A program made the position numbers and the translations under genes. DNA of 64,000 nucleotides from Ignavibacteriales bacterium (GTDB lineage Bacteria; Bacteroidota; Ignavibacteria; UBA10030), in NCBI GenBank assembly GCA_026390595.1, contig JAPLFQ010000023.1:1-64000 (forward strand), in the 5' to 3' direction. This document shows, piece after piece, positions 1 through 64,000 of the stretch (position 1 is the stretch's first letter; every line of letters begins with the position of its first letter). The notes beneath the pieces are model-generated. The model ran no database searches. It saw only the letters and a list, made by a program, of their open reading frames with translations, and had not been told where the DNA came from.

Positions 1-164
1 ATTCGGAGGACAGCCTGAAATCGATCTTCCTGATCTTCGTGATGTACTTCACCTACTGCCAGTTCTGGATTTACGTCGTCCTCAAAGCAGTCTACGTGGA
101 GAAGTTCCGGAAAGAAAAGGGATTTTGGGACAAGACGATTCGGTTTGACGCCAAGCCGCAGTGA
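1..164 (+). CDS. C-terminal end of a membrane protein, probably a family 2 glycosyltransferase (partial)
   Basis: The reading frame is open from the window edge (codons from base 3) to a TGA at 162-164, giving 53 residues. It has one hydrophobic segment (IFLIFVMYFTY...WIYVVLKAV) followed by a basic tail with EKGFWDKTIRF. A W-x-KT-x-R tail after the last membrane helix is common at the C-terminus of membrane-bound GT2 enzymes, so this is the likely family. The catalytic part lies outside the window, so substrate and even family remain uncertain. No RBS-linked gene follows directly; the next 290 bases are repeat-like. Confidence 0.4.
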   Translation, partial: SEDSLKSIFLIFVMYFTYCQFWIYVVLKAVYVEKFRKEKGFWDKTIRFDAKPQ

Positions 165-239
165 GATCAAGCTCCGCAGTTTCACGGTCTTGGAGACGAG
201 CAAACAAAACCGTAAATTTGGATAGAATCTACCTCAAGA

Positions 240-385
240 TCACCCGGCAATCACATTTGGATCAGTCCCGTCAGGGACGAAATGTCAATGGATTGACAAA
301 CGAGCCATGTTCTGTGAACTCCGTAAGGAGTGACATACACATCTATTGAAAGAACATGCGAGACGGGATACCAGAACAAGTCCAG
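240..385. repeat. Interspersed repeat-like intergenic segment
   Basis: This stretch holds two short imperfect palindromes, GTCCCGTCAGGGACGAAATG (about 266-285) and ACTCCGTAAGGAGTGACAT (about 318-335), of a kind found dispersed between genes in Ignavibacteria-type genomes (recalled, not searched). Bases from about 351 read AAAGAACATGCGAGACG; the same 17-mer recurs at about 10910 in another gene-free region, which is direct evidence of repetition. The open frame of the downstream NagB gene runs through this DNA without a stop, but the repeat nature argues that it is untranslated. Confidence 0.5.
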
Positions 386-455
386 ACCGGAGAGCGGTCA
401 GGACCGCATCACCAGACTTTTGAACAAGAGATATCCAGAGGAGCAATACGAGACG

Positions 456-2810
456 ATGAAAACGTACGATGGAAGTTCCACTGTGGAGGCTGTCGAGCTG
501 GAACGCAGCGGCAGGAAGCAGTACTGGTACCAGCCGACGGAGAAGATCCGGATCATTGAAGTCGAGAATTTTCCACTGCTCGGAAAGCTGACCGCACTCC
601 GGTTCATCGAATGGGTTCTCAAGAATCCGGGCGGGGTCATATCCCTCCCGACGGGAAAAACGCCCGAGCACTTCATCAAGTGGGTCTCTCGGATTCTTTC
701 CAAGTGGCAATCGAAGGAGATCCAGGCGCTGCTCGCCGAACACGGCATCGACAGCACAACGCGTCCCGACATGAAGAGCCTCAGCTTCGTGCAGATCGAC
801 GAGTTCTATCCCATGGACTCACAGCAGCACAACAGCTTCAACCACTACGTCAGGAAATACTACTTCAAAAACTTCGGCCTCTCCCCGGAGAAGGCTCTGT
901 TGATCGACGCAACGTCGCTCGGGATTCCCGACGGACAGACGATGGAAAGCGTGTTCCCCGACGGGGTTGTGGACCTTTCCCTCCGTGTTCGGCAGACACA
1001 CACGGAGCTCGAAGCGCTCCAGCGTGATGTCATCAGCCGCGTCGATCTGTTTTGCATGGAATACGAGCGCAAAATCCGCACATTGGGGGGAATCGGATTC
1101 TTCCTCGGCGGCATCGGTCCGGACGGTCACATCGCGTTCAACGTCCGGGGATCGAGCATCTATTCCGTCACACGGCTCACTGCGACCAACTACGAAACAC
1201 AGGCAGCAGCCTCTACGGACCTGGGCGGGATCGAGATATCCAGGAAACGCCTCGTCATCACGATCGGACTCACGACCATCACCTACAATCCCACCGCGAC
1301 GGTGCTGATTATTGCGGCAGGGGACGCCAAGGCCTCGATCGTCAGCAAGGCCATCCAGGAGCCGAGACATCCTGAGAATCCGGCTTCGGTCTTGCAGGAT
1401 CTCGAACATGCCAGGTTCTATCTCACAAAAGGGGCAGCGAGCAGACTGAGCGAGCGGACTTTTATTGATTTCTGCGCCCGGCCCACCATCAACAAACGCC
1501 AGTCGGACGAGGTCGTAATTTCACTCGCAATTTCCCGCAACAAAGCACTCGACGAACTGACAAAGAGTGATTTCGCGGCTGACCGCTTCGCGCAGGAGCT
1601 TCTCAAGAAGACCGGCAAATCGCACGAAGAGCTGGCGGTCGCGGCACGGACCCGGCTGATCAACAAACTCGAAAAGGGACTCCAGCCCATCACAAAGACC
1701 ACGTTCCTTCATACCGAGCCGCACCACGACGATATCATGCTCGGATATCTCGCGTACCTTTCCCACCTGGTGCGCGACCCGAACAACAAGCACCTCTTCG
1801 CAAACATGACGTCGGGCTTTACCGCGGTCTCGAACCACTATTTCCTGACCATCATCCGAAAACTCCGGAAGCATCTCGAAGAGAAGCACTTTGCGGTTTT
1901 GCTGGAAGACGGGTATTTCGATCCAAAAGACTACGCCAAGAAGACGGAGGAAATGTACCTCTTCCTCGACGGCACCGCGGCGCTTGTTCAGGAACGGAAG
2001 GATGAAGCCGAGGCGCGACGCGCACTGAGGAATTTCGTCGAAGTGTACGGAACATCGGATATCAGAGCCCTCAAGCTGCGCGCCCGGAACATGGAAGAGT
2101 ATCTGATGACGCAGTATCCCGGCGCGAAGGACCCGCCGGACGTTCAGACGCTGAAGGGCATGCTGAGGGAGTGGGAAGTCGAGCTCCTCTGGGCCCACTT
2201 CGGCATCGAACCTTCAGCCATCTATGCAATGCGGCTGGGATTCTATCAGGGAGATGTCTTCTCTGAAGAACCCGAAGTGAACCGGGATGTCATTCCGCTC
2301 TTCGACCTCATCAAGAAGACGAAGCCCAATGTTATCTCGGTCGCGTTCGACCCCGAAGGGAGCGGACCGGATACGCACTACAAAGTTTTGCAGGCGATTG
2401 CGGAAGCAGTGAGGCTGTACCAGGAAGAGAGCAAAGATTCTTCCCTCCGCATCTGGGGGTACCGGAACGTGTGGTACAGGTTCAAACCATGCGAAGCGGA
2501 TGTCATCATTCCGGTCTCGTTGAACACGATGTCGTTGATGCACTCGTCGTTCATGAACTGCTTCGGCTCCCAGAGTGCTGCGTCATTCCCGAGCCATGAA
2601 CACGACGGTCCCTTTTCTGAGTTGGCTCAGAAGATCCAGGTCGAACAGTACGCGATGATCAAGACCTGCCTCGGCAAGGAGTTCTTCCTCCAGCATCCGC
2701 ACCCCCGCCTGCGCGGTGCGCGTGGTCTCATTTTTCTCAAGGACATGGCGCTGGACGAGTTCTATACGAGAGTGCGCGAACTGAAGAAGCTTACAGAAGC
2801 AAAGAGCTGA
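456..2810 (+). CDS. Glucosamine-6-phosphate deaminase-like / PIG-L deacetylase-like fusion protein
   Basis: The N-terminal third is a NagB (glucosamine-6-phosphate isomerase/deaminase) domain: sugar-phosphate loop GVISLPTGKTPEH, VQIDEF with the catalytic Asp, and GGIGPDGHIAFN with the Asp and His. The residue matching the third catalytic group, Glu148 of E. coli NagB (DGHIAFNE), is Val here (DGHIAFNVRGS). The C-terminal half starts with TEPHHDDIMLGY, the zinc-binding signature of PIG-L/LmbE deacetylases. Known NagB enzymes would make fructose-6-P and ammonia from GlcN-6-P, and the PIG-L part could act on an N-acetyl sugar; whether both halves are active cannot be seen. I recall that Bacteroidota carry long NagB-PIG-L fusions like this. 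The frame is open back to a GTG at 330, but the ATG at 456 (784 aa) is preferred because upstream DNA is repeat-like and GAGGAG lies about 12 bases ahead. Confidence 0.8.
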   Translation: MKTYDGSSTVEAVELERSGRKQYWYQPTEKIRIIEVENFPLLGKLTALRFIEWVLKNPGGVISLPTGKTPEHFIKWVSRILSKWQSKEIQALLAEHGIDSTTRPDMKSLSFVQIDEFYPMDSQQHNSFNHYVRKYYFKNFGLSPEKALLIDATSLGIPDGQTMESVFPDGVVDLSLRVRQTHTELEALQRDVISRVDLFCMEYERKIRTLGGIGFFLGGIGPDGHIAFNVRGSSIYSVTRLTATNYETQAAASTDLGGIEISRKRLVITIGLTTITYNPTATVLIIAAGDAKASIVSKAIQEPRHPENPASVLQDLEHARFYLTKGAASRLSERTFIDFCARPTINKRQSDEVVISLAISRNKALDELTKSDFAADRFAQELLKKTGKSHEELAVAARTRLINKLEKGLQPITKTTFLHTEPHHDDIMLGYLAYLSHLVRDPNNKHLFANMTSGFTAVSNHYFLTIIRKLRKHLEEKHFAVLLEDGYFDPKDYAKKTEEMYLFLDGTAALVQERKDEAEARRALRNFVEVYGTSDIRALKLRARNMEEYLMTQYPGAKDPPDVQTLKGMLREWEVELLWAHFGIEPSAIYAMRLGFYQGDVFSEEPEVNRDVIPLFDLIKKTKPNVISVAFDPEGSGPDTHYKVLQAIAEAVRLYQEESKDSSLRIWGYRNVWYRFKPCEADVIIPVSLNTMSLMHSSFMNCFGSQSAASFPSHEHDGPFSELAQKIQVEQYAMIKTCLGKEFFLQHPHPRLRGARGLIFLKDMALDEFYTRVRELKKLTEAKS

Positions 2811-2811
2811 T

Positions 2812-2900
2812 AATGGCCAATGGTCAATGACGAATGGACAATGAACGGGACCGGCATTGTCAATTGACAATTGATCGTTCGCAATTGACCATTCACAATT
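2812..2900. repeat. AT-rich short direct repeats (CAATTGAC / CCATTGxCAATT type)
   Basis: Eighty-odd bases contain repeated near-copies of TGGTCAATGACGAATGGACAATG and CAATTGACAATTGATCG, with CAATTGACCATTCACAATT at the end. It separates two convergent genes and overlaps neither. Such CAATTGAC strings resemble dispersed intergenic repeats. No promoter or clear terminator is visible within it. Confidence 0.45.
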
Positions 2901-2903
2901 ATG

Positions 2904-3317
2904 TCAGTTTTCAATCTTCGTTTTCAGAAGCCTGAGAATTGTGGCAACTTCGAAATTGCTCTTGTTGAATTCAATCAGCGTCCCTTCCGGATACTTCCTG
3001 GCGCTCTTGAGCATCCTGCCTACATAGGTTGGAAACGCGCCTTTTTTGATCTCCTCAACGGCCCGAGTTCCAAAGACCATCTTGAACGAAAAATCGCGGT
3101 TCTTGGGGAGGAGATAGAAAAGTCGCCTTTTCTTCTTCAGGCAGATCAGATACCATCCCGACGTTTTCGAGAACTTCCATTCAAAACTGATTCCTTGATG
3201 TTCGAATTGGAGCGATATGATCGTCTCTTCGAACAGCGTGTACGAACGGCCCAGTCTCTTCCTGAGTTCACCGTCGCTTGGATGCTTCGTGTCGTTCATG
3301 AAAACATCAGTGGGCAT
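2904..3317 (-). CDS. DUF3788-family small cytoplasmic protein
   Basis: The 137-residue protein from the ATG at 3317 matches the DUF3788 pattern: an early PSxxELRKRLG segment, FEWKFSKTSGWYLICLKKKRRLFYLLP in the middle, and a C-terminal part ending in an ILRLLKTKIEN helix. Family members are small soluble proteins of unknown function, often with a ligand-binding-like fold. The frame stays open upstream to 3596, but that part lies in repeat DNA and has no family similarity. The chosen ATG has GGAG about 12 bases upstream. It converges on the NagB fusion gene and is probably monocistronic. Function is unknown. Confidence 0.65.
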   Translation of the reverse strand: MPTDVFMNDTKHPSDGELRKRLGRSYTLFEETIISLQFEHQGISFEWKFSKTSGWYLICLKKKRRLFYLLPKNRDFSFKMVFGTRAVEEIKKGAFPTYVGRMLKSARKYPEGTLIEFNKSNFEVATILRLLKTKIEN

Positions 3318-3367
3318 AATGGGAGCCTTCTCCCTGATGGCTGGCGCACACAACCTTGATGCAGTGA

Positions 3368-3545
3368 ATAATGTCATCCTGAGGGAGCGTTTTGATCTGG
3401 GACTCACCTTGTTCGCGACTGAAGGATCTGAACCAATGGGCGGCCAGCGCGTGGAGCCGCTGTAATCCAGATCCTTCGCTTCGTCCTTCGACTTCCACGA
3501 GTTGACGCCAGAAGGTCGCTCAGGACATTGCTCAGGATGACCGTC
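3368..3545. repeat. Interspersed imperfect inverted repeat
   Basis: The left end reads AATGTCATCCTGAGGGAGCG and the right end reads GCTCAGGACATTGCTCAGGATGAC, so the edges are partly reverse complementary (GTCATCCTGAG / CTCAGGATGAC). The centre pairs CTGAAGGATCTG with CAGATCCTTCGCTTCG. The GTCATCCTGAGxGAGCGAAGGATCTG core resembles a dispersed palindromic repeat that I recall from several environmental bacterial genomes. It fills most of the gap between the DUF3788 and tricorn-like genes. Confidence 0.55.
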
Positions 3546-3614
3546 CTTTTTTTCGTTTACTCGGATCCTACGCAAACCCAGCAAAGAGCAGGTCAACAGG
3601 ATCTCGTTTCCTGC

Positions 3615-6600
3615 TTACCTCTTTTCGTACGGCGGCTGCTTTGGCGGCACAAACGGTTTCGCGTTCAGCAGTTTCATCACTTCCTCTATACCCCGCTCGA
3701 GCTGCGGATCAATTCCCTTCGCCAGCTCCGCAGGATCGTCCTTCACTTCGATGTCCGGATCAACACCGTGTCCTTCCTTGAACCACGTCCCATCCGGGTT
3801 GTACATCCGGAATGTCGGCACGGAAACATTGCCGCCATCAACCAACGCCGGGGCTCCGGTGATACCGATCAGTCCGCCCCACGTGCGCATCCCGATGAGG
3901 GGCCCTAATCCTGCTTTGCGGAAGTAATCCGGGAACGCGTCTCCTCCCGATCCGCTCCATCCGTTGATGAGCATGACCTTGGGTCCGAAGTTCGCATAGA
4001 CGGGCCATTGCCAGTTCTTGCCGTCACGGACAGCCCAGAACGCGAGGGGCTTGCGGTTCAGCAGCTCGATGAAACGATCGGGAATCTGACCGCCGCTGTT
4101 GAAGCGCTCGTCGACTATCAACCCCTCTTTGTTAAACTGAGCGGCGAATTGGCGGACCAATTCCGTCTGACCGTCGGTGCCTGTGCTCGGTACATAGATA
4201 TACCCGATGCGGCCGTTCGTCGCATCCTGCACGCGCTTTCTGTTCATTTCAATCCACGCGAGATGGCGTAGACGCGTTTCATCCGCGATTGTCTGCACCA
4301 GCACTCTGCGTGCGCCGTCCAGGGTCGGCTTTGAGTTGACTGTTAACTCGATGGCTTTGTTGTCGAGACCGGAAAATGCAGCCCACGGCGCCTTCGTCAC
4401 ATCGATGGGAAGGCCATTCACTGCGAGCACATAATCTCCCGCGTGAACATTGACGGCCGGTTGTGCCAGCGGTGAGCGCACCTCGGTATCCCATGGAGCG
4501 CCTGCGATAATGTTCTTGATCCGATATGCCCCGTTGGCAAGCTCCCAGTCAACACCCAGGTAGCCGAAGCTGCGGACGTCGCCGTCATCAATGTCCCCGC
4601 CTCCGCGGTAGGTGTGGGATGAATTCAGCTCCGACATCAGCTCGCCGATGACGAAATTGACGTCCCATCTGGTTACGGCGTTGTCAAGCATCCTGCCGTA
4701 GCGCGCCCGCATATCGCTCCAGTCAACGCCGTGCATGGTGGGATCATAGAAGAAGTCCCGATCGAACCGCCAGACGTCGGTGAAGATCTGCTTCCATTCC
4801 CCCCTGGGATCCACAACCATTTCGAGCTGCGATGTCGGCATCTTCTTGTCGAGTTTCTGGTTTTCTCCCACGTCGACAATCGAATAGCTTCCAGACTTCC
4901 CAACCAGGATTTTCTTTCCATCAGCGCTCACATCAAACATATCAACATCATCCAGGACGGTCTTCTCTTCGCGCTTGTCGAGATCGTAGTACAACAGTGA
5001 CCTCTTCTTGTCGGCAGAGCCGGTGTTGGGCGTCCGAACGAAGAGAATCTTCCCGGAAATCGCGTGAATGCTTCCGAAATTGCCCGCTGCGGGGGGAAGA
5101 ACAACGACACGCCGCTCAAATCCGGCAAGCGTCACCTTTGTCTCCTTCGATTTCTCATCCTTCTTCACCTTCTCCTTGTCTTTCTCCTTTGGTTCCTCCT
5201 TCTTCGGCTCTTCTTTCTTCACCAGCGTCGAGTCGTTGCGCGGCGCGAGCGGGGACGGGGTCTCATCGGACAGTGTTGCGACTGCGAGATTTGTTGTGTT
5301 CGGATAAATCCAGGTATTGTCCACGTCGGAGTACATCGGATTCAGCGTGCGACCCGTCAGGAAGAACAGGTACTTCCCGTCGGGATCAAACGACGGATTT
5401 GAGTCCTGATAGTATCCCGAGGTGACCTGCGCGGCTTTCTCCTCCTTCGTATCGAAGAGGAAGATCGCGTGGCTTCTATTCTCCAGCTCGCGGCCGTACG
5501 CCAGCCAGCGGCTGTCGGGCGACCAGCTGACTTCGAATCCATTCAGCGCCCCCTGATAGTAGTACATCTGCTTGTCCACCTGAATCGTCTTGTTCTTCTC
5601 GATATCAAAGACCTGAATTTTCATTGCATTGTCTATGAATGCTACCATCTTGCTGTTGGGCGACCAGGAGAGACTGTACCGGAACCCGGGGCCATAGGAG
5701 GTAAGCTTCTTCTCGGAACCGGGCGTCGTCAGATCAAGAAGCATCAGTTCATATTCCCCCGATTTGTCGCTCCAGTATGCCGCGAACTTTCCGTCGGGAG
5801 ACCAGGCAGCGGATCGTTCGGCAGAGCCCGGAGTTCTGGTCAGATTAAGAACGGGACCGTATTCCGCAGGGACGGAGAAAACTTCGCCCCGAGCTTCAAA
5901 GAGCGCCCGTTTGCCGTCGGGCGCAATGGATGCGCGCTGAATCGCTTTGCTGACATTTTGTGTACGCGGGAGAAGTGTTATTTCATCTGTCACAACCTTG
6001 ATCGGAACCTCCCTGGTTGTTTCCGCGGCGAGATTCAACACGTACAGCTTCCCCCCCATTTCGAACACAATGTCCGATGGTCCGAGCGACGGAAAGTGAA
6101 TATCGTATTCCGTGAACTTCGTGATCTGCTTCGTTTGCTTCGTCTGCAGGTTGTACGACCAGATATTCGATCGTGCCTCCGGGCCGCGATCGGAGAGGAA
6201 GTAGATGGTTCTCCCGTGCCACATCGGGAACTCATCATTGGCCGGATCCGCGGCAACGACTTCGGAGGTCTTCTTCTCCAGGTCAAACACGATGATGTCC
6301 GAAGACCAGCCTCCGCGATACCGTTTCCAGGTTCTGAAGGCCTGCGTCAGCGATGTGTACGCGATGCTCTTTCCATCCGGCGAGAGCGATGCCATTTCGC
6401 CGTAGGGGACCGGAAGCTGCTCCGGCATTCCGCCGGCCGGCGATACGCTGAAGAACTGGTTGTACCGCTGACGGCCGCTGTTCATCGAAGAGACAAACAA
6501 GAGTTTGCCTCCGTCGGGGTACCAGTCGACGAGGCGATCGTTCATGCCGTGATATGTCACGCGCGTGGGGAGTCCGCCCATCGCGGGGATGGAATAGACT

Positions 6601-6863
6601 TCCAGATTGCCGTCATAGTTCGCGCTGTAGGCAATCTGCGATCCGTCAGGAGAGAAATGGGGAAAGAGTTCCTGGCCCCTCGGCGAGCTGAGTTTCAGTG
6701 CCGTCCCTCCATCCTTTGGAACGACCCACAGGTCACCGGCATACGAAAACACGATTTGCGTCTGGGAGACATCGGGATACTGCAGCATTCTCGCATCCAC
6801 CTGCGCCATCAGCACAGGCGAGACCAGACAGAGAAGAAACGTCAACACAAGGGAGCGGACCAT
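3615..6863 (-). CDS. Tricorn-like protease (S41 family, two beta-propellers plus PDZ)
   Basis: This 1082-residue exported protein (signal peptide MVRSLVLTFLLCLVSPVLMAQ) has the complete tricorn layout. TolB-like WD40 propeller blades (SPDGSQIAYSA, SPDGKSIAYTS, SPDGKFAAYWS and others) fill roughly residues 25-550. A Lys/Glu-rich linker follows at about 590-620, then a short second propeller, a catalytic core, a PDZ domain (GDYVLAVNGLPI) and an S41 protease domain. Catalytic groups of tricorn are visible: Ser-His in NSSHTYRGGGD at about residue 750, and the nucleophile Ser in NGWSGSGGDAF at about 970. Tricorn family enzymes degrade oligopeptides; the signal peptide suggests a periplasmic role here. 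The start at 6863 has GGAG 10 bases upstream and begins the signal peptide; the open frame continues to 6974 without support. It is transcribed alone between repeats. Confidence 0.9.
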   Translation of the reverse strand: MVRSLVLTFLLCLVSPVLMAQVDARMLQYPDVSQTQIVFSYAGDLWVVPKDGGTALKLSSPRGQELFPHFSPDGSQIAYSANYDGNLEVYSIPAMGGLPTRVTYHGMNDRLVDWYPDGGKLLFVSSMNSGRQRYNQFFSVSPAGGMPEQLPVPYGEMASLSPDGKSIAYTSLTQAFRTWKRYRGGWSSDIIVFDLEKKTSEVVAADPANDEFPMWHGRTIYFLSDRGPEARSNIWSYNLQTKQTKQITKFTEYDIHFPSLGPSDIVFEMGGKLYVLNLAAETTREVPIKVVTDEITLLPRTQNVSKAIQRASIAPDGKRALFEARGEVFSVPAEYGPVLNLTRTPGSAERSAAWSPDGKFAAYWSDKSGEYELMLLDLTTPGSEKKLTSYGPGFRYSLSWSPNSKMVAFIDNAMKIQVFDIEKNKTIQVDKQMYYYQGALNGFEVSWSPDSRWLAYGRELENRSHAIFLFDTKEEKAAQVTSGYYQDSNPSFDPDGKYLFFLTGRTLNPMYSDVDNTWIYPNTTNLAVATLSDETPSPLAPRNDSTLVKKEEPKKEEPKEKDKEKVKKDEKSKETKVTLAGFERRVVVLPPAAGNFGSIHAISGKILFVRTPNTGSADKKRSLLYYDLDKREEKTVLDDVDMFDVSADGKKILVGKSGSYSIVDVGENQKLDKKMPTSQLEMVVDPRGEWKQIFTDVWRFDRDFFYDPTMHGVDWSDMRARYGRMLDNAVTRWDVNFVIGELMSELNSSHTYRGGGDIDDGDVRSFGYLGVDWELANGAYRIKNIIAGAPWDTEVRSPLAQPAVNVHAGDYVLAVNGLPIDVTKAPWAAFSGLDNKAIELTVNSKPTLDGARRVLVQTIADETRLRHLAWIEMNRKRVQDATNGRIGYIYVPSTGTDGQTELVRQFAAQFNKEGLIVDERFNSGGQIPDRFIELLNRKPLAFWAVRDGKNWQWPVYANFGPKVMLINGWSGSGGDAFPDYFRKAGLGPLIGMRTWGGLIGITGAPALVDGGNVSVPTFRMYNPDGTWFKEGHGVDPDIEVKDDPAELAKGIDPQLERGIEEVMKLLNAKPFVPPKQPPYEKR

Positions 6864-6975
6864 ACTCTGAATCTCCTTGCTAAGTACGTGGAGGGTGAAC
6901 CATGGTAAGGTGTCGGGAGTTACATTCGTTCGCAGAACTTGTTGCGATGGGACATGATCTTCCAGTACAAACAAC

Positions 6976-7092
6976 TAACTTCTTCATTCATTATTCGGTG
7001 TTGGATATTCGAAATTCATGGGAACGAATCTCTTCGATCCAGGCAATGTCCAATATCGCGCAAGGAATGTCGAACGATGAAGTTGGGTACGC
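6976..7092. repeat. Repeat-like intergenic segment with inverted ends
   Basis: ACTTCTTCATTCATTATTCGGTGTTGG on the left resembles the reverse complement of the right-hand GGAATGTCGAACGATGAAGT, and GTTGGATATTCG/CCAATATCG form a second imperfect pair. The pattern (TTCGGTGTTGGATATTCGA) looks like a dispersed repeat and sits between two leftward genes, so it could also act as a stem-loop between transcripts. No protein is encoded. Confidence 0.35.
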
Positions 7093-7109
7093 GTGAAGCC
7101 CGCCTCTAC

Positions 7110-9551
7110 CTACTTCATCAAAACCATTCTTCTCGATTCAATGAAAGCACCCTGTTCGCCACCAACGGGCCGAGCCACGAAACGATAATAGTACACTCCG
7201 CTCGGAAGGGCCGAACCATCCCAAAACACTGTGTGACTCCCCGCTGAACGGACTTCGTTCACCAGAGTGGAGATTCCTCGACCGAGAACGTCGAACACCT
7301 CCAGTTTCACGAAGCTATGAGCTGACCCTTCGACTCCGCTCAGGGCAGGTAGCTGATAGCTAATAGCTGTTGTTGGATTAAATGGATTCGGATAGTTCTG
7401 CAGCAGCGCAAACGTCCGCGGCGTCTCTTCCTTCGCCGTCACCGCAGTCACCGGGTTCAATGTACGGCTCCAACGGACAGCATCAAATCCCAGCACCTGA
7501 CCGTCACTCGAGCTGACGTCTCCAAGCCGGACAGATCCCCCGCTCCCCTTCGCAAACGAGTACGTTCCAAGTGAAACCCAGGTATCTTTGTGCTCATTCT
7601 GGTTGATCGACTTCAGGACCGTTCCTTCATTGCTCGTTATGGAATAGCGCGCATCCGTCGCATTGGGGAATGACGGTATGAACGCAGACACTTCATACTT
7701 CCCCTCTTCCGGAAGTACAGGTGTCCACGTGGCAAAACACGCGTCAACGGATGCGACACCGCGGGTGTAGACGAACCACGCGTGTCCCTGATACCCGACG
7801 TTCTTGTCTTTCCAGTAACTCATCGAGGAAGGAGCTGCCGTTTGCATCCAGAAGCCGTGACCGAATTGCTGGTCGTCGATGACGGTGTCGCTCGCCGCCA
7901 GCGGCTCGTAGCGCGTCGCAATGCACCATGCCACGCCGGTAAGGTTTTGGAAACCGTTGTTATATCCCGGCCAGTCGTAGCTCGAGTTCTTGCCATAGTA
8001 ATTCTTGTATCCCCGGTTCTTGTTACCCCAGGGGTCGTTGAACACAAATGTATGCGGCTCGGCACCAATTCCATGAGCGAGCACGAGATGGCCTGCGGTC
8101 GTCAACATCACGCACATGCTGAAAGGATGGCCGTCAGAAACTTCAGAGAAAGCGATGCTGTACGGTGTTCCTTCTGATTGTACGGCGGTGAAGCCATGAT
8201 TCCTGAAGTAATCTGCCATCCTCGAATGCGGACTGTACGAGCCATTCCACATGTAACCATAGCCGCCCCAGGATGTTTTGCCGTTTGCGTCGTCCGCCGC
8301 CTGTATATACTGCGCCTGACGGAATTGATACTGAGCGCTGACGTAATTTCCCCAATTATTATAGTGGAAGCTCGGTGTTGAACATGAAGTCGGCCACGGC
8401 GGAAGCACATTGAAGTACGCAAGCAGCATGATCGCTTGAGTCGGCGCACATGCCCAATCGCCATTGAACCAGTCGGGCGTATCATATGCCTGGTGAACAT
8501 ATGGGATGTCAAGTTGCGATGTGTTGTGCGTTGAACCCTCCAACGAGAAAGGCTTGATGGAAAACCGGCCGGAGGCGGAAAGAGCCGTTTCCTTTACAGT
8601 TGTCAGTTTCCGAGGGGCCTTTCCGTTCACAACAAGGTCGGCCTCGCCGATGGATCGCCGTGCGTACGTGTGAAAAACGACCCTGGCTCCACCCTCTGTA
8701 AATGAAGGATCCATCTCCGTGATGCCCGGCGTCGATGTGAGCCTCTGCACTTCTGCCCCATCGAAGCTTGAAAGGAAGAGGTCGGTGTTCACCAGCCGCG
8801 GACCTTGAAACTCCTTCCGATAGAAGATCACCTCGCGGGAATTTTCCGACCACGATGGATGAGCCCCTTCTCCGAGAACATAGGTCCGGCCTGTCTCAAG
8901 CTCGTGGACCCTGACCGCCCCGTTCAGGCTGGAATAGAGAAGTCTGCCGCCATCGGGTGACCAAATGGGATAGTAGTATCCTGTGGTGCCGTCGGTGATT
9001 TGTGTCTTCGTCAGAGTTGCGAGGTTGAGAAGCCAGAGTTGATCATCGGCGTCATTGAATACAACCTGACGGCCGTCCGGCGAAATTGGAGCGATGTTGG
9101 CATAGGTCCCGAGAGAATACGTCTCTTCTTCTCCGGTGCTCGCAAGCACCAGCTCCTCTCCACGCGTGAAGGCAACACGGCCATCGGCTGTGAAACTCAC
9201 CTGACCCATCTGATGCCCCGGTGAACTCAGCGTCAGCACAGTTCGGTTCGTGAGATCGAGTACAGCAGGAGTCTGCGAACCGTCCTCATTCACAAGCTTC
9301 AAACCCACACGCGTGCGGTCATACGACAGCGTCGTGTAGTTCCCGCATCCCGGAGCGGATACGAGCTCCTCAAGAAGACCATTCTGGACAATATAGAGTG
9401 CCGACGCGTAGTTATTCGAACAAAGTGTCCCAAACGGAGTGCTCCTTGGATCTGTGAAGTACCCTTCTCCTTCCCGGGGATCTTGCCCGAAAAGCGATGC
9501 AGGGATCAGAAACAACAGGAAGGCCGTGTATCTCAACGTTGACTGAAGCAT
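7110..9551 (-). CDS. Secreted multidomain C39-like cysteine peptidase with T9SS sorting domain
   Basis: The 813-residue protein has a signal peptide (MLQSTLRYTAFLLFLIPASLFGQ) and TolB/WD40-like blades (SPDGRQVVFND, SPDGGRLLYSS) up to about residue 330. A papain-like C39 peptidase domain follows, with Cys in GDWACAPTQAIMLLAYF (about 367), His in GHLVLAHGIG (about 488) and the third residue in FNDPWGNKN (about 505). Next is a golvesin/Xly-type carbohydrate-binding-like domain (DDQQFGHGFW...YQGHAWFVYT, about 555-690). The tail (NYPNPFNPTTAISYQL ... LPSGVYYYRF ... RRMVLMK) is a T9SS type A sorting domain. It is thus probably surface-anchored or released through T9SS. The tail carries an odd LPALSGVEGSAH insert whose DNA (ACCCTTCGACTCCGCTCAGGG) is palindromic and repeat-like. 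RBS AGGA sits 9 bases before the start. Confidence 0.85.
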   Translation of the reverse strand: MLQSTLRYTAFLLFLIPASLFGQDPREGEGYFTDPRSTPFGTLCSNNYASALYIVQNGLLEELVSAPGCGNYTTLSYDRTRVGLKLVNEDGSQTPAVLDLTNRTVLTLSSPGHQMGQVSFTADGRVAFTRGEELVLASTGEEETYSLGTYANIAPISPDGRQVVFNDADDQLWLLNLATLTKTQITDGTTGYYYPIWSPDGGRLLYSSLNGAVRVHELETGRTYVLGEGAHPSWSENSREVIFYRKEFQGPRLVNTDLFLSSFDGAEVQRLTSTPGITEMDPSFTEGGARVVFHTYARRSIGEADLVVNGKAPRKLTTVKETALSASGRFSIKPFSLEGSTHNTSQLDIPYVHQAYDTPDWFNGDWACAPTQAIMLLAYFNVLPPWPTSCSTPSFHYNNWGNYVSAQYQFRQAQYIQAADDANGKTSWGGYGYMWNGSYSPHSRMADYFRNHGFTAVQSEGTPYSIAFSEVSDGHPFSMCVMLTTAGHLVLAHGIGAEPHTFVFNDPWGNKNRGYKNYYGKNSSYDWPGYNNGFQNLTGVAWCIATRYEPLAASDTVIDDQQFGHGFWMQTAAPSSMSYWKDKNVGYQGHAWFVYTRGVASVDACFATWTPVLPEEGKYEVSAFIPSFPNATDARYSITSNEGTVLKSINQNEHKDTWVSLGTYSFAKGSGGSVRLGDVSSSDGQVLGFDAVRWSRTLNPVTAVTAKEETPRTFALLQNYPNPFNPTTAISYQLPALSGVEGSAHSFVKLEVFDVLGRGISTLVNEVRSAGSHTVFWDGSALPSGVYYYRFVARPVGGEQGAFIESRRMVLMK

Positions 9552-9944
9552 GGTTCAATATCCTGTTCAATAGAGCGTGGAGTCTTGGTGCGCATGGAAA
9601 ACGTACGGAGTAAGTCAGCCAAGTTCAACGATCTGTCTCATTTCGATCATTTCACGACGAATGAATTGCCGTCGCTCTTATCCTGAGAACTCCTCACTTG
9701 AGGGACAACTTCTTTGTGGATGGAAATCCAAGAACGAACAATCCGGAATAATGGGGCTTTCTGGTGCAGAAGGCTGGAGAACCTGCAGTCTCACTACGAT
9801 CCACCAGTCTCAGAGTGATACTCCGCTTACAAGGAAATACTGTGAAATTGGGCTCATATGGCATATTCTGTTCTGGCACGCTCCTTGAGATATACTGATA
9901 CAGATATGAAAACAATCACAAAAAATACTAACTTGGAGTCAACA
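9552..9944. other. Gene-free region with promoter of the small secreted protein
   Basis: About 390 bases separate the divergent peptidase and small secreted protein genes. Short frames here lack any family motif. The right end carries the sigma-54-like element described separately and a 57-base leader. The middle (9600-9850) shows no clear gene and could hold activator sites for that promoter; no obvious paired enhancer repeat was seen. Confidence 0.4.
9874..9888 (+). promoter_or_regulatory. Candidate sigma-54 (-24/-12) promoter
   Basis: TGGCACG-CTCC-TTGAG fits the sigma-54 consensus TGGCACG-N4-TTGCW in spacing and in all -24 bases; the only departure is A for C in the -12 TTGC. It lies 57 bases before the ATG of the small secreted protein on the same strand. 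A housekeeping alternative is not obvious in this stretch. The call is based on sequence alone. Confidence 0.4.
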
Positions 9945-10445
9945 ATGAAGAAGTCAATCGTAGTTATCGCCCTCGTAGTCCTGAGCTTCGCAGTTGCACA
10001 AAACGCTATGGCGCAGGCAACGGCTACACAGAATGTCAGTCTGGCTGTCAACGCAGTTTACAAGATTGCGACCTCTGGCAACCCCGGCGCAATGACCATC
10101 ACCACAGGTACTGCCGGAACGAACGCACTGACCTCAGTCACAGACGCTTCGACCAACTATAGCATCACACAGAATTTCGCTTCCACCGTGAAGATCACAG
10201 CAAACCTCGACGCAGCCCTGGCAGCCGGCTACACGCTGCAGATCAACCTGGCGAGCGTCAAGGGAACGAGTGCTGGAAACGTTGATATCTCTGCCACGAC
10301 CCCGGCCAGTGCGGCGAGTGTTGTGACTGCGATTGCCCTGGGTGCCGATGCAGCCAAGACGATCACCTACACCTTCGGTGCAAACGCTTCCGCCGGCACG
10401 CTTGCCTCGACGGCGAAGGTTGTCACGCTGACTCTGACCAACTAA
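9945..10445 (+). CDS. Small secreted Ala/Thr-rich beta-sandwich-like protein
   Basis: The 166-residue product starts MKKSIVVIALVVLSFAVAQNAMAQ, a clean signal peptide with Ala-x-Ala cleavage. The mature part is almost free of charge and rich in Ala, Thr, Ser and Val, with alternating hydrophobic strands (ATQNVSLAVNAVYKIAT, TVKITANLDAALAAGYTLQINLA, KTITYTFGANASAG, AKVVTLTLTN). The closing TxTLT strand resembles secreted beta-sandwich proteins such as spore-coat-U, WxL or DUF4402-like families, but I cannot place it in one. GGAG lies 7 bases before this ATG; an in-frame ATG at 9906 would break the signal peptide. It has its own likely promoter and a strong terminator, so it is a monocistronic and possibly abundant surface or periplasmic protein. 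Confidence 0.65.
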   Translation: MKKSIVVIALVVLSFAVAQNAMAQATATQNVSLAVNAVYKIATSGNPGAMTITTGTAGTNALTSVTDASTNYSITQNFASTVKITANLDAALAAGYTLQINLASVKGTSAGNVDISATTPASAASVVTAIALGADAAKTITYTFGANASAGTLASTAKVVTLTLTN

Positions 10446-10477
10446 GAGTTCCGCTCCACCAAGTTGCCTCCAAGCTG

Positions 10478-10525
10478 CACAGAGAGGGTCGTCAAGCTTC
10501 ATCTGACGCCCTCTTTGTGTTTTTA
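10478..10525 (+). terminator. Rho-independent terminator
   Basis: CACAGAGAGGGTCGTCA pairs with TGACGCCCTCTTTGTG over about 15 base pairs with a 7-base loop, followed by TTTTTAT. It begins 33 bases after the stop of the small secreted protein and is the strongest terminator I saw in the window. Confidence 0.85.
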
Positions 10526-11118
10526 TGCTGCCCCCCAACGGATGTCAACCCTCCGCATAGCTACAGCCTCTTCCTTTTTCACCGGGAAGCTAGTGCTGTG
10601 TCTCGGAAGAACCTTGAATAAGTCCACAGCACGACGCAGAGATCTGAGCAGACATCAGCTCAAACTATCACGAAAAGGCACACACCCTTCTGCTCCCCTC
10701 TCACAACCCACGTGCTTTCCCACGAGAGGGGACGTGACGTTCTTGTATCGCGCACAAACAGTCCCCTCTGTGTGATGGCCGGCGTGGTGGGGAGAGGGGA
10801 TGTAAGGGGTGTGTGTTTTGCTTTTTGCTGAGATTTCACGAAAAACTCGATTGGTGATCCTCGGGTTGCATTTTGTGAGGTAAGAAGTTCAACCGTACGA
10901 CTTATCCAAAGAACATGCGAGACGCGACACTAGAAGTATGTTCCGAAAAGACAGTCGCGTGACCCCTTGGGTTATCTGTGATGCGTCCCGGTTTTCGGCT
11001 GCCTGCCGCAAGCGGGGATCCCGTACGATGGGAGAGGCGAAGGACTAAAGGAAGGAATGAGTATTCTATTTCTTCATTCTGCGGGTGTGGTTGCGTAATC
11101 GATCTGAGGCGTGCTGCT
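10526..11118. other. Gene-free region with large imperfect inverted repeat
   Basis: No credible gene lies between the terminator and the phosphatase gene at 11119. Bases 10679-10823 form a long imperfect inverted repeat: CACACCCTTCTGCTCCCCTCTC on the left against GAGAGGGGATGTAAGGGGTGTG on the right, with a T-rich stretch (TTTTGCTTTTTGC) after it. The leftward phosphatase cluster ends at 11119, so the hairpin could help end that transcript, though the T-run is on the other strand. A copy of the AAAGAACATGCGAGACG repeat follows at 10909. Confidence 0.5.
10909..10942. repeat. Second copy of the AAAGAACATGCGAGACG repeat
   Basis: AAAGAACATGCGAGACG here is identical over 17 bases to the copy near 351, and the following GCGACACTAGAAGTATGTTCC parallels the GGATACCAGAACAAGTCC that follows the first copy. 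The match between two unrelated intergenic regions marks it as a dispersed repeat. Confidence 0.55.
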
Positions 11119-12036
11119 TCATCGTTGAGGGTTCTTCGATAGTGCAGACTCAAGCACAGACCCCACCGAGTATGGCGTACGGAAACCGAGAAGCTTCCCA
11201 ACCGTCGGCGCAATATCCACCAGCTTGTGCGCGGACGAATCAACGACTCCCGCCGGCGTGTCGGGTCCGATGACGAGCAGCATGATATGCCTGCAACCTT
11301 CGCATCGATCGCCGTGGTCGGTGTAATCTGTGGTGTGGCGGCCATGGTCGTTCGTGACGATCATGGTCGTTTTGTCACGGAAGAGAGAATCTGCCTGAAT
11401 TGCATTCCAGATCGACGCCACTACGGTGTCTGCCTGACGAATCGCCCCTATATACTTGTCAAAAAACCCTTCGTGCGCCAATGAATCTGCAGCCGGCACG
11501 TTCACAATCATAAGTTTGGGATGGTGATTCGCCAGCACGAACGTCGTGTTTTGCAGGGCGACGAGGTTATCATACTCAGACGAGGATTTCTTCACTGACG
11601 CCCCATAGTGCGGGCCATATTCTTTGTGTGTGCTGAACGCAAGCATTTGCAGCTTGGACTTGCCCAGCACAACCCAGCACTGATCAACGGGTGCACCCGT
11701 TTGCTTCCTGAAATACTCGAACATCGTCGGGTTGTACGGCAATTCGGTCCCATTGTTCTTCAGAGTTTCGCGCGTACCCGCAAGGATACTTGCATGTCCC
11801 GAATTGGTCATCGTGGTGCCGTCATTCCAGAATGACGTATAGAGCGTGCCGAGCGGGCGCAACCGATTCCAGATGATCGGTATGTTGGCATGTGTCGAAT
11901 CGCCAAACGTCTCCGAATACCTGGTACCATCCACAACGACGAGGACGACGAATTGCGTCCGTTGAGCCAGCAGCTGTGAGCAAACAAGGAGCCAGAGTAG
12001 GAGAAGTTTGTAGAACCGGGAAACGAGGGATGTCAT
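11119..12036 (-). CDS. Secreted alkaline-phosphatase-superfamily hydrolase
   Basis: The 305-residue protein carries a signal peptide (KLLLLWLLVCSQLLA) and alkaline phosphatase/nucleotide pyrophosphatase superfamily motifs: a metal-binding Asp in VVVDGTRYSETFG, a probable nucleophile Thr in GTTMTNSGHASILAG, and downstream metal ligands in TNDHGRHTTDYTDHGD plus the APTVGKLLGF segment. It should hydrolyse phosphate mono- or diesters in the periplasm. It is the last gene of the leftward series that begins with the TonB receptor and the phytases, 69 bases after the purple-acid-phosphatase-like gene, so a role in releasing phosphate is plausible but unproven. The start at 12036 heads the signal peptide; the open frame extends to 12078. 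The RBS (AGAAAG) is weak. Confidence 0.75.
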   Translation of the reverse strand: MTSLVSRFYKLLLLWLLVCSQLLAQRTQFVVLVVVDGTRYSETFGDSTHANIPIIWNRLRPLGTLYTSFWNDGTTMTNSGHASILAGTRETLKNNGTELPYNPTMFEYFRKQTGAPVDQCWVVLGKSKLQMLAFSTHKEYGPHYGASVKKSSSEYDNLVALQNTTFVLANHHPKLMIVNVPAADSLAHEGFFDKYIGAIRQADTVVASIWNAIQADSLFRDKTTMIVTNDHGRHTTDYTDHGDRCEGCRHIMLLVIGPDTPAGVVDSSAHKLVDIAPTVGKLLGFRTPYSVGSVLESALSKNPQR

Positions 12037-12105
12037 GGATTTCTTTCTGATGCAAGTTCGCATATCCCCTAAGCTCACAAGCGTAGATCGCTTGATACCA
12101 CAGGA

Positions 12106-13053
12106 TTATCTACCTGGAGCGGGTGCGGCAATCTTCACGGTATGAAGAATCGTGCTGCTCGTATCAACAAAGCTAACCTGAAGCTGCTGCGCAGTAGCCC
12201 GCACGGAAACAAAACCGAGTACGCTCGCCCCGAATACAACATCTTCCCGGCTATGGACTTCCGTTCCGTGATCCGCCCCTCCTCCTAATACAACAAAATC
12301 CATCCCATCGCGCTTCAGGTGTTGCAGGAAATGCTGATGCGCTGAGACGTACAATGGAATGTCGTGAGCTTTCAGGATCGGAAGCAGCTCCTCTATCAGC
12401 TCTTCTGTGTTGCCCCCCTTGGGCGTCGCTGAATAGACCGGGTGATGACCGACGACAATCGTCCAGCGCGCACGTGAAGCGGTGAGGACAGAATCCAGCC
12501 ACACGAGTTGTTTCTTCGCGTCCTGTCCGGCCAGGCGATAGACGTTGGGCTCAAGTCTGTACTTCCTGATGAACGGGGAAGTATCCACATGCACGATGAG
12601 GAGCGACGTTGTGTCATCGATCAGTTCGTTCCGTGCGTAATACCGGGATGTGAATTTCCAGCGCTTGCTGAATGCGGTGTACCCGAGTTCCCCCTCGACG
12701 CTTCCGCGGTAATCATGGTTTCCCAGTGAAGGATACCACGGGATCTGAAGAGCAGGGTGGGAATAGACATCCTCGAATTCGGTCTTCCATCGCGGGTCGG
12801 TCGCGCTGGCAATCCCGTTCTCGTGAAAATTGTCCCCCACTGTCACAATAAACCGGGCCTTGATCCGTTCAGCTTCCTTCCCCATCGCGGCAGCCACCGC
12901 CTTCTGATCACCTGAGGCCAGTCCTCCCTCATCCCCCACCATGATGAAGCGGACGGAAGGTGTTTGCGTGGTCTGCGACCATGCGCCCGCGAACCCCAGC
13001 AGAAGGGTAGCGAACACCATCGGGAGCATCCTCTTTTTCCCTTGAAGGACCAT
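12106..13053 (-). CDS. Secreted purple-acid-phosphatase-like metallophosphoesterase
   Basis: The 315-residue product has an N-terminal signal peptide (MLPMVFATLLLGFAGAWSQ) and calcineurin-like metallophosphoesterase motifs in order: FIMVGDEGG (motif I), TVGDNFHENGI (motif II), SLGNHDYRG (motif III), VGHHPVYS (motif IV) and SAHQHFLQH (motif V). The GDN(F)xxxG and GNHDY forms match the small tartrate-resistant acid phosphatase type. It would remove phosphate from organic esters in the periplasm. GAGGTG lies about 5 bases before the ATG at 13053. It sits in the leftward phytase cluster between the monooxygenase-fold gene and the alkaline-phosphatase-like gene. Confidence 0.85.
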   Translation of the reverse strand: MVLQGKKRMLPMVFATLLLGFAGAWSQTTQTPSVRFIMVGDEGGLASGDQKAVAAAMGKEAERIKARFIVTVGDNFHENGIASATDPRWKTEFEDVYSHPALQIPWYPSLGNHDYRGSVEGELGYTAFSKRWKFTSRYYARNELIDDTTSLLIVHVDTSPFIRKYRLEPNVYRLAGQDAKKQLVWLDSVLTASRARWTIVVGHHPVYSATPKGGNTEELIEELLPILKAHDIPLYVSAHQHFLQHLKRDGMDFVVLGGGADHGTEVHSREDVVFGASVLGFVSVRATAQQLQVSFVDTSSTILHTVKIAAPAPGR

Positions 13054-13140
13054 CTTCACCTCATATGCTGCTTGATGAAACAGAGTCAATGAACGGCATT
13101 CACACATACGCCGCGGAGCTCGAAATCCCGGGCTCGCTCC

Positions 13141-13425
13141 TTAGAGAACTTCCGACATACGGTGCACGTCGAGGTCAAACATCCCTTCTATTGGCGCGAA
13201 ACACTCTTTGAAATGCGCCGACTTCATATGAGCATCCAGGTCGGTCTGGCTTTCCCAATTCTCGAAGAAAATGAAAACTGAGGGATTCTCGTTGTTCTGA
13301 TAGAGCGTATACTCAACACACCCTTTCTCTTTTCGGGTGGGTTCTACCAGCCTGGAAAGCTGTGTCCGGACTTTTTCCGCCATATCGTTCCTGGCCTTGA
13401 TTGTTGCGACGACAGTCAACAGCAT
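13141..13425 (-). CDS. Antibiotic biosynthesis monooxygenase (ABM) domain protein, YgiN-like
   Basis: The 94-residue protein is a single dimeric alpha/beta-barrel ABM domain: MLLTVVATIKARND at the start, KGCVEYTLYQNNENPSVFIFFENWES in the middle, DLDAHMKSAHFKECF near the end. Family members include quinol monooxygenases such as YgiN, but many have no known substrate. AGAGGA lies 8 bases before the start. It lies in the leftward cluster, 87 bases from the phosphatase downstream and 77 from the porin upstream. Its link to phosphate or phytate use is not evident from sequence. Confidence 0.85.
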   Translation of the reverse strand: MLLTVVATIKARNDMAEKVRTQLSRLVEPTRKEKGCVEYTLYQNNENPSVFIFFENWESQTDLDAHMKSAHFKECFAPIEGMFDLDVHRMSEVL

Positions 13426-13502
13426 AGTATGTTCCTCTTGGAAGATGATTCTCAGACGGAATCGTACGCTCCTCTCTGTCCTGCCGATGCTTCACCGGAT
13501 GG

Positions 13503-14774
13503 TCAGAAGGCGTACTGCATTCTTAATGTGAAGACGTTGTCCGCAATGTCCTTCTCATAGCCAACAAGAAAAGGCGCGGTTTCATTCTGGACAATTTCGT
13601 AGTAACCCGTGAAACTGACATTGGCATCCCAGGTGTAGATCCAGCCTATGGCAAAGGTCGAGTATCTGATGTCTCCCGCCCCGAGGAGCGCCGCCTGTTG
13701 CCGCCCAATATGAATTCCTTCCACATCACGATTTGGATCATAGACATCGTACTTCAGGACCAGCCTGTTTGTCTCACCGAGGTTCTGGATGTAGATGAGA
13801 TAATACCCCATGAAACTCCTGAGATACAAGTTATCCGTTGCCAGGGCAGTCGGAGACGAAGAGCTCATCGGGCTGAATCCGGGCTGCATGCCCGAGATGA
13901 ATTCACCTCTGAGAAAAAAGCTCCCCAACAGCGGAACGGATGATGTGAGTTCCAAATCGAAACCCATGTAATCCCGGTTTGCCCATTCATCGACCGTGTT
14001 GGCGGAACAGAGAACCGGGGAATTGACAGTGTATATGGTCTTACCGGTCGGTTTCTTGACTTTACCAAGATATCCCGATACGCCCAAATCAAGTTCGGCC
14101 GGAATCATTGAGAGAGGGTAGTGCACGCCGAGTCTTCCGATAAAATCCTTCTGGTTGTCAACTTCTGGATTGATGCCGTTCCCTGCAAACAGCCCCCCCC
14201 TGAAACTGAAATGCGTCAATGGTCCCGACTTCGGTGTTATTTCAATTGCAGCGCCAAGATCAGCATCGTTTGGAAAAAGTGTTTGGAATAACCTCGATCG
14301 TTCCGGTGATTCTCTTTTCCCTGAAGAGTAGCCTATCTCGAATCCGAAGGGCCTGTCGAATGCTCCGGCTCGTAGTGCAAACGTTCTCAACCAGGGGTCT
14401 TGAAGGTAGGCATAGGCATCTTTCAGGAAGATGTTCTTTGCGTTTGATTCGATTTGAAATACAAACCGGGTTGACTCATTGTCATAGATCGTCTTCAATT
14501 GCACTCGTCTGATAAGAAAGCGATTATGCATCCCGGCGGAGAAATTTCCCCCGGCATAGGAGTCGATCCCATCAGTGGCGGCGGATTGGAATTGAGACTG
14601 GATGAAACCGGTCATAGTAATCTTCTTGAGCTCGCTCACAACCTTTTTCAAGGCGGCTGCAGATTGTTGAGCGCTGTCAACTGCCGCCGTACCGGATTGT
14701 CGGGCAAGAAGGACAGGAACAAGGAGGATGAACAGAAACAGAAGCTTCGCGAACCGGCTAGTATTGACTTTCAT
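13503..14774 (-). CDS. Phosphate-selective porin O/P family outer-membrane protein
   Basis: The 423-residue protein has a signal peptide (KLLFLFILLVPVLLA), a short helical spacer, and then a 16-strand-type porin sequence. Recognisable features are the first strand TMTGFIQSQFQ, FLIRRVQLKTIYDNESTRFVFQIE, LRAGAFDRPFGFEIGYSSGKRESPERSRLFQTLFP and the terminal aromatic residue (LRMQYAF). The RxPFGxE and ESPERS segments are typical of the OprO/OprP family. Members form anion channels for phosphate or polyphosphate. In a cluster with two phytases and two phosphatases it may carry released phosphate or inositol phosphates across the outer membrane. GGAG sits 11 bases before the chosen ATG. Confidence 0.85.
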   Translation of the reverse strand: MKVNTSRFAKLLFLFILLVPVLLARQSGTAAVDSAQQSAAALKKVVSELKKITMTGFIQSQFQSAATDGIDSYAGGNFSAGMHNRFLIRRVQLKTIYDNESTRFVFQIESNAKNIFLKDAYAYLQDPWLRTFALRAGAFDRPFGFEIGYSSGKRESPERSRLFQTLFPNDADLGAAIEITPKSGPLTHFSFRGGLFAGNGINPEVDNQKDFIGRLGVHYPLSMIPAELDLGVSGYLGKVKKPTGKTIYTVNSPVLCSANTVDEWANRDYMGFDLELTSSVPLLGSFFLRGEFISGMQPGFSPMSSSSPTALATDNLYLRSFMGYYLIYIQNLGETNRLVLKYDVYDPNRDVEGIHIGRQQAALLGAGDIRYSTFAIGWIYTWDANVSFTGYYEIVQNETAPFLVGYEKDIADNVFTLRMQYAF

Positions 14775-14950
14775 GGTTTTCGAATCTCCATACTGAGCCA
14801 CGGAGCATGAGCCGTGATTCTGCCGCGATAAGTGAAGGTCAACGCATGGTTGTCACGAAGATCCCGGACCCCGACAGTGACGAGCTTATGTTCTGTGAGT
14901 GTCCGGGATCAGTGTCAGTCCGTTCGGAGGTCGGCTCGATCTCTACGGAT

Positions 14951-16006
14951 CTATTTCGTTACTTTGAGAACCACAAATGTGTTGGGCAGAATCGGCCCTC
15001 TTGGCGCTGGAACTTGGGCAGTCGGAGCCGGCGCCGGTCCAAATTCTGCCGTGGGAAGATACAGCGTATGTGTTTCGGGATCGACCGTAATGGTCTTCGC
15101 ACCGAGTTGCGTCGCTACTGTTTCCAGCACGGAGAACTTCGACGGCGACTCTTCACGGATGACAGTCATCGTTCCCTCGCCATTTGATGTGAACACCAAT
15201 CCCGTTCCAGGATCGAATGCACAGCCATCAACCTTGGCGCCGATCGGCAGCGTTGCGATAACCGTGCCGTTATCGGAATCGAGCACGAACATCAATTTAT
15301 TGTGGCAAACCGAGAACAGGCGATGATGTTCAACATCGATCGCAAGACCTGTGGGTTCGTCACCGCCTTTGAGAGGCCACCGTCCGAAAATCTTCAACGT
15401 TGAAGCATTAAAAGCCACGACCTCGTTCTTGTCTTCGAGGTTTACAAAGATATGGCCTTTGCCATCGGTGGCGGAGAATTCAGGCTTTCCGCCCAAAGCG
15501 ATCGTTGAAATGACCGTTCCTTTCTCGGCATCGATAACGGAAGCATTCTCACTCTGTCCGTTATACACAAACACACGATGAGAAAATGCATCGTACAGAA
15601 TCGCGTCAGGTTTCTTTCCGACCGGGATTGTACCGGTAACCTGCAGAGTCTTCATGTCAACAACGCTCACCGTCGACGATGTCCCGTTGGTAATGAAACC
15701 GCGATTGAATTCATGCGCGATCGCCATCCCATGAACACCCTCAAGTTTCAAGATCTCACCGGTGACCTGATCTGTTTTCGCGTCGATGACAACAAATCTG
15801 TCAGCATGCGACACAAACAACCGGTGAGTCCGGGCATCGAATGTCAAGTAGTCCCAGCCTCCCTCGCCACCGACTTTGATTTTCTTGGCGACATGATATC
15901 CGGATTTGGTTTGAGCGTGCGCGGTGATCGATCCGACCAAAACAGCGATCATGAGTGCCAGTGTAACGAACCGCCTCTGACATCCGTAGCGTCTATGCGT
16001 CGTCAT
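14951..16006 (-). CDS. Secreted YncE/YVTN-type beta-propeller protein
   Basis: The 351-residue protein has a signal peptide (FVTLALMIAVLVGSITAHAQ) and repeats of about 42 residues typical of YncE/YVTN propellers: GWDYLTFDARTHRLFVSHADRFVVIDAKTDQV, SSTVSVVDMKTLQVTGTIPVGKKPDAILYD and similar blades. It ends with a Pro-rich segment. A clear paralogue lies at 36950-37987. Propellers of this family bind ligands or DNA in known cases, but no catalytic motif of a phytase is present. It is next to the cysteine phytase (136 bases) and ahead of the porin, so a binding or chaperone-like periplasmic role in the cluster is possible. GAGAGGA lies 8 bases before the start. Confidence 0.8.
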   Translation of the reverse strand: MTTHRRYGCQRRFVTLALMIAVLVGSITAHAQTKSGYHVAKKIKVGGEGGWDYLTFDARTHRLFVSHADRFVVIDAKTDQVTGEILKLEGVHGMAIAHEFNRGFITNGTSSTVSVVDMKTLQVTGTIPVGKKPDAILYDAFSHRVFVYNGQSENASVIDAEKGTVISTIALGGKPEFSATDGKGHIFVNLEDKNEVVAFNASTLKIFGRWPLKGGDEPTGLAIDVEHHRLFSVCHNKLMFVLDSDNGTVIATLPIGAKVDGCAFDPGTGLVFTSNGEGTMTVIREESPSKFSVLETVATQLGAKTITVDPETHTLYLPTAEFGPAPAPTAQVPAPRGPILPNTFVVLKVTK

Positions 16007-16142
16007 GCTATTGTCCTCTCTAAGTAGTGAAGAACCAGTCATGCGAATGCTCATTGCATTCCTGTGATGAGATACTACCCGCCGGTGAAATGGGGGCGAA
16101 AATCCGACAATACGATCCGCTTACCTTCTCTGGGTGCAACCA

Positions 16143-17177
16143 TTATCGCGGCGTCCTAAGCCACGCGCTCCAGAGAAGAGGCTGGCCGTTTGGATTGTTG
16201 CGAGCGTAGTCATAGAACGCTCGGACAAACTCGCTGCGGTCTTCGGCAACGCCCGCCTTACCGGCATCATCAGCAGCCGCAAGAAGATCATAGTCACCAA
16301 TTAGCAATGACTGGCGTTGCACGATATCCACAAGAGAAACTTTGCTTGCATTGCGAAGCATGTCATACAGCGCCATGAACGTGGTTGTTCGGCCTTTTCC
16401 GGCCCGGCAATGAAAGTGCGCCCAGGCATCCGCAGGCAATGCCCGAACATTGGTAATGAATCGATCTACCTCTTCGTCCAACGGACGTGAATGATCTGAC
16501 ACTGTGATTCGCTTGTAAGCCGCACCTGATGAGGTGACAACGTCTTTCTCCGTGCCAACACGAGCGACCGTGACATTTTCGACGGGACTCGCCGCATCCC
16601 CACCCTTTTTGGTTTTCGAATCACTGAGAGAAAGCGTGCTCCCCACCGGAATTGCTGCAACGCGCACGGCTTCACTGGCCTTTATTTCTTTGTTCGTCTT
16701 GCCGACATTAGCCCAGTTGTTCGTTGCATACCAACTGATGGGCTCTCCATTCACGAAAATGTGGTCTTCCTGACGCAGATCGAACACCGTTACCGGCCCG
16801 CGTAGCTGCTTCAGCATCAATTTCAGGCTCGCTTCCGTGTATTCACCGCTTCCGGATGCGCGCAATTCCTTCAGTCCCTGCACGTTTGGCGCTTTCCCTT
16901 CGGTCGCTTTGATCGGATCATCGCTCGAACGAAAGTTTCTTGGCATTCCAGCCCGGTCCGCAACAGCCACATCCCAAACTAGCAATGGATTGGATGCATC
17001 CTCGGGAGCCTTTGGTGGATGCTTCTGTTGAAGACCTGCTTGTTGTTGGGGCGCAACGGCGAGTTGCTTGCCGGCCGTCGTTTGCGCATGCGAAGGCACA
17101 ATGTTCAACGTGACCGCAATGATTATCGCGGCGCCTACAAACCTCGCGCAAACTCCGCTGCAGCTTTGCTTTTTCAT
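16143..17177 (-). CDS. PTP-like (cysteine) phytase / inositol polyphosphate phosphatase
   Basis: The 344-residue protein has a signal peptide and the hallmark P-loop HFHCRAGKGRTTTF (HCxxGxxR-T) of PTP-like phytases, with Cys as nucleophile and Arg binding phosphate. Upstream it shows GMPRNFRSSDD, the family's substrate-entry motif, FDLRQEDHIFVNGEPISWY, and VSDHSRP, which supplies the general-acid Asp. These features fit the Selenomonas-type enzymes that dephosphorylate myo-inositol hexakisphosphate stepwise in the periplasm. AAAGG lies about 8 bases before the ATG at 17177; the open frame runs to 17198. It follows the beta-propeller phytase by about 100 bases, so two unrelated phytase folds are encoded side by side. 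The region between residues 30 and 60 is a Gln/Pro-rich linker. Confidence 0.88.
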   Translation of the reverse strand: MKKQSCSGVCARFVGAAIIIAVTLNIVPSHAQTTAGKQLAVAPQQQAGLQQKHPPKAPEDASNPLLVWDVAVADRAGMPRNFRSSDDPIKATEGKAPNVQGLKELRASGSGEYTEASLKLMLKQLRGPVTVFDLRQEDHIFVNGEPISWYATNNWANVGKTNKEIKASEAVRVAAIPVGSTLSLSDSKTKKGGDAASPVENVTVARVGTEKDVVTSSGAAYKRITVSDHSRPLDEEVDRFITNVRALPADAWAHFHCRAGKGRTTTFMALYDMLRNASKVSLVDIVQRQSLLIGDYDLLAAADDAGKAGVAEDRSEFVRAFYDYARNNPNGQPLLWSAWLRTPR

Positions 17178-17280
17178 CTTGTCGACCTTTCTAATCAAAT
17201 AAATAACCGGACATGAGAACGCTTATCGCGCTCCCATGTCAAGTTACGATCGAAAAGTGAAATGGAGATGAAAAGACGCA

Positions 17281-18396
17281 CTACTTTGCTTTCTTGACTC
17301 CGTTGGGAGCGATCACCAGGTCGGTTCCTGCAATGTCTGCCCACGAGTAATACTGAAACGTCTTATCATCAGCCATCGCCACAAATAACCCCATTGGGAA
17401 CTTTGGACCCAATGGTACATTGGTCACATCCGAACCATCGCTGTTCGTCGTCGATACATCAACAACCTTCACTTCCTTCTGATCGTGCGGATTCCCGGGC
17501 TCACCTTCACGCTTGTAGATATGGAACTTGTTGGCGCTTTGGTTTGAAACGAGGATGTAGCCTGTTCCATCGTTGACCTCGTATATCGATATCCCTTCGT
17601 TATCTTCCAGATATCCTGCGACGCTGATCGTCCCGAGCTGTTTTTCGGCCCCCGGCATATCGGGATCAGCATAGTACTTGCGAACGCAAGACTGCTCGTC
17701 AGAATAGTACACGTAGCCGAGTTTGTCGTCAACGGCGATGGATTCGATTTCTTTCTTGCCACTGTAGAGACCAAACGCCCTTACCTTCGTTCCTTTTATG
17801 CCTCCCTTGCCGTCATCTTGCAGCAAATACTGCCAGAGATATCCGTCCAGCGGTCCGCTTTTTCTGCTCACAATTGCGTAGATAGCACCGTCTTTGGCCC
17901 TTTTGTAGATGGAGATACCCATCGGCCCCCGTTCCTTCTCTCCCGTGAACACATCAATCCCACCGTTGTCAATCGCTTTCATCTCGGGAACCTGGAATAT
18001 CCGAATCTTATTGGACTCGCGCTCGGTGGCGACTGCGATGTCGACTGGTTTGCCGTTGAGTATCAAGCCGTACTCTACGTCCACATTATTTGGTCGTTTC
18101 AGTCCCCTGACTGTCTTTTCCGGAACGATCTTTCCGTCGAGATCAAATACGTACAGAGCACCGTCGGCATTCTTGTCCGTACCGATAATGAGGCTCTTGG
18201 CCGGATCAACAGGATTAACCCAAATGGCAGGATCGTCAGTATCCCATTTCACTTGCTCCGTGACGACCACGGGTTTGATAACTTTTTTCTGATCTTGCGG
18301 AGTTGGCGTCACCTTGGTGCATCCAAGCACAAACGCTCCCACAACAACTCCGAGAGTGAGAATCCAAATCATCGCATTCTGTTTCGATCGTTTCAT
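17281..18396 (-). CDS. Beta-propeller phytase (3-phytase), lipoprotein
   Basis: The 371-residue product carries the beta-propeller phytase signature: WDTDDPAIWVNPVDPAKSLIIGTDK near the start, RPNNVDVEYG, ERGPMGISIYKR, KEIESIAVDD and YLEDNEGISIY, whose acidic residues bind Ca2+ and substrate in the family. Such enzymes remove phosphates from phytate (calcium-bound inositol hexakisphosphate). The N-terminus is a lipoprotein signal with Cys at residue 26 (GAFVLGC), so it is probably anchored to the outer membrane or periplasmic face. The ATG at 18396 has AGGGAG 8 bases upstream; a GTG directly precedes it. It is the first gene after the TonB receptor, an arrangement known in other phytate-using Gram-negatives. 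Confidence 0.92.
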   Translation of the reverse strand: MKRSKQNAMIWILTLGVVVGAFVLGCTKVTPTPQDQKKVIKPVVVTEQVKWDTDDPAIWVNPVDPAKSLIIGTDKNADGALYVFDLDGKIVPEKTVRGLKRPNNVDVEYGLILNGKPVDIAVATERESNKIRIFQVPEMKAIDNGGIDVFTGEKERGPMGISIYKRAKDGAIYAIVSRKSGPLDGYLWQYLLQDDGKGGIKGTKVRAFGLYSGKKEIESIAVDDKLGYVYYSDEQSCVRKYYADPDMPGAEKQLGTISVAGYLEDNEGISIYEVNDGTGYILVSNQSANKFHIYKREGEPGNPHDQKEVKVVDVSTTNSDGSDVTNVPLGPKFPMGLFVAMADDKTFQYYSWADIAGTDLVIAPNGVKKAK

Positions 18397-18504
18397 CACT
18401 GAGTCTCCCTTGATATATGACCTCTGTAGGTGATCCCCCTAATACAGCTTGACCACCGCTGCATCCGGTGGTCAAGCCGAGTGAAACTGTATCGCGCGCC
18501 TTGT

Positions 18505-21321
18505 TTACATCTTGAATTTCAGACCAACGTGCATCCACCACGAGTAGAATTCCTGCTGCAGCGGATGGCTTTCATCACCCTGATAGTATATCATGGGTTC
18601 TTTGTTCAGGTTGATCCACTCAAAGTACACTTGCAGCCCTTTGAAGAGGTCCTGGCTCGCTGAGAAGTCCATCTGCATGTGTTCTTTGTAGATTCTGTCG
18701 CGTTGCGCATCAATTCCAATGGCCTCAGTGAACTTGCCGTTGTAGCCTATGCTGTAGCGGCCTGAGAAACCATATTTCTCATAGCTGATAACGAAGTTGC
18801 CAACGTTTGCTGCCTGACCCGGCAACTCCGACCTCGTCAGACGGTTGCCCACATCCGCCGTGGATTTGGTATAGGCATAGTTAACTGCCACACCCAACCC
18901 GTCCAGGAACACTGGCAGGAACCTCAGCTGCGTTTCGAAATTGAATTCGAAACCTACGAGCGAAGAATTTCCGCCGTTCACCGGCTGTGTGAGCCAATAT
19001 CCGTCATAGGCACCACCGGCTATTTTCGTGGTTTGCGTGAAAATGATGTCGTTCAAATGCTTGTAGAAGACGCCGGCTGTAACCAGGCCGCCCCCCTGGA
19101 AATATTGCTCTGCCAGGAGGTCGAGGTTCGTGGCCGTAGTCGGCAACAAGCCCGCATTACCCTGCAATACTATAAGATTGTCGACATCGACCTGTTGATA
19201 GGGAACAATGTCGAAAAAGTTTGGACGGGCAAGCGTGTTTGTGTACGACACCCGGACATTGCTCATCGGCGTCAGTTTGTACCGGAATTGCAGCGAAGGC
19301 AGGAAATTGTTGTAATTGAGTTTCCCCTCTACCTTCGTCGTCGACAAATACGTGCCGCCCGGACCAAGAAGGATCTTGTTGCTTGAATTTGACACGTCGG
19401 TAAACTCATGCCGAACGCCCGCGATGATCATCAAGTCGTCGATGTTCCAGGTGTTCATTGCATAGTAGGCCATCGTATTCTCGTCTGCAGTGAAGCTGGC
19501 CCCTTCAGAATTGATGTGGTCCCACGTGTTGTTCTTGGGCATGAATCCGGTGGCTACGTCTTTCAGAGGAGTGAAATACGCCCTGTTCTTGTCGCCATCA
19601 ATGACACGGCCTACCCTGTAGGTTCCGTCGAGGATAGTGGCCTCATCGCCGATGAAGGGGGTCATGAGCAGATTGCTGGAACCTTTCCAGTTATAGATCC
19701 ATCGATCCTGATTCTTCACTTTCTCACGAATATGAACCTTGGCGCCAAATTTCAAAGCTGACGGATGATCCGCAAGCTTGAAATCATACTTCGCATTCAC
19801 TCCACCCATGTAATCCCGGTCCGTTGCGTTGTCGTTGTTGAATTTGATCTGGTCAAACTTGAAGTTGTCGGGATTATATTGATCGAATGTGGTCCCCGTG
19901 CTGGTATTCGTATACTGGGGTCTGCTCGGATTGCTCAAATCGAGGGTTAGGTTCGGTGTCGTTATCATGATAAACTGGGGATCGGTTTCATCATGCTTCT
20001 TGGTGCCTCCCTCGTTATAGGCGACAGTGTAATCAAGGTTCAGATTTCCCATCTTGTGAATCGCGCCCGCAGAAAGTGCAAAGAGATTCTGTCTCTCGAG
20101 GCGATCCTTGAGTGTGGTGTACAATTTTGCTTTTGTGACGCTGGTCGTGGTTGTAAATGTTCCCTTCGAAGGGCGGACATAGAGGCTGCGGCGATATTCG
20201 TAGTCATCACGGTTATTGAACATGCCGCGGATGAAGTACGAATTGTTCCCGCTGGGCTGGTAATCGAGATTGCCAGCCACATTGAATCTCTCACGCGATA
20301 CACGGTAGTTCCTCAAATCTATGTCCGTCAATACTTGATTCGTGGTCACACCACCGATTGTCTTGACATCCCAGGTGGTTTCGAGGTCCCAGTTTTCGCG
20401 CTGCCAGCTGTCATAGTTGCCTGTTATTGCTATGCCCAAAACGTTATCCGGGCCGAATTTTGTGCCAACCGTAAAACCACCCTGCCATAAGGTTTTTCCC
20501 AGGATGGCGCTGGTGCCCGAGCCTGCGGTGACATTGATAAACGGTTTGTCAGAGTCAAAAGCGCTTTTTGTCTTGATGTTTACAGATCCGCCGACCGCAT
20601 CACCGTCCATGTCCGGGGTCACAGTTTTCGAAACCTCGATGGAGGCTGCCTGACTGGCCGAGATCACGTCCATGCCGACGTAACGCTGTCCGGCGTCGGG
20701 AGCGATGATCTTTTCACCGTTCACGGAAATGGAAGTGAGGCGGGCATCCGTGCCGCGGATTTGAACGTACCGGCCTTCCCCCTGATCGCGCACGATCGAG
20801 ACACCGGGGATGCGCTGCAGAATCTCAGCGGTGTTCAAATCGGGCAGGCGCTGCATTTGCTCCTGCGAGACTACGTTTAATATATTATCCGAAGTCTTCT
20901 GAATATTGAGTGCCTTGTTTTGCCCCACCCGCAACCCGCTGATGACGACACCCGTGAGTTCGACAACGGTGGATTTCATAGCCACATCCTTGGTGAGCGA
21001 ACTGCCGGCGGAAACTGTGACGGGTACCGTTTGTTCCTCGTACCCGATGTATCGCACGGTCAATTCGTACTCGCCCGCGGGAACGTTGAATATCCGGTAC
21101 AGTCCATTCCGATCCGTCGAACCACCAAGAGCCGTTCCTTTCAACATCACATTCGCTCCCGGCAGGTATTCCTTTGAATCTGCATCAGTAATTCGACCGT
21201 TGATTTGCCCAGTCTGCTGAGCCCAACTTGTGCCCGGCATCATGAAGATACCTGCGAGCACAAGCAGGACGAGGATCCAATGGGGAGAGGTCCTCAAAAT
21301 CGGTAAGGTGGTTGTAGCCAT
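18505..21321 (-). CDS. TonB-dependent receptor with carboxypeptidase-like N-terminal domain
   Basis: The 938-residue protein has a signal peptide (HWILVLLVLAGIFMMPGTSWAQ), a carboxypeptidase-regulatory-like domain (GQINGRITDADSKEYLPGANVMLKGT ... YIGYEEQTV), a plug domain (LQRIPGVSIVRDQGEGRYVQIRG, VSKTVTPDMDGDAVGGSVNIKTKS) and a 22-strand-type barrel ending in a typical aromatic-hydrophobic strand (VGLKFKM). The TPDMDxDAVGGSVN motif places it in the Xanthomonas/Caulobacter-type TonB receptor group. Such receptors import scarce ligands too large for porins. Its position directly ahead of the beta-propeller phytase gene suggests phytate or inositol phosphates as ligand; this is inference from context. 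GGAGG lies 8 bases before the ATG at 21321; the frame is open further to 21489. Confidence 0.88.
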   Translation of the reverse strand: MATTTLPILRTSPHWILVLLVLAGIFMMPGTSWAQQTGQINGRITDADSKEYLPGANVMLKGTALGGSTDRNGLYRIFNVPAGEYELTVRYIGYEEQTVPVTVSAGSSLTKDVAMKSTVVELTGVVISGLRVGQNKALNIQKTSDNILNVVSQEQMQRLPDLNTAEILQRIPGVSIVRDQGEGRYVQIRGTDARLTSISVNGEKIIAPDAGQRYVGMDVISASQAASIEVSKTVTPDMDGDAVGGSVNIKTKSAFDSDKPFINVTAGSGTSAILGKTLWQGGFTVGTKFGPDNVLGIAITGNYDSWQRENWDLETTWDVKTIGGVTTNQVLTDIDLRNYRVSRERFNVAGNLDYQPSGNNSYFIRGMFNNRDDYEYRRSLYVRPSKGTFTTTTSVTKAKLYTTLKDRLERQNLFALSAGAIHKMGNLNLDYTVAYNEGGTKKHDETDPQFIMITTPNLTLDLSNPSRPQYTNTSTGTTFDQYNPDNFKFDQIKFNNDNATDRDYMGGVNAKYDFKLADHPSALKFGAKVHIREKVKNQDRWIYNWKGSSNLLMTPFIGDEATILDGTYRVGRVIDGDKNRAYFTPLKDVATGFMPKNNTWDHINSEGASFTADENTMAYYAMNTWNIDDLMIIAGVRHEFTDVSNSSNKILLGPGGTYLSTTKVEGKLNYNNFLPSLQFRYKLTPMSNVRVSYTNTLARPNFFDIVPYQQVDVDNLIVLQGNAGLLPTTATNLDLLAEQYFQGGGLVTAGVFYKHLNDIIFTQTTKIAGGAYDGYWLTQPVNGGNSSLVGFEFNFETQLRFLPVFLDGLGVAVNYAYTKSTADVGNRLTRSELPGQAANVGNFVISYEKYGFSGRYSIGYNGKFTEAIGIDAQRDRIYKEHMQMDFSASQDLFKGLQVYFEWINLNKEPMIYYQGDESHPLQQEFYSWWMHVGLKFKM

Positions 21322-21440
21322 AATCATTTCCTCCCTGAAGGAATGATAGGTGGTGGGTTCGTGGATGTTGATTGTGTAATTCTGTTTCTCGATTACTCTC
21401 TGCAAGAATCTTGAACAGAAATGGCAGGTTGTTGTTTTGT

Positions 21441-21484
21441 ACCACCGGGGCGGGTTTGTCGGATCCGGTGCTCGCCGCGGTGGT
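21441..21484. repeat. GC-rich inverted repeat between repressor and receptor genes
   Basis: ACCACCGGGGCG (21441-21452) and CGCCGCGGTGGT (21473-21484) form a 12-bp stem with one mismatch and a 20-base loop. It lies between the end of the leftward repressor gene and the leftward TonB receptor gene. The base run after the stem on the minus strand is A/C-rich, so it is not a standard terminator; it might stabilise RNA ends or reduce read-through. Confidence 0.5.
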
Positions 21485-21504
21485 GACACGGTGCGACTCG
21501 CTCT

Positions 21505-22584
21505 TTAGACTTGAGCGACAGAATCTCTCTCTATTAAATGCGATGCCAGCACGATGGACTTCGGACCCTCCTTGGAACCGCGAATCCTGGTGCTGATAAG
21601 TTTCATGCTTTCCTCGCCCATTTCATAAATGGGCTGGTGCATCGTCGTGAGCGGGAAGTTATGGTAGCCGAGATCATCATAGCCCACGATGGAAAGATCT
21701 TCGGGGAAAGAGATTCCCATTGTTCTTGCGACAGCGTAGAACGTGAACGCAATTCTGTCGTGCGCCGCAAAGATGGCGGTGAATTTCTTTTTCTGCTTCA
21801 GGATCGACTGTGCATACTTTGTGAACTGTTCATCGTTGAACGGTCCAGGATGACTGACGACAATGGACGGTTCGTACTGAATACCGTGGTCGCTCAGAGC
21901 CTTCCGGTATCCATCGAAGCGCAGGCGCTCAGTGCTGACGATGTTGCTGTACACAAACGCAATCTTGCTGTGCCCTTTGTTAATGAGATACGTTGTCATC
22001 TTGTACGCGCCGTCAAGATTGTCCGTGGTCACGTGATCGATCTCGAGGTTGGGCACTGAGCGATCGGCGAGCACGACCGGAATATCACGCTCTTTGAATT
22101 TCTGAACGATCATCTTGTTCTTCGCGTCCGGTGAGGCGGTCGGAACATAAATGACGCCGCTGACAGAGTTTTCTATCAGCCTGTTCGCGTGAAACTCCGC
22201 CTTGATAAAAAGGTCGTCTGAACTACACACCATCAGGCTGTGCTTGCTCTTCGCCGCTTTGTCTTCCACTCCACGAGCGAGTTCAGGGGCATACCCCGAC
22301 CTGATATCCGGCACGATAATTCCGACGATTGTTTGCTTTTGAGTGGTAATCTGCGGGATCGTAACGAATGTCCCCAGCCCCTTTTTCCGGCTGAGATAGC
22401 CCATACCCACGAGGTTCTGAATCGCCTGCCGCACTGTTGCCCGTGCGAGACCCGTGAGCTGCGTGAGTTCCTCTTCAGTGGGTATCCTGTCTTGCGGCTT
22501 GAAGATCCCCTCCTGAATCTGTTCGGCGAGCCACGTCTGCAGCTGGAAGTACTGAGGTATCGGGCTATTCTTGTCGACGATCAT
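21505..22584 (-). CDS. GntR-headed, LacI/periplasmic-binding-type sugar-responsive repressor (AraR-like architecture)
   Basis: Residues 1-75 are a GntR winged helix: SPIPQYFQLQTWLAEQIQEG, DRIPTEEELTQLTGLARATVRQAIQNLVGMGYLSRKKGLGTFV. Residues 83-359 are a LacI/ribose-binding-type effector domain (VGIIVPDIRSGYAPELARGVED ... GYRKALSDHGI ... FPEDLSIVGYDDL). This architecture is known from the arabinose repressor AraR. The gene is divergent from the dehydrogenase-led inositol operon. A 12-bp palindrome with GTCTAGAC, a sequence fitting the GntR-family operator form GTnTAnAC, overlaps its own promoter, and a related double palindrome overlaps the facing promoter. Likely effector: inositol or an early product. 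The SD is weak; the start is the first Met of the frame and fits the family. Confidence 0.9.
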   Translation of the reverse strand: MIVDKNSPIPQYFQLQTWLAEQIQEGIFKPQDRIPTEEELTQLTGLARATVRQAIQNLVGMGYLSRKKGLGTFVTIPQITTQKQTIVGIIVPDIRSGYAPELARGVEDKAAKSKHSLMVCSSDDLFIKAEFHANRLIENSVSGVIYVPTASPDAKNKMIVQKFKERDIPVVLADRSVPNLEIDHVTTDNLDGAYKMTTYLINKGHSKIAFVYSNIVSTERLRFDGYRKALSDHGIQYEPSIVVSHPGPFNDEQFTKYAQSILKQKKKFTAIFAAHDRIAFTFYAVARTMGISFPEDLSIVGYDDLGYHNFPLTTMHQPIYEMGEESMKLISTRIRGSKEGPKSIVLASHLIERDSVAQV

Positions 22585-22601
22585 TCTTCGTTTCTCTTCA
22601 T

Positions 22602-22613
22602 TTGTCTAGACAA
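22602..22613. promoter_or_regulatory. Repressor operator O1 (TTGTCTAGACAA)
   Basis: A perfect 12-bp palindrome, TTGTCTAGACAA, 18 bases upstream of the repressor start codon and touching the -10 box of its promoter. Its GTCTAGAC core matches the GntR-family operator form. The same 12-mer occurs once more at 22761-22772, in front of the divergent operon. Confidence 0.8.
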
Positions 22614-22641
22614 TCATACAAGGTTATATTTCAATTGTCAA
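22613..22641 (-). promoter_or_regulatory. Promoter of the repressor gene
   Basis: On the minus strand TTGACA (22641-22636) and TATGAT (22618-22613) are separated by exactly 17 bases, a near-perfect vegetative promoter. Operator O1 starts at the end of the -10 box, which suggests autorepression. Read-through from here could also reach the TonB receptor and phytase genes downstream. Confidence 0.75.
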
Positions 22642-22732
22642 GTACTATTTCCACAGGTAAAACGTATTATCGATTATTTGGCCTTTGTTTCCATATTTGG
22701 CAATGTTTTCTTTCGTTTTGTGAAGATTACTC

Positions 22733-22763
22733 TTGACTCGCAAATGTCTCCTTCATATCTTTG
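22733..22763 (+). promoter_or_regulatory. Promoter of the inositol operon
   Basis: TTGACT (22733-22738) is followed after 17 bases by TATCTT (22756-22761). The same place reads TATCTTTG (22756-22763), which also fits the Bacteroidota TAnnTTTG box. Operator O2 overlaps its end. The first gene starts 70 bases downstream. Confidence 0.7.
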
Positions 22764-22781
22764 TCTAGACAACTAGACAAA
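22760..22781. promoter_or_regulatory. Repressor operator O2, compound palindrome
   Basis: Nine-base arms TTTGTCTAG and CTAGACAAA flank ACAA, forming a 22-base palindrome. It contains a second, overlapping perfect 12-bp palindrome identical to O1 (22761-22772). It covers the end of the -10/-7 promoter box, the expected site for a repressor. Three half-sites in this spacing could allow two dimers to bind. Confidence 0.8.
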
Positions 22782-22832
22782 GCATCAGCAACAAACGTTC
22801 CTACCTATAGCAGAAAGCAACGCGGAGGAAAA

Positions 22833-23876
22833 ATGAACACAATGAAAGCACTTGCGTACAAAGCCATTGGCAAGATCGAACTTGAAGACAGGGCCGTTCC
22901 TAAGATCTCAGCACCGAACCAGGTTCTCGTGAAGGTCATCGCCTGCGGGATATGCGGGACGGATGTCAAGATCCTGGAAGGAAAACACGCCGTCGGCGTA
23001 AATGCAGTCCTGGGCCACGAATTCGTCGGCACCGTCCAGGAGATCGGCAGCGCAATCACCACGATGAAACCCGGAGACCGCGTTGCAGTCGATAATAGTC
23101 TTCGCTGCGGCGTGTGCGAGTTCTGCCGGTCAGGCATGAGCAGCCAGTGCGAATGGCTGAAGGACAAATCCATCGGAATTTTCCAGGATGGAGGATATGC
23201 CGAATATTGTGTGCTCCCCGAAAATGCCTGTTACAAAGTGCCGGACTCAATCGATGACATCACCGCTACACAAGTGGAAACACTTGGCACCGTCCTTAAC
23301 GGAATGAACATCGTGCAAATGCAGCCGTGGGACTCCGTCGTCGTGCTCGGCTTCGGACCGATCGGCTACCTGTTTTCTGCGCTGGCTGATAATGTGGCCG
23401 CGCGGGTGATGTGCACCGAGATCGATCCGTTTAGAATCAACGTCGCAAAGCAGCTCGGTGTGCCGGTGTTCAACCCGAACGAGATCGACATCGAGAAACA
23501 AGTGAAGACCTTCACAGACGGAAAGGGTGCCGACATCGTTATCGATGCGGTCGGAACTCAGCTCGAGAACGCACTGAACTATGTCGCCCCCGGGGGCAAG
23601 GTCCTCGCATTCGGCATGGACAGCAGCGTCAAGGCAACAATCACACCGAACACCATCACGCGGAAAGCAATCAAGGTTCTCGGGTCTTACATAGGTCAGA
23701 ATACCTGCCTGCCCGCGATCAAGATCCTCCAGTCACACAAACTCAACATGGCTCCCTTCTTCACGGAAGTGATTCGTCTCGAAGATGGTGTGAGCGCTTT
23801 TGGAAAGCTGGGTCTCGATTTCGCGACGATGAAGCACATTCCAAAGAAGGCAATGAAGATCGTCATCAAGCCGTAG
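22833..23876 (+). CDS. Zinc-dependent medium-chain alcohol/polyol dehydrogenase
   Basis: The 347-residue enzyme shows the catalytic-zinc motif ACGICGTDVKIL, GHEFVGTVQEIG, a structural-zinc quartet CGVCEFCRSGMSSQC (spacing 3-3-8) and a Rossmann fold (VVVLGFGPIGYLFSALAD). It should oxidise a polyol or reduce a ketose with NAD(P). It is the first gene of the repressor-controlled operon and is clearly distinct from the IolM-like dehydrogenase further down. Possible substrates are an inositol, an inositol phosphate, or a later product such as a ketogluconate; sequence does not decide. GGAGG lies 6 bases before the ATG at 22833; the frame is open back into the operator, which rules out the earlier start. 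Confidence 0.85.
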   Translation: MNTMKALAYKAIGKIELEDRAVPKISAPNQVLVKVIACGICGTDVKILEGKHAVGVNAVLGHEFVGTVQEIGSAITTMKPGDRVAVDNSLRCGVCEFCRSGMSSQCEWLKDKSIGIFQDGGYAEYCVLPENACYKVPDSIDDITATQVETLGTVLNGMNIVQMQPWDSVVVLGFGPIGYLFSALADNVAARVMCTEIDPFRINVAKQLGVPVFNPNEIDIEKQVKTFTDGKGADIVIDAVGTQLENALNYVAPGGKVLAFGMDSSVKATITPNTITRKAIKVLGSYIGQNTCLPAIKILQSHKLNMAPFFTEVIRLEDGVSAFGKLGLDFATMKHIPKKAMKIVIKP

Positions 23877-23924
23877 CAATGTGAATACTAAGGCTTCCTC
23901 TTCCTCGAACGACAAGGGGATAAC

Positions 23925-25277
23925 ATGAACAGGGTATTGAAGTTCTTTGCTACCGGTCGAGACGCGCCTCTGATCGAAGATCAGACACGTGTGAGTGCTC
24001 TTTATAAGAAGCATCGATGGCGGATCATGACGGCGATTACATTCGGCTATGGAATAGCATATACGTGCCGTCTCGCGTTGTCCGTCGTAAAGAAACCATT
24101 GATCGATGGCGGGATCTTCAATGCTCAGGAATTAGGACTGATCAGTTCGGCAATCTTCTATTCGTATGCATTTGGCAAACTGACAAACGGGTTTCTTGCA
24201 GACCACGCCAATCTCAAGAGGTTCCTCTCCTTCGGCATTTTGATGTCGGCTTTAATAAACATCGCCATGGGCTGGACTCCGTTACTCTGGGTCTGGGTGG
24301 TTCTCTGGGCCTTGAACGGCTGGTTTCAAGGGATTGGTGCTCCGTCCGCGATGGTGTCGATAACAAACTGGTTCAGCAACAATGAAAGAGGAAGATGGTA
24401 TGGGTTCTTCAGTATGGGGCACCCCACCGGCGAGGGGTTGACATACGTTGTCATCGCAGGCCTGGTAACTTTGTTCGGTTGGCGTGCTGGTTTCATGGGC
24501 CCCGGACTCACCTGCGTGGCTGTCGCATTCATCATGCATTACCTGCTTCAGGATCGCCCGAAAACACTCGGACTACCTCTTGTGGCGGACTGGAGAAACG
24601 ACCACGGAGCACCGGTGGTTGACACGGGACAGAAGGCGCCAAGCGTCTGGTCTCTTCAAAAATCCATTTTGAAGTTGCCCTCCATTTGGATTCTTGCCTT
24701 GGCGAGCAGCATGATGTACGTGACACGATATGCTGTGGTCAATTGGGGAATTCTCTTCCTGCAGGAGACCAAAGGCTACTCTTTAGTGGAGGCAGGTAGT
24801 CTCCTTGGGCTCAATACAATCGCTGGCCTTATCGGAAGCCTCAGCTACGGATACATATCCGACAAATTCTTCCACGCCAAACGTCCCCCTGTGACCCTGA
24901 TCTGCGGTCTGTTGGAGCTTCTTGCCTTGAGCATCATTTTTCTCTCGCCATTAGCGAGTGTCACGTTGCTGTCATTCGCATTTATCCTCTATGGGTTCTC
25001 CATCAGCGGGCTGCTCGTTTCACTCGGCGGGCTGTTTGCCACTGATATAGCACCAAAGAAAGCCGCTGGGGCCGCAATGGGGATCATCGGGGTCTTCAGC
25101 TACCTTGGTGCTGCCACGCAGGACCTCATCAGCGGTTACTTCATCGAGAAAGGAACCACGATCGTCGACGGGGTCAGGCACTATGATTTCAGCTCGGCAA
25201 TCATTTTCTGGGTGGGGGCTTCCGTCCTCTCCCTCATCCTTGCGACATCCCTGTGGAAAGCAAAAGTGAGCGACTAA
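23925..25277 (+). CDS. MFS transporter of the organophosphate:phosphate antiporter (GlpT/UhpT) family
   Basis: The 450-residue protein has 12 predicted membrane segments. The region NGWFQGIGAPSAMVSITNWFSNNERGRWYGFFSMGHPTGEG closely matches the central loop of GlpT/UhpT-type antiporters, and the N-terminal helix YGIAYTCRLALSVVKKPLI carries the family's basic residues. Known members exchange a sugar- or glycerol-phosphate for inorganic phosphate. In an operon for inositol breakdown beside secreted phytases, an inositol monophosphate is an attractive substrate, but this is inference. AAGGGG lies 7 bases before the start and the kinase gene begins 16 bases after its stop. Confidence 0.85.
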   Translation: MNRVLKFFATGRDAPLIEDQTRVSALYKKHRWRIMTAITFGYGIAYTCRLALSVVKKPLIDGGIFNAQELGLISSAIFYSYAFGKLTNGFLADHANLKRFLSFGILMSALINIAMGWTPLLWVWVVLWALNGWFQGIGAPSAMVSITNWFSNNERGRWYGFFSMGHPTGEGLTYVVIAGLVTLFGWRAGFMGPGLTCVAVAFIMHYLLQDRPKTLGLPLVADWRNDHGAPVVDTGQKAPSVWSLQKSILKLPSIWILALASSMMYVTRYAVVNWGILFLQETKGYSLVEAGSLLGLNTIAGLIGSLSYGYISDKFFHAKRPPVTLICGLLELLALSIIFLSPLASVTLLSFAFILYGFSISGLLVSLGGLFATDIAPKKAAGAAMGIIGVFSYLGAATQDLISGYFIEKGTTIVDGVRHYDFSSAIIFWVGASVLSLILATSLWKAKVSD

Positions 25278-25293
25278 GAACGAAGGAGTTTTC

Positions 25294-26202
25294 ATGGCAA
25301 CTGTGAAAAAGAAATATGACATGGTCATTTTCGGCAACTATACGAAGGACACCATCATCACACCGTCAGGTACGCGGTATCTCGACGGCGGAGGGTTCAA
25401 CTATGGCGCCCATGCAGCGCGGATGCTTGGATTGAACGTCGCCGCGGTGACGCGCCTCGCGAAGGAAGATGAACGGGTTGTCAACAAGCTCAAGAATATC
25501 GGTATCGATGTGTTTCCTTTTTATACTCCTTCGTCGACACATATGGTGCTGGAATACCGCTCCGCAAATCCCGACGACAGGATACTTCGCTGCGCAAAGA
25601 CTGCCGGTTCGTTTACACCGGACCAGTTTGAATCGCTCGAAGCCAGAGCGTTCCTGATGAATGGCTCTATCCGCGGGGAAATCCCGTTGGAGGTTGTGCG
25701 CTCGCTTCGAAAAAAAGACGCCCTCCTCGTTGCAGACCTGCAGGGCTTCATACGGATCATCGCACCAGACACCACGCTTCTCCACGCCCCGTGGCCGGAA
25801 AAAGAAGAACATCTGAAATTGGTCGATGTGCTCAAGACCGATGCCGTCGAAGCCGAATCACTCACCGACGAATCGGATATCAAGAAGGCCGCTACCGCTC
25901 TCGCGAAGATGGGTCCGAAGGAAGTGGTTCTGACGCACAAAGATGGAATCCTTGTGCTGGCAGATGGAATTTTCTACGAGGCGCCGTGGCGAAACAAGAG
26001 CTTGATCGGCAGAAGCGGCCGCGGGGATACCTGTATTGCTTCCTACATCACGAAAAGGCTGACGGAACCCCCGGAAGTGGCCATCATCTGGTCCGCCGCT
26101 ACAACAAGCCTGAAGATGGAAGCCGAAGGCCCGTTCCTCCGCGGTGAGAGTGATGTTCGTGATTTCATGGCGAAAGAGTACCAATCAGTCGGTCTTGCCT
26201 AG
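25294..26202 (+). CDS. PfkB-family carbohydrate kinase
   Basis: The 302-residue protein has the ribokinase-fold start FGNYTKDTIITPSGTRYLDGGGFNYGAHAARMLGLNV and the second PfkB signature GRSGRGDTCIASYITKRL, where GxGD supplies the catalytic Asp. Such kinases phosphorylate sugars, ketoacids or polyols; myo-inositol kinases and ketogluconate kinases are known in the family. Its operon partners are the antiporter upstream and the metallophosphoesterases downstream. As part of an inositol route it may act on inositol itself or on a keto-acid product. AAGGAG lies 7 bases before the ATG. Confidence 0.85.
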   Translation: MATVKKKYDMVIFGNYTKDTIITPSGTRYLDGGGFNYGAHAARMLGLNVAAVTRLAKEDERVVNKLKNIGIDVFPFYTPSSTHMVLEYRSANPDDRILRCAKTAGSFTPDQFESLEARAFLMNGSIRGEIPLEVVRSLRKKDALLVADLQGFIRIIAPDTTLLHAPWPEKEEHLKLVDVLKTDAVEAESLTDESDIKKAATALAKMGPKEVVLTHKDGILVLADGIFYEAPWRNKSLIGRSGRGDTCIASYITKRLTEPPEVAIIWSAATTSLKMEAEGPFLRGESDVRDFMAKEYQSVGLA

Positions 26203-26222
26203 GTCATTATCCGGAGTCGAAA

Positions 26223-27413
26223 ATGAAAAAAAGGTCTCTTCAGGTTCTATTCATTCTTCTCTTCGTCACCGCCGTTACCGTCCCCGCGCAAGCGCAGAAA
26301 TCGGCTGACGCGTTCTCGTTTATTATCTCCAGCGATCAGCGGGAGCATGCGACTCCCGCATTCCGGACGCATGAATTCACGCTGGGCGGCTATGAGGCGA
26401 TCAAGAAGGTTGGCAAAGGATCATTCATGGTTGTGCTTGGCGACCTCGATCCACCCACGGCGACGCGCGAGCTCATCGCGTCGGTGCTCGGCAAGGACTA
26501 TCTCTGGTATCCCGTGGTTGGCAATCACGATACGGAAGTGGAAGCGAACACCGAGTACCTGCGTTCGATGAACCGGGGCCCCAACGGGCTTCCGTACATA
26601 CTGCGAAAAGGTCCGGCCGGTTGCGAGGAGACAACATACTCGTTCGACTGGAACAATGTGCACTTTGTCGTCCTCAACGTGTACTTCGACGGAAAGAGCG
26701 ACAGGGGGGGCGACGGCAATATCGTCCCGGAGCTTCTCGCGTGGCTGGAGAACGATTTGAAGCAGAACAAGAAGCCCCGCGTGTTCGTGATTGGCCACGA
26801 GCCTATCTTCCCCTTCCTTGACATCGACAACGGAACCATCCGGCATCTCGCAGACGCACTCGACAAGTATCCGGACAACTCGTTGAAATTTCAGCGCCTG
26901 CTGGTCAAATATGGCGTCACGGCATACTTCAGCGGACACACCCATTGCGCATCGTACGCAAACGTCAACGGGTTGTGGTTGATCAATTCAGGCCATCTCT
27001 ACGGACAAGAAGGAACATTTACTGCCAGCACGCTCTTTCCGCGCCTTGCCGAGGAAGTTACGAAGCAGCGATCCAATGGAATGAGCCTTGCCGACGCGAT
27101 CAAGGCCTTCTACAAGGCGAACGTCAATGAAATGAAGAAATTCGTTTACTATCTGGGATTCGGAAACGGCAAGTCGTACAAGGATCTTACCGACGAGCAG
27201 ACGTTGACCAGGTTGTCTGAATACTACGATGAGTGCAGCAAGGGAACCGCGGGAATTGAGAAGTACTCGAAGCTCTTCTGGACCAACACCGAGTGGAGAA
27301 AGAGCACGTTTCTTCGCTTGAATGTAACGAAGAACTCCGCAGTCCTTGAGATGTACCGTGACAAAGGCTTCGGCGGCGATTACGCGCTGAGGCTCACGCA
27401 GAAGTTGTACTAG
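26223..27413 (+). CDS. Secreted metallophosphoesterase, tandem copy 1
   Basis: The 396-residue product has a cleavable signal peptide (LFILLFVTAVTVPAQAQ) and metallophosphoesterase motifs: FIISSDQRE where motif I (DxH) is expected, VVLGDLD (II), VVGNHDTE (III), IGHEP (IV) and SGHTHCASY (V). The motif I His appears replaced by Arg or Gln, which is unusual for the family. It is highly similar throughout to the next gene. A periplasmic enzyme removing phosphate from lower inositol phosphates would link the secreted phytases with inositol import. GGAG lies 8 bases before the start; the gap from the kinase is 20 bases. Confidence 0.82.
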   Translation: MKKRSLQVLFILLFVTAVTVPAQAQKSADAFSFIISSDQREHATPAFRTHEFTLGGYEAIKKVGKGSFMVVLGDLDPPTATRELIASVLGKDYLWYPVVGNHDTEVEANTEYLRSMNRGPNGLPYILRKGPAGCEETTYSFDWNNVHFVVLNVYFDGKSDRGGDGNIVPELLAWLENDLKQNKKPRVFVIGHEPIFPFLDIDNGTIRHLADALDKYPDNSLKFQRLLVKYGVTAYFSGHTHCASYANVNGLWLINSGHLYGQEGTFTASTLFPRLAEEVTKQRSNGMSLADAIKAFYKANVNEMKKFVYYLGFGNGKSYKDLTDEQTLTRLSEYYDECSKGTAGIEKYSKLFWTNTEWRKSTFLRLNVTKNSAVLEMYRDKGFGGDYALRLTQKLY

Positions 27414-27542
27414 TGTATCCGGAGCACTGGTGCTCTCCGGTGCCTTCTTGAACACGACTGTTCGACAGAATGAAGCCGGAAAGATCTGCCGGGCCACGAT
27501 ATCGCTCTATCATCATTCCAGAAACACCAGGGAGTACATACA

Positions 27543-28733
27543 ATGAAAAGGCAAAGTTTCCTGCAGCTGCTGTTGGCAATCTTCGTCGGCAGCCTGTTCC
27601 TCTCCTGTTCGTCCACATCTGACAAGGATTTCGCATTCATAATTTCCAGCGACCAGCGCACCCACACAACTGAAGCTTTTCGCACCAAGGACTACACGCT
27701 TCCAGGATACGAAGCAATCAAGAAAGTCGGGCAGGGCTCGTTCATGGTCGTGCTTGGAGACATTGACACTCCTTCGGCGACTCGTGACCTGATGGATAAG
27801 GTGTTCGGCAAGGACTATCCATGGTATGCCGTACGCGGCAATCACGACAAAGACGATGCTTCGATGGAATATTTGCGATCATTGAACCGGGGAGACAAAT
27901 CATTCCGGAATCTCGTCAGGAAAGGCCCTTCCAACAGCGAAGAAACCACCTATTCATTTGACTGGAACGATGTCCACTTCGTGGTTCTCAATCTTTTCTA
28001 TGACGGAAAGAGTGACAATGCAAAAGAAGCAGACGTCATACCCGAGCTTCTGAATTGGCTGGAGGACGACCTCGCCCAGAATAAGAAAGAACACACTATC
28101 GTATTCGGCCACAAGCCGCTCGTTTCCGTCCTTGATATGGACAACGGGACTCAGCGTCATGTTGGAGAAGTGCTCGACAAATTCCCGGACCACTCATTGA
28201 AATTTCAACAGCTCCTCCTCAAGCATCATGTGACGGCATATGTCAGCGGACATACTCACGCTGCATCGTACGCGAGCATCAATGGTCTATGGCTTCTGAA
28301 CGACGGTCATATCTACGGCTATGAAGACACGTACACTCCCGAAATACTGTTCAAGGCCATCGCCCAGGCCATTGAAAAAGGAAAGAGCGCCGGCGTCAAT
28401 CAATCGAAGTCGATAACGGACTTCCTGGAATCCGACAAGAAGGAACTCAAAAACATCATCTATACTCTGAACCCGATACCAGGGAAAGAAGACAGCGACC
28501 TCACGGACGCAGAGACCGTGAAGGCCTTGAATGAGTTCTACACCAAGTATCAGAGTAGTGATGCGACAGCAAAAGAGTATACGGCAACATTCTGGAAGAA
28601 CTGCGGGTGGAGACCAAGTACATTCATGAGAATAAAGATCAGCGGTGGAATCGGCATCGCCGAATTCTACCGGGATCAGAAGTTCACCGGCGACTACACG
28701 CTGCGGCAGACGCTGACACTGTTTACAAAGTAG
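27543..28733 (+). CDS. Metallophosphoesterase lipoprotein, tandem copy 2
   Basis: This 396-residue paralogue shares the length and nearly all blocks of copy 1: FIISSDQRTHTTEAFRTKDYTLPGYEAIKKVGQGSFMVVLGD, RGNHDKD, FGHKPL and SGHTHAASY. Its N-terminus is instead a lipoprotein signal with Cys at residue 22 (SLFLSCSST), so one duplicate is soluble and the other membrane-anchored. The same unusual SDQR replaces the DxH of motif I. GGGAG lies 7 bases before the ATG. The 129-base gap between the copies is the largest in the operon's first half and shows no clear terminator or promoter. Confidence 0.82.
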   Translation: MKRQSFLQLLLAIFVGSLFLSCSSTSDKDFAFIISSDQRTHTTEAFRTKDYTLPGYEAIKKVGQGSFMVVLGDIDTPSATRDLMDKVFGKDYPWYAVRGNHDKDDASMEYLRSLNRGDKSFRNLVRKGPSNSEETTYSFDWNDVHFVVLNLFYDGKSDNAKEADVIPELLNWLEDDLAQNKKEHTIVFGHKPLVSVLDMDNGTQRHVGEVLDKFPDHSLKFQQLLLKHHVTAYVSGHTHAASYASINGLWLLNDGHIYGYEDTYTPEILFKAIAQAIEKGKSAGVNQSKSITDFLESDKKELKNIIYTLNPIPGKEDSDLTDAETVKALNEFYTKYQSSDATAKEYTATFWKNCGWRPSTFMRIKISGGIGIAEFYRDQKFTGDYTLRQTLTLFTK

Positions 28734-28807
28734 AAAAGATACTTCAACAATTGTTTCACCACGCGGACATTCGTTCAGGGTTCGCCAATCAGAAAAGGGA
28801 ATACACC

Positions 28808-29821
28808 GTGAGAAAGAAAATCAACGTTGGTCTTATAGGCGCTGGAAGACTTGGAACCATGTATGCCGATTTCCTCACCACGCGGGTTACAGGCGCGAAC
28901 CTTGTCGCCGTGGCCGACATCGTCCCCGAGCGGGCGACGAAATGCGCAGAGAGATTTGGCATCGACAAGGCTTACTTCAGTCATCAGGAAATCAACTCGG
29001 ACAAGAACCTCGCAGCAGTCATCGTGACCGCGACCACTGCAAATCATAAGGAGATAGTGCTGGACGCCGCGTCCAAGGGAAGACCGATCTTCTGCGAAAA
29101 ACCGATGACGTTGAGCCTGAAAGACGCCCGTGAAATGAAAGCTGCCATCGAGAAGCACGGCGTATTCTATCAGCAGGGATATATGAGAAGGTTCGACAAA
29201 GGGCTCGCAGCCGCAAAGAAGAAGATCAACGAGGGGGTCATCGGAACTCCTGTCGTATTTCGCGGCTCTTCAAGAGACCCGTACCTCCCTACCCTCGAAT
29301 ACCTCTATCCGCACAACAGCGGCGGGCAAATCCTCGATATGGCCATCCACGACATCGACATCGCCCGCTGGTATATGGGGGAGATCTCATCTGTCTATTC
29401 GATCGGCGGCGTGCTGGCGTATCCCGAAGTCAAGGACACCGGCGATACAGACAATGTTATCATGTCCATGAAATTCGAGAGTGGATGTCTCGGGGAAATT
29501 GACATCAGCAGAAACGGCATCTATGGATACGATATCCGGGCAGAAGTCCTGGGAACAAAAGGGACGCTCAAGATCGGATATCTTCGCGAGACACCAATAC
29601 TCGTGATGACCGCCGAGGGCGTAACGCACGACGTAGTCCCCTATTTCCCCGAACGTTTCTGTGAGGCCTACGTCTCACAGTTGAATGATTTCCTCAACAA
29701 TCTCCAGAACGACCTGGAGCCGATGATCACGATCCAGGATGGAATCGCCGGATTGCAGGTTGCGGTTGCCGCGACAGCGTCCCTCAAGGAATCCAGGATC
29801 GTCAACGTCAAAGATTTTTAG
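28808..29821 (+). CDS. iolG: Inositol 2-dehydrogenase-like oxidoreductase (Gfo/Idh/MocA family)
   Basis: The 337-residue enzyme has the Rossmann motif GLIGAGRLGTMYADFL, the EKP motif with catalytic Lys (IFCEKPMTLSL), and the active-site DMAIHDIDIARWYMGE with Asp and His. These are the marks of IolG-type myo-inositol 2-dehydrogenases, which make scyllo-inosose with NAD+. The following three genes supply the expected next steps, which strongly supports the substrate. The start is a GTG at 28808 with AGGGA about 9 bases upstream; the frame stays open far into the preceding gene in another register, which is not real coding. Confidence 0.85.
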   Translation: MRKKINVGLIGAGRLGTMYADFLTTRVTGANLVAVADIVPERATKCAERFGIDKAYFSHQEINSDKNLAAVIVTATTANHKEIVLDAASKGRPIFCEKPMTLSLKDAREMKAAIEKHGVFYQQGYMRRFDKGLAAAKKKINEGVIGTPVVFRGSSRDPYLPTLEYLYPHNSGGQILDMAIHDIDIARWYMGEISSVYSIGGVLAYPEVKDTGDTDNVIMSMKFESGCLGEIDISRNGIYGYDIRAEVLGTKGTLKIGYLRETPILVMTAEGVTHDVVPYFPERFCEAYVSQLNDFLNNLQNDLEPMITIQDGIAGLQVAVAATASLKESRIVNVKDF

Positions 29822-29861
29822 TACACACACTGAACGACATCACATTTCGACAGGAGCTGTC

Positions 29862-31049
29862 ATGAGAACTGTATCACTGTTTGCAGATTGGGACCCAAGG
29901 CCGGGCTTCGCTCTTGGGAAGAAAGACATCGACAAGAAACTCACGTACCTCGGAAGCCGCGTATGGCGGAACCCGACGGTCAAAATCGTGAACAAGGAAG
30001 TCCGCGAACCGGGACCGACGGAAGTCCTCATCGAGGTCAAAGCGTGCGGCATCTGCGGCAGCGATGTGCACATGTACCAGAAGGACAAAGACGGCTATAT
30101 CTTCTATCCCGGCCTGACAGCGTTCCCGTGTACACTCGGGCATGAGTTCTGCGGGTCCGTCGTCATGGCAGGCGACAAGGCGATCAACAAGCGAACCGGC
30201 CGCAAACTCGAAGTCGGCGAAGGGGTTTGTTCGGAAGAGATGATGTGGTGCAGCTACTGCCGGCCGTGTGCCGATGGCTTCCCGAACCATTGTGAAAGCC
30301 TGCAGGAAATCGGCTTCTCGATCGACGGCGCATATGCGAAACACATCGTGGTTGACGCCCGGTACCTGTGGAGCATCGAGGATTTCAGAAAGCTGTACGG
30401 CGAAGAAAAAATGTGGCAGCTCGGAAGCCTCGTCGAGCCGACGTCTGTGGCCTACACGGCAGTCATTACGCGTGGCGGCGGAATTCAACCCGGCGAGAAT
30501 GTTGTCATCCTCGGCGCCGGACCGGTTGGAGCAGCAGCGTGCGCCATCCTGCGCAGAGCTGGCGCCAATGCGGTCATCCTTTCAGAACCTTCGGCAGCAC
30601 GAAGGAAGATGGCCCTGTCAATCGGCGCCACACACGTCATCGATCCGAAAACGGATAATGTCGCGGACGCGGTCCTCGATATCACGAACGGACATGGAGC
30701 GAACCTAATTCTCGAAGCAACCGGGCTTCCCAGCGTCGTATGGCCCGATGTCGAGCGTATCATCTGGGAAGGACGGGCGATCAATGCAACCGTCGTCGTC
30801 GTGGCTCGTGCTGATGACAGAATTCCGCTCAACGGCGAGGTCCTCCAGGTCCGGCGCGCAAACGTCGTCGGCTCCCAGGGGCATTCCGGCCAGGGTGTGT
30901 TCCCGAACGTGATCAGCTGCATCTCATCCGGGATGGATGTCTCTCCAATGATCACCAAGAAAATCACGCTGGATGAAGTGGAACCGAGTCTGGTGAAGCT
31001 GCAAACCGACCGGGACGATGTGAAGATCACTGTCACGAAATTCGACTAA
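29862..31049 (+). CDS. iolM: Scyllo-inosose 3-dehydrogenase-like zinc dehydrogenase (IolM type)
   Basis: The 395-residue protein is a zinc medium-chain dehydrogenase with a long N-terminal extension (FADWDPRPGFALGKKDIDKKLTYLGSRVWRNP) that I recall from the Thermotoga maritima inositol enzyme IolM. It has CGICGSDVHMYQ, GHEFCGSV, a modified second-zinc region (MWCSYCRPCADGFPNHC) and VILGAGPVGAAACAIL. In the Thermotoga route the enzyme oxidises scyllo-inosose to a diketo-inositol. It lies between iolG- and iolN-like genes, as expected. AGGAG is 6 bases before the ATG. Confidence 0.82.
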   Translation: MRTVSLFADWDPRPGFALGKKDIDKKLTYLGSRVWRNPTVKIVNKEVREPGPTEVLIEVKACGICGSDVHMYQKDKDGYIFYPGLTAFPCTLGHEFCGSVVMAGDKAINKRTGRKLEVGEGVCSEEMMWCSYCRPCADGFPNHCESLQEIGFSIDGAYAKHIVVDARYLWSIEDFRKLYGEEKMWQLGSLVEPTSVAYTAVITRGGGIQPGENVVILGAGPVGAAACAILRRAGANAVILSEPSAARRKMALSIGATHVIDPKTDNVADAVLDITNGHGANLILEATGLPSVVWPDVERIIWEGRAINATVVVVARADDRIPLNGEVLQVRRANVVGSQGHSGQGVFPNVISCISSGMDVSPMITKKITLDEVEPSLVKLQTDRDDVKITVTKFD

Positions 31050-31070
31050 ACAAAATCTGAGGAATGAATC

Positions 31071-32165
31071 ATGGCAAACTGGATCAAAGCAAACCGGGGA
31101 GATATCTCCTTTGAAGACACCAGCGTCGGCAGACTGAAGAAGAGAATCTGGGACGCGAGCGACAAGGAAATCGATCAGATCCTCGCCGACTATGGTATCC
31201 CTACGCCGTCAGAACTGGCGAAACCGGGAACGTACATTCAGACGACGATCCGCAAACACGTCGTGGAGAACCGTAAGAAGAATGACATTCTGTTTATTCC
31301 TATCGGCTGCACCGAACTCCACGGCATTCACACCGTCACCGCACTCGATACGTTTATGGTCACACAGCTTCTCGAAGGCGTCCGGCGGTACACAGCCAAG
31401 AAAGGCGCACCGGTCAACCTCACCTGGACACCCTTGAATTTCGGCGGGCACCCGCATCACCACGTCGGCATGCCGGGCACGATTCACCTTGAAGACGAAG
31501 TGCTCAAGAAGATGCTGATCGATGTCATGGTCGGTTTCTGGAACGACGGATTCAGAAAGATCGTCCTGATCAATAATCATGGGCATTCCTGGCTGCTGGA
31601 AGCTGCCATCCAGGAGCTCCAGAAGACGTGGAATTTGCCCGGCATTTTCAGGACCATTGATTGGCACCGGGCTGTCAGAGAGTTCTTCCGCACGAAGGCG
31701 CGCGGCGGAGACTGGGATGACGATTTCGTACACGCTGATGAAGCTGAGACTTCGGTTCTGCTCCTGCTCGCGAAGGAATACGTCGAGATGTCGTACGCGG
31801 AAGAAACAACCGTCACACCATATCTCCCCGACGGGCACTTCGATAAGGCAGTCGATCCGTTCGGACGTCCCTCCCGCTGGTCAGAAGGTCAGGGTCACTT
31901 CCCCACGGAAATGGGTTCGATTCCGGAAGGCGTAGTTGGCCGTCCAACGATCGGAAAGGCAGAAAAAGCGAAACGCACAGTCGCAGCAGTTCTTACGTAT
32001 CTGACGCTCGTTCACGACGAGTTGTTCGAAGCCTTCCCGTCTGGCAAACTGCCCCCGATCGAAAAAACAACCATGCGCACTGAAGAGGAAATGGTACCAT
32101 ACCTCAAGGAACCGTTTACTCCGGGGTGGCGACCGATCTATGCAATTAGAAAAATGGGACTGTAA
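31071..32165 (+). CDS. iolN: Creatininase-family diketo-inositol hydrolase (IolN type)
   Basis: The 364-residue protein carries the creatininase metal-site motifs: PIGCTELHGIHTVTALDTF, GGHPHHHVGMPGTIHL, INNHGHSWLLEAAI and VHADEAETS. Creatininase-fold enzymes hydrolyse ring C-N or C-C bonds with two metals. In the Thermotoga inositol pathway a member called IolN opens the diketo-inositol ring to 5-keto-L-gluconate. Gene order (after iolM, before iolO) supports that role here. TGAGGA lies 7 bases before the ATG and the epimerase gene begins 4 bases after its stop. Confidence 0.8.
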   Translation: MANWIKANRGDISFEDTSVGRLKKRIWDASDKEIDQILADYGIPTPSELAKPGTYIQTTIRKHVVENRKKNDILFIPIGCTELHGIHTVTALDTFMVTQLLEGVRRYTAKKGAPVNLTWTPLNFGGHPHHHVGMPGTIHLEDEVLKKMLIDVMVGFWNDGFRKIVLINNHGHSWLLEAAIQELQKTWNLPGIFRTIDWHRAVREFFRTKARGGDWDDDFVHADEAETSVLLLLAKEYVEMSYAEETTVTPYLPDGHFDKAVDPFGRPSRWSEGQGHFPTEMGSIPEGVVGRPTIGKAEKAKRTVAAVLTYLTLVHDELFEAFPSGKLPPIEKTTMRTEEEMVPYLKEPFTPGWRPIYAIRKMGL

Positions 32166-32169
32166 TACG

Positions 32170-32967
32170 ATGAAATTTAGTATCGTTCTCTCAACGCAGC
32201 CGTCCACGTTCTCGGCACTTGCCTATAAAGGTAATCTTTCCGAGAACATCGCCAAAATCAAAGCGTTTGGCTTTGACGGCGTTGAGCTCGCTGTCAGGGA
32301 TCCGGGTCAGCTCGATGTTGGTTTCCTGACCTCCCTTCTGAAGGAACACAACCTGCCCGTTCCCGCTCTTGGGACCGGGCAGGCATATGGAGAAGAAAAG
32401 CTTTCGTTCACCGATCCGAGGAAAGAAATCCGAGAGCAGGCCATCGCCAGAATCAAGTCGCAGGCAATGCTCGCATCCAAGCTCGACGCGATGGTGATTA
32501 TTGGATTGGTGCGCGGGAAGAAAGACCGCGAGATTGCTGCCGAAGTGGCGGAGCAATGGCTCGTCGACGCGCTCCATGAATGTGCTTCTGTCAACAAGAA
32601 CGTGCAGTTTGCCATTGAACCGATCAACCGATACGAGACAGACCTGGTCAACACGGTTCAATCAGGTCTTGCCCTGCTGGAGAAAGTTGGCAGAAAGAAT
32701 GTCGGTCTCCTCCTCGATACGTTTCATATGAACATCGAAGAAGCCTCGATCACAGAAAGTATCCGCGCGGCCAAGGATTGTCTCTTTCACGTTCACGTTG
32801 CGGATTCGAACAGATGGTATCCCGGCGCCGGGCACGTCGATTTCAGGTCGGTCCTCGATACGCTGAAAGATATCGGGTATTCCGGTTTCGTCTCTGCCGA
32901 GATCCTCCCCTTGCCCGACTCTGATCTGGCCGCAAAGCACGCAATCGAGTATCTGCGGACGCTATAG
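32170..32967 (+). CDS. iolO: Sugar isomerase/epimerase, probable 5-keto-L-gluconate epimerase (IolO type)
   Basis: The 265-residue TIM barrel shows the metal and catalytic residues of the tagatose/psicose 3-epimerase group: FAIEPINRYE (Glu), LLLDTFHMNIEE (Asp, His), VHVADSNRWYPGAGHVDF (His, Arg) and SAEILP (Glu). In the Thermotoga inositol route IolO turns 5-keto-L-gluconate into D-tagaturonate. Translation is probably coupled to the hydrolase gene 4 bases upstream. An in-frame ATG at 32140 inside that gene is an alternative start but adds residues foreign to the family. Confidence 0.82.
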   Translation: MKFSIVLSTQPSTFSALAYKGNLSENIAKIKAFGFDGVELAVRDPGQLDVGFLTSLLKEHNLPVPALGTGQAYGEEKLSFTDPRKEIREQAIARIKSQAMLASKLDAMVIIGLVRGKKDREIAAEVAEQWLVDALHECASVNKNVQFAIEPINRYETDLVNTVQSGLALLEKVGRKNVGLLLDTFHMNIEEASITESIRAAKDCLFHVHVADSNRWYPGAGHVDFRSVLDTLKDIGYSGFVSAEILPLPDSDLAAKHAIEYLRTL

Positions 32968-33083
32968 CCGGGCTTGCCATCGGTATCCACTGCACCGTTT
33001 CACACAATCACATTGCATAACAATCTGTGTCATCGTCGATCGACAGAATCGGGCACGGCACCCCCTCGATGCAGCGCAAACTT

Positions 33084-34574
33084 ATGGCTGATGACGTTAT
33101 CCTGAAAATGCAGAGGATCAGGAAAGCCTATCCCGGCGTTCTCGCGCTGGACGATGTCGATTTTGAACTGCGGAAAGGTGAGGTTCACGTCCTCCTCGGA
33201 GAAAACGGGGCCGGGAAATCTACTCTCGTCAAGATTCTCAGCGGTGCTCATCCTCTCACAGGGGGCGAGATCTCACTCTTCGGGGCGAAGGTCTCAATAG
33301 AATCTCCCAGGCATGCGCAAGAGCTCGGCATTGGGATCATCTATCAGGAACTGAACCTCGTCCCCTCCCTCACTGCTGCGGAGAATATCTACCTCGGACG
33401 GGAAAAAACAAATTCGCTCGGACTTATCGACACTGCATCGCTTCATGAGAACGCCAGGCTGATCCTGAAAGAACTCGGCCTGCACATCAACTGCGCCGAA
33501 CCGATCAAGAACTTCGGAATCGCCCAGCAACAAATGATTGAAGTGGCAAAAGCTCTTTCACTGAATGCCCGGATCCTGATCATGGATGAACCGACTTCGG
33601 CTCTTTCCGAAACCGAGATAGGCCAGTTGTTTGAGACAATCCGCAGGTTGAAAGCGACAGGAGTGTCGGTCATATATATTTCACACCGGATGGAAGAGAT
33701 TTTCGAAATTGGTGACCGGGTGACGGTTCTTCGTGATGGAAAGTCCATTGGGACGAAGAGCATTGCTGAGACTTCAAGGGCGGAACTCGTGAGAATGATG
33801 GTCGATCGTGAATTGAAGGAACAGTACCCGCGGCAACGATCGCAGATCGGCGAAGAGGTTCTGCGGGTGGACAACATCAGTACGAAACTCGGATTGAACA
33901 ACATCAGCTTCTGCCTGCACCGGGGCGAAATACTGGGAATTTCAGGCCTGCTGGGATCCGGCAGAACGGAGCTCGCACGCGCCATTTTCGGAGTGGACAG
34001 GACGATCTCCGGCCGGATTTTCGTCAGGGGAAAGCTGCAGAAGATCGGCTCTCCCCGCGCGGCGATACGTCAGAGGATGGGATTTCTCACCGAGGACCGG
34101 AAGTCACAGGGACTCGTGCTGAATCTGTCTGTAAAAGAAAATATCACCCTTGCAAGTCTCGATTCGTGTACAAGACTCGGGGTGATCAGTTTCAAACAGG
34201 AGGAAGACGTGGCCGGCTCGTATGCACAGAGCCTGCGCATCAGAACACCGGATATGCAGCAGAAAGTCGTTCACCTCAGCGGCGGAAATCAGCAAAAAGT
34301 AGTGCTGGCAAAGTGGCTTTGCAGCAAGGCCGAGATTTTCATCTTCGACGAGCCGACGCGAGGTATCGACGTCGGAAGCAAAGTGGAAATCTATCAACTC
34401 ATGAATGCACTCACCGCCTCCGGCGTTGCAATCATCATGATCTCATCCGATCTTCCGGAAATCCTGGGGATGAGCGACAGAATACTCATCATGCATCAGC
34501 ACACCGTGGCCGCGGAAATGGCGGCCGATGAGGCAAACCCGGAAGCGATCATGCGGTATGCTCTCGGCGCATGA
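33084..34574 (+). CDS. ABC sugar transporter ATPase with two nucleotide-binding domains (RbsA/MglA type)
   Basis: The 496-residue protein has two ABC domains. The first has Walker A GENGAGKSTLV and Walker B LIMDEPTSAL; the second has a degenerate Walker A (GLLGSGRTEL), the ABC signature HLSGGNQQK and Walker B IFDEPTRGID. This is the layout of ribose, galactose and inositol importers. With the permease and binding protein that follow, it forms a complete CUT2-type system, which I assign to inositol from the operon context. The start is uncertain: ATG 33084 fits family length; GTG 33027 and ATG 33069 are alternatives, and none has a good SD. Confidence 0.88.
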   Translation: MADDVILKMQRIRKAYPGVLALDDVDFELRKGEVHVLLGENGAGKSTLVKILSGAHPLTGGEISLFGAKVSIESPRHAQELGIGIIYQELNLVPSLTAAENIYLGREKTNSLGLIDTASLHENARLILKELGLHINCAEPIKNFGIAQQQMIEVAKALSLNARILIMDEPTSALSETEIGQLFETIRRLKATGVSVIYISHRMEEIFEIGDRVTVLRDGKSIGTKSIAETSRAELVRMMVDRELKEQYPRQRSQIGEEVLRVDNISTKLGLNNISFCLHRGEILGISGLLGSGRTELARAIFGVDRTISGRIFVRGKLQKIGSPRAAIRQRMGFLTEDRKSQGLVLNLSVKENITLASLDSCTRLGVISFKQEEDVAGSYAQSLRIRTPDMQQKVVHLSGGNQQKVVLAKWLCSKAEIFIFDEPTRGIDVGSKVEIYQLMNALTASGVAIIMISSDLPEILGMSDRILIMHQHTVAAEMAADEANPEAIMRYALGA

Positions 34575-34661
34575 CAGGATCTTCATCAGTGCAGATCTCG
34601 TACCATCCGTGTTATCAGCGTTCTATTCCTGGCTATATCGGGTCTGCTTGAAAGGACTATT

Positions 34662-35636
34662 GTGACAACGAGAGAACTGATCGTACAGAACAGCAGGCAG
34701 TTTGGTACCTTGATCGGGCTGTTCGTTGTCACGCTGGTATTCGCGATACTGAGCCCCTACTTTCTCACTGTCTCTAACCTGTTGAATATCGCCGAGCAGA
34801 CGTCCATCAATGCAATCATCGCCGTTGGAATGACGTTTGTCATCATCGCTGCAGGCATCGACCTTTCGGTGGGATCCATCGTGGCTCTTTCGGGCGTGGT
34901 ACTTGCCGGAATGTTGCATGGCGGACAACCGGCGCCCGTCGCTCTTCTCATTGGACTCTGCGTGGGAGCGGTGTGCGGCTTGACGAATGGACTTTTTATC
35001 AGCTACGGCCGTCTCCCCGCGTTCATAGCAACCCTGGGTATGATGAGCGTGGCACGCGGCACTGCACTATTCTACACCGATGGCAGGCCGATTTCGGGAT
35101 TCTCCGCAGAGTTCAGGTTTCTGGCGACTGGCGAGATTGCCTCAATCCCCGCACCGGTGGTCATCATGGGCATTATCTACGTGATCGCTCATTTCGTTCT
35201 CCACCGGACAAAACTTGGCCGATATGCCTACGCCATCGGAGGAAACGAAGAGGCCGCAACTCTCTCGGGCATCAACACGAAACTCGTCAAAACAGCGATC
35301 TATGCCTTGTGCGGCTTCCTGAGCGCACTTGCAGCGGTGATCCTGACGGCACGGCTGAATTCCGCTCAGCCGATCGCCGGGATGATGTACGAACTTGACG
35401 CAATCGCCGCAGTCGTCATCGGCGGGACGAGTCTGATGGGGGGCGAAGGAAAAATGTCCGGCACGCTGATCGGCGCCTTCATTATGGGCATTCTGAGAAA
35501 CGGTCTCAACCTCCTCGGGCTTTCATCATTCACACAACAGATCGTAATCGGTTCCGTGATCATTCTCGCCGTACTCATCGACATGACGCTGCGCAAAGAC
35601 CGGAAGCTTACACTCGGGAAAGGCATCTTCTCATGA
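34662..35636 (+). CDS. ABC sugar transporter permease (RbsC type)
   Basis: The 324-residue protein has about ten hydrophobic segments and the family motifs GMTFVIIAAGIDLSVGSIVALSGV, TLGMMSVARG, AIGGNEEAATLSGI and GGTSLMGGEGKMSGTLIGA. It is the inner-membrane channel of the CUT2-type importer. The start is a GTG with AAAGGA 7 bases ahead. Its stop overlaps the start of the binding-protein gene (ATGA at 35633-35636), which indicates translational coupling. Confidence 0.9.
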   Translation: MTTRELIVQNSRQFGTLIGLFVVTLVFAILSPYFLTVSNLLNIAEQTSINAIIAVGMTFVIIAAGIDLSVGSIVALSGVVLAGMLHGGQPAPVALLIGLCVGAVCGLTNGLFISYGRLPAFIATLGMMSVARGTALFYTDGRPISGFSAEFRFLATGEIASIPAPVVIMGIIYVIAHFVLHRTKLGRYAYAIGGNEEAATLSGINTKLVKTAIYALCGFLSALAAVILTARLNSAQPIAGMMYELDAIAAVVIGGTSLMGGEGKMSGTLIGAFIMGILRNGLNLLGLSSFTQQIVIGSVIILAVLIDMTLRKDRKLTLGKGIFS

Positions 35637-36577
35637 AACAACGCGCGCTCTTGATTCTTCTTCTTGCATCGGCACTCTGCATGCAGCAGTGCAAACGTAC
35701 TGAGGAAGGTGGCAGACCCACCATCGCATTTGTAATGAAGACTCTGAACAATCCCTTCTTCATCGATATGCAGGAAGGCGCGCAAGCGGCGGCGAAAAGA
35801 CTGGGCGTGGAGCTGGTTGTTCAGGCCGCGGAGCGCGAAGTAGATGTCGAGAAACAGATGCAGATTATTGAGAATCTCATTCAGAGGAAGGTCTCGGCGA
35901 TATGCATCACGCCGAGCGGTTCAAAGGAGATCGTCCCTGCGATCCTGAAAGCGAATCAGGCAAAGATCCCTGTGCTGATCATCGATACACGGGTTGATCA
36001 GAAGACTTTGGCCGAGGCGGGTGCCGCCACGATGGCGTTCATTGGTTCAGACAACAAAGACGGCGGGAAGATCGCAGGCGAATTCATAGCAGCCCAGCTC
36101 GGGGGCAAGGGGAACGTGGCAATACTGGAGGGGATCCCCGGCCACGAAACGGGGGACGCGCGTCTGGGTGGCTTTCATGAGGCCATTCAGAAATTCAAGG
36201 GAATCAAGATCGTCGCATCCCAAACCGCGAACTGGGAACGGGATCAGGGCTACAATGTCTTTCAGAACATTCTCCAGGCACACCCTGAGATCCAGGCCGT
36301 GTTCGCGTGCAACGATATGATGGCCCTCGGAGCCGTCGAGGCAATCTCTTCGGCCCAGAAGCGAGGCAAGATCATTGTGGTCGGTTTCGATGCTATCAAG
36401 GACAGCCGTTCAGCGATGCTCAATGGAGCAATGCACGCATCAATCGCCCAACATCCTGAAGAGATGGGAAGATTGGCCGTCGAGTACGCATATCAGGCAA
36501 TGAAGGGACAGAGCATTCCAACTGATATCCCTGTCAAGATTGAATTGATAACGAGAGATCAATCGTTCAAGAAGTAG
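35633..36577 (+). CDS. Periplasmic sugar-binding protein (RbsB type), probable lipoprotein
   Basis: The 314-residue product is a ribose/inositol-type binding protein: IAFVMKTLNNPFFIDMQEGAQAAAKRLGVEL, ICITPSGSKEIVPAI, GIPGHETGDARLGGFHEAI, VFACNDMMALGAVEAI and VVGFDAIKDSRSAM. The N-terminal hydrophobic stretch ends with Cys residues (LCMQQCKRT), so a lipid anchor is likely though the lipobox is atypical. It is the last gene of the operon. The most likely ligand is myo-inositol, from the context of IolG-M-N-O enzymes. Confidence 0.88.
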   Translation: MKQRALLILLLASALCMQQCKRTEEGGRPTIAFVMKTLNNPFFIDMQEGAQAAAKRLGVELVVQAAEREVDVEKQMQIIENLIQRKVSAICITPSGSKEIVPAILKANQAKIPVLIIDTRVDQKTLAEAGAATMAFIGSDNKDGGKIAGEFIAAQLGGKGNVAILEGIPGHETGDARLGGFHEAIQKFKGIKIVASQTANWERDQGYNVFQNILQAHPEIQAVFACNDMMALGAVEAISSAQKRGKIIVVGFDAIKDSRSAMLNGAMHASIAQHPEEMGRLAVEYAYQAMKGQSIPTDIPVKIELITRDQSFKK

Positions 36578-36949
36578 ATGCGACGTGTGAACGTGTAGAT
36601 GCGTCAGGAACTGATCGCCGACGGGCTCAGTATGACCGCGGCAGCGGCAGATGTGTTGAAGCAGTTGAGACGGGAGAGTAGACTTGATACCACTTCCTTC
36701 CATTCATTGTCTTCAACAAGCGGGATTCAAGCATGAGCTATTTCGGCATCGCGGACAACGGGAGTGCGCCGCCGGAGGAATCGGACAAAGATCCTCTCTG
36801 ATGCGGGCGCGTCGACGAGCAGAACAAAGCTGATGTCGATACGTTAGTACTCTATTGCTTCGCGGGCACAGGTGAAGCACTCCCTGCGATTCCCTGAACG
36901 CAAACCGGATTTGTCAAATTCACTCCATCTACTCACTCAAGGAGATTCC
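36578..36949. other. Gene-free region after the inositol operon
   Basis: This 370-base gap has no convincing gene, terminator or long repeat. A 45-codon frame at 36599-36736 starts MRQELIADGLSMTAAAADVLKQL and looks protein-like, but it lacks an RBS and a recognisable family, so it may be a remnant. The last ten bases hold GGAG for the downstream propeller gene. Confidence 0.35.
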
Positions 36950-37987
36950 ATGAAAACACTTCAGCATGTTCTGGTTGTGTGCCTGGCCATCAGCGTGATG
37001 AGCGTGTCCGGCTTGGCGCAGACAACGAAAGGATATAGGGTTGTTGACAAAGTGAAAATTGGAGGAGAAGGGGGATGGGACTATCTCATCGCTGATGCCG
37101 CAGCGAATAGACTATACATGTCGCACACCACTCAAGTTGTTGTGTTCGACACAAAAACCAATACCGCCGTTGGCACGATTCAAAACACGATCGGCGTCCA
37201 CGGTATCGCTCTTGCCCCGAAGCTTGGCCGCGGTTATACAAGCAATGGACGCACATCGTCCGTGACAGTCTTTGATCTTGCGACATTGAAAGTCCTCGAT
37301 TCTATCAAATTGGCCGAGAAGAATCCCGATGCGATACTCTATGAGCCGTTTTCCAACCGTGTCTTCACATTCAACGGCGGCAGTTCCAACGCGACAGCCA
37401 TAGACGCTGCGACAAACAAGGTCGTGGGCACGATTGCGTTCAAGGGGAAGCCCGAATTCGCCGTAACCGATCTCAAAGGTAAGGTATATGTGAACATCGA
37501 GGACAAGAGCCTGGTCACGGTATTCGATCCGAGAACTCTGAAAGTTCTCGCTGAGTGGTCTCTTGCTCCCGGCGAAGAACCCAGCGGCCTGGCAATCGAT
37601 CGCGAGAATAACCGACTCTTCTCCGTGTGCGGGAACAAGATGATGATCGTTCTCGACGCCGTAACGGGCAAAGTGGTGACTTCGCTGCCCACGGGCTCTG
37701 GAACAGACGCGGCAGCATTCGATCCACAGACCCATCTGGCGTTTGCTTCAAACGGAGAAGGCACACTCACAGTGATTCGCGAGGAATCGCCGGATACGTT
37801 TTCAGTACTCGAAAATGTGCCAACTCAACCGCGCTCTCGAACAATGGCACTCGATGAAATAACGCACAAGATCTATCTCTCCGGCGCTCTGTTCAAACCT
37901 GCCCCCGCACCAACCGCAGATCAGCCAAGGCCAAGGCCGGCGATGGAACCCGGGAGTTTCATGGTTGTTATTCTCGATCGCCAATAG
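36950..37987 (+). CDS. Secreted YncE/YVTN-type beta-propeller protein, paralogue of 14951-16006
   Basis: The 345-residue protein has a signal peptide (HVLVVCLAISVMSVSGLAQ) and then the same blades as the paralogue at 14951-16006: KVKIGGEGGWDYLIADAAANRLYMSH, NPDAILYEPFSNRVFTFNG, GKPEFAVTDLKGKVYVNIEDKS and TVIREESPDTFSVLE. The similarity extends to the Pro-rich tail. No catalytic motif is seen. Together the two copies bracket the phytate/inositol region. GGAG is 5 bases before the ATG at 36950; the open frame starts earlier (36872) in non-coding DNA. Confidence 0.8.
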   Translation: MKTLQHVLVVCLAISVMSVSGLAQTTKGYRVVDKVKIGGEGGWDYLIADAAANRLYMSHTTQVVVFDTKTNTAVGTIQNTIGVHGIALAPKLGRGYTSNGRTSSVTVFDLATLKVLDSIKLAEKNPDAILYEPFSNRVFTFNGGSSNATAIDAATNKVVGTIAFKGKPEFAVTDLKGKVYVNIEDKSLVTVFDPRTLKVLAEWSLAPGEEPSGLAIDRENNRLFSVCGNKMMIVLDAVTGKVVTSLPTGSGTDAAAFDPQTHLAFASNGEGTLTVIREESPDTFSVLENVPTQPRSRTMALDEITHKIYLSGALFKPAPAPTADQPRPRPAMEPGSFMVVILDRQ

Positions 37988-38208
37988 GGCAATCGTTGAA
38001 CAGCACCCGGGCATGGGAGCACTTTGAAGGCAGAAATACCGCTGGGAGGGCACGTGCCTGACATCAGCCTGCTGCATTCTGGGATCAATGATCGATGATG
38101 CGCGAGGAAAGCCTTTTCATCTTGATTTCATTTATTTCTCCTATCTTGATAAGAGGTGCAAGAGCACCAATTGTCCGATGTCCAACGATCAGTTACCGGG
38201 AGGCGTGA

Positions 38209-38724
38209 ATGAACAAAACAAGTCGATTGCACTTCGCCATTGTTGCTCTGATGGCCTTCGTCTTCGTCGCAGGAATGACGTGCGTCAGTGCCCAGGAGAA
38301 GAAGCTCAAGCCGAAACAACTGCCGGCAGCGGTGCAGGCTGCATTTCAGAAGGCCTATCCGGCAGCCAAGATCAAAGGAGCGAGCTCTGAAGTCGAAAAC
38401 GGGAAGACCATCTACGAAGTTGAGAGTGTTGATGGTACGATCAACAGAGACCTTCTGTATTCAGAGGATGGATCGGTCCTAGAGATTGAAGAGACGATCG
38501 CGTTGAAAGCCCTCCCGGACGAAGTTTCAAAAGCACTCAAGGCGGAAACCGGCAAGGGCAAAGTCCAGAAAGCAGAGAAATTGACGAAGGGCGGGACGAT
38601 TCAGTACGAATTCGTAATTTCATCTGGAAAGAACACGCGGGAAGTCGTCATCGATCCTTCCGGCAAGATCGTCAAAACAACGAAGATGAAGTCGAAAAAC
38701 AAGGAAGAAGAAGAAAAGGATTAA
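38209..38724 (+). CDS. PepSY-like periplasmic protein
   Basis: The 171-residue protein has a signal peptide (LHFAIVALMAFVFVAGMTCVSAQ) and two PepSY-like (BLIP-fold) repeats: LPAAVQAAFQKAYPAAKIKGASSEVENGKTIYEVES followed by DGSVLEIEETI, and LPDEVSKALKAETGKGKVQKAEKLTKGGTIQYEFVI followed by DPSGKIVKT. The tail is Lys/Glu-rich. Such proteins occur next to peptidases or sensors and may inhibit or bind peptides; no partner is obvious here. GGGAGG lies 5 bases before the start and a hairpin terminator follows. Confidence 0.75.
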   Translation: MNKTSRLHFAIVALMAFVFVAGMTCVSAQEKKLKPKQLPAAVQAAFQKAYPAAKIKGASSEVENGKTIYEVESVDGTINRDLLYSEDGSVLEIEETIALKALPDEVSKALKAETGKGKVQKAEKLTKGGTIQYEFVISSGKNTREVVIDPSGKIVKTTKMKSKNKEEEEKD

Positions 38725-38766
38725 GTGAGTCATCATAAGGACTGAGGACCATGCAAACAAGAATCC

Positions 38767-38800
38767 GGGGAATCGACGATTCTGATTCCCCGCTTTTTCT
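38767..38800 (+). terminator. Rho-independent terminator after the PepSY-like gene
   Basis: GGGGAATC pairs with GATTCCCC around a 9-base loop and is followed by GCTTTTTCTT. It separates the PepSY-like gene from the efflux operon, whose first start codon lies 34 bases further. Confidence 0.75.
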
Positions 38801-38833
38801 TCCTGAAGCCCAGTGATTAAAGGAATCAAAGAG

Positions 38834-40117
38834 ATGAAACGCATCCGGTTCGGGATAGTCCTGCTGGTGTTTGCCTGGGGAGCTTCTCCGGCGCAGGAAC
38901 AGCTGACGCTTCAACGGTGTGTGGAATTGTCGAAAGCCTTTAGCCTCAAGTCCCGCTCGTCAGAGATGGCGATGAGGGCTTCAGGCCTCGCCCACGATGA
39001 ACTCATGAAGTCGCGGCTACCGCAGCTGAAGGTGCGTTCGGAGATCAGCTATGCTCCCTCATCAGGCACGTTTGGATACGACCCGGCGATCACTGATGGC
39101 GGACAAGTGGGAGGCAGAATCTCGCTTGAGCAATCACTCTACGACGGAGGTGTCCGAAACCTGAAGTCAGGACAGCTGACGGCGGAGCAGAGTGCATTGA
39201 CCTGGGAGAAAGATCTTGGAGAGCGAGATCTCAGGCTCACGGTGGAACAGTACTTCATCGAAGGGCTCCAGTCTCAACGAGCAATTGAACTCCAGCAGGA
39301 AAGTGCGCGTCAGCTGAAGGAATACCTCGAATTGGTCGAGCGGCTTTCAAAAGGGGGCGCAGCCAGTTACACTGATGTGCTGAAGACTCAGATGCAGCTT
39401 CAATCCACTGAGAGATCGATCCAGAAAGCACGCGCAACGCTGGCTTCGACAAAATATGCTCTCGCGGAGTTGATGGGCGGCTCTATTGATACGAGCTTCG
39501 CTCTGGTCGGGTCCTTGGGAGCATTGTTCCCGGATAGACAGGCTGATGGCACTCCCCTGGATATCTCGAAAAACATGGACATCGCACTTGCCGAACTTAA
39601 CGTCAATAAAAGCACGTTTGAGACGGAATTGGCGAGGAGCGAGCGCTTGCCGGTTATTTCCGCAGTTGCCGACGCGGGAGTGCTGACGTCGTTCGATAAC
39701 CTTCGCCTTTCAGCGCCCGAACGCGCCGGTGTGTACGGGTACATGGTCGGCATCACGCTTGAGGTTCCCCTGTTCACCTGGGGAGCGACTGATTTGCGCG
39801 TTCAACAGCGTGAACTCGCAACACAGGCTCTCACGCTGCAGCTGGAGGGAGTCAAGAGATTTGTTGCGACGGAATACCAGAAGACGCAGCTTCAGCTGTC
39901 AAAATCGGCCGAGCGCCTGCGGTCTATTCGTATGAGCCTGAAGGCGGCAGATGAGAACTTCGTTTTGACGAAAGCCAAGTACGCAGCGGGCGGCGTCTTG
40001 TCGCTGGAGGTTTTGTCAGCACAGCAATTGCTGACCGATCTCAAACTTGAAGAACTTGAAACGATCGCTGAGGCAGAATTGTTGTCGGCGAAACTTGAAC
40101 AGATACTATCACGGTAA
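38834..40117 (+). CDS. TolC-like outer-membrane efflux protein
   Basis: The 427-residue exported protein (signal peptide FGIVLLVFAWGASPAQ) has the two tandem OEP halves of TolC family channels: LTLQRCVELSKAFSLKSRSSEMAMRAS and SLEQSLYDGGVRNLKSGQ in the first, VGITLEVPLFTWGATDLRVQQRELATQA and YQKTQLQLSKSAERLRSIRMSLKAADENF in the second. It would form the outer-membrane exit duct for the RND pump encoded two genes downstream. Spacing to the adaptor gene is 15 bases. Confidence 0.88.
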   Translation: MKRIRFGIVLLVFAWGASPAQEQLTLQRCVELSKAFSLKSRSSEMAMRASGLAHDELMKSRLPQLKVRSEISYAPSSGTFGYDPAITDGGQVGGRISLEQSLYDGGVRNLKSGQLTAEQSALTWEKDLGERDLRLTVEQYFIEGLQSQRAIELQQESARQLKEYLELVERLSKGGAASYTDVLKTQMQLQSTERSIQKARATLASTKYALAELMGGSIDTSFALVGSLGALFPDRQADGTPLDISKNMDIALAELNVNKSTFETELARSERLPVISAVADAGVLTSFDNLRLSAPERAGVYGYMVGITLEVPLFTWGATDLRVQQRELATQALTLQLEGVKRFVATEYQKTQLQLSKSAERLRSIRMSLKAADENFVLTKAKYAAGGVLSLEVLSAQQLLTDLKLEELETIAEAELLSAKLEQILSR

Positions 40118-40132
40118 TCCGAGAGAGCACAC

Positions 40133-41131
40133 ATGAAAACACTTCTTCTCAGCCTTCTGTTCGCACTTTCACTGACTGCAATCGGCTGTGCCAGGAAAAC
40201 GGCCTCTGAAGATGAGGAAGGAGGAAACGTCAAAGCGACCGTCGCGGTGAAGACAACCTCTCTGTATCGGGGAGATATGGCGACCATCGTCGAATCGGTT
40301 GGAAAGATTGACGCCCTCAGGAAACAGAAACTATTTTCCCCGGTTGCCGGCAGGGTGATTTCGCTGACGGCGCTTGAAGGGGCGGCTGTTGCAGCTGGAG
40401 AGGTTTTGGCTGTCATTCAAACAAAGGAATCACAGGCCGCAATCACGGGTGCAGAAGTGCTCGTGCGCTCGGCGAAATCGCCCGAACAGAAGGCAGAGGC
40501 TCAGAAAACCCTCGATCTGGCAAAGTCCACTGAGAATAGCGTGGCGATTCGCGCGTCGTCCAGCGGCACGGTCTCCACGCGCTCCATCAGCGAAGGCGAG
40601 TTTGTGTCAGAAAACGCTGAACTGTTCACGGTGATCGATTTTTCAACCCTGGTATTCATCGCAGATGTGCCCACCAGGGACCTCTCGTCACTCTCGGTCG
40701 GACAACGTGCCACAATCAGCCTGCAAACACTTGCTGGCAAGGATCTTCAGGCCGCCGTGGAAGCCATCAATCCGCAAACCGATTTCACGAGCCAGACGTT
40801 GAAGGTGCGATTGAGATTCACGGGGCCGGCATCCAGCCTGGCGAAACTTGTGAAGACAGACATGACCGGGATCGCGAGGATCGTGACCGGCCTCCATAGA
40901 CGCGTGTTCATCGTTCCGAAATCTGCCGTCCTGCGAAACGACGAAACGAATGCATACTCCATTGTTACCTTCAACGCGGATTCGCTTGCGTTAAGCCTTC
41001 CTGTTGAAATTGTCGGTATGACCGACTCGACAGCCGCGATCACCAATCACGGCTTGAAAGAAGGAATGAACATTATCACCGAAGGAAATTATGCTCTCGC
41101 CGATTCTACACGTATCACCGTCGTGAGATAG
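40133..41131 (+). CDS. RND efflux periplasmic adaptor (membrane fusion) lipoprotein
   Basis: The 332-residue protein has a lipoprotein signal with Cys at residue 19 (LSLTAIGCARK), a lipoyl/barrel-sandwich domain (KLFSPVAGRVISLTALEGAAVAAGEVLAVIQT), only a very short helical hairpin (VLVRSAKSPEQKAEAQKTLDLAKS), and a beta-barrel domain (VGQRATISLQTLAGKDLQAAVEAINPQ). It links the inner-membrane pump to the TolC-like duct. The short hairpin is smaller than in AcrA. The pump gene starts 8 bases after its stop. Confidence 0.88.
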   Translation: MKTLLLSLLFALSLTAIGCARKTASEDEEGGNVKATVAVKTTSLYRGDMATIVESVGKIDALRKQKLFSPVAGRVISLTALEGAAVAAGEVLAVIQTKESQAAITGAEVLVRSAKSPEQKAEAQKTLDLAKSTENSVAIRASSSGTVSTRSISEGEFVSENAELFTVIDFSTLVFIADVPTRDLSSLSVGQRATISLQTLAGKDLQAAVEAINPQTDFTSQTLKVRLRFTGPASSLAKLVKTDMTGIARIVTGLHRRVFIVPKSAVLRNDETNAYSIVTFNADSLALSLPVEIVGMTDSTAAITNHGLKEGMNIITEGNYALADSTRITVVR

Positions 41132-41139
41132 GATCTCCC

Positions 41140-44100
41140 ATGCACTTATTTGATTACGTCCGTCGCCACGCGAAGGCTATTCTCTTCACTATCGTCATGT
41201 TCACCCTCTCCGGTGTCGCGCTGACCTGGGTGATGCCCGTTTCGCTTTTTCCCGATGTCACGTTCCCCAGAATCGTCGTACTGGCAGACAATGGCGAGCA
41301 GCCGGTTGAGCGAATGATGATTGAAGTGACCAAGCCATTGGAAGAGGTTGCGAGCTCTATCCCCGGAGTGCGGACCGTTCGCTCAATTACAGGGCGCGGG
41401 TCAACGGAGATTTCCATCGGGCTCGACTGGGGGAGCAACGTTCAGCAGACGCTTCAGATGCTGCAAGGGCGGATTTCCAACGTTCGCAACGAGCTCCCTC
41501 CGACCGCCTCAGTTCAAGCAGAACAGATGTTTGTCGCTGTCTTCCCGATTCATGCCTACAGCCTTACGTCTGACAAGCTGAGCCTCGTCGAGTTGCGTGA
41601 TATCGCGCTGTATCAGATCCGGCCTGCCCTGCTCCGCGTGAAAGGCGTCGCCAAAGTGGAAATCACCGGCGGCGACACTCGGGAGTTCCTCGTAACGCTT
41701 TCCGAAGCCAGACTCGCGGCCTACCGCCTGAATCCAAATCAGGTCAGTGAAGCGATCAACAAGACCAACGTAATCTCATCGTCGGGCCTGGTTGAGAACA
41801 ACTACCAGCTCTATCTCTCGCTTGCATCCGGCCTTGTCAAGTCGATCAGCGATCTTGAATCCATCGTGGTGTCAATCCAGAATGGCGTGCCAATACGGGT
41901 CTCTGATGTCGCCACCGTCAAACCTTCTGTCGCTGATCGCTACATACGTACAACGGCTCGTGGACGTGACGCGGTCTTGATAAGCATCATCAAGCAACCA
42001 ACGGGAAGCACTGTTCAGATCGGCCAGGATGTCGACAACGAGGTAGCAAAACTTACACTCCCATCTGAAGTGGTTTTTGAGAATTGCTATGACCAGGGAG
42101 ACTTCATCATGAGGTCAATTGCCGGGACGCGGGACAGCATCATCATCGGAGTGCTTCTCGCGATGACGGTCCTGGTGGTGTTCCTGAGAAGTTGGCGGGT
42201 AACGCTCGTGATCGCTCTCATTGTGCCTGCCACGATCGCAACGACGATCGTGTGTATCTACGCGGTTGGATTGACTCTCAACATCATGACGCTCGGCGGG
42301 ATAGCGGCCGCAGTGGGCCTGATCATCGATGACTCCATTGTTGTCATAGAGAACATTTTCAAGCAGTACGCCAAACGAAAGCGGAGGGATGCCTCTCAGG
42401 GCCAAACGATGGCGGACGCGAGCACCCATTCGCTTCGGTTCATGATGCCGGCGATCATCGGCTCGACTGCGAGCACGATCGTGATTCACATTCCACTGGC
42501 GTTCCTGGGAGGTGTGACAGGGGCATTCTTCGCATCGCTCTCGATCACGATGGTGTGTGCGATGCTTATCTCGTTCCTCTTCTCCATTACGCTCGCCCCG
42601 CTGCTCGGATCGCTGATTCTCCGGGAGAGCGATTTCGTCAAGGAAATGGAAAAGGAACATCGGCCGTCGCGTGCTGCCGAGTGGTATGGGAGAGTTTGCG
42701 AGAAGCTTGTTCATTACCGATTGTTGTTTATTCCTGCGGCGATGGTTCTTATCCTCATTACATACGTACTCTTTGAGAGAATCGGCAGTGGGTTTATGCC
42801 CGAGATGGATGAGGGGACTTTTGTTCTCGATTATAAGACGCCAGCCGGGACATCGCTTACAGAGACGAACAGGATGTTGATGAAAGTTGAGGATATTCTC
42901 ATGTCGGTCCCGGAAGTCGATACGTATGCACGGAGAACCGGAACCGAGCTCGGATTCTTTATGACCGAACCCAACAGCGGCGATTTTCTTATCAAACTGA
43001 GGAAAGAAAGGAAACGGGGGGTTGAAGATGTCATTTCCGAAGTGCGGTCGAGAGTGTCATCGTCCGAGCCGGCTATGGAAATTGAATTCGTACAGATCAT
43101 GATGGATGTTATCGGCGATCTCTCGAACAACCCTTCACCAGTGGAAATCAAATTGTTCGGCGAAGATCAGCAACTCCTGCAGTCAAAAGCACAGGAGGTA
43201 AAGTCTTTGATCGAGACCGTGCCTGGTGTCGTCGACGTGTTTGACGGAATAGTGATATCCGGTCCCTCCTTCGTCGTGGATATCGACCCTGCGAAAACGT
43301 GGCGGGCAGGTCTCAATCCGAGCGACGTACACGAGCAACTGGAAACAATCATTCGGGGTCGTACTCAGAGCAACATACAGAAGGGGGAGAAGCTTATCGG
43401 TATCCGTGTTCGGTATCCGGATATCTACCGGACCGATGTGGACAAAATCGAGGGGCTTCAGTTGATAAACGCGAATAACGTCCCTATCCCCCTCCGCAAC
43501 ATTGCCACGTTTCGAAAAACAGTTGGCCAGTCAGAGATCCGCCGCGAGGGACTGCGCCAGTTCATCGCAGTCACGGCTCGCACGTCAGGCCGTGACCTGG
43601 GAAGCACAATGGAGGAAATCAAGAAGAAGCTGGCTGCCCGACTTGTCTTGCCGCGAGGTGTTACATACGACTTCGGAGGCGTGTATCAAACGCAACAAGA
43701 ATCATTCATCGGCCTCTTTCTTGTCGCACTTGCGGCATTCATGCTGGTGTTTGTCGTCTTGTTGTTCGAATTCGGAGAGTTCGCCGTTCCGTTCTCGATT
43801 TTTGTTATCAATGTGCTATCGCTGTTTGGCGTTTTCTCCGCTCTCTGGCTGTCGGGAGTGACCTTCAACATATCGAGTTTCGTCGGTGTCATCATGATCA
43901 TTGGTATTGTCGCGGAAAACGCAATTTTCGTGCTCCATGCAGTCAAGGCCTTCCAGGCAGAAGGAATGGTTCTTGACGAGGCCATCGTGAAGGCAGGGCA
44001 AGTCCGAGCTCGGCCAATTCTGATGACAACGCTCGCTGCGGTGTTCGCTCTCTTGCCTCTTGCATTGGGAATCGGCACCGGAGCTCAAATGCAGCAGTCG

Positions 44101-44190
44101 CTTGCAGTCGCTGTGATCGGCGGATTCTCCGTTTCAAGCCTTCTGCTCTTCTTTGGTTTGCCAATGATCTACAGGCTGATGAAGCGCTAA
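41140..44190 (+). CDS. RND-family efflux pump inner-membrane transporter
   Basis: The 1016-residue protein has the 12-helix RND plan with two large periplasmic loops. The N-terminus (AILFTIVMFTLSGVALTWVMPVSLFPDVTFPRIVV) and helix 4 with two Asp (GGIAAAVGLIIDDSIVVIENIF) carry the proton-relay residues of the HAE-type family. The closing segment (ARPILMTTLAAVFALLPLALGIGTGAQMQQSLAVAVIGG) is also typical. It likely exports hydrophobic or amphiphilic compounds; the substrate cannot be read. AGGA lies before the ATG and it is third in the TolC-MFP-RND operon. Confidence 0.92.
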   Translation: MHLFDYVRRHAKAILFTIVMFTLSGVALTWVMPVSLFPDVTFPRIVVLADNGEQPVERMMIEVTKPLEEVASSIPGVRTVRSITGRGSTEISIGLDWGSNVQQTLQMLQGRISNVRNELPPTASVQAEQMFVAVFPIHAYSLTSDKLSLVELRDIALYQIRPALLRVKGVAKVEITGGDTREFLVTLSEARLAAYRLNPNQVSEAINKTNVISSSGLVENNYQLYLSLASGLVKSISDLESIVVSIQNGVPIRVSDVATVKPSVADRYIRTTARGRDAVLISIIKQPTGSTVQIGQDVDNEVAKLTLPSEVVFENCYDQGDFIMRSIAGTRDSIIIGVLLAMTVLVVFLRSWRVTLVIALIVPATIATTIVCIYAVGLTLNIMTLGGIAAAVGLIIDDSIVVIENIFKQYAKRKRRDASQGQTMADASTHSLRFMMPAIIGSTASTIVIHIPLAFLGGVTGAFFASLSITMVCAMLISFLFSITLAPLLGSLILRESDFVKEMEKEHRPSRAAEWYGRVCEKLVHYRLLFIPAAMVLILITYVLFERIGSGFMPEMDEGTFVLDYKTPAGTSLTETNRMLMKVEDILMSVPEVDTYARRTGTELGFFMTEPNSGDFLIKLRKERKRGVEDVISEVRSRVSSSEPAMEIEFVQIMMDVIGDLSNNPSPVEIKLFGEDQQLLQSKAQEVKSLIETVPGVVDVFDGIVISGPSFVVDIDPAKTWRAGLNPSDVHEQLETIIRGRTQSNIQKGEKLIGIRVRYPDIYRTDVDKIEGLQLINANNVPIPLRNIATFRKTVGQSEIRREGLRQFIAVTARTSGRDLGSTMEEIKKKLAARLVLPRGVTYDFGGVYQTQQESFIGLFLVALAAFMLVFVVLLFEFGEFAVPFSIFVINVLSLFGVFSALWLSGVTFNISSFVGVIMIIGIVAENAIFVLHAVKAFQAEGMVLDEAIVKAGQVRARPILMTTLAAVFALLPLALGIGTGAQMQQSLAVAVIGGFSVSSLLLFFGLPMIYRLMKR

Positions 44191-44236
44191 CATGTTGGTA
44201 CACACATACTAGGACAATACCAGAACTACGCTACGT

Positions 44237-47098
44237 ATGGTTTCTTCGACAATAGAAGGCCTAAACAACAGTTCATGTCCCCTCTGGCTCACCGAGCTAC
44301 AATCTGAGCTGCGCGGGCTTGTTCGGTGGGACGATGTGACCCTCCACCTCTATAGCACCGCCGCCTGCTTCTACGAGGTCACACCGCTCGCTGTTGTCAT
44401 CCCCGAAACCATCGACGACATCCGGACGGCGGCCAGGATCTGTTGGAAGCATGAAATCCCGATACTCCCCCGCGGCGCTGGTTCCAGCCTCTCGGGTAAT
44501 GCGGTTGGCAAAGCGGTGGTCCTGGATCTCTCTCATCATTTCAAAGACATCGAACTCCTTAGCGGCGGCCGTGTTCGTTGCGGCGTCAGCGTTGTGCTGA
44601 ACCAGCTGCAGGACCGGTTGAAGGATCAACAGCGGAAATTGGGACCCGATCCGAGCAGCGGGAATGTATGCGTCATCGGCGGCATGCTCGGCAACAACAG
44701 CGGCGGTCCTCATACGATCAAGCATGGCAACATGGTCCACCACGTCGACGAGATAAGCGTCGTTCTGGCAAACGGGCAGTTGTTCAAAGCAAAAAACATC
44801 CTCCTCGCAGACATTCTCAACCTCGTTGACTCGGACCGGCACTACTACGAACAAGTCAGAAGTTTGATGGAGAAGCACGCTGCCGACATCAGCGCAAGCA
44901 AGCCTCTGTCCACGAAGAATGCCTCGGGATATCAGGTCTGGGGGGCTCTCACAGAAACGCATTTGAACATGGCTTCCCTGCTGGTCGGCAGCGAAGGCAC
45001 ACTCGGCATCTTCACCGACGCCGTCGTCAGGACGCTGCCCCTCGTTAAACACAGGGGCATTATCTCCTTCTACTTCGCAGATCTCGCGAGCATGGGAACC
45101 GCTGTGCGGCATCTGAGAGCTCTCGGTGCATCAGCCATTGAATTTGTGGATCAATCGTTCATCAAACTGGCTTTGACCTTCAGGCCGGAACTGAAGGAGT
45201 TCCTTCCGGCGGACGTACAGTATCTGCTGTACGTGGAGTTCGAAGACGACAACATCGATCGGGTGAATGATGTGCTGCTGGAATCGAAGGCGATGGTGTG
45301 TGACCGGCAGAAGCTTGCCGAAGTCGGTTCCTTCTCCACGAACGAAGAAGAAATCGAGAAGGTGATCCGCGTCAGGAAGGCAGCAACTGTTATTCTCAAC
45401 AAGATTCAGGGGAAAGAAAAACCGGTCCCGTTTGTCGAGGACGCAGCGATCCATCCCGACGTGTTCACGGAGTTTCTCATCGACCTTTCCGCTCTCCTGC
45501 GGCAATACCCGTTCAAGTACGCGATCTTCGGACATGCCGGGGACGGCAACCTTCACCTTCGCCCAATCCTGAATTTCAAGGACCCTCAATCGTTCCGGCA
45601 CGCCGAGGACCTGATGGAGAAATTCGTCGGGCTCGTCGTGAAACACAAAGGCACACTCTCCGGTGAACATGGCGACGGGCGATTGAGGACACCGTTCGTT
45701 GATCGGACGTTTCCAAGACTCATCCCGCTCTTCAAAGAGCTTAAGGCGCTCTTCGATCCAGCAGGCATCCTTAACCCGGGCATCAAAGTAGCGAACCTGA
45801 GAACACGATGGGTCGAGAATCTCCGATATTCGCCAGCCTATCAGTATGTGCGGACGTCCTCGGGGCTTGACTCGGATTTGTGGAGAACAGAAATCGAGAA
45901 GTGCCACGGATGCGGAACCTGCCGGGAGTACTGCCCGGTCTTCATTGCAACCGGCGATGAGGAAGCAACCGGAAGGGCGAAGGCAAATATCCTGCGTAAG
46001 CTGATCTCCGGTCAATCAGAAATGGCGGTTTTTGACACCGGGCAATTCTACAGCATCATGGACTATTGCGTGAATTGCGGGCAGTGTCTCACCGATTGTC
46101 CGACCGGTGTCAACATTCCCGGGATGGCGATGCTTGCGAAAGAGAAATTGCACGAGAAGCGCCCCTACAAGATCAACGAGTTTATCCTGCAGAGGGGAAT
46201 GCAGGTCAGCTCTTTGGCCGCATTGATGCCTGCGCTCAGCAACACAGCCCTTTCGATTCCGCTCGTCCGCACACTCATGGAGGCCACGGCCGGCATTGAC
46301 AGCAGAAGAAACCTCCCCCCGTTCGCTGCCCGCAAAGAGGATCCTCGTTCCGCGGGTGTCGCGACCGACAAAAAGGTAGTCCTCTGGTCTGGCTGTGCTG
46401 CGCAGTTCAACGATCCGGATGGGGAGCTTTCCAGCTGCATTAAGATGCTCAACAAGTTGGGGTACGAGGTTATCCTCCCTGACTGGAAGTGCTGCAACGT
46501 CGCCAAACTCTCATACGGCAACTTCCGGGACTCCAAGTCCGACATAGAGTACAACGTGAAAACCCTTCTTCCATGCGCGCAACGTGGCATTCCAATCGTG
46601 TTTACGAGCGCGTCGTGTGGTTATGCTTTCATGCACGAATACCGGGCCTTGTTTCCTGACAACGAGTCCATCAGGAAAATCGTCGAATCGAGCTTCGACG
46701 TCCACGATTTTCTCGCTCAAATCATCATTGAAGGCGGTCACAAGAAGTCCTTCATTCCACTCAGGCAGAGCGTCGCGTATCATGCCCCCTGTCATCTCAA
46801 GACACAGAAGAACAAATACGGCCCAACGGATCTCCTGAAACTCATACCGGAACTGACTCTGGTGAAGATCAAGGATAGCTGCTGCGGCATCGCGGGCACA
46901 TTCGGAATGAAGAAGGAGAACTTCGACCTGTCGATGGAGATCGGGTCGAGGCTGTTCGCTGAAATCGAGCGGGCGCACCCTGAAGTCGTCCTCTCCGGCT
47001 GCGGGACCTGCCAGATTCAAATCAATCAAGGTACTGGAATTGAAGTGGTTCACCCCATGACACTCATCAATGAGGCATTTCAACCTGCGAGTTCCTGA
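44237..47098 (+). CDS. FAD- and Fe-S-containing hydroxyacid dehydrogenase (GlcD-GlcF/D-lactate dehydrogenase-type fusion)
   Basis: The 953-residue protein fuses a GlcD-like FAD oxidase to a GlcF-like iron-sulfur part. The FAD-binding half shows PRGAGSSLSGNAVGKAVVLDLSHH, GGMLGNNSGGPHTIKHG and GHAGDGNLHLRPIL, followed by GEHGDGRLRTP. At about 556 CHGCGTCREYCPVF and at about 611 CVNCGQCLTDCPTG bind two 4Fe-4S clusters, and CCG domains appear as WKCCNVAKL and SCCGIAGTFGMKKE. Such enzymes oxidise D-lactate, glycolate or D-2-hydroxyglutarate and pass electrons to quinones. It lies 46 bases after the pump gene and may be separately transcribed; the SD is weak. The exact substrate is open. Confidence 0.88.
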   Translation: MVSSTIEGLNNSSCPLWLTELQSELRGLVRWDDVTLHLYSTAACFYEVTPLAVVIPETIDDIRTAARICWKHEIPILPRGAGSSLSGNAVGKAVVLDLSHHFKDIELLSGGRVRCGVSVVLNQLQDRLKDQQRKLGPDPSSGNVCVIGGMLGNNSGGPHTIKHGNMVHHVDEISVVLANGQLFKAKNILLADILNLVDSDRHYYEQVRSLMEKHAADISASKPLSTKNASGYQVWGALTETHLNMASLLVGSEGTLGIFTDAVVRTLPLVKHRGIISFYFADLASMGTAVRHLRALGASAIEFVDQSFIKLALTFRPELKEFLPADVQYLLYVEFEDDNIDRVNDVLLESKAMVCDRQKLAEVGSFSTNEEEIEKVIRVRKAATVILNKIQGKEKPVPFVEDAAIHPDVFTEFLIDLSALLRQYPFKYAIFGHAGDGNLHLRPILNFKDPQSFRHAEDLMEKFVGLVVKHKGTLSGEHGDGRLRTPFVDRTFPRLIPLFKELKALFDPAGILNPGIKVANLRTRWVENLRYSPAYQYVRTSSGLDSDLWRTEIEKCHGCGTCREYCPVFIATGDEEATGRAKANILRKLISGQSEMAVFDTGQFYSIMDYCVNCGQCLTDCPTGVNIPGMAMLAKEKLHEKRPYKINEFILQRGMQVSSLAALMPALSNTALSIPLVRTLMEATAGIDSRRNLPPFAARKEDPRSAGVATDKKVVLWSGCAAQFNDPDGELSSCIKMLNKLGYEVILPDWKCCNVAKLSYGNFRDSKSDIEYNVKTLLPCAQRGIPIVFTSASCGYAFMHEYRALFPDNESIRKIVESSFDVHDFLAQIIIEGGHKKSFIPLRQSVAYHAPCHLKTQKNKYGPTDLLKLIPELTLVKIKDSCCGIAGTFGMKKENFDLSMEIGSRLFAEIERAHPEVVLSGCGTCQIQINQGTGIEVVHPMTLINEAFQPASS

Positions 47099-47278
47099 CT
47101 GACGGCCTCTCTTCATCATCGCCGTTGCAGCGGACTCAATTTGTCGGCTTTCTGTGAAGACTTCTCAAGATCCTCCGTCACGGACACGGAGAGAAGATCC
47201 TCCCGGGTTTTTTGAAATTCGCATCCCATTCCGCTATATTGATCAAAGCCTTTGTACTTCACTTACCCGGACATCATC

Positions 47279-48058
47279 GTGAAACTTGTCGCTCTCGTTT
47301 TTGGCTCCCTGACACTGTGCGTTTCAGCGTCCTCTCAGCAGGACCCAGGTAAGCCACTGGACACTCAAGCCGGCGGCATCATCCGGACTGATCGCTCACA
47401 AAAGGAAATCCATCTTGTTTTCACGGGACACGAATTCGCCGATGGGGGTGAACATGTCCGCGGCGTCCTCGCGAAACACCGTATCAAGGCCTCCTTCTTC
47501 TTCACAGGGGATTTCTACCGCAACAATCAGTTTGCCGGTCTCATTGCCGCCTTGAGAAGAGACGGCCACTATCTCGGAGCACACTCCGACAAGCATCTTT
47601 TGTACTGCTCGTGGGAGAATCGTGATTCACTGCTCGTCTCCAGGGATTCTTTCCAACTCGACCTGAAGGCCAACTACGCGGAAATGAAGCGATTCGGCAT
47701 CAGTCAATCGGATGCCCGCTTCTTCCTTCCGCCGTATGAATGGTACAACGATTCCATCAGCACCTGGACGAAAGAGCTTGGCCTGGTTCTTGTGAATTTT
47801 ACCCCCGGCACATATTCGAACGCCGACTGGACACATCCCGAGCTCGGCAAACAATACCTTGGATCGGATTCCATCTACGCACGGATCCTTCGTTACGAAT
47901 CAGCGAAACCCGACGGCTTGAATGGATTCCTTTTCCTGACTCATATCGGGACCGACCCTCGGCGAAAAGACAAGTTCTATCTTCGCCTCGACAGCCTCAT
48001 CACAGCGCTGGGGATCAAAGGATATCGTTTTACGCTTCTGGACAAGTCAATCCGATAG
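47279..48058 (+). CDS. Exported polysaccharide deacetylase (NodB-like)
   Basis: The 259-residue protein from the GTG at 47279 has a signal peptide (KLVALVFGSLTLCVSASSQ) and a NodB-type domain. Motif 1 is LVFTGHEFADGG in place of the usual TFDDG, motif 2 is LGAHSDKHLLYC with the zinc-binding His residues, motif 3 is RFFLPPYEWYN, and a closing FLTHIGTD supplies the last His. The altered first motif is common in a Bacteroidota subgroup as I recall, and may alter metal or substrate use. It probably deacetylates a cell-envelope or foreign polysaccharide. The dehydrogenase gene starts 9 bases after the stop, suggesting co-transcription. A TTG at 47252 is an alternative start. Confidence 0.8.
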   Translation: MKLVALVFGSLTLCVSASSQQDPGKPLDTQAGGIIRTDRSQKEIHLVFTGHEFADGGEHVRGVLAKHRIKASFFFTGDFYRNNQFAGLIAALRRDGHYLGAHSDKHLLYCSWENRDSLLVSRDSFQLDLKANYAEMKRFGISQSDARFFLPPYEWYNDSISTWTKELGLVLVNFTPGTYSNADWTHPELGKQYLGSDSIYARILRYESAKPDGLNGFLFLTHIGTDPRRKDKFYLRLDSLITALGIKGYRFTLLDKSIR

Positions 48059-48067
48059 GACTCGCAC

Positions 48068-49081
48068 ATGACGGACACACGAATCAGAAAAATTCGATAC
48101 GGGATCATCGGTTTCGGGCTGTTCGCTGAGCGGGCTATTGCCGGCGCCATCAAAGGCTCACCGAATTCCGAACTCGTCGCAATCCAGAAGCGATCACTCG
48201 TTCTGGCCCGCGAAAAGGCCGACTCCCTCTCCATACCGCATGCATTCTCCTCTCCTGCCGAACTTGTCGCCTGCCCAGACGTTGATGCCGTCTTCATCGT
48301 GTCCGCGAACTCTGCGCACCACGATGAGACTATTACGGCGGCGAAGGTAGGGAAACACGTCCTGGTTGAAAAACCAATAGCGATAAATGCGATCGAAGCG
48401 CAGCAGATGGTCGAGGAATGTGCACGGAATCATGTGAAGTTGATGGTCGGTCAGGTGGTCCGATTCTCTCCCGTCGTACGCCATCTCCGCGAGCTCGTCC
48501 GGTCAGGCAGCCTGGGACGGATCATCTCAGCAAGGGCAGACTATCTCTTCAATGCTCGTCTTTCCAAACGGACATGGATGTGCGATCGTGCTCTCGCCGG
48601 CGGAGGGCCCGTGTTCGACATCGGCGTTCACTGTCTCGATACGCTCTCGTTTGTTCTTGATGATCAGGTCCGGGCAATCCAATCTCAGCTCTCTCCGTTG
48701 CCGACTGTCACAGCGACTGAACGGACAGCGGTGCTCGCGCTCCAGTACGCCAAAGGAACTCTCGCCTCCATCACCTGTTCGTTTGAAGCACCAGCGCGCC
48801 ACATCCACATCGAGATCGTCGGAACGGACGGGCTCGCATCTGCGGTTGATTTCACGCTCAGCGCCACGCGACTCAAACTGAACATTACCCATAGAACCGA
48901 CACGACCGAAACAAGAGAGCAAGCAATCGATTTCGAAGTGCCAAACCTCTATGTCGATGAAGTCACAGCGTTTTCAGAATGCATTCTCAACGACACGGAA
49001 TCACCTGTTCCCGGAATTGAAGCATTGCACCATCAGAAAGTGCTTGATCTGGCACTGAGTGGAGGAGGAAGCGTTTCCTAA
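48068..49081 (+). CDS. Gfo/Idh/MocA-family sugar dehydrogenase
   Basis: The 337-residue protein has the Rossmann motif YGIIGFGLFAERAIAGAI, the VEKPIAI motif with the catalytic Lys, and FDIGVHCLDTLSFVLDD with the active-site Asp and His. It is only distantly similar to the IolG-like enzyme at 28808 and sits outside the inositol operon, next to a polysaccharide deacetylase, so a role with an amino sugar or nucleotide sugar is as likely as one with inositol. The start lies 10 bases after the upstream stop with GGAC as weak SD. Confidence 0.8.
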   Translation: MTDTRIRKIRYGIIGFGLFAERAIAGAIKGSPNSELVAIQKRSLVLAREKADSLSIPHAFSSPAELVACPDVDAVFIVSANSAHHDETITAAKVGKHVLVEKPIAINAIEAQQMVEECARNHVKLMVGQVVRFSPVVRHLRELVRSGSLGRIISARADYLFNARLSKRTWMCDRALAGGGPVFDIGVHCLDTLSFVLDDQVRAIQSQLSPLPTVTATERTAVLALQYAKGTLASITCSFEAPARHIHIEIVGTDGLASAVDFTLSATRLKLNITHRTDTTETREQAIDFEVPNLYVDEVTAFSECILNDTESPVPGIEALHHQKVLDLALSGGGSVS

Positions 49082-49153
49082 TCCCGACAATAATGCGCAC
49101 ACTGTAACATTCCAGCCAAATTTCCCGTAATGCTTCAAGAAGGGAGATCGGCC

Positions 49154-49588
49154 ATGAAACGTCTCTATCGTTCCAGAAATCACAAAGTGATCGGCGGTGT
49201 GGCGGGAGGAATCGGGGAATACCTTGACATCGACCCTGTTCTCGCGAGAATCTTGTTCATTCTTACCTTTTTCGCGGGAGGAGCAGGATTCATCGCGTAC
49301 ATCATTGACTGGATTATCATACCTGAACAACCCAGGGAAAACACTATGACCATGCCACCCGATCCTCAGCAAACGAACGTGCCTCCACAACCACCGCAGG
49401 CTCCGAAACCCGAAGAATCACAACGGCGCGGGAGCATCGTCGGAGGCCTCGTACTTCTTGTCCTGGGTCTTCTCTTCCTCGGACAGAACTTCCTTCCCGA
49501 TTTCAATTTCGGTGACTGGTGGCCGTTGATTCTGGTTGCCATCGGCGCAGGATTGCTTTATAAAGCTGTCCGACCAAGCCATTCCTAA
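49154..49588 (+). CDS. PspC-domain membrane protein
   Basis: The 144-residue protein begins with a PspC domain (MKRLYRSRNHKVIGGVAGGIGEYLDIDPVLARILFILTFF), including one membrane helix. A Pro/Gln-rich linker (PPDPQQTNVPPQPPQAPKPEE) and a pair of C-terminal hydrophobic segments (GGLVLLVLGLLFLGQNF, WWPLILVAIGAGLLY) of the DUF5668/LiaF type follow. PspC proteins take part in envelope stress responses. It pairs with the next gene, which has the same C-terminal helix type. GGGAG lies 9 bases before the ATG. Confidence 0.85.
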   Translation: MKRLYRSRNHKVIGGVAGGIGEYLDIDPVLARILFILTFFAGGAGFIAYIIDWIIIPEQPRENTMTMPPDPQQTNVPPQPPQAPKPEESQRRGSIVGGLVLLVLGLLFLGQNFLPDFNFGDWWPLILVAIGAGLLYKAVRPSHS

Positions 49589-49600
49589 GCGGAGGTAGTC

Positions 49601-50500
49601 ATGAAATTGAGCACCCTGTTCTGGGGAATTCTCCTTATTGCCATCGGGGGACTGTTCCTTCTCAATAACCTTGGCGTGCTGAACGTCAACTGGGAAACGA
49701 TCTGGAGACTGTGGCCGATGGTACTGGTATTCTGGGGCCTCTCCATCCTGGTCGGAAGACAACGCCCACCGTGGTATGTTGTGGTTCTGATGATTTTCTT
49801 GCTGCTGTTCATGATCGCCGCGGCTGCGACATCGACGTGGTTCCACAGCGATTTTGACATTGTCTCGGGGGATGGGTTACAGCAGAAACTCGAGGAACCG
49901 TTTGCGCCAAAAACTGAGAAGGCCACATTCCGTCTGCAGTCAGGCGCGGGACGCTTCTACATCCGCGACACTACAAGCCAATTGATCAAGGCAGAGACGG
50001 AAACAAGCTTCGGGAAGTATGCCCTCACGCGTGAGCAGTCGGATAACTCTGCCTATGTCACGCTCGATTTCCGCGGCCGGAATAGAGGATGGAATTTTGG
50101 CAACGGCAGGAACAGGGTCGATGTTCGACTCAACCCGGAACCCATTTGGACAATCAATCTTCATGTGGGCGCGGCGTCGGGAAGTTTTGATCTGAGCCCA
50201 TTCAAGGTTGAAGAGCTCACGCTCGATGCAGGTGCGTCGTCGATGAAGGTTCGCTTCGGGGACCGCGCGGAGGAGACCAGAGTGAAGGTCAAAACGGGAG
50301 CTGCTTCGACTTCCATTGAAGTACCTGCATCCGTAGGCTGCGAGGTACGCCTTCAGACTGCCTTGTCGGGGAAGAGGATACGAGGGTTCGAGAAGATAAG
50401 CGGAAACCGATATCAGACTTCCGACTTCGAATCCGCGGCAAAGAAAATCTACATTGATGTCTCAGCGGGAGTGTCCCAGATTCGAGTGGATCGATACTGA
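49601..50500 (+). CDS. LiaF-like membrane protein with a C-terminal beta-solenoid-type (DUF4097-like) domain
   Basis: The 299-residue protein opens with LiaF/DUF5668-type helices (LFWGILLIAIGGLFLLNNLGVL, LWPMVLVFWGLSILVG, YVVVLMIFLLLFMIAAAAT). The C-terminal 190 residues form a repetitive all-beta domain (TFRLQSGAGRFYIRD, INLHVGAASGSFDLS, LTLDAGASSMKVRFGD, VKVKTGAASTSIEVP) like the 'toastrack' domain of envelope-stress proteins. It follows the PspC gene by 12 bases, so the two probably act together in sensing envelope damage. GGAGG lies 6 bases before the ATG. Confidence 0.82.
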   Translation: MKLSTLFWGILLIAIGGLFLLNNLGVLNVNWETIWRLWPMVLVFWGLSILVGRQRPPWYVVVLMIFLLLFMIAAAATSTWFHSDFDIVSGDGLQQKLEEPFAPKTEKATFRLQSGAGRFYIRDTTSQLIKAETETSFGKYALTREQSDNSAYVTLDFRGRNRGWNFGNGRNRVDVRLNPEPIWTINLHVGAASGSFDLSPFKVEELTLDAGASSMKVRFGDRAEETRVKVKTGAASTSIEVPASVGCEVRLQTALSGKRIRGFEKISGNRYQTSDFESAAKKIYIDVSAGVSQIRVDRY

Positions 50501-50525
50501 GGCTCTCACAGGTCGTACCGGGCAT

Positions 50526-50750
50526 CTATTTACCGCAACAGCTGCTCGGTACGATCTTGTTATTCACCTGATCCCGGCACACCTGCCCCTTGTCATCCCA
50601 TGCCACGTTACCGCTCCCGCACGCGGGGTCCGAAGCGGGGTTGCTGTCATCGCTGCTGCAATTGAGGTTAAGGGCAGCGGTCAACGCAAAAAAAAGCAGA
50701 AATGCGGTCAGCTGCAGGATCTCTTTCCATCTCATTGAGCTGTTCTTCAT
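50526..50750 (-). CDS. Small Cys-rich lipoprotein
   Basis: The 74-residue product has a typical lipoprotein signal with Cys at residue 31 (FLLFFALTAALNLNCSSDDSNP). The short mature part has five further Cys (ACGSGN, GQVCRDQ, SSCCGK), suggesting disulfides or metal binding. GGAGAG lies a few bases before the ATG at 50750. It is convergent with the LiaF-like gene. I do not recognise a family; its length and clear signal make it more likely real than chance. Confidence 0.55.
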   Translation of the reverse strand: MKNSSMRWKEILQLTAFLLFFALTAALNLNCSSDDSNPASDPACGSGNVAWDDKGQVCRDQVNNKIVPSSCCGK

Positions 50751-50893
50751 TCATCTCTCCGTTTCGTTGTTCTCCATCGCTTTGGATTGTCGGAACACCC
50801 TCCGCCGCAACACCCGACGGTTCATAGATACCACTAAATCCCGGAAATCTCAATGTGCCGTCAGCACCGTTCGAGCCTCCGCCGCGTTACAGA

Positions 50894-51940
50894 CTATTGA
50901 CTGAGAAGGTCGCGCGCACGTGCATAGACGTTATCCGGATCGATCTCTGTCATACACCGGAAGTGCTTCTCGGGACACTCGCTTCGCCCGATGTGTGAGC
51001 AGGGACGGCACGCAAGCCCCGATGTATCGAGCACTACTGCGCGCGGGTCACTCGGGAAGAACCCGAACTCCTTGACTGTTGATCCGAACACCGCGACGAT
51101 TTTCTTGTGCATCGCCGCAGCGATGTGCATCAACCCGGTGTCATTCGTGACTATGACGTCGCAGAATTCCATCGCGGCCGCTGTTTCAAGCAGCCCCAGC
51201 TGACCGCAGAGGCTTGTCGCCCGCTCCGCCCCCGCCTGATTATTGATATCCCAGACTATCTGATTGCACACGGCCGTGTCGGCAGCTCCGCCAAAAAGGA
51301 GTATTTTCGCGTCCAGTTTCTGGGCACACGCCGCTCCGACGCGTGCGAATCGATCAGCGGGCCAGCGTTTCGTGAAGTGGCGCGCACCAGGACAAAGTCC
51401 GACGACTTTTTCGAATCGGTTGAGCTTCAACGTCGCTATCTTCCCCGAAACGCCGAAAAGAATCTCGTCGGGGATATGCAGTTCCAGCCCCTTGCCGTCA
51501 TTCGTCACACCCAGATCGTTCAATGGCTCGATGTAGCGATCGACAACGGAGACGATTTCCTTATACAGGTTCTTCTTCAGGTTCACAAGCATCGAGCGCT
51601 CGAATACCCTTTTGTTGACCACCAGGCGCCGCGGACCCCGCAGACTTCTGAGGTACTTGCTGCGGAGGCTGTCGTGGATATCGACGATGAGGTCGTATTG
51701 TTCATCCCTGATTTTCTTCTTGAGCGCCCGCAGTCCATCGAATCGCTCACGGGCGTCAAATTCATACGTATGATTCAGGTTCTGATTCGATCTCACGAGC
51801 TCCGCATACTCCGTCCGGGTCACGTAGTCGATCTGCCCCTGCGGAAACCGTGCGCGTAAAACCCTCAGGAGGGGTGTCGAAAGGACGATGTCTCCGATGG
51901 AACTAAATCGGATGACCAGTGTTTTACTAGATGTATCCAT
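50894..51940 (-). CDS. Heptosyltransferase-like glycosyltransferase family 9 enzyme
   Basis: The 348-residue protein shows the GT9 pattern: LVIRFSSIGDIVLSTPLLRVLRARFPQGQIDYVT at the N-terminus, VVGLCPGARHFTKRWPADRFARVGAAC and the nucleotide-sugar site VIVTNDTGLMHIAAAMHKKIVAVFGST. Members add ADP-heptose to lipid A-core. The short C-terminal region has Cys residues (ACRPCSHIGRSECPEKHFRCM) found in many such enzymes. The ATG at 51940 starts the domain exactly. The frame is open 1.4 kb further upstream only because it mirrors the ATPase gene on the other strand. Confidence 0.88.
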   Translation of the reverse strand: MDTSSKTLVIRFSSIGDIVLSTPLLRVLRARFPQGQIDYVTRTEYAELVRSNQNLNHTYEFDARERFDGLRALKKKIRDEQYDLIVDIHDSLRSKYLRSLRGPRRLVVNKRVFERSMLVNLKKNLYKEIVSVVDRYIEPLNDLGVTNDGKGLELHIPDEILFGVSGKIATLKLNRFEKVVGLCPGARHFTKRWPADRFARVGAACAQKLDAKILLFGGAADTAVCNQIVWDINNQAGAERATSLCGQLGLLETAAAMEFCDVIVTNDTGLMHIAAAMHKKIVAVFGSTVKEFGFFPSDPRAVVLDTSGLACRPCSHIGRSECPEKHFRCMTEIDPDNVYARARDLLSQ

Positions 51941-52006
51941 CACATAGAAAGTAGCACATAATTGGTGGAGATACAACGCACTCTGAACGAAGGAGTAGAG
52001 CCACAT

Positions 52007-53512
52007 ATGAGATTTCCTGGAACCATCGGCGACTTGCGCCGCAGCGGCTATACCGTGCAACCGGTCAAGGATGAAATCCGTAACAACCTTATTCGAAAAC
52101 TCGAGAACCACGAACCTCTTTTCCCCGGCATCATCGGCTACGATCAGACGGTCATACCTTCGCTCGTGAATTCCATCCTCGCGAGGCACGATATTCTCCT
52201 TCTCGGATTGCGGGGCCAGGCGAAGTCCCGCATTGTCCGCCAGCTTCCCTCCCTTCTCGATGAATACATACCGTTCATCAAAGGGTGCGAGATCAACGAC
52301 AATCCGTACAAGCCTGTGTGCAAACGCTGCTCTGAGCTTGTGAAAGAGCGGGGCGAAGAAGTCGAGATCGACTGGCTTCACCGGGAGCAGCGCTTCGGTG
52401 AGAAGCTGGCAACGCCCGATGTCACCATCGCGGATCTGATCGGCGATATCGACCCGATCAAGGCCGCGGCACAACGTCTCCACTACTCCCACGAAGGTGC
52501 GATCCACTGGGGCATTATTCCGCGAACGAACCGGGGGATTTTCGCCATCAACGAGCTGCCCGACCTGCAGCCCCGCATTCAGGTGGGCCTCTTCAATATC
52601 ATGGAAGAGAAGGACATCCAGATACGCGGCTTCAACGTCCGCATACCGCTTGATTTGATGATCGTGTTCACCGCGAACCCCGAGGATTATACGAATCGCG
52701 GAAATCTTATCACGCCATTGAAAGACCGGATCGATTCCCAGATTCTCACGCACTATCCGCACTCGATCGAGGACGCGATCAGGATCACCGAGCAGGAAGC
52801 CTGGATTCATCGCGACGGACGGGACGTGAAGATCCCCCACTACTTCAAGGAAATCATCGAACAAGCAGCATTCGAAGCCAGGAAGAGTGAATTTGTCGAT
52901 CAGAAATCCGGCATCAGCGCCCGTTTCACCATCTCTGCGATGGAAAACCTCATCAGCAACGCCGAACGGCGGGCTATCCTCGTCGGGGATCGATGCATTG
53001 TGCCGCGTATCTGCGACCTCGCGCATGCGCTGCCGGGAATGACGGGCAAAGTGGAGCTCGTATTCGAAGGCGAACAGGAAGGACCTGTCAAAGTGAGCCG
53101 GGCCCTCATCGGAAAAGCGGTGCGCGAAGTCTTCAAACAGTACTTCCCCGACCCCCTGCAGAAACGTGTAAAGCATCAGGGGGAATCCCGCCAGCACGAG
53201 GACTCGGAGTATGCGAAGATCATCAGCTGGTTCGAGTCCGGGAACAAGATCGAAATCGCCGATGAGATGCCGCTGGATCGGTACTATGACGAGCTGGACA
53301 AAGTGAAAGGCCTGCGCGATCTTACAAAAAAGCACATGAAGCTTTCCGAATCTGACAAATATGAACTTTCATCGGCCATGGAGTTTGTGCTCGACGGCTT
53401 GCACCAATCGTCCCGCATTGCCAAGGAAGAGGTCGACCGGCTGACGGCCTACAAAGATCTCCTCGGAAGCATCTTTGCCGGCAAGGGCAAGAATATTGAG
53501 GAAGAGTTTTGA
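52007..53512 (+). CDS. MoxR/magnesium-chelatase-type AAA+ ATPase
   Basis: The 501-residue ATPase has a Walker A-like LLGLRGQAKSRIVRQL, a Walker B region GIFAINELPDLQPRIQ and a sensor region IVFTANPEDYTNRGNLITPLKDRI, as in ChlI/MoxR proteins. Between Walker A and B it carries GCEINDNPYKPVCKRCSELV, a possible Cys-based metal knuckle unusual for MoxR. The C-terminus (after about residue 330) is helical. With the VWA protein that follows 100 bases later it forms the common MoxR-VWA pair that remodels or loads metal into target proteins. AAGGAG lies about 12 bases before the ATG at 52007. Target unknown. Confidence 0.85.
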   Translation: MRFPGTIGDLRRSGYTVQPVKDEIRNNLIRKLENHEPLFPGIIGYDQTVIPSLVNSILARHDILLLGLRGQAKSRIVRQLPSLLDEYIPFIKGCEINDNPYKPVCKRCSELVKERGEEVEIDWLHREQRFGEKLATPDVTIADLIGDIDPIKAAAQRLHYSHEGAIHWGIIPRTNRGIFAINELPDLQPRIQVGLFNIMEEKDIQIRGFNVRIPLDLMIVFTANPEDYTNRGNLITPLKDRIDSQILTHYPHSIEDAIRITEQEAWIHRDGRDVKIPHYFKEIIEQAAFEARKSEFVDQKSGISARFTISAMENLISNAERRAILVGDRCIVPRICDLAHALPGMTGKVELVFEGEQEGPVKVSRALIGKAVREVFKQYFPDPLQKRVKHQGESRQHEDSEYAKIISWFESGNKIEIADEMPLDRYYDELDKVKGLRDLTKKHMKLSESDKYELSSAMEFVLDGLHQSSRIAKEEVDRLTAYKDLLGSIFAGKGKNIEEEF

Positions 53513-53611
53513 GTTTCGACCTTCAGGTTCCAAATTAGCCGACGTTCGGTTCGCTCTTCGCTCCCGGCGTACGAACTCAATACTGATAACCACAAACCGC
53601 ATTCTCTGAAC

Positions 53612-54715
53612 ATGGTATTTCGCTACAGCAAATGGACCCCGGGATCGTTGACGGACGAGCAGCGGCTCCAGTCGCTCACGTCCATCTTCAGCTACCTCCT
53701 GATTCAAACCAGCGGGGATGTAGACGAGGCCCTGAGCTGGCTGCAGCAGCTCGCAGAGCAATACGGGCTCTTTGACAAGTCGCTGTCGCTCGATGACCTT
53801 GTCAACAAGCTGAAAGAACAGGGGCTCATCGAAGACGCCAAGGACGCGCACATCCTCACGAACAAGGGGGTTCAGCGGATACGGCAGGATGCACTCCGTC
53901 ACGTGTTCAGCTCCCTGAAGAAAGCCCCTGAGGGGTCGCATGATACACCGTACACCGGGAAAGGCATCGACCGGCTGAGTGAAACGAAGAAATGGTCGTT
54001 CGGCGATCAGCCGACCAATATCGACTTGAGCTCAACGGTGACCAACGCGATGAAGAGGGACGGCATCGATGACTTCACATTGAAGGAAGAGGACCTCGAA
54101 GTATACGAAACGGAGCACACGACCAGCTGCGCGACCGTGATGATGCTCGATATCAGCCACAGCATGATACTCTACGGCGAGGACCGCATCACGCCGGCGA
54201 AGGAAGTGGCGCTGGCGCTTTCCGAGCTCATTCGCAGCAGGTTCCCGAAGGATTATCTCTCGCTTGTGGTTTTTGGAGACGAGGCAAAAACCGTCAGTCT
54301 CAACGAGCTCCCGTTCCTCAATGTCGGCCCGTACCACACGAACACGCGTGCCGGGTTACAGCTTGCCCGGAGCCTCCTGCGGCGATGCGGCAATGTCAAC
54401 AAGCAGATCTTCATGATCACCGATGGAAAACCGTCGGCGATTTTTGACGATGCCGGCAGGCTGTACAAGAATTCGTTCGGCCTCGACCCGCGGATCGTCA
54501 ACAAGACCCTCGATGAGGCGGTTCAGTGCCGCAGGGAAAAAATCGTCGTGAGCACGTTCATGGTCGCACGCGATCCCTACCTGATCAACTTCGTGGACGA
54601 GTTTACCAGGAACAATCAGGGCCGCGCCTACTACTCCGACTTGAACAAACTTGGTGAGTTCATCTTCGTCGATTACCTTCGAAACCGCCGCAAGCGCTTC
54701 GCTTCCCAGCGTTAA
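53612..54715 (+). CDS. VWA-domain protein, partner of the MoxR-type ATPase
   Basis: The 367-residue protein has a helical N-terminal half (GDVDEALSWLQQLAEQYGLF ... LKEQGLIEDAKDAHILTNKGVQRIRQDALRHVF) and a C-terminal VWA domain with MIDAS motif MMLDISHSM, then TRAGLQLARSLLRRC and FMITDGKPSAI. It lacks a signal peptide and is cytoplasmic. Such proteins bind metal-dependent partners and work with AAA+ ATPases like the one upstream. The SD is weak; the ATG is the first of the frame. Confidence 0.85.
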   Translation: MVFRYSKWTPGSLTDEQRLQSLTSIFSYLLIQTSGDVDEALSWLQQLAEQYGLFDKSLSLDDLVNKLKEQGLIEDAKDAHILTNKGVQRIRQDALRHVFSSLKKAPEGSHDTPYTGKGIDRLSETKKWSFGDQPTNIDLSSTVTNAMKRDGIDDFTLKEEDLEVYETEHTTSCATVMMLDISHSMILYGEDRITPAKEVALALSELIRSRFPKDYLSLVVFGDEAKTVSLNELPFLNVGPYHTNTRAGLQLARSLLRRCGNVNKQIFMITDGKPSAIFDDAGRLYKNSFGLDPRIVNKTLDEAVQCRREKIVVSTFMVARDPYLINFVDEFTRNNQGRAYYSDLNKLGEFIFVDYLRNRRKRFASQR

Positions 54716-54927
54716 TCCCCCCCTTTCCGACGAACTCGCTGCTCCGACCGCTCGTCGCCGCAAATGCAGGCCTATCCATCCTCCTTCTCCTGTTGCTGTT
54801 TTCACTTTAGTTCCTTAACCTTTGTCCGGCCGTCAATCGGATCTCCTGACTCGACGGCATAATCCCGCACCGTACGATTGTCGGGGAAACAGGGTTCTGA
54901 CCCGATCCCCTTCATGCCATGTAGCGA

Positions 54928-57900
54928 ATGCTTATGCGCTCGTCTCGTCCTCCAGCCAGCATTTGGATTCTTCTGACCATTGTGTGCGTACCACTCGCAC
55001 TTGCTCCGGAATTTGCGACCGCGCAGACTCTTCCATTTCAGGATTCTTGGCGGTGGGCGCATTTCACGACTGAGAGCGGCCTCCCTTCCAACCAGGTCTT
55101 CTGCATCACAGAAACACCTGGTGGTACAATCTGGGCGGGTACTGAAAATGGCGTCGCATGGTTCGATGGCTATGTCTGGAATTCACTGGACAACAGCTAC
55201 GGGATCCCCGCGGATCTCGTTTCCGTCATCGAGCCATATGGGAATGATTCTGTGTTCTGCATAGTCAAGGGATCTCTCTACCTCGGCAGCAAAAAAGGCT
55301 TCAAGCATCTGGTTCCAAACAACTCGACACCGAATTCATTTCAGTCGATCGTGCTCACGAAACAGAATCAAATTCTGATCCTCGGTGGTGACAGCCTCTT
55401 TGTTCTGAATCCGGGCAGCGTGAGGCCCGTTCCAATTCCAGCCCGCCCAATCTCGACTGGCACCAGAAATCTCTGGCGAACTCGTTCTGGCAGCCTTTGG
55501 GTCAACACTGTCCGCGGCCTTTACAAATCGGCCGGCGATGCATGGACACTCGTGATGCCAGTACACGGCTATCCATCAATTATCCAGGCCGTGGTCGAAG
55601 ACCAGAAGGGAAATGGAATTGCTGCCGTTGTAGAGCCCCGGGAATTCCATGGTATTCGCGAATGGAAACAAGGTGGCCTGGCCCGCCTGAGTGCGACTGA
55701 ACGCTCGGGGGGACAACTCGCAGTTGACGTTTCTCCGTCGGGAGATGTCCTGGTTTGTTATGCGACCGGGGAAATCCGGCAGAGGCACAAGGGGGAGTGG
55801 TCTTCGGTTGAGCCTCGGCCCAAAGAATTCACATCAACGCATGCTCTGAAATTCGGGAAGAGCGGCGACCTCTGGGTCGGGACCGAGCAGGGCCTCTATC
55901 ATTTTCAGGCTGCTTCGGATCGTTGGACATACTGGAGACACCCTTTCGGTGACCAGCGGAACGGCGTGCACGAAATTACGCGCACAGCCGACGGCTCCAT
56001 TTGGCTCGGGACATTTAATGGACTCGAGATTCACCGGCCTGATGGTCGCGTGCAGTATATCGAGAGCATTCTCGGCACCACGCTTGGGACAATCACCTGC
56101 ATAACGGAAGATCGCGATCATAACGTGTGGGTCGGCAGCGGCGCAAATTTTGCCGGAGCATTTCGCTGGAATGGAAGAATGTGGAAACATTTCGGTTACG
56201 CAGATGGACTGAACACAGCCCGTGTCCACAAAATCCGGAAGGACCGCCGCGGCGACTTGTGGTTCCTGGGTCTCGCCGCAGCATACGAAGACCCCAAGAA
56301 CCAACCGGGCGCGTTTCAATACAAGGGCGGAAAGTTCATACGCTGGAGCGAGAAAGACAGCGTGCACGAGGGGCTCATCAGCGGCCGTGTCTATGGGTTC
56401 GCTGAAGGGTTCGATGGCAGCTTCTGGTTTGCAACGCTGAGGGGGCTCAGCCGATGGAAAAACAACGCGTGGAAGCATTGGACGAAAGAAAACGGTTTAA
56501 TCAACAAGTGGGAGCGAATTTTCGCTTTGGCTGTCGATTCTTCGGGAAGCGTGTGGTTTGCAAATGAAAAAGACGGTCTTGGGACAGTCTCGAATGACGG
56601 TAGTGTTCGCTACCTCACGACTTCCGATGGCCTGATCAATGACCAGATCCGGGATTTAAGGGTCGACGAAAAGGGCGTGCTATGGATTTCAACAGCGCGA
56701 GGGCTCTCGTGCTACAACAAGGGAGTGTGGTCAAGTTTTACTGTCCGAAACGGCCTCAGCACGCCGGTCCTCTGGGATATTTTTGCATTCAAGAACCGGG
56801 TGTATGTCGGCAGTCCCGGAGGTGGTGTAAACATCCTGAATCGGCCGGATGATTCGCGCCCCCCAAAGATAGTTCTGATGCCTCCCTCATTCCAAGGCTC
56901 GACTGCAATTCTGCGACTGAAGGCTTTTCCCTATTTTGGCGATGTTGATCCCGATGACGTCGAGATTCGATACCGAATCGACAATGAAGGATGGTCCGGT
57001 TGGTCCACTCAACGTGAAATCGAACGCAGAGACCTCGCCAGCGGGGATCACAGTATCGAAGTTCAAGCGAAAGGGCTTTTTGGAGACTTCGCCCCAACGG
57101 GGCAAACGCTTACCTTCCCTGTGGAACCGGGTTTGTTAAGCCGTCCGCCAGCCGTGATCGCATTGGTTCTTCTTGTTGGTTCCTTTTCCATTCTCGGCGG
57201 CGCCTATCTTCGGCGGAAACGGATACATCAAAAGGCTTTGCGGAAAAGTGATGAGCGTTTCCACCTCGTCGCCACAACCACTGCTGATGTCATCTACGAC
57301 TGGAACCTCAAGAATGGAGAACTCTGGGTCAATGACTCCAAGCGATCATGGATCCCTGGTCCGCTGGCTGAGCTCGGGAAGGCCCTGGAAACCTGGTTAG
57401 AGCATGTGCACCCGGAAGACAGGGCGCGCCTCGAAAAAGCAATGAGCGACGCGGTGTCGAGCCTCTCGTCTTCATGGCAGGCGGAATACAGGTTCCTCAA
57501 GCCCACAGGCGGCTACGGGCATATGCTTCATAGGGGCCATTTCGAATTTGACGAGTCGGACAAGCCGGTACGTGCTCTCGGGTCGATCATGGATATCAGC
57601 GAACGGAAGCAGGCAGAAGACCTCTCGCGCAGCATCTCGAAGCGAATCATAGAAGCGCAGGAAGGAGAACGCCGTCGTGTGTCGCGTGAACTCCACGATA
57701 GCGTCAATCAGATTCTCGCTTCGGTCAAGTTTCGGATTGAGTCGGTCGAGGAGCACTTGACCGGCAGAAACAAGCTTGTGCGGCTGGAAGTCCGCAAGAC
57801 CAAGCTGCTGTTGAACAAGGTCATGACCGAAATCCGCCGCATATCCCGCAATCTTCGCCCGGCCGAACTTGACGACCTGGGGCTCGCATCGGCTGTGCGA

Positions 57901-58308
57901 AGCCTCGCGGATGAATTCAGCGAACGGACGAACATCGCGACGCGTGTGAAACAGAAGTGGCCGGCGATACCGCTTTCCCCGGAGGTCAAATTGACGCTCT
58001 ATCGCATTATTCAGGAATCCCTGATGAATGTCGAAAAACACGCGAGAGCCAAGCGCGTGCGCATCAGCTGCACACAGAACAACAATGAAATCACCTGTGT
58101 CATTGAAGACAACGGTCTTGGAATACGGACGGATGAACAAACGAAAGCCAGGGCCAGGGGAGACGGATTAGGACTGCTCGACATGCAGGAGCGTCTCTCG
58201 TTCATTGGGGGAAGACTTGAAATTTCGTCCGTACCGCGGCAGGGCACTGTCGTGACAATCCATGTCCCTCTGAAACCATCACAAGTATCGGACAAAACCA
58301 ACGCATGA
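54928..58308 (+). CDS. Sensor histidine kinase with two-component-regulator propeller (Reg_prop) input
   Basis: This 1126-residue protein has a signal peptide (SIWILLTIVCVPLALAPEFATAQ) and propeller repeats from residue 40 to about 640 (TIWAGTENGVAWFDG, LWVGTEQGLYHF, SIWLGTFNGLEIH, VLWISTARGLSCYN). A Y_Y_Y-type Ig domain follows (YRIDNEGWSGWSTQRE), then one membrane helix near 740 (AVIALVLLVGSFSILGGAYL) and a PAS domain (777-890). The kinase core is HisKA_3 with His in SRELHDSVNQILASVKF and an HATPase domain (VIEDNGLGIR ... GDGLGLLDMQERL). It resembles the sensors that detect glycans in Bacteroidota, but the regulator is a separate gene. Overlap ATGA with that gene shows coupling. Confidence 0.9.
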   Translation: MLMRSSRPPASIWILLTIVCVPLALAPEFATAQTLPFQDSWRWAHFTTESGLPSNQVFCITETPGGTIWAGTENGVAWFDGYVWNSLDNSYGIPADLVSVIEPYGNDSVFCIVKGSLYLGSKKGFKHLVPNNSTPNSFQSIVLTKQNQILILGGDSLFVLNPGSVRPVPIPARPISTGTRNLWRTRSGSLWVNTVRGLYKSAGDAWTLVMPVHGYPSIIQAVVEDQKGNGIAAVVEPREFHGIREWKQGGLARLSATERSGGQLAVDVSPSGDVLVCYATGEIRQRHKGEWSSVEPRPKEFTSTHALKFGKSGDLWVGTEQGLYHFQAASDRWTYWRHPFGDQRNGVHEITRTADGSIWLGTFNGLEIHRPDGRVQYIESILGTTLGTITCITEDRDHNVWVGSGANFAGAFRWNGRMWKHFGYADGLNTARVHKIRKDRRGDLWFLGLAAAYEDPKNQPGAFQYKGGKFIRWSEKDSVHEGLISGRVYGFAEGFDGSFWFATLRGLSRWKNNAWKHWTKENGLINKWERIFALAVDSSGSVWFANEKDGLGTVSNDGSVRYLTTSDGLINDQIRDLRVDEKGVLWISTARGLSCYNKGVWSSFTVRNGLSTPVLWDIFAFKNRVYVGSPGGGVNILNRPDDSRPPKIVLMPPSFQGSTAILRLKAFPYFGDVDPDDVEIRYRIDNEGWSGWSTQREIERRDLASGDHSIEVQAKGLFGDFAPTGQTLTFPVEPGLLSRPPAVIALVLLVGSFSILGGAYLRRKRIHQKALRKSDERFHLVATTTADVIYDWNLKNGELWVNDSKRSWIPGPLAELGKALETWLEHVHPEDRARLEKAMSDAVSSLSSSWQAEYRFLKPTGGYGHMLHRGHFEFDESDKPVRALGSIMDISERKQAEDLSRSISKRIIEAQEGERRRVSRELHDSVNQILASVKFRIESVEEHLTGRNKLVRLEVRKTKLLLNKVMTEIRRISRNLRPAELDDLGLASAVRSLADEFSERTNIATRVKQKWPAIPLSPEVKLTLYRIIQESLMNVEKHARAKRVRISCTQNNNEITCVIEDNGLGIRTDEQTKARARGDGLGLLDMQERLSFIGGRLEISSVPRQGTVVTIHVPLKPSQVSDKTNA

Positions 58309-58973
58309 AAAAACTCTCTCCCGCGAAAATCCGACTCCTTCTTGTCGATGATCATCCCATCGTCCGTGAAGGAATCAAGTCCGCCCTCGCAAAGAAAAGC
58401 AACATCACCGTTGTCGGCGAAGCGTCGTCGGGCGAAGAGGCGATGGTCAAAGCAAAGAAGCTCGTACCGGATGTCATTCTGATGGACATCAATTTGCCGG
58501 GGATGAGCGGTCTCGAGGCCTCACGCCGTCTGCGCAAAAGCGTTCCGGCCTCAAAGATCCTCGCGCTCACCATGCATGAAAACAGGGAGTACGTGCTCGA
58601 GATGAGCCAGCTCGGGGCACGCGGGTACGTGTTCAAGGACTCCTCTCCATCCGAACTCTTTCGGGCAATTGAACTTGTCCATGCGGGAGAGTTTTTCTTC
58701 AGCCCCAGGGCTTCACAGCAGCTCCTGAAGTCCTTTCTGAAAGGTGAATCCCGCCAGGACAAGCGTACCGCAATCGACCTCTCCCAACGCGAGAAAGATG
58801 TCCTGCAGCTGATTGCAGAAGGACTCAGAACGAAGGAAGTCGCGAAACAACTCGGCGTCACCGATCGGACCATTGAAACGTACCGTCGACGGCTTATGGC
58901 GAAACTCTCTGTCCATTCCATCGCAGGACTCATCAAACACGCCATTGGCCGGGGCCTTGTGAAAATCGAGTAG
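58305..58973 (+). CDS. NarL/FixJ-type response regulator
   Basis: The 222-residue protein has a receiver domain (IRLLLVDDHPIVREGI, phosphoacceptor Asp 61 in VILMDINLPG, switch Lys in GYVFKDSS) and a LuxR-type HTH (LSQREKDVLQLIAEGLRTKEVAKQLGVTDRTIETYRRRLMAKL). Its start codon overlaps the stop of the sensor kinase gene by 4 bases. It is the dedicated output regulator of that sensor. Target genes are not visible in the window. Confidence 0.92.
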   Translation: MKKLSPAKIRLLLVDDHPIVREGIKSALAKKSNITVVGEASSGEEAMVKAKKLVPDVILMDINLPGMSGLEASRRLRKSVPASKILALTMHENREYVLEMSQLGARGYVFKDSSPSELFRAIELVHAGEFFFSPRASQQLLKSFLKGESRQDKRTAIDLSQREKDVLQLIAEGLRTKEVAKQLGVTDRTIETYRRRLMAKLSVHSIAGLIKHAIGRGLVKIE

Positions 58974-58987
58974 ACGCTTTTTGTGGC

Positions 58988-59107
58988 GCGGTATCCGAGA
59001 GCGAGGAAGAATTCATCGGCTCCGGCTATTCGCTCATCGCCACGACTGTCCGCATGGACGATGAACGCTACAACGGCACCGCGTTGTCCCGCATCGATTC
59101 AGATTGA
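58988..59107 (+). pseudogene. Possible gene remnant (C-terminal fragment)
   Basis: A 39-codon stretch reading AVSESEEEFIGSGYSLIATT and VRMDDERYNGTALSRIDSD up to a TGA at 59105-59107 has strongly protein-like composition, but no start codon or upstream coding of its own; it directly follows the regulator's stop. The rest of the gap to 59372 has no gene. Bases 59214-59260 hold three TTCCGCA repeats (CATTCCGCAG, TTTCCGCAAT, CATTCCGCAAT). It may be the tail of a gene deleted when accessory DNA was inserted. Confidence 0.3.
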
Positions 59108-59276
59108 CGCTCCCACCTTCTTTTCAATTTCTTTCCGATGTACCCTCGCGTCTTATTCCGCTACACCGACATCATGTATCCGCGCAGACGAATTCCAATT
59201 TCAGTATTCACTCCCGTCTCATTCCGCAGTTTCCGCAATAGTCCCCCCACATTCCGCAATTACTTGTAGGTACTTT

Positions 59277-59316
59277 TACGTACACGAAGATGTCGGTACT
59301 AGTACGCATTGACATT
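59277..59316. promoter_or_regulatory. TACGTA-type control element, copy A
   Basis: TACGTACACG (59277-59286) and GTACGCATTGACATT (59302-59316) lie 25 bases apart, start to start. The same two blocks recur 26 bases apart at 60072-60112, so this is a shared element. It lies about 60 bases ahead of the DUF4180 gene and may contain its -35 box (TTGACA). Confidence 0.45.
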
Positions 59317-59372
59317 GAGCCAGGAGTTGACGTGCTTGGTTCCGGAGTCAACGTGTATGGACGGGACACCCT

Positions 59373-59741
59373 GTGAAATCATTCGATGTACAGCTGATAG
59401 AAAAACAAAACCACAGATTTGTCGAAGCTGTTGGTGATACAAATCTGCTCGAATGTGAGAAAGATGTTGTCACGCTCATCGGTTTCTGCACGGAGTTTCA
59501 TGCCGACCGGATGATGCTGCACGGCAGCGTACTCTCAAAGAATTTCTTCGATCTGAAATCAGGGCAGGCAGGCATGATCCTCCAGAAACTTGTCAACTAC
59601 CAGATCAAGACTGCGGCCGTTCTCGCGCGCGATCAGATACGGGGCAAGTTCGGGGAGTTTGTCGTCGAAACGAATCGAGGTCACCATTTCCGCGTGTTTT
59701 TCAGCCGGCAAGACGCCGAAGCCTGGCTTCTGACCGACTGA
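59373..59741 (+). CDS. DUF4180-family protein
   Basis: The 122-residue protein fits DUF4180: an N-terminal DVQLIEKQNHRFVEA strand, RMMLHGSVLSKNFFDLKSGQAGMILQKLVNYQIKTAAV in the centre, and FGEFVVETNRGHHFRVFFSRQDAEAWLL at the end. The family is small and of unknown function, sometimes near regulators. The start is a GTG at 59373 with a weak SD. The next small gene starts 44 bases after its stop and may be co-transcribed. Confidence 0.75.
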   Translation: MKSFDVQLIEKQNHRFVEAVGDTNLLECEKDVVTLIGFCTEFHADRMMLHGSVLSKNFFDLKSGQAGMILQKLVNYQIKTAAVLARDQIRGKFGEFVVETNRGHHFRVFFSRQDAEAWLLTD

Positions 59742-59784
59742 TCTGATCGTTTGGTTGAACAACGAAGGTATTGAAGGAACACAT

Positions 59785-60048
59785 ATGATCGATCTGCAGG
59801 CCGAGGGGCCTTCTTACGAAGAGCTCATTCAATTGATGGGAGTATTCTCCGGCGACAAAGACCTGCTGAACTGGTTTTTATCACTTCAGAGCATGACCGA
59901 AAACGCCCGGAACGCACATTTGAGAAGCATGGCAGACGGGATGAGGACCACAAGGGAACGCCCGGACCTGATTGCTGCTGTGGAATCGCTTCTGACTCCG
60001 CACGTGTTCAGGTCGGCCATCAAAACAGTCGAATCTCTCCGTTCCTAG
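59785..60048 (+). CDS. Small hypothetical acidic protein
   Basis: The 87-residue product (MIDLQAEGPSYEELIQLMGV ... VESLLTPHVFRSAIKTVESLRS) looks all-helical and cytoplasmic, with SLQSMTENARNAHLRSMADGM in the centre. AAGGAAC lies about 6 bases before the ATG at 59785, which is better than the earlier frame opening at 59755. I do not recognise the family. It probably shares a transcript with the DUF4180 gene. Confidence 0.55.
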   Translation: MIDLQAEGPSYEELIQLMGVFSGDKDLLNWFLSLQSMTENARNAHLRSMADGMRTTRERPDLIAAVESLLTPHVFRSAIKTVESLRS

Positions 60049-60061
60049 GGGCCGATTTTTG

Positions 60062-60112
60062 TACGTAATAATACGTACACGCGTTTTGTACGTATTTGTA
60101 CGTATTGACATT
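60062..60112. promoter_or_regulatory. TACGTA-type control element, copy B (four phased palindromes)
   Basis: TACGTA occurs four times at 60062, 60072, 60089 and 60099, i.e. spaced 10, 17 and 10 bases. TACGTACACG and GTACGTATTGACATT within it are shared with copy A at 59277-59316. The near-helical spacing of a perfect hexamer palindrome suggests cooperative binding of a regulator. It lies directly ahead of the small membrane-protein gene. Confidence 0.55.
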
Positions 60113-60139
60113 TGCCCATCCCTTTCCGTGATTGCGGCT

Positions 60140-60562
60140 ATGGAAATGAAAAAGCCGGTCGGGCCAGCCAACACGCACGTCACCACAATCAGAACGATCG
60201 AATTGGAGACCATTTCCTTCAGCTCGTACGTAACACTCTGCGTCCTGATTTCTGTCTGCATTGGCCTCGTGGTTTCCATCGCGTTCTTTGTCCTCGACAT
60301 TATCGTCCTCGACACCTCGTTTCAATGGGGAGGTGTGTCGATTGCTGATACCTGGACGAGTATCATCGCAATGTTCGTGGGTCCATTCGTTTTTGGCATT
60401 GTTGGTTTGGCAGGATCTCTTTTCACACACCGGTTGTTCCTCTGGGCGCTCCGTACGTACTCCGGACTTTCGCTGACGGGGACCTGGTCGGTGACCAATC
60501 GGGGTGATGATTTGGAGAATGCCACCCGGCAACCTAAGCCTCGCCGACCCGAAGAACAGTAA
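60140..60562 (+). CDS. Small hypothetical membrane protein
   Basis: The 140-residue protein has three or so hydrophobic segments (YVTLCVLISVCIGLVVSIAFFVLDIIVL, SIIAMFVGPFVFGIVGLAGSLF) and a short Ser/Thr-rich tail. It begins IRTIELETISFSSYV after a short polar lead, a pattern I cannot assign to a named family with certainty. ATG 60140 is the likely start; the frame is open back through the TACGTA array, which is surely regulatory. Function unknown. Confidence 0.55.
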   Translation: MEMKKPVGPANTHVTTIRTIELETISFSSYVTLCVLISVCIGLVVSIAFFVLDIIVLDTSFQWGGVSIADTWTSIIAMFVGPFVFGIVGLAGSLFTHRLFLWALRTYSGLSLTGTWSVTNRGDDLENATRQPKPRRPEEQ

Positions 60563-60662
60563 GGCGAACGGGTCACGAGCGGACCGGGAACAAGGTTCGT
60601 GCAGCCGGGGAGAACCCTCCCCTCCGGTGAAGTGACTGTTTCACGTACAGAAGGAGATGTGG

Positions 60663-60986
60663 ATGAGCTATTCTGAAGAGCTAATTCAGGCGGTCTGGGA
60701 AAAAGCAATTGCGCAAGATGATAACGATGCAACCATGTGGAGAAAAGATGAATGTGGTGCATGGATGCAGCGAGTGATGTACGGGGATCGCGATTCACAG
60801 TACGGATGGGAGATTGACCAAATCTCGCCCAAATTTCCCGAGACCATCTCCAACCTGTGCCCGCTGCATTGGAAGAACAGGATCGGGAAGAGCGACGGAA
60901 GGTTGATTTGCTCCGTGACTTCCAGCGGTATCGACAACAAGGAACTGATAGACGGAAGTACCATCAAGGACCTCGCCGCACGATGA
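60663..60986 (+). CDS. HNH-like protein with a substituted active-site His
   Basis: The 107-residue protein resembles small HNH endonuclease-type proteins: WRKDECGAWMQRVMYGDRDSQYGWEIDQISPKFPETISNLCPLHWKNRIGKSDGR in the central part, with the tryptophans and the NLCPLHW block that in the family read IDHI...NLQPLHW. The first His of the HNH motif (DH) is Gln at residue 53, so nuclease activity may be lost. AGGAG lies 6 bases before the ATG at 60663. Its stop overlaps the ATG of the frameshifted small gene that follows (ATGA at 60983). Confidence 0.65.
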   Translation: MSYSEELIQAVWEKAIAQDDNDATMWRKDECGAWMQRVMYGDRDSQYGWEIDQISPKFPETISNLCPLHWKNRIGKSDGRLICSVTSSGIDNKELIDGSTIKDLAAR

Positions 60987-61212
60987 AGGTCCGCCGGGGA
61001 CGGGCACACATCGACACGGAATACCCCGCATTGGCGGATGCACTGTCAGCCGTGGAGATCTCTCATGGGAAGACACTTTGGATTCGGTTCACGCGGGTTT
61101 GTATCGGGCTGGCTTCGAGCTGCATGGTCAGAATCTGCTGATCGATGTGGGTGAGGGGGAATACCTTGAGGCCAGTCCGATAAGACCCGTGATCAGCCTG
61201 CGTCAACCATGA
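60983..61212 (+). pseudogene. Small gene with an apparent frameshift
   Basis: The ATG at 60983 overlaps the HNH-like gene's stop and opens a plausible frame (MKVRRGRAHIDTEYPALADA, LSAVE). Near 61055-61065 the protein-like reading shifts to another frame: SWEDTLDSVHAGLYRAGFEL then HGQNLLIDVGEGEYLEASP and IRPVISLRQP, ending at TGA 61210-61212. Reading the two parts together gives about 75 residues of coherent sequence; either alone gives an abrupt change. The shift is equal to -1 (or +2). It could be a sequencing error, a real mutation or, less likely, programmed; no slippery heptamer is obvious. The family is unknown to me. Confidence 0.45.
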
Positions 61213-61249
61213 GAGGGAGGTAGCGCGGCAAGCCCGCGCTGGAGAATGA

Positions 61250-61642
61250 ATGAACAAACCTGAGAAAAGAATCACGGTGCTTGTTGCGGACTTCCACGGT
61301 GAAATCCGCGAAGCTGTCTGCGAATATCTCAACCGCATGCGTGGAGTGCACGTCATTGCAGAAGCACTCAACGGTTTCGAAGCCATTGCCAAGGTCGAAC
61401 AATTGAAGCCGGATATCGTGATTCTTGATGTGGGACTTCCGGAACTCAATGGCATTGAAACGGCTCGAATTGTCAAGCGGCGGTTCGCATCAACGAAAGT
61501 ATACCTCGCGACGCTGTTCGATGAAACCCTGTACGAGATGGAAGCCCATCGCGTCTCGGCCGACGGGATCATTTCCAAAACGCATTTGAAGCGCGGCCTC
61601 ACGGCGCTGATGCACGTCGCTCAACATCAGGCGACGCAATGA
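61250..61642 (+). CDS. Single-domain response regulator (CheY-like)
   Basis: The 130-residue protein is one receiver domain: VLVADFHGEIREAVCEYLNRM, phosphoacceptor Asp 60 in PDIVILDVGLPELNG, and the switch region YLATLFDET and GIISKTHL with the conserved Lys. It has no output domain, so it may relay phosphate or bind a partner. GGAG lies 6 bases before the ATG, and its stop overlaps the start of the next receiver gene (ATGA). Confidence 0.85.
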   Translation: MNKPEKRITVLVADFHGEIREAVCEYLNRMRGVHVIAEALNGFEAIAKVEQLKPDIVILDVGLPELNGIETARIVKRRFASTKVYLATLFDETLYEMEAHRVSADGIISKTHLKRGLTALMHVAQHQATQ

Positions 61643-62145
61643 GGGATGGTCAGAAATATTCTTCAGGGGAATTCCCCGCGACGCCCGGACGCCGCTCCAA
61701 TCCGAAGTCACCCGGCGGGATTCCGTCACACGGAAAGGACGGGTCAGTGCAATTGCCTTGTCCAAAAAGGATTCTGATCGTCGACGAGGATATCCTGAGC
61801 ATCGTGGATTTGTCACGTGCTCTCCTTCGCTTCGGGTACGTGCTCTCCCACGCCACAGACCAGGTGCGAGCCGTCGAAGCGGTCAAGAACGAGAAGCCCG
61901 ATCTCATCATCTGCACTCCCGATGGCCGGAAACTGGACACTCCTCAATTCGTGAAGACGGTGCAACGCTTACCCTGGTCGCGGAGCATTCCCTTTCTTTT
62001 TCTTATCGAATCAGGAGATGGTTCCGACCAGGCCCCTCAAATCCTCGGACCCATACAGTATCTGGCCAGACCATTCACGAGCGAACAGCTTTCATCGGCC
62101 GTCCAGGAACAACTCGCACGAAGGAGGGCGCGTCCCGCTCGCTGA
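61639..62145 (+). CDS. Receiver-like protein with missing phosphoacceptor Asp
   Basis: From about residue 43 the 168-residue protein looks like a receiver (RILIVDEDILSIVDLSRALLRFGYVLS, RAVEAVKNEKPDLII, YLARPFTSEQLSSAVQEQL). After KPDLII, where the phosphorylated Asp is expected, it has CTPDG instead of LD, and the KPF motif reads RPF. It probably is not phosphorylated and may act as a pseudo-receiver. The first 36 residues are low-complexity; GTG 61747 is a credible alternative start. It overlaps the upstream gene by 4 bases. Confidence 0.7.
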   Translation: MRDGQKYSSGEFPATPGRRSNPKSPGGIPSHGKDGSVQLPCPKRILIVDEDILSIVDLSRALLRFGYVLSHATDQVRAVEAVKNEKPDLIICTPDGRKLDTPQFVKTVQRLPWSRSIPFLFLIESGDGSDQAPQILGPIQYLARPFTSEQLSSAVQEQLARRRARPAR

Positions 62146-62235
62146 TTATTCGATGCCAGAAAGATCACCCCGGTTTGTTCAATGGAATAGACCGTCGATG
62201 GTGCACCAGAATGCTCGAGAGACCACGATCACCTC

Positions 62236-62682
62236 ATGCCAATTGTAGAATTTGACGGATCCGCCGCAGCTGCATTCACTGTGTTTGTCCGTCACAACAT
62301 GCCCTTGTTCACAGATGAAGCCGTGGTCAGGAAATACGAAAAGATCCTGATGGCAGAAGCAGAGAAATCTCGGTGTGAAGCTCCCGTCTATCTATTCATG
62401 CCCGACAGGTGCCACCTCCTTCTCCAGGGGAAGGGAGGGTTGGCAAGCCTTGTCAGCACCATTAAAGCATTCAGGATGGGAGCAGGATACTGGCTTTCAA
62501 GAACCCACTGTGATGCCGAATGGCCGGGAAATCATGGGAGTGACAGCCGGACCACTCAGCACGAGATACTGCAGTACGCCCGCCACATTCTCAACGAGCC
62601 GGTTCGCGTCGGCATAGTTCCCGACTGGAAGCAATACCGCTACAAAGGCTCAACGCTGTATCAACTGGAATCATGGCTGTAG
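62236..62682 (+). CDS. RAYT/Y1-transposase-like protein with a degenerate HUH motif
   Basis: The 148-residue protein follows the Y1 transposase (REP-associated tyrosine transposase) plan: FTVFVRHNMPLFTDEAVVRKYEKIL, PVYLFMPDRCHLLLQ, TIKAFRMGAGYWL, HEILQYARHILNEPVRVGIVPDWKQYRYKGS. The metal-binding HUH pair, normally HxH in MPDHVHLL, is R58-x-H60 here, so one His is lost. The catalytic Tyr candidate is present at residue 114. It may be an inactive or domesticated copy. The SD is absent, and no IS ends are seen nearby. Confidence 0.65.
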   Translation: MPIVEFDGSAAAAFTVFVRHNMPLFTDEAVVRKYEKILMAEAEKSRCEAPVYLFMPDRCHLLLQGKGGLASLVSTIKAFRMGAGYWLSRTHCDAEWPGNHGSDSRTTQHEILQYARHILNEPVRVGIVPDWKQYRYKGSTLYQLESWL

Positions 62683-62967
62683 GATCTTCCCCAAAGTTCC
62701 CTCCTGCTCGTCCACGAAACACTCCAAGCCCGGATCTCTGAGCGCCATTGTTGCTCGCCACCCCGGGAATCTCTCTTCCTTGTATCTGAGCCGAATTTTC
62801 GCCATTTTTGGAAAAATTAGGTCAATCCAATAGAAATTGACCCTTGAGTGCTTTGGCTCCCTCCCCACCCTCCTCCGCTGCAACATTGGGTGGCGGGCGC
62901 CGGCTCTGAGCGTAACCTCGTCTTCCCTGCGGGGCTCACAGCAACCTGTACCAGAGAAAGCAATGAT
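62683..62967. other. Gene-free region before the HisA-like gene
   Basis: No gene is supported here; the frame of the HisA-like gene is open back to 62848 but has no family similarity there. GC-rich ...CTCCGCTGCAAC and ...GGCGGGCGCCGGC segments could form weak stems. No clear promoter was identified. Confidence 0.35.
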
Positions 62968-63732
62968 ATGCTTCTGATATTCCCCTCCATTGAAATCCGA
63001 AGTGGAGAATGTGTCCAGCTCGTCCACGGTGAACCGGGATCGGAGAATCTGTATTCGATCGACCCGGTGAAGATGGCGGTACTCTGGCGAGGGGAAAACG
63101 CAAAGACGCTGCATATCTCAGATGTCGATGGCGTCAAAACGGGAAGAGTTCACAACTGGGATATCATTGAAAGAATCGTCAAGGCAGTCGATATCCCTGT
63201 TCAGGTCGGAGGCGGCCTCCGCAGCTACGACGATATCAAATCGTTGCTGGAGAAAGGCATCTATAGAATAGTCATCGGGACGATCGCTGTCCACGATCAG
63301 GGGTTGGTGGAGAAACTGATTCAGGATTTCGGGGCACGCAAAATAGCAATATCCGTCGAGGCTTTCGAAGGAAAGATCAGGACCGATGGCGGCGCCACCG
63401 TGCACAACGTCACTCCCCTCTCGTTCATACTGCAGATGAAGAAGCTGGGAGTGTCCCGCATTGTCTACTCTGAGATGAGCGCAGATGGGGTAACGAAAGT
63501 CAGCAACCCCGCCTCGATGAAAGAACTCGCGCAAAGATCCGGCCTTCGCATTACCGCCCAGGGGGGTATCAACGGGTATCAGGAACTGATTCGACTGCAG
63601 GAACTTGAGAAATTCGGTGTCGACTCGGTGATTGTCGGCAGAGCGCTCTATGAAAACAGCTTCCCGTGCCAGCGGCTCTGGCGATTGAACGAAAAAGAAC
63701 TGACGGACCTCGGACCAACAAGACGTATGTGA
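62968..63732 (+). CDS. HisA-family TIM-barrel protein (histidine biosynthesis-like isomerase) with altered catalytic residues
   Basis: The 254-residue protein shows the HisA/HisF barrel: LLIFPSIEIRSGECVQLVHGE, TLHISDVDGVKTGR, VDIPVQVGGGLRSYDD, ITAQGGINGYQEL and DSVIVGRALYENSF. In HisA the two catalytic Asp lie at the ends of strands 1 and 5; here the matching residues appear to be Glu 9 (SIEI) and Glu 131 (ISVEAFEGKI). It may therefore be a paralogue with another isomerase or regulatory role rather than the histidine-pathway enzyme. No other his gene is near. A PfkB kinase starts 19 bases downstream. The start at 62968 fits the domain. Confidence 0.7.
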   Translation: MLLIFPSIEIRSGECVQLVHGEPGSENLYSIDPVKMAVLWRGENAKTLHISDVDGVKTGRVHNWDIIERIVKAVDIPVQVGGGLRSYDDIKSLLEKGIYRIVIGTIAVHDQGLVEKLIQDFGARKIAISVEAFEGKIRTDGGATVHNVTPLSFILQMKKLGVSRIVYSEMSADGVTKVSNPASMKELAQRSGLRITAQGGINGYQELIRLQELEKFGVDSVIVGRALYENSFPCQRLWRLNEKELTDLGPTRRM

Positions 63733-63751
63733 TCAACCGAAGGATATCCCA

Positions 63752-64000
63752 GTGGCGAAAGATTTGAAAGTAACGGTCATCGGCCACCTTGCCCGTGACT
63801 TTTTTCATGTGAGCGACTCTGTCGGCAGCGAACAGGTTATCGAAGCCTACGGCGGCATTTTCTATTCGATCGCCGCCCTTTCGGCATCGCTTTCGCCGGA
63901 TGACAAAATCATTCCGGCGTTCGGAATTCACGAAGCCGAGTACGACGCGATCGTGGAACGGTGTGCGAGGTTGGGGAACGTCGATACGCGGGGAATCTTC
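63752..64000 (+). CDS. PfkB-family kinase, N-terminal part (runs off the window)
   Basis: The frame is open from a GTG at 63752 to the window end (83 codons). It starts MAKDLKVTVIGHLARDFFHV and has EAYGGIFYSIAALSASL, the ribokinase-fold N-terminal motif with the GG pair that follows the first strand. GAAGGA lies 7 bases before the GTG. It is coupled to the HisA-like gene, so the pair probably works on the same pathway; the substrate is unknown. Confidence 0.75.
   Translation, partial: MAKDLKVTVIGHLARDFFHVSDSVGSEQVIEAYGGIFYSIAALSASLSPDDKIIPAFGIHEAEYDAIVERCARLGNVDTRGIF

Follow-up and report, generated by a model that had tools for sequence, protein, structure and literature searches.

Two predicted phytases of unrelated fold encoded side by side in an uncultured bacterium

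Gene organization of the locus

In the window, that is the whole stretch of 64,000 nucleotides that was analysed, two gene rows diverge from a region holding a predicted regulator (Table 1). The leftward row contains a TonB-dependent receptor and two phytases, whereas the divergent row contains IolG, IolM, IolN and IolO, a kinase, transporters and phosphatases. The two phytase frames are separated by 82 bp, lie on the (-) strand and follow the receptor gene. The receptor is well over the TIGR01782 subfamily cut-off, and its true start is probably near 21320. Downstream of the phytases, the YVTN-type protein has homologues, again beside a PTP-like phytase, in genome G002 and at locus L041 (75% and 43% identical, respectively). 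The porin-like protein may resemble a phosphate porin; its alignment-free structure prediction, with a mean pLDDT of 33, was discarded.

Table 1. Genes and candidate operators of the locus
Feature	Position	Strand	Evidence
Alkaline-phosphatase-superfamily protein	11119..12078	(-)	PF01676, PF00884
Purple-acid-phosphatase-like enzyme	12106..13107	(-)	PF00149; tartrate-resistant acid phosphatase structures, E 3.8e-44
Porin-like protein	13503..14801	(-)	No Pfam or NCBIfam match
YVTN-type beta-propeller protein	14951..16054	(-)	TIGR02276 repeats
PTP-like cysteine phytase	16143..17198	(-)	PF14566 E 2.3e-27; PDB E 9.3e-103
Beta-propeller phytase, predicted lipoprotein	17281..18396 (to 18399)	(-)	PF02333 E 2.3e-52; Bacillus phytase structures, E 4.7e-39
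TonB-dependent receptor	18505..21489	(-)	TIGR01782 461.6 bits, cut-off 310; PF00593, PF07715, PF13715
Regulator, GntR DNA-binding domain and LacI-type ligand domain	21505..22584	(-)	PF00392, PF13377
Palindrome TTGTCTAGACAA, proposed operator, phytase side	22602..22613	.	1 of 2 genome places
Palindrome TTGTCTAGACAA, proposed operator, inositol side	22761..22772	.	1 of 2 genome places
Zinc dehydrogenase related to IolM	22761..23876	(+)	NF041097 186.5 bits, below cut-off 450
MFS transporter, GlpT/UhpT/UhpC group	23925..25277	(+)	NF008661 276 bits, below cut-off 564
PfkB kinase, TM0415 homologue	25294..26202	(+)	PDB 1vk4 E 6.8e-43; residue check
Metallophosphatase	26223..27413	(+)	PF00149
Metallophosphatase, weakly purple-acid-phosphatase-like	27543..28733	(+)	PF00149; best PDB E 3.5e-05
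IolG, inositol 2-dehydrogenase (true start later)	28607..29821	(+)	TIGR04380 327.3 bits, cut-off 355
IolM, scyllo-inosose 3-dehydrogenase	29739..31049	(+)	NF041097 483.7 bits, cut-off 450
IolN, 3-dehydro-scyllo-inosose hydrolase	31071..32165	(+)	NF041098 299.4 bits, cut-off 245
IolO, 5-keto-L-gluconate epimerase	32140..32967	(+)	NF041099 363.2 bits, cut-off 300
Ribose-type ABC transporter (ATPase, permease, binding protein)	33027..36577	(+)	RbsA/RbsC/RbsB-group matches, all below equivalog cut-offs

The two phytases

The first protein of the pair scores 178.7 bits against PF02333 (cut-off 21), and its closest solved structures are Bacillus beta-propeller phytases, matched over about 290 residues. 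Using active-site numbering that we take to be that of the Bacillus enzyme, 10 of the 12 calcium/phosphate-binding positions are kept. The window enzyme differs from its Bacillus counterparts by a Met at the position of Tyr159, invariant in four homologues, by an unaligned Asp308 and by a lipoprotein signal. The latter was judged by eye from an N-terminal lipobox (VVVGAFVLGC), the GC of which is invariant across the four aligned homologues. Inspection by eye also found WDTDDPAIW and NNVDVEY, agreeing at 7/9 and 6/7 positions with the motifs DA[ATE]DDPA[ILV]W and NN[VI]D[ILV]R[YDQ] given in the available part of a published account (PMC4017775).

The second protein scores 96.4 bits against PF14566 (cut-off 27). 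Its closest PDB entries are PTP-like phytases, or myo-inositol phosphohydrolases, the best being a tandem-repeat enzyme. In the 350-residue frame, an intact HCRAGKGRT P-loop begins at residue 262 and an acid-loop Asp-His is found at 234-235; Cys263, Arg269, Asp234 and His235 are invariant in three aligned sequences. Both elements agree with the family hallmarks, HCxxGxGRT and DH, as they appear in a published table (PMC12406696). A signal peptide was recognized by eye, and translation probably starts at an ATG at 17177. The protein matches the Selenomonas and Mitsuokella PTP-like phytases of the PDB over nearly its full length, P-loop and acid-loop Asp-His included, but it differs from them in having a single domain and in being nested, in the tree, within a Verrucomicrobiota branch. 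This tree left out L066 and L067, whose best matches were shorter than 200 residues, and contains L055 as two rows and L060 as three, two of which are the same frame. Identity with the type III effector 1-phytase XopH was rejected because the score, 250.2 bits, is half of the equivalog cut-off of 500; the window protein is therefore filed, from its sequence, as a general PTP-like phytase only.

The earlier note had proposed, from the letters of the window, that a beta-propeller phytase lipoprotein and a PTP-like cysteine phytase are encoded next to each other in the same direction. Both the arrangement and the lipobox bear this out, and the family searches (Pfam and nearest PDB structures) place both proteins among phytases. 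Two predicted phytases of unrelated fold encoded side by side in an uncultured bacterium can thus be considered confirmed.

The inositol-catabolic row

IolM, IolN and IolO exceed their family cut-offs, and IolG falls just short of its own while remaining the best match of the library. UxaE, which would act on D-tagaturonate, the IolO product, has one copy in the genome of the window, on another contig (C8, E 9.7e-55); in G505 and G253, UxaE adjoins the phytase inside the island. G253 is a single-contig genome.

Among the closest known systems is the inositol pathway of Thermotoga maritima, with its operon TM0411-TM0416, as described in the available parts of three reports (PMC5931981, PMC12632266, PMC3750489). 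The likeness consists of IolM, IolN, IolO, the near-threshold IolG and a TM0415-type kinase in the cluster. In the window, by contrast, phytases and an outer-membrane receptor accompany the pathway, the regulator is of GntR/LacI type rather than ROK type, and UxaE is located elsewhere. According to the accessible text on the kinase, K171, F221, R229, R232 and M266 form a PPi signature (PMC5931981). Four of these five residues are identical in the PfkB kinase of the window, F221 being replaced by Trp (7e4l chain numbering); among the positions bearing on myo-inositol as the natural acceptor, D11, Q141 and R145 are kept, but position 78 is Leu. Homologue No. 49 in the same source also has Leu at position 78, and its authors doubt that inositol is its true acceptor (PMC5931981).

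A palindrome shared by the two rows

The palindrome TTGTCTAGACAA has only two occurrences in the whole 4.77-Mb genome, and both fall in the interval that separates the gene rows. The first base of each copy is the final base of a promoter-like -10, and the two promoter-like sites face outward from the upstream region of the regulator. A terminator-like hairpin (17240-17210) lies between the two phytase genes; neither promoter-like nor terminator-like sites are commoner than in shuffled sequences. Since no operator was seen directly before the receptor or phytase genes in the window, their control would rely on read-through from the regulator promoter.

Two exact copies of the palindrome are found at the matching place in G002. 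Exact matches to the pattern also lie ahead of the regulator gene in both G505 and G253, and ahead of the phytase gene in G253; in these two AT-rich genomes, one-mismatch palindromes are near chance (4 in G253 and 2 in G505, versus shuffled means of 1.35 and 1.1). With up to one mismatch, the palindrome is absent in G008, G666 and L041. The regulator counterpart is only about 30% identical in G008 and G666, and L041 has no match to the window regulator. No copy is seen in G001 or G004 either, but the contigs of these two genomes lack the regulator region.

Distribution in other genomes

Profile searches in the genomes sampled returned no second tandem besides that of the window. Among 395 genomes of the phylum, the window's own included, PF02333 matches occur in 51 (50 over cut-off) and PF14566 matches in nine, the window's genome alone being over cut-off. 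As candidate phytases, the weak PF14566 matches of G123, G398, G433, G422, G207, G445, G466 and G159 were rejected, as they are confined to the second half of the profile; so were, for the same reason, those of 11 further genomes and, in a sample of relatives, of G109 and G123. A survey starting from the PTP-like side, a pattern-limited scan across genome contigs that gave 40 loci, found a beta-propeller phytase match in none of the 39 genomes so reached (L040 and L065 among them being apparently G002 and G129). The tandem is thus rare in the sample, the window holding the sole one found. The literature searched gave no beta-propeller phytase and PTP-like phytase in one operon.

Related islands were found in six other genomes belonging to two phyla, each with a single phytase type, beta-propeller in four and PTP-like in two, so that either type seems sufficient. 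Nine loci with a true IolN were found, seven of which, the window's included, have flanks long enough to be judged; a phytase lies in the cluster at all seven. This sample is small and partly biased: a phytase was the starting point that led to G253, G505 and G508, and the remaining genomes include several from a common genus or family. In a sample of 150 relatives, including the window's genome, a phytase is found in 4/5 genomes with true IolN (the window's own among them) versus 4/145 of the others (Fisher p 1.7e-5, kinship ignored); the latter count includes, against the linkage, G109 (PF14566 over cut-off) and a partial PF02333 match of G126. No phytase match was obtained in the genome of G004, which is 84% complete with IolN on a 6.3-kb contig. 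In G001, of the same genus as the window, a beta-propeller phytase is directly followed by the two phosphatase genes, on a separate small contig.

A probable regulated island for phytate utilization

We consider that the locus is a regulated phytate-utilization island serving both phosphate and carbon supply, in which the tandem arose by merger of two cassettes (probability of about 0.8). The TonB-dependent receptor would take phytate, or partly dephosphorylated forms, to the periplasm. There, the lipid-anchored beta-propeller phytase, acting on calcium-phytate, and the exported PTP-like phytase would dephosphorylate the substrate, with metallophosphatases helping them to reach inositol monophosphate and inositol. 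Uptake of these products would be ensured by the ABC transporter, perhaps also by the MFS transporter, and IolG, IolM, IolN and IolO would turn the inositol ring into D-tagaturonate. The regulator may sense inositol or a derivative and repress both gene rows.

Since one phytase or the other is enough in related islands, the tandem seems to result from the fusion of two cassettes that can replace each other. One would consist of the receptor and the beta-propeller phytase, the other of the PTP-like phytase and the YVTN propeller, the two being joined at one site. The receptor is 69% identical to that of the beta-propeller island of G505 versus 44% to that of the PTP-type island of G002, while the PTP-like phytase is 76% identical to its G002 counterpart and the YVTN protein 75%. 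The beta-propeller phytase of G001, with phosphatase genes directly behind it, also agrees with such a merger.

The end products of the two families differ, InsP3 isomers for beta-propeller phytases and Ins(2)P for PTP-like ones. The earlier note, citing differences in the positions attacked and in metal need, had seen a complementary pair that could dephosphorylate more fully than either enzyme alone. On this view, inositol trisphosphates left by the beta-propeller enzyme would be processed further by the PTP-like one, and this would explain why the genes stayed adjacent. The different folds and the shared direction of the neighbouring genes agree with such a division of labour, which is also compatible with an island. 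However, each of the six other islands has just one of the two types, metallophosphatases might complete the dephosphorylation begun by either phytase, and a single tandem was found among the sampled genomes; this explanation, which missed the wider inositol-catabolic setting and its central regulator, appears to us possible, with the odds somewhat against it.

Bacterial phytases are mostly treated as phosphorus enzymes. One may imagine that phytases and receptor respond to phosphate starvation only, the inositol genes being neighbours with a separate purpose. A phytase gene adjoins a TonB-dependent receptor gene in Flavobacterium johnsoniae (Fjoh_1367/1368, with a PF02333-type phytase; PMC8115612) and in Citromicrobium (PMC3400609). 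In the parts of these accounts that are available, the loci are described as serving the use of organic phosphorus or organic matter, the Flavobacterium phytase and receptor are induced by low phosphate (PMC8115612), and neither a PTP-like phytase nor inositol-catabolic genes are named at the locus, in contrast with the window. Moreover, of 51 further genomes in which a beta-propeller phytase was matched, 49 have no true IolN. Nevertheless, phytase is repeatedly found with IolM, IolN and IolO in different genera belonging to two phyla, and both sides of the island have the palindrome in common, which makes a purely phosphorus-related role improbable.

Finally, an erroneous join of cassettes from two strains would fit a tandem seen in one draft genome of 36 contigs, with same-genus relatives having one phytase type or the other, but such a chimera is very improbable given a contig of 276,825 bases carrying the sole PF02333 and PF14566 matches of the genome in profile searches, with island genes on either side, in an assembly 95.67% complete and 0.36% contaminated.

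Significance

The association of a receptor with a phytase has already been published; that of a phytase with the IolM-IolN-IolO pathway of Thermotoga type was not found in the literature searched. Beyond the island itself, it is tempting, if rather speculative, to imagine that outside Thermotoga this pathway is natively a phytate-carbon route, moving between phyla as one regulated island whose phytase slot is interchangeable. In that case, the GlpT/UhpT-like MFS transporter might exchange phosphate for incoming inositol monophosphate. The TM0415-type PPi kinase, the natural acceptor of which is not settled in Thermotoga, might use a compound formed during phytate degradation as its substrate, and so couple carbon use with the pyrophosphate/phosphate pool. 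According to the accessible part of the source, the organism from which IolM, IolN, IolO and the TM0415-type kinase are known failed to grow when tested on inositol (PMC3750489). The island would offer a physiological setting for this pathway and kinase, and its phytases and complete inositol pathway, grouped around one regulator, would imply that environmental lineages seldom brought into culture can grow on the carbon of phytate.

The two phytases and their neighbours

Two phytase genes of differing family lie side by side on one strand, as the earlier note had claimed. The family search placed both products in phytase families (PF02333 and PF14566), and the frames are 82 bp apart. Compared with known structures, the beta-propeller enzyme matches Bacillus phytases (E 4.7e-39) and the cysteine enzyme PTP-like phytases (up to E 9.3e-103). 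The former carries a lipobox, whose GC is invariant among four aligned homologues. It keeps 10 of 12 active-site positions of the Bacillus enzyme; Tyr159 is replaced by Met and Asp308 is unaligned. The PTP-like enzyme retains the P-loop and acid-loop residues. Between the two genes is a terminator-like hairpin, so that the PTP-like gene may not always be co-transcribed.

Features of the phytase and inositol gene region
Feature	Position	Strand	Evidence
Beta-propeller phytase	17281-18399	minus	PF02333, 178.7 bits, E 2.3e-52
PTP-like cysteine phytase	16143-17198	minus	PF14566, 96.4 bits, E 2.3e-27
TonB-dependent receptor	upstream of both phytases	same as phytases	over subfamily cut-off
Regulator	upstream of receptor		GntR DNA-binding domain, LacI-type ligand domain
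IolM-like dehydrogenase	start of row beyond regulator	plus	below equivalog cut-off
MFS transporter, GlpT/UhpT group	same row	plus	below equivalog cut-off
PfkB kinase	same row, after MFS transporter	plus	PDB match to TM0415
Two metallophosphatases	same row, before IolG	plus	
IolG	same row	plus	327.3 bits, slightly below cut-off (355)
IolM, IolN, IolO	same row, after IolG	plus	each over own cut-off
Ribose-type ABC transporter	same row, after IolO	plus	
Purple-acid-phosphatase-like enzyme	far side of phytases		E 3.8e-44
Alkaline-phosphatase-superfamily protein	far side of phytases		

The metallophosphatase pair (26223-28733) apparently reflects a duplication, one place in each of the genomes G002, G008 and G505 matching both. 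YVTN-type beta-propeller paralogues stand on either side of the island (14951-16054 and 36872-37987); in relatives, this propeller is next to the PTP-like phytase (loci L031 and L041) or at the island edge (G505). After the island comes an RND efflux set of outer-membrane factor, membrane-fusion protein and AcrB-type pump (38813-44190). A large FAD/iron-sulfur oxidoreductase, 8 kb past the ABC transporter (44237-47098), has the same profile matches as one within the G505 island (L151, 13493-16360), and may be another step in inositol use.

The inositol pathway

By the names of the families and by papers that cite the pathway (PMC5931981, PMC12632266, PMC3750489), IolM-N-O is the inositol route of Thermotoga maritima. 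PMC5931981 places the TM0415 gene in that Thermotoga operon and describes its product as a PPi-dependent kinase with activity on myo-inositol. In the PDB, the PfkB kinase of the window matches TM0415 and a close relative, with one weak match beyond those. Four of the five PPi-signature residues are identical to those of TM0415, the fifth changing from Phe to Trp. Acceptor-site position 78 is Leu, as in a homologue for which the authors doubt that inositol is the true acceptor (PMC5931981). UxaE, the enzyme after IolO, adjoins a phytase in G253 and G505 (PF16257, E 3.5e-56 and 2.9e-55); in the window's genome it is on a different contig from the island.

Linkage of IolN and phytase across genomes

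Among 150 relatives, the window's own genome included, five have an IolN match over the profile cut-off (true IolN). Besides the window, the same cluster contains a PTP-like phytase in G002 and a beta-propeller phytase in G008. In G001 the beta-propeller phytase is on a separate 3.3-kb contig, and in G004, where IolN is on a 6.3-kb contig, no phytase match was found. A phytase thus occurs in 4/5 genomes with true IolN versus 4/145 others, where all four matches pass the cut-off and two of them are partial (Fisher p 1.7e-5, uncorrected for kinship).

Another 51 genomes match the beta-propeller phytase profile; two of these have true IolN, both times in one cluster with the phytase (15.1 and 17.3 kb apart). 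A second sample took 150 genomes from the family to which G508 (Opitutaceae) belongs, counting G508 itself, and two of the 150 have true IolN. G508 (L041) groups a PTP-like phytase, YVTN propeller, receptor, IolM-N and an IolO-like gene; G666 groups a beta-propeller phytase, MFS transporter, TM0415-like kinase and Iol genes. In total, flanks could be judged at seven of the nine true-IolN loci, window included, and all seven have a phytase, G253, G505 and G508 having been found via a phytase. The five loci not reached in this way, besides the window (G001, G002, G004, G008 and G666), comprise three linked cases, one on another contig and one with no match. In a Selenomonas MAG (L069, 10001-12845), a gene 32% identical to IolG is about 1.1 kb from a PTP-like phytase.

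A palindrome shared by both gene rows

Copies of the palindrome TTGTCTAGACAA stand at 22602 and 22761, at both ends of the gap between the regulator and the inositol row. The palindrome and the wider pattern TTGTMTAKACAA have only these two sites in the whole 4.77 Mb genome, where the wider pattern read backwards has 0 matches. Each copy starts at the final base of a promoter-like -10, within TTGACA-17-TATGAT (11/12) on the phytase side and TTGACT-17-TATCTT (9/12) on the inositol side; promoter-like sites overall are not enriched over shuffles (11 vs 10.6).

Two exact copies are at the corresponding position in G002. In G505 one exact pattern match precedes the regulator and IolG-M-N-O; in G253 there are exact matches ahead of the regulator and immediately before the beta-propeller phytase. 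One-mismatch copies, ahead of the receptor and phytase row (G505) and of the transporter row (G253), belong to counts of two and four (one inside the phytase gene), near the shuffled means for these AT-rich loci (1.1 and 1.35). G008, G666 and L041 showed no copy, even with one mismatch allowed. At the level of sequence, the palindrome is the best evidence that the phytases and inositol genes would form one regulon.

By eye, the receptor and phytase genes are separated by a GC-rich hairpin in the window (18400-18504), G002 (L031, 17204-17455) and G505 (L152, 5221-5321). It possibly sets differing expression of receptor and enzyme.

Origin of the tandem

One genus presents three states: beta-propeller phytase only (G001, with metallophosphatase and alkaline-phosphatase-like genes directly 3′ of it), PTP-like phytase only (G002) and both (window). 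At the receptor, the window shares 69% identity with the beta-propeller island of G505 and 44% with the PTP-type island of G002; its PTP-like phytase and YVTN propeller are 76% and 75% identical to those of G002. A merger of two cassettes would explain the three states, and a chimeric assembly is unlikely as the source of the tandem.

In a 42-row tree of PTP-like phytases, the window groups with L040 (apparently the G002 copy), then with the Opitutaceae L041 (96/97), inside a 20-member branch whose remaining members are all Verrucomicrobiota (100/99); the other Ignavibacteriota copies lie elsewhere in the tree. This placement indicates a transfer between phyla, in one direction or the other.

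Direct tandems of one family also occur: two PTP-like matches in a Verrucomicrobia MAG (L055, 10001-12180) and three, two of them within one frame, in a Megamonas MAG (L060, 8140-10855). G268, of the window's class, has three beta-propeller matches on contigs C19, C25 and C44, one in an 830-residue frame.

A probable phytate-to-inositol island

Arrangements that pair a receptor with a phytase are already published (PMC8115612 and PMC3400609). Titles and abstract openings of the openly licensed literature yielded no description of a phytase joined to the IolM-N-O pathway, nor of a beta-propeller/PTP-like tandem; the consulted parts of PMC9430895, PMC12482443 and PMC12406696 mention neither.

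Added to the observed genes, order, recurrence and palindrome, the protein families suggest the following course. The receptor would bring in phytate or products of its breakdown, and phytate would be dephosphorylated stepwise outside the cytoplasm. Inositol, and perhaps inositol monophosphate, would be taken up; IolG and IolM would oxidize inositol, IolN would open the ring and IolO would epimerize the product to D-tagaturonate, with UxaE as the next enzyme. The two phytases may complement each other, as the earlier note proposed, or be redundant; single-phytase islands show that one phytase type is enough for the arrangement to persist. Better supported than complementary action, and larger, is the finding of a phytate-to-inositol island whose phytase slot is interchangeable.
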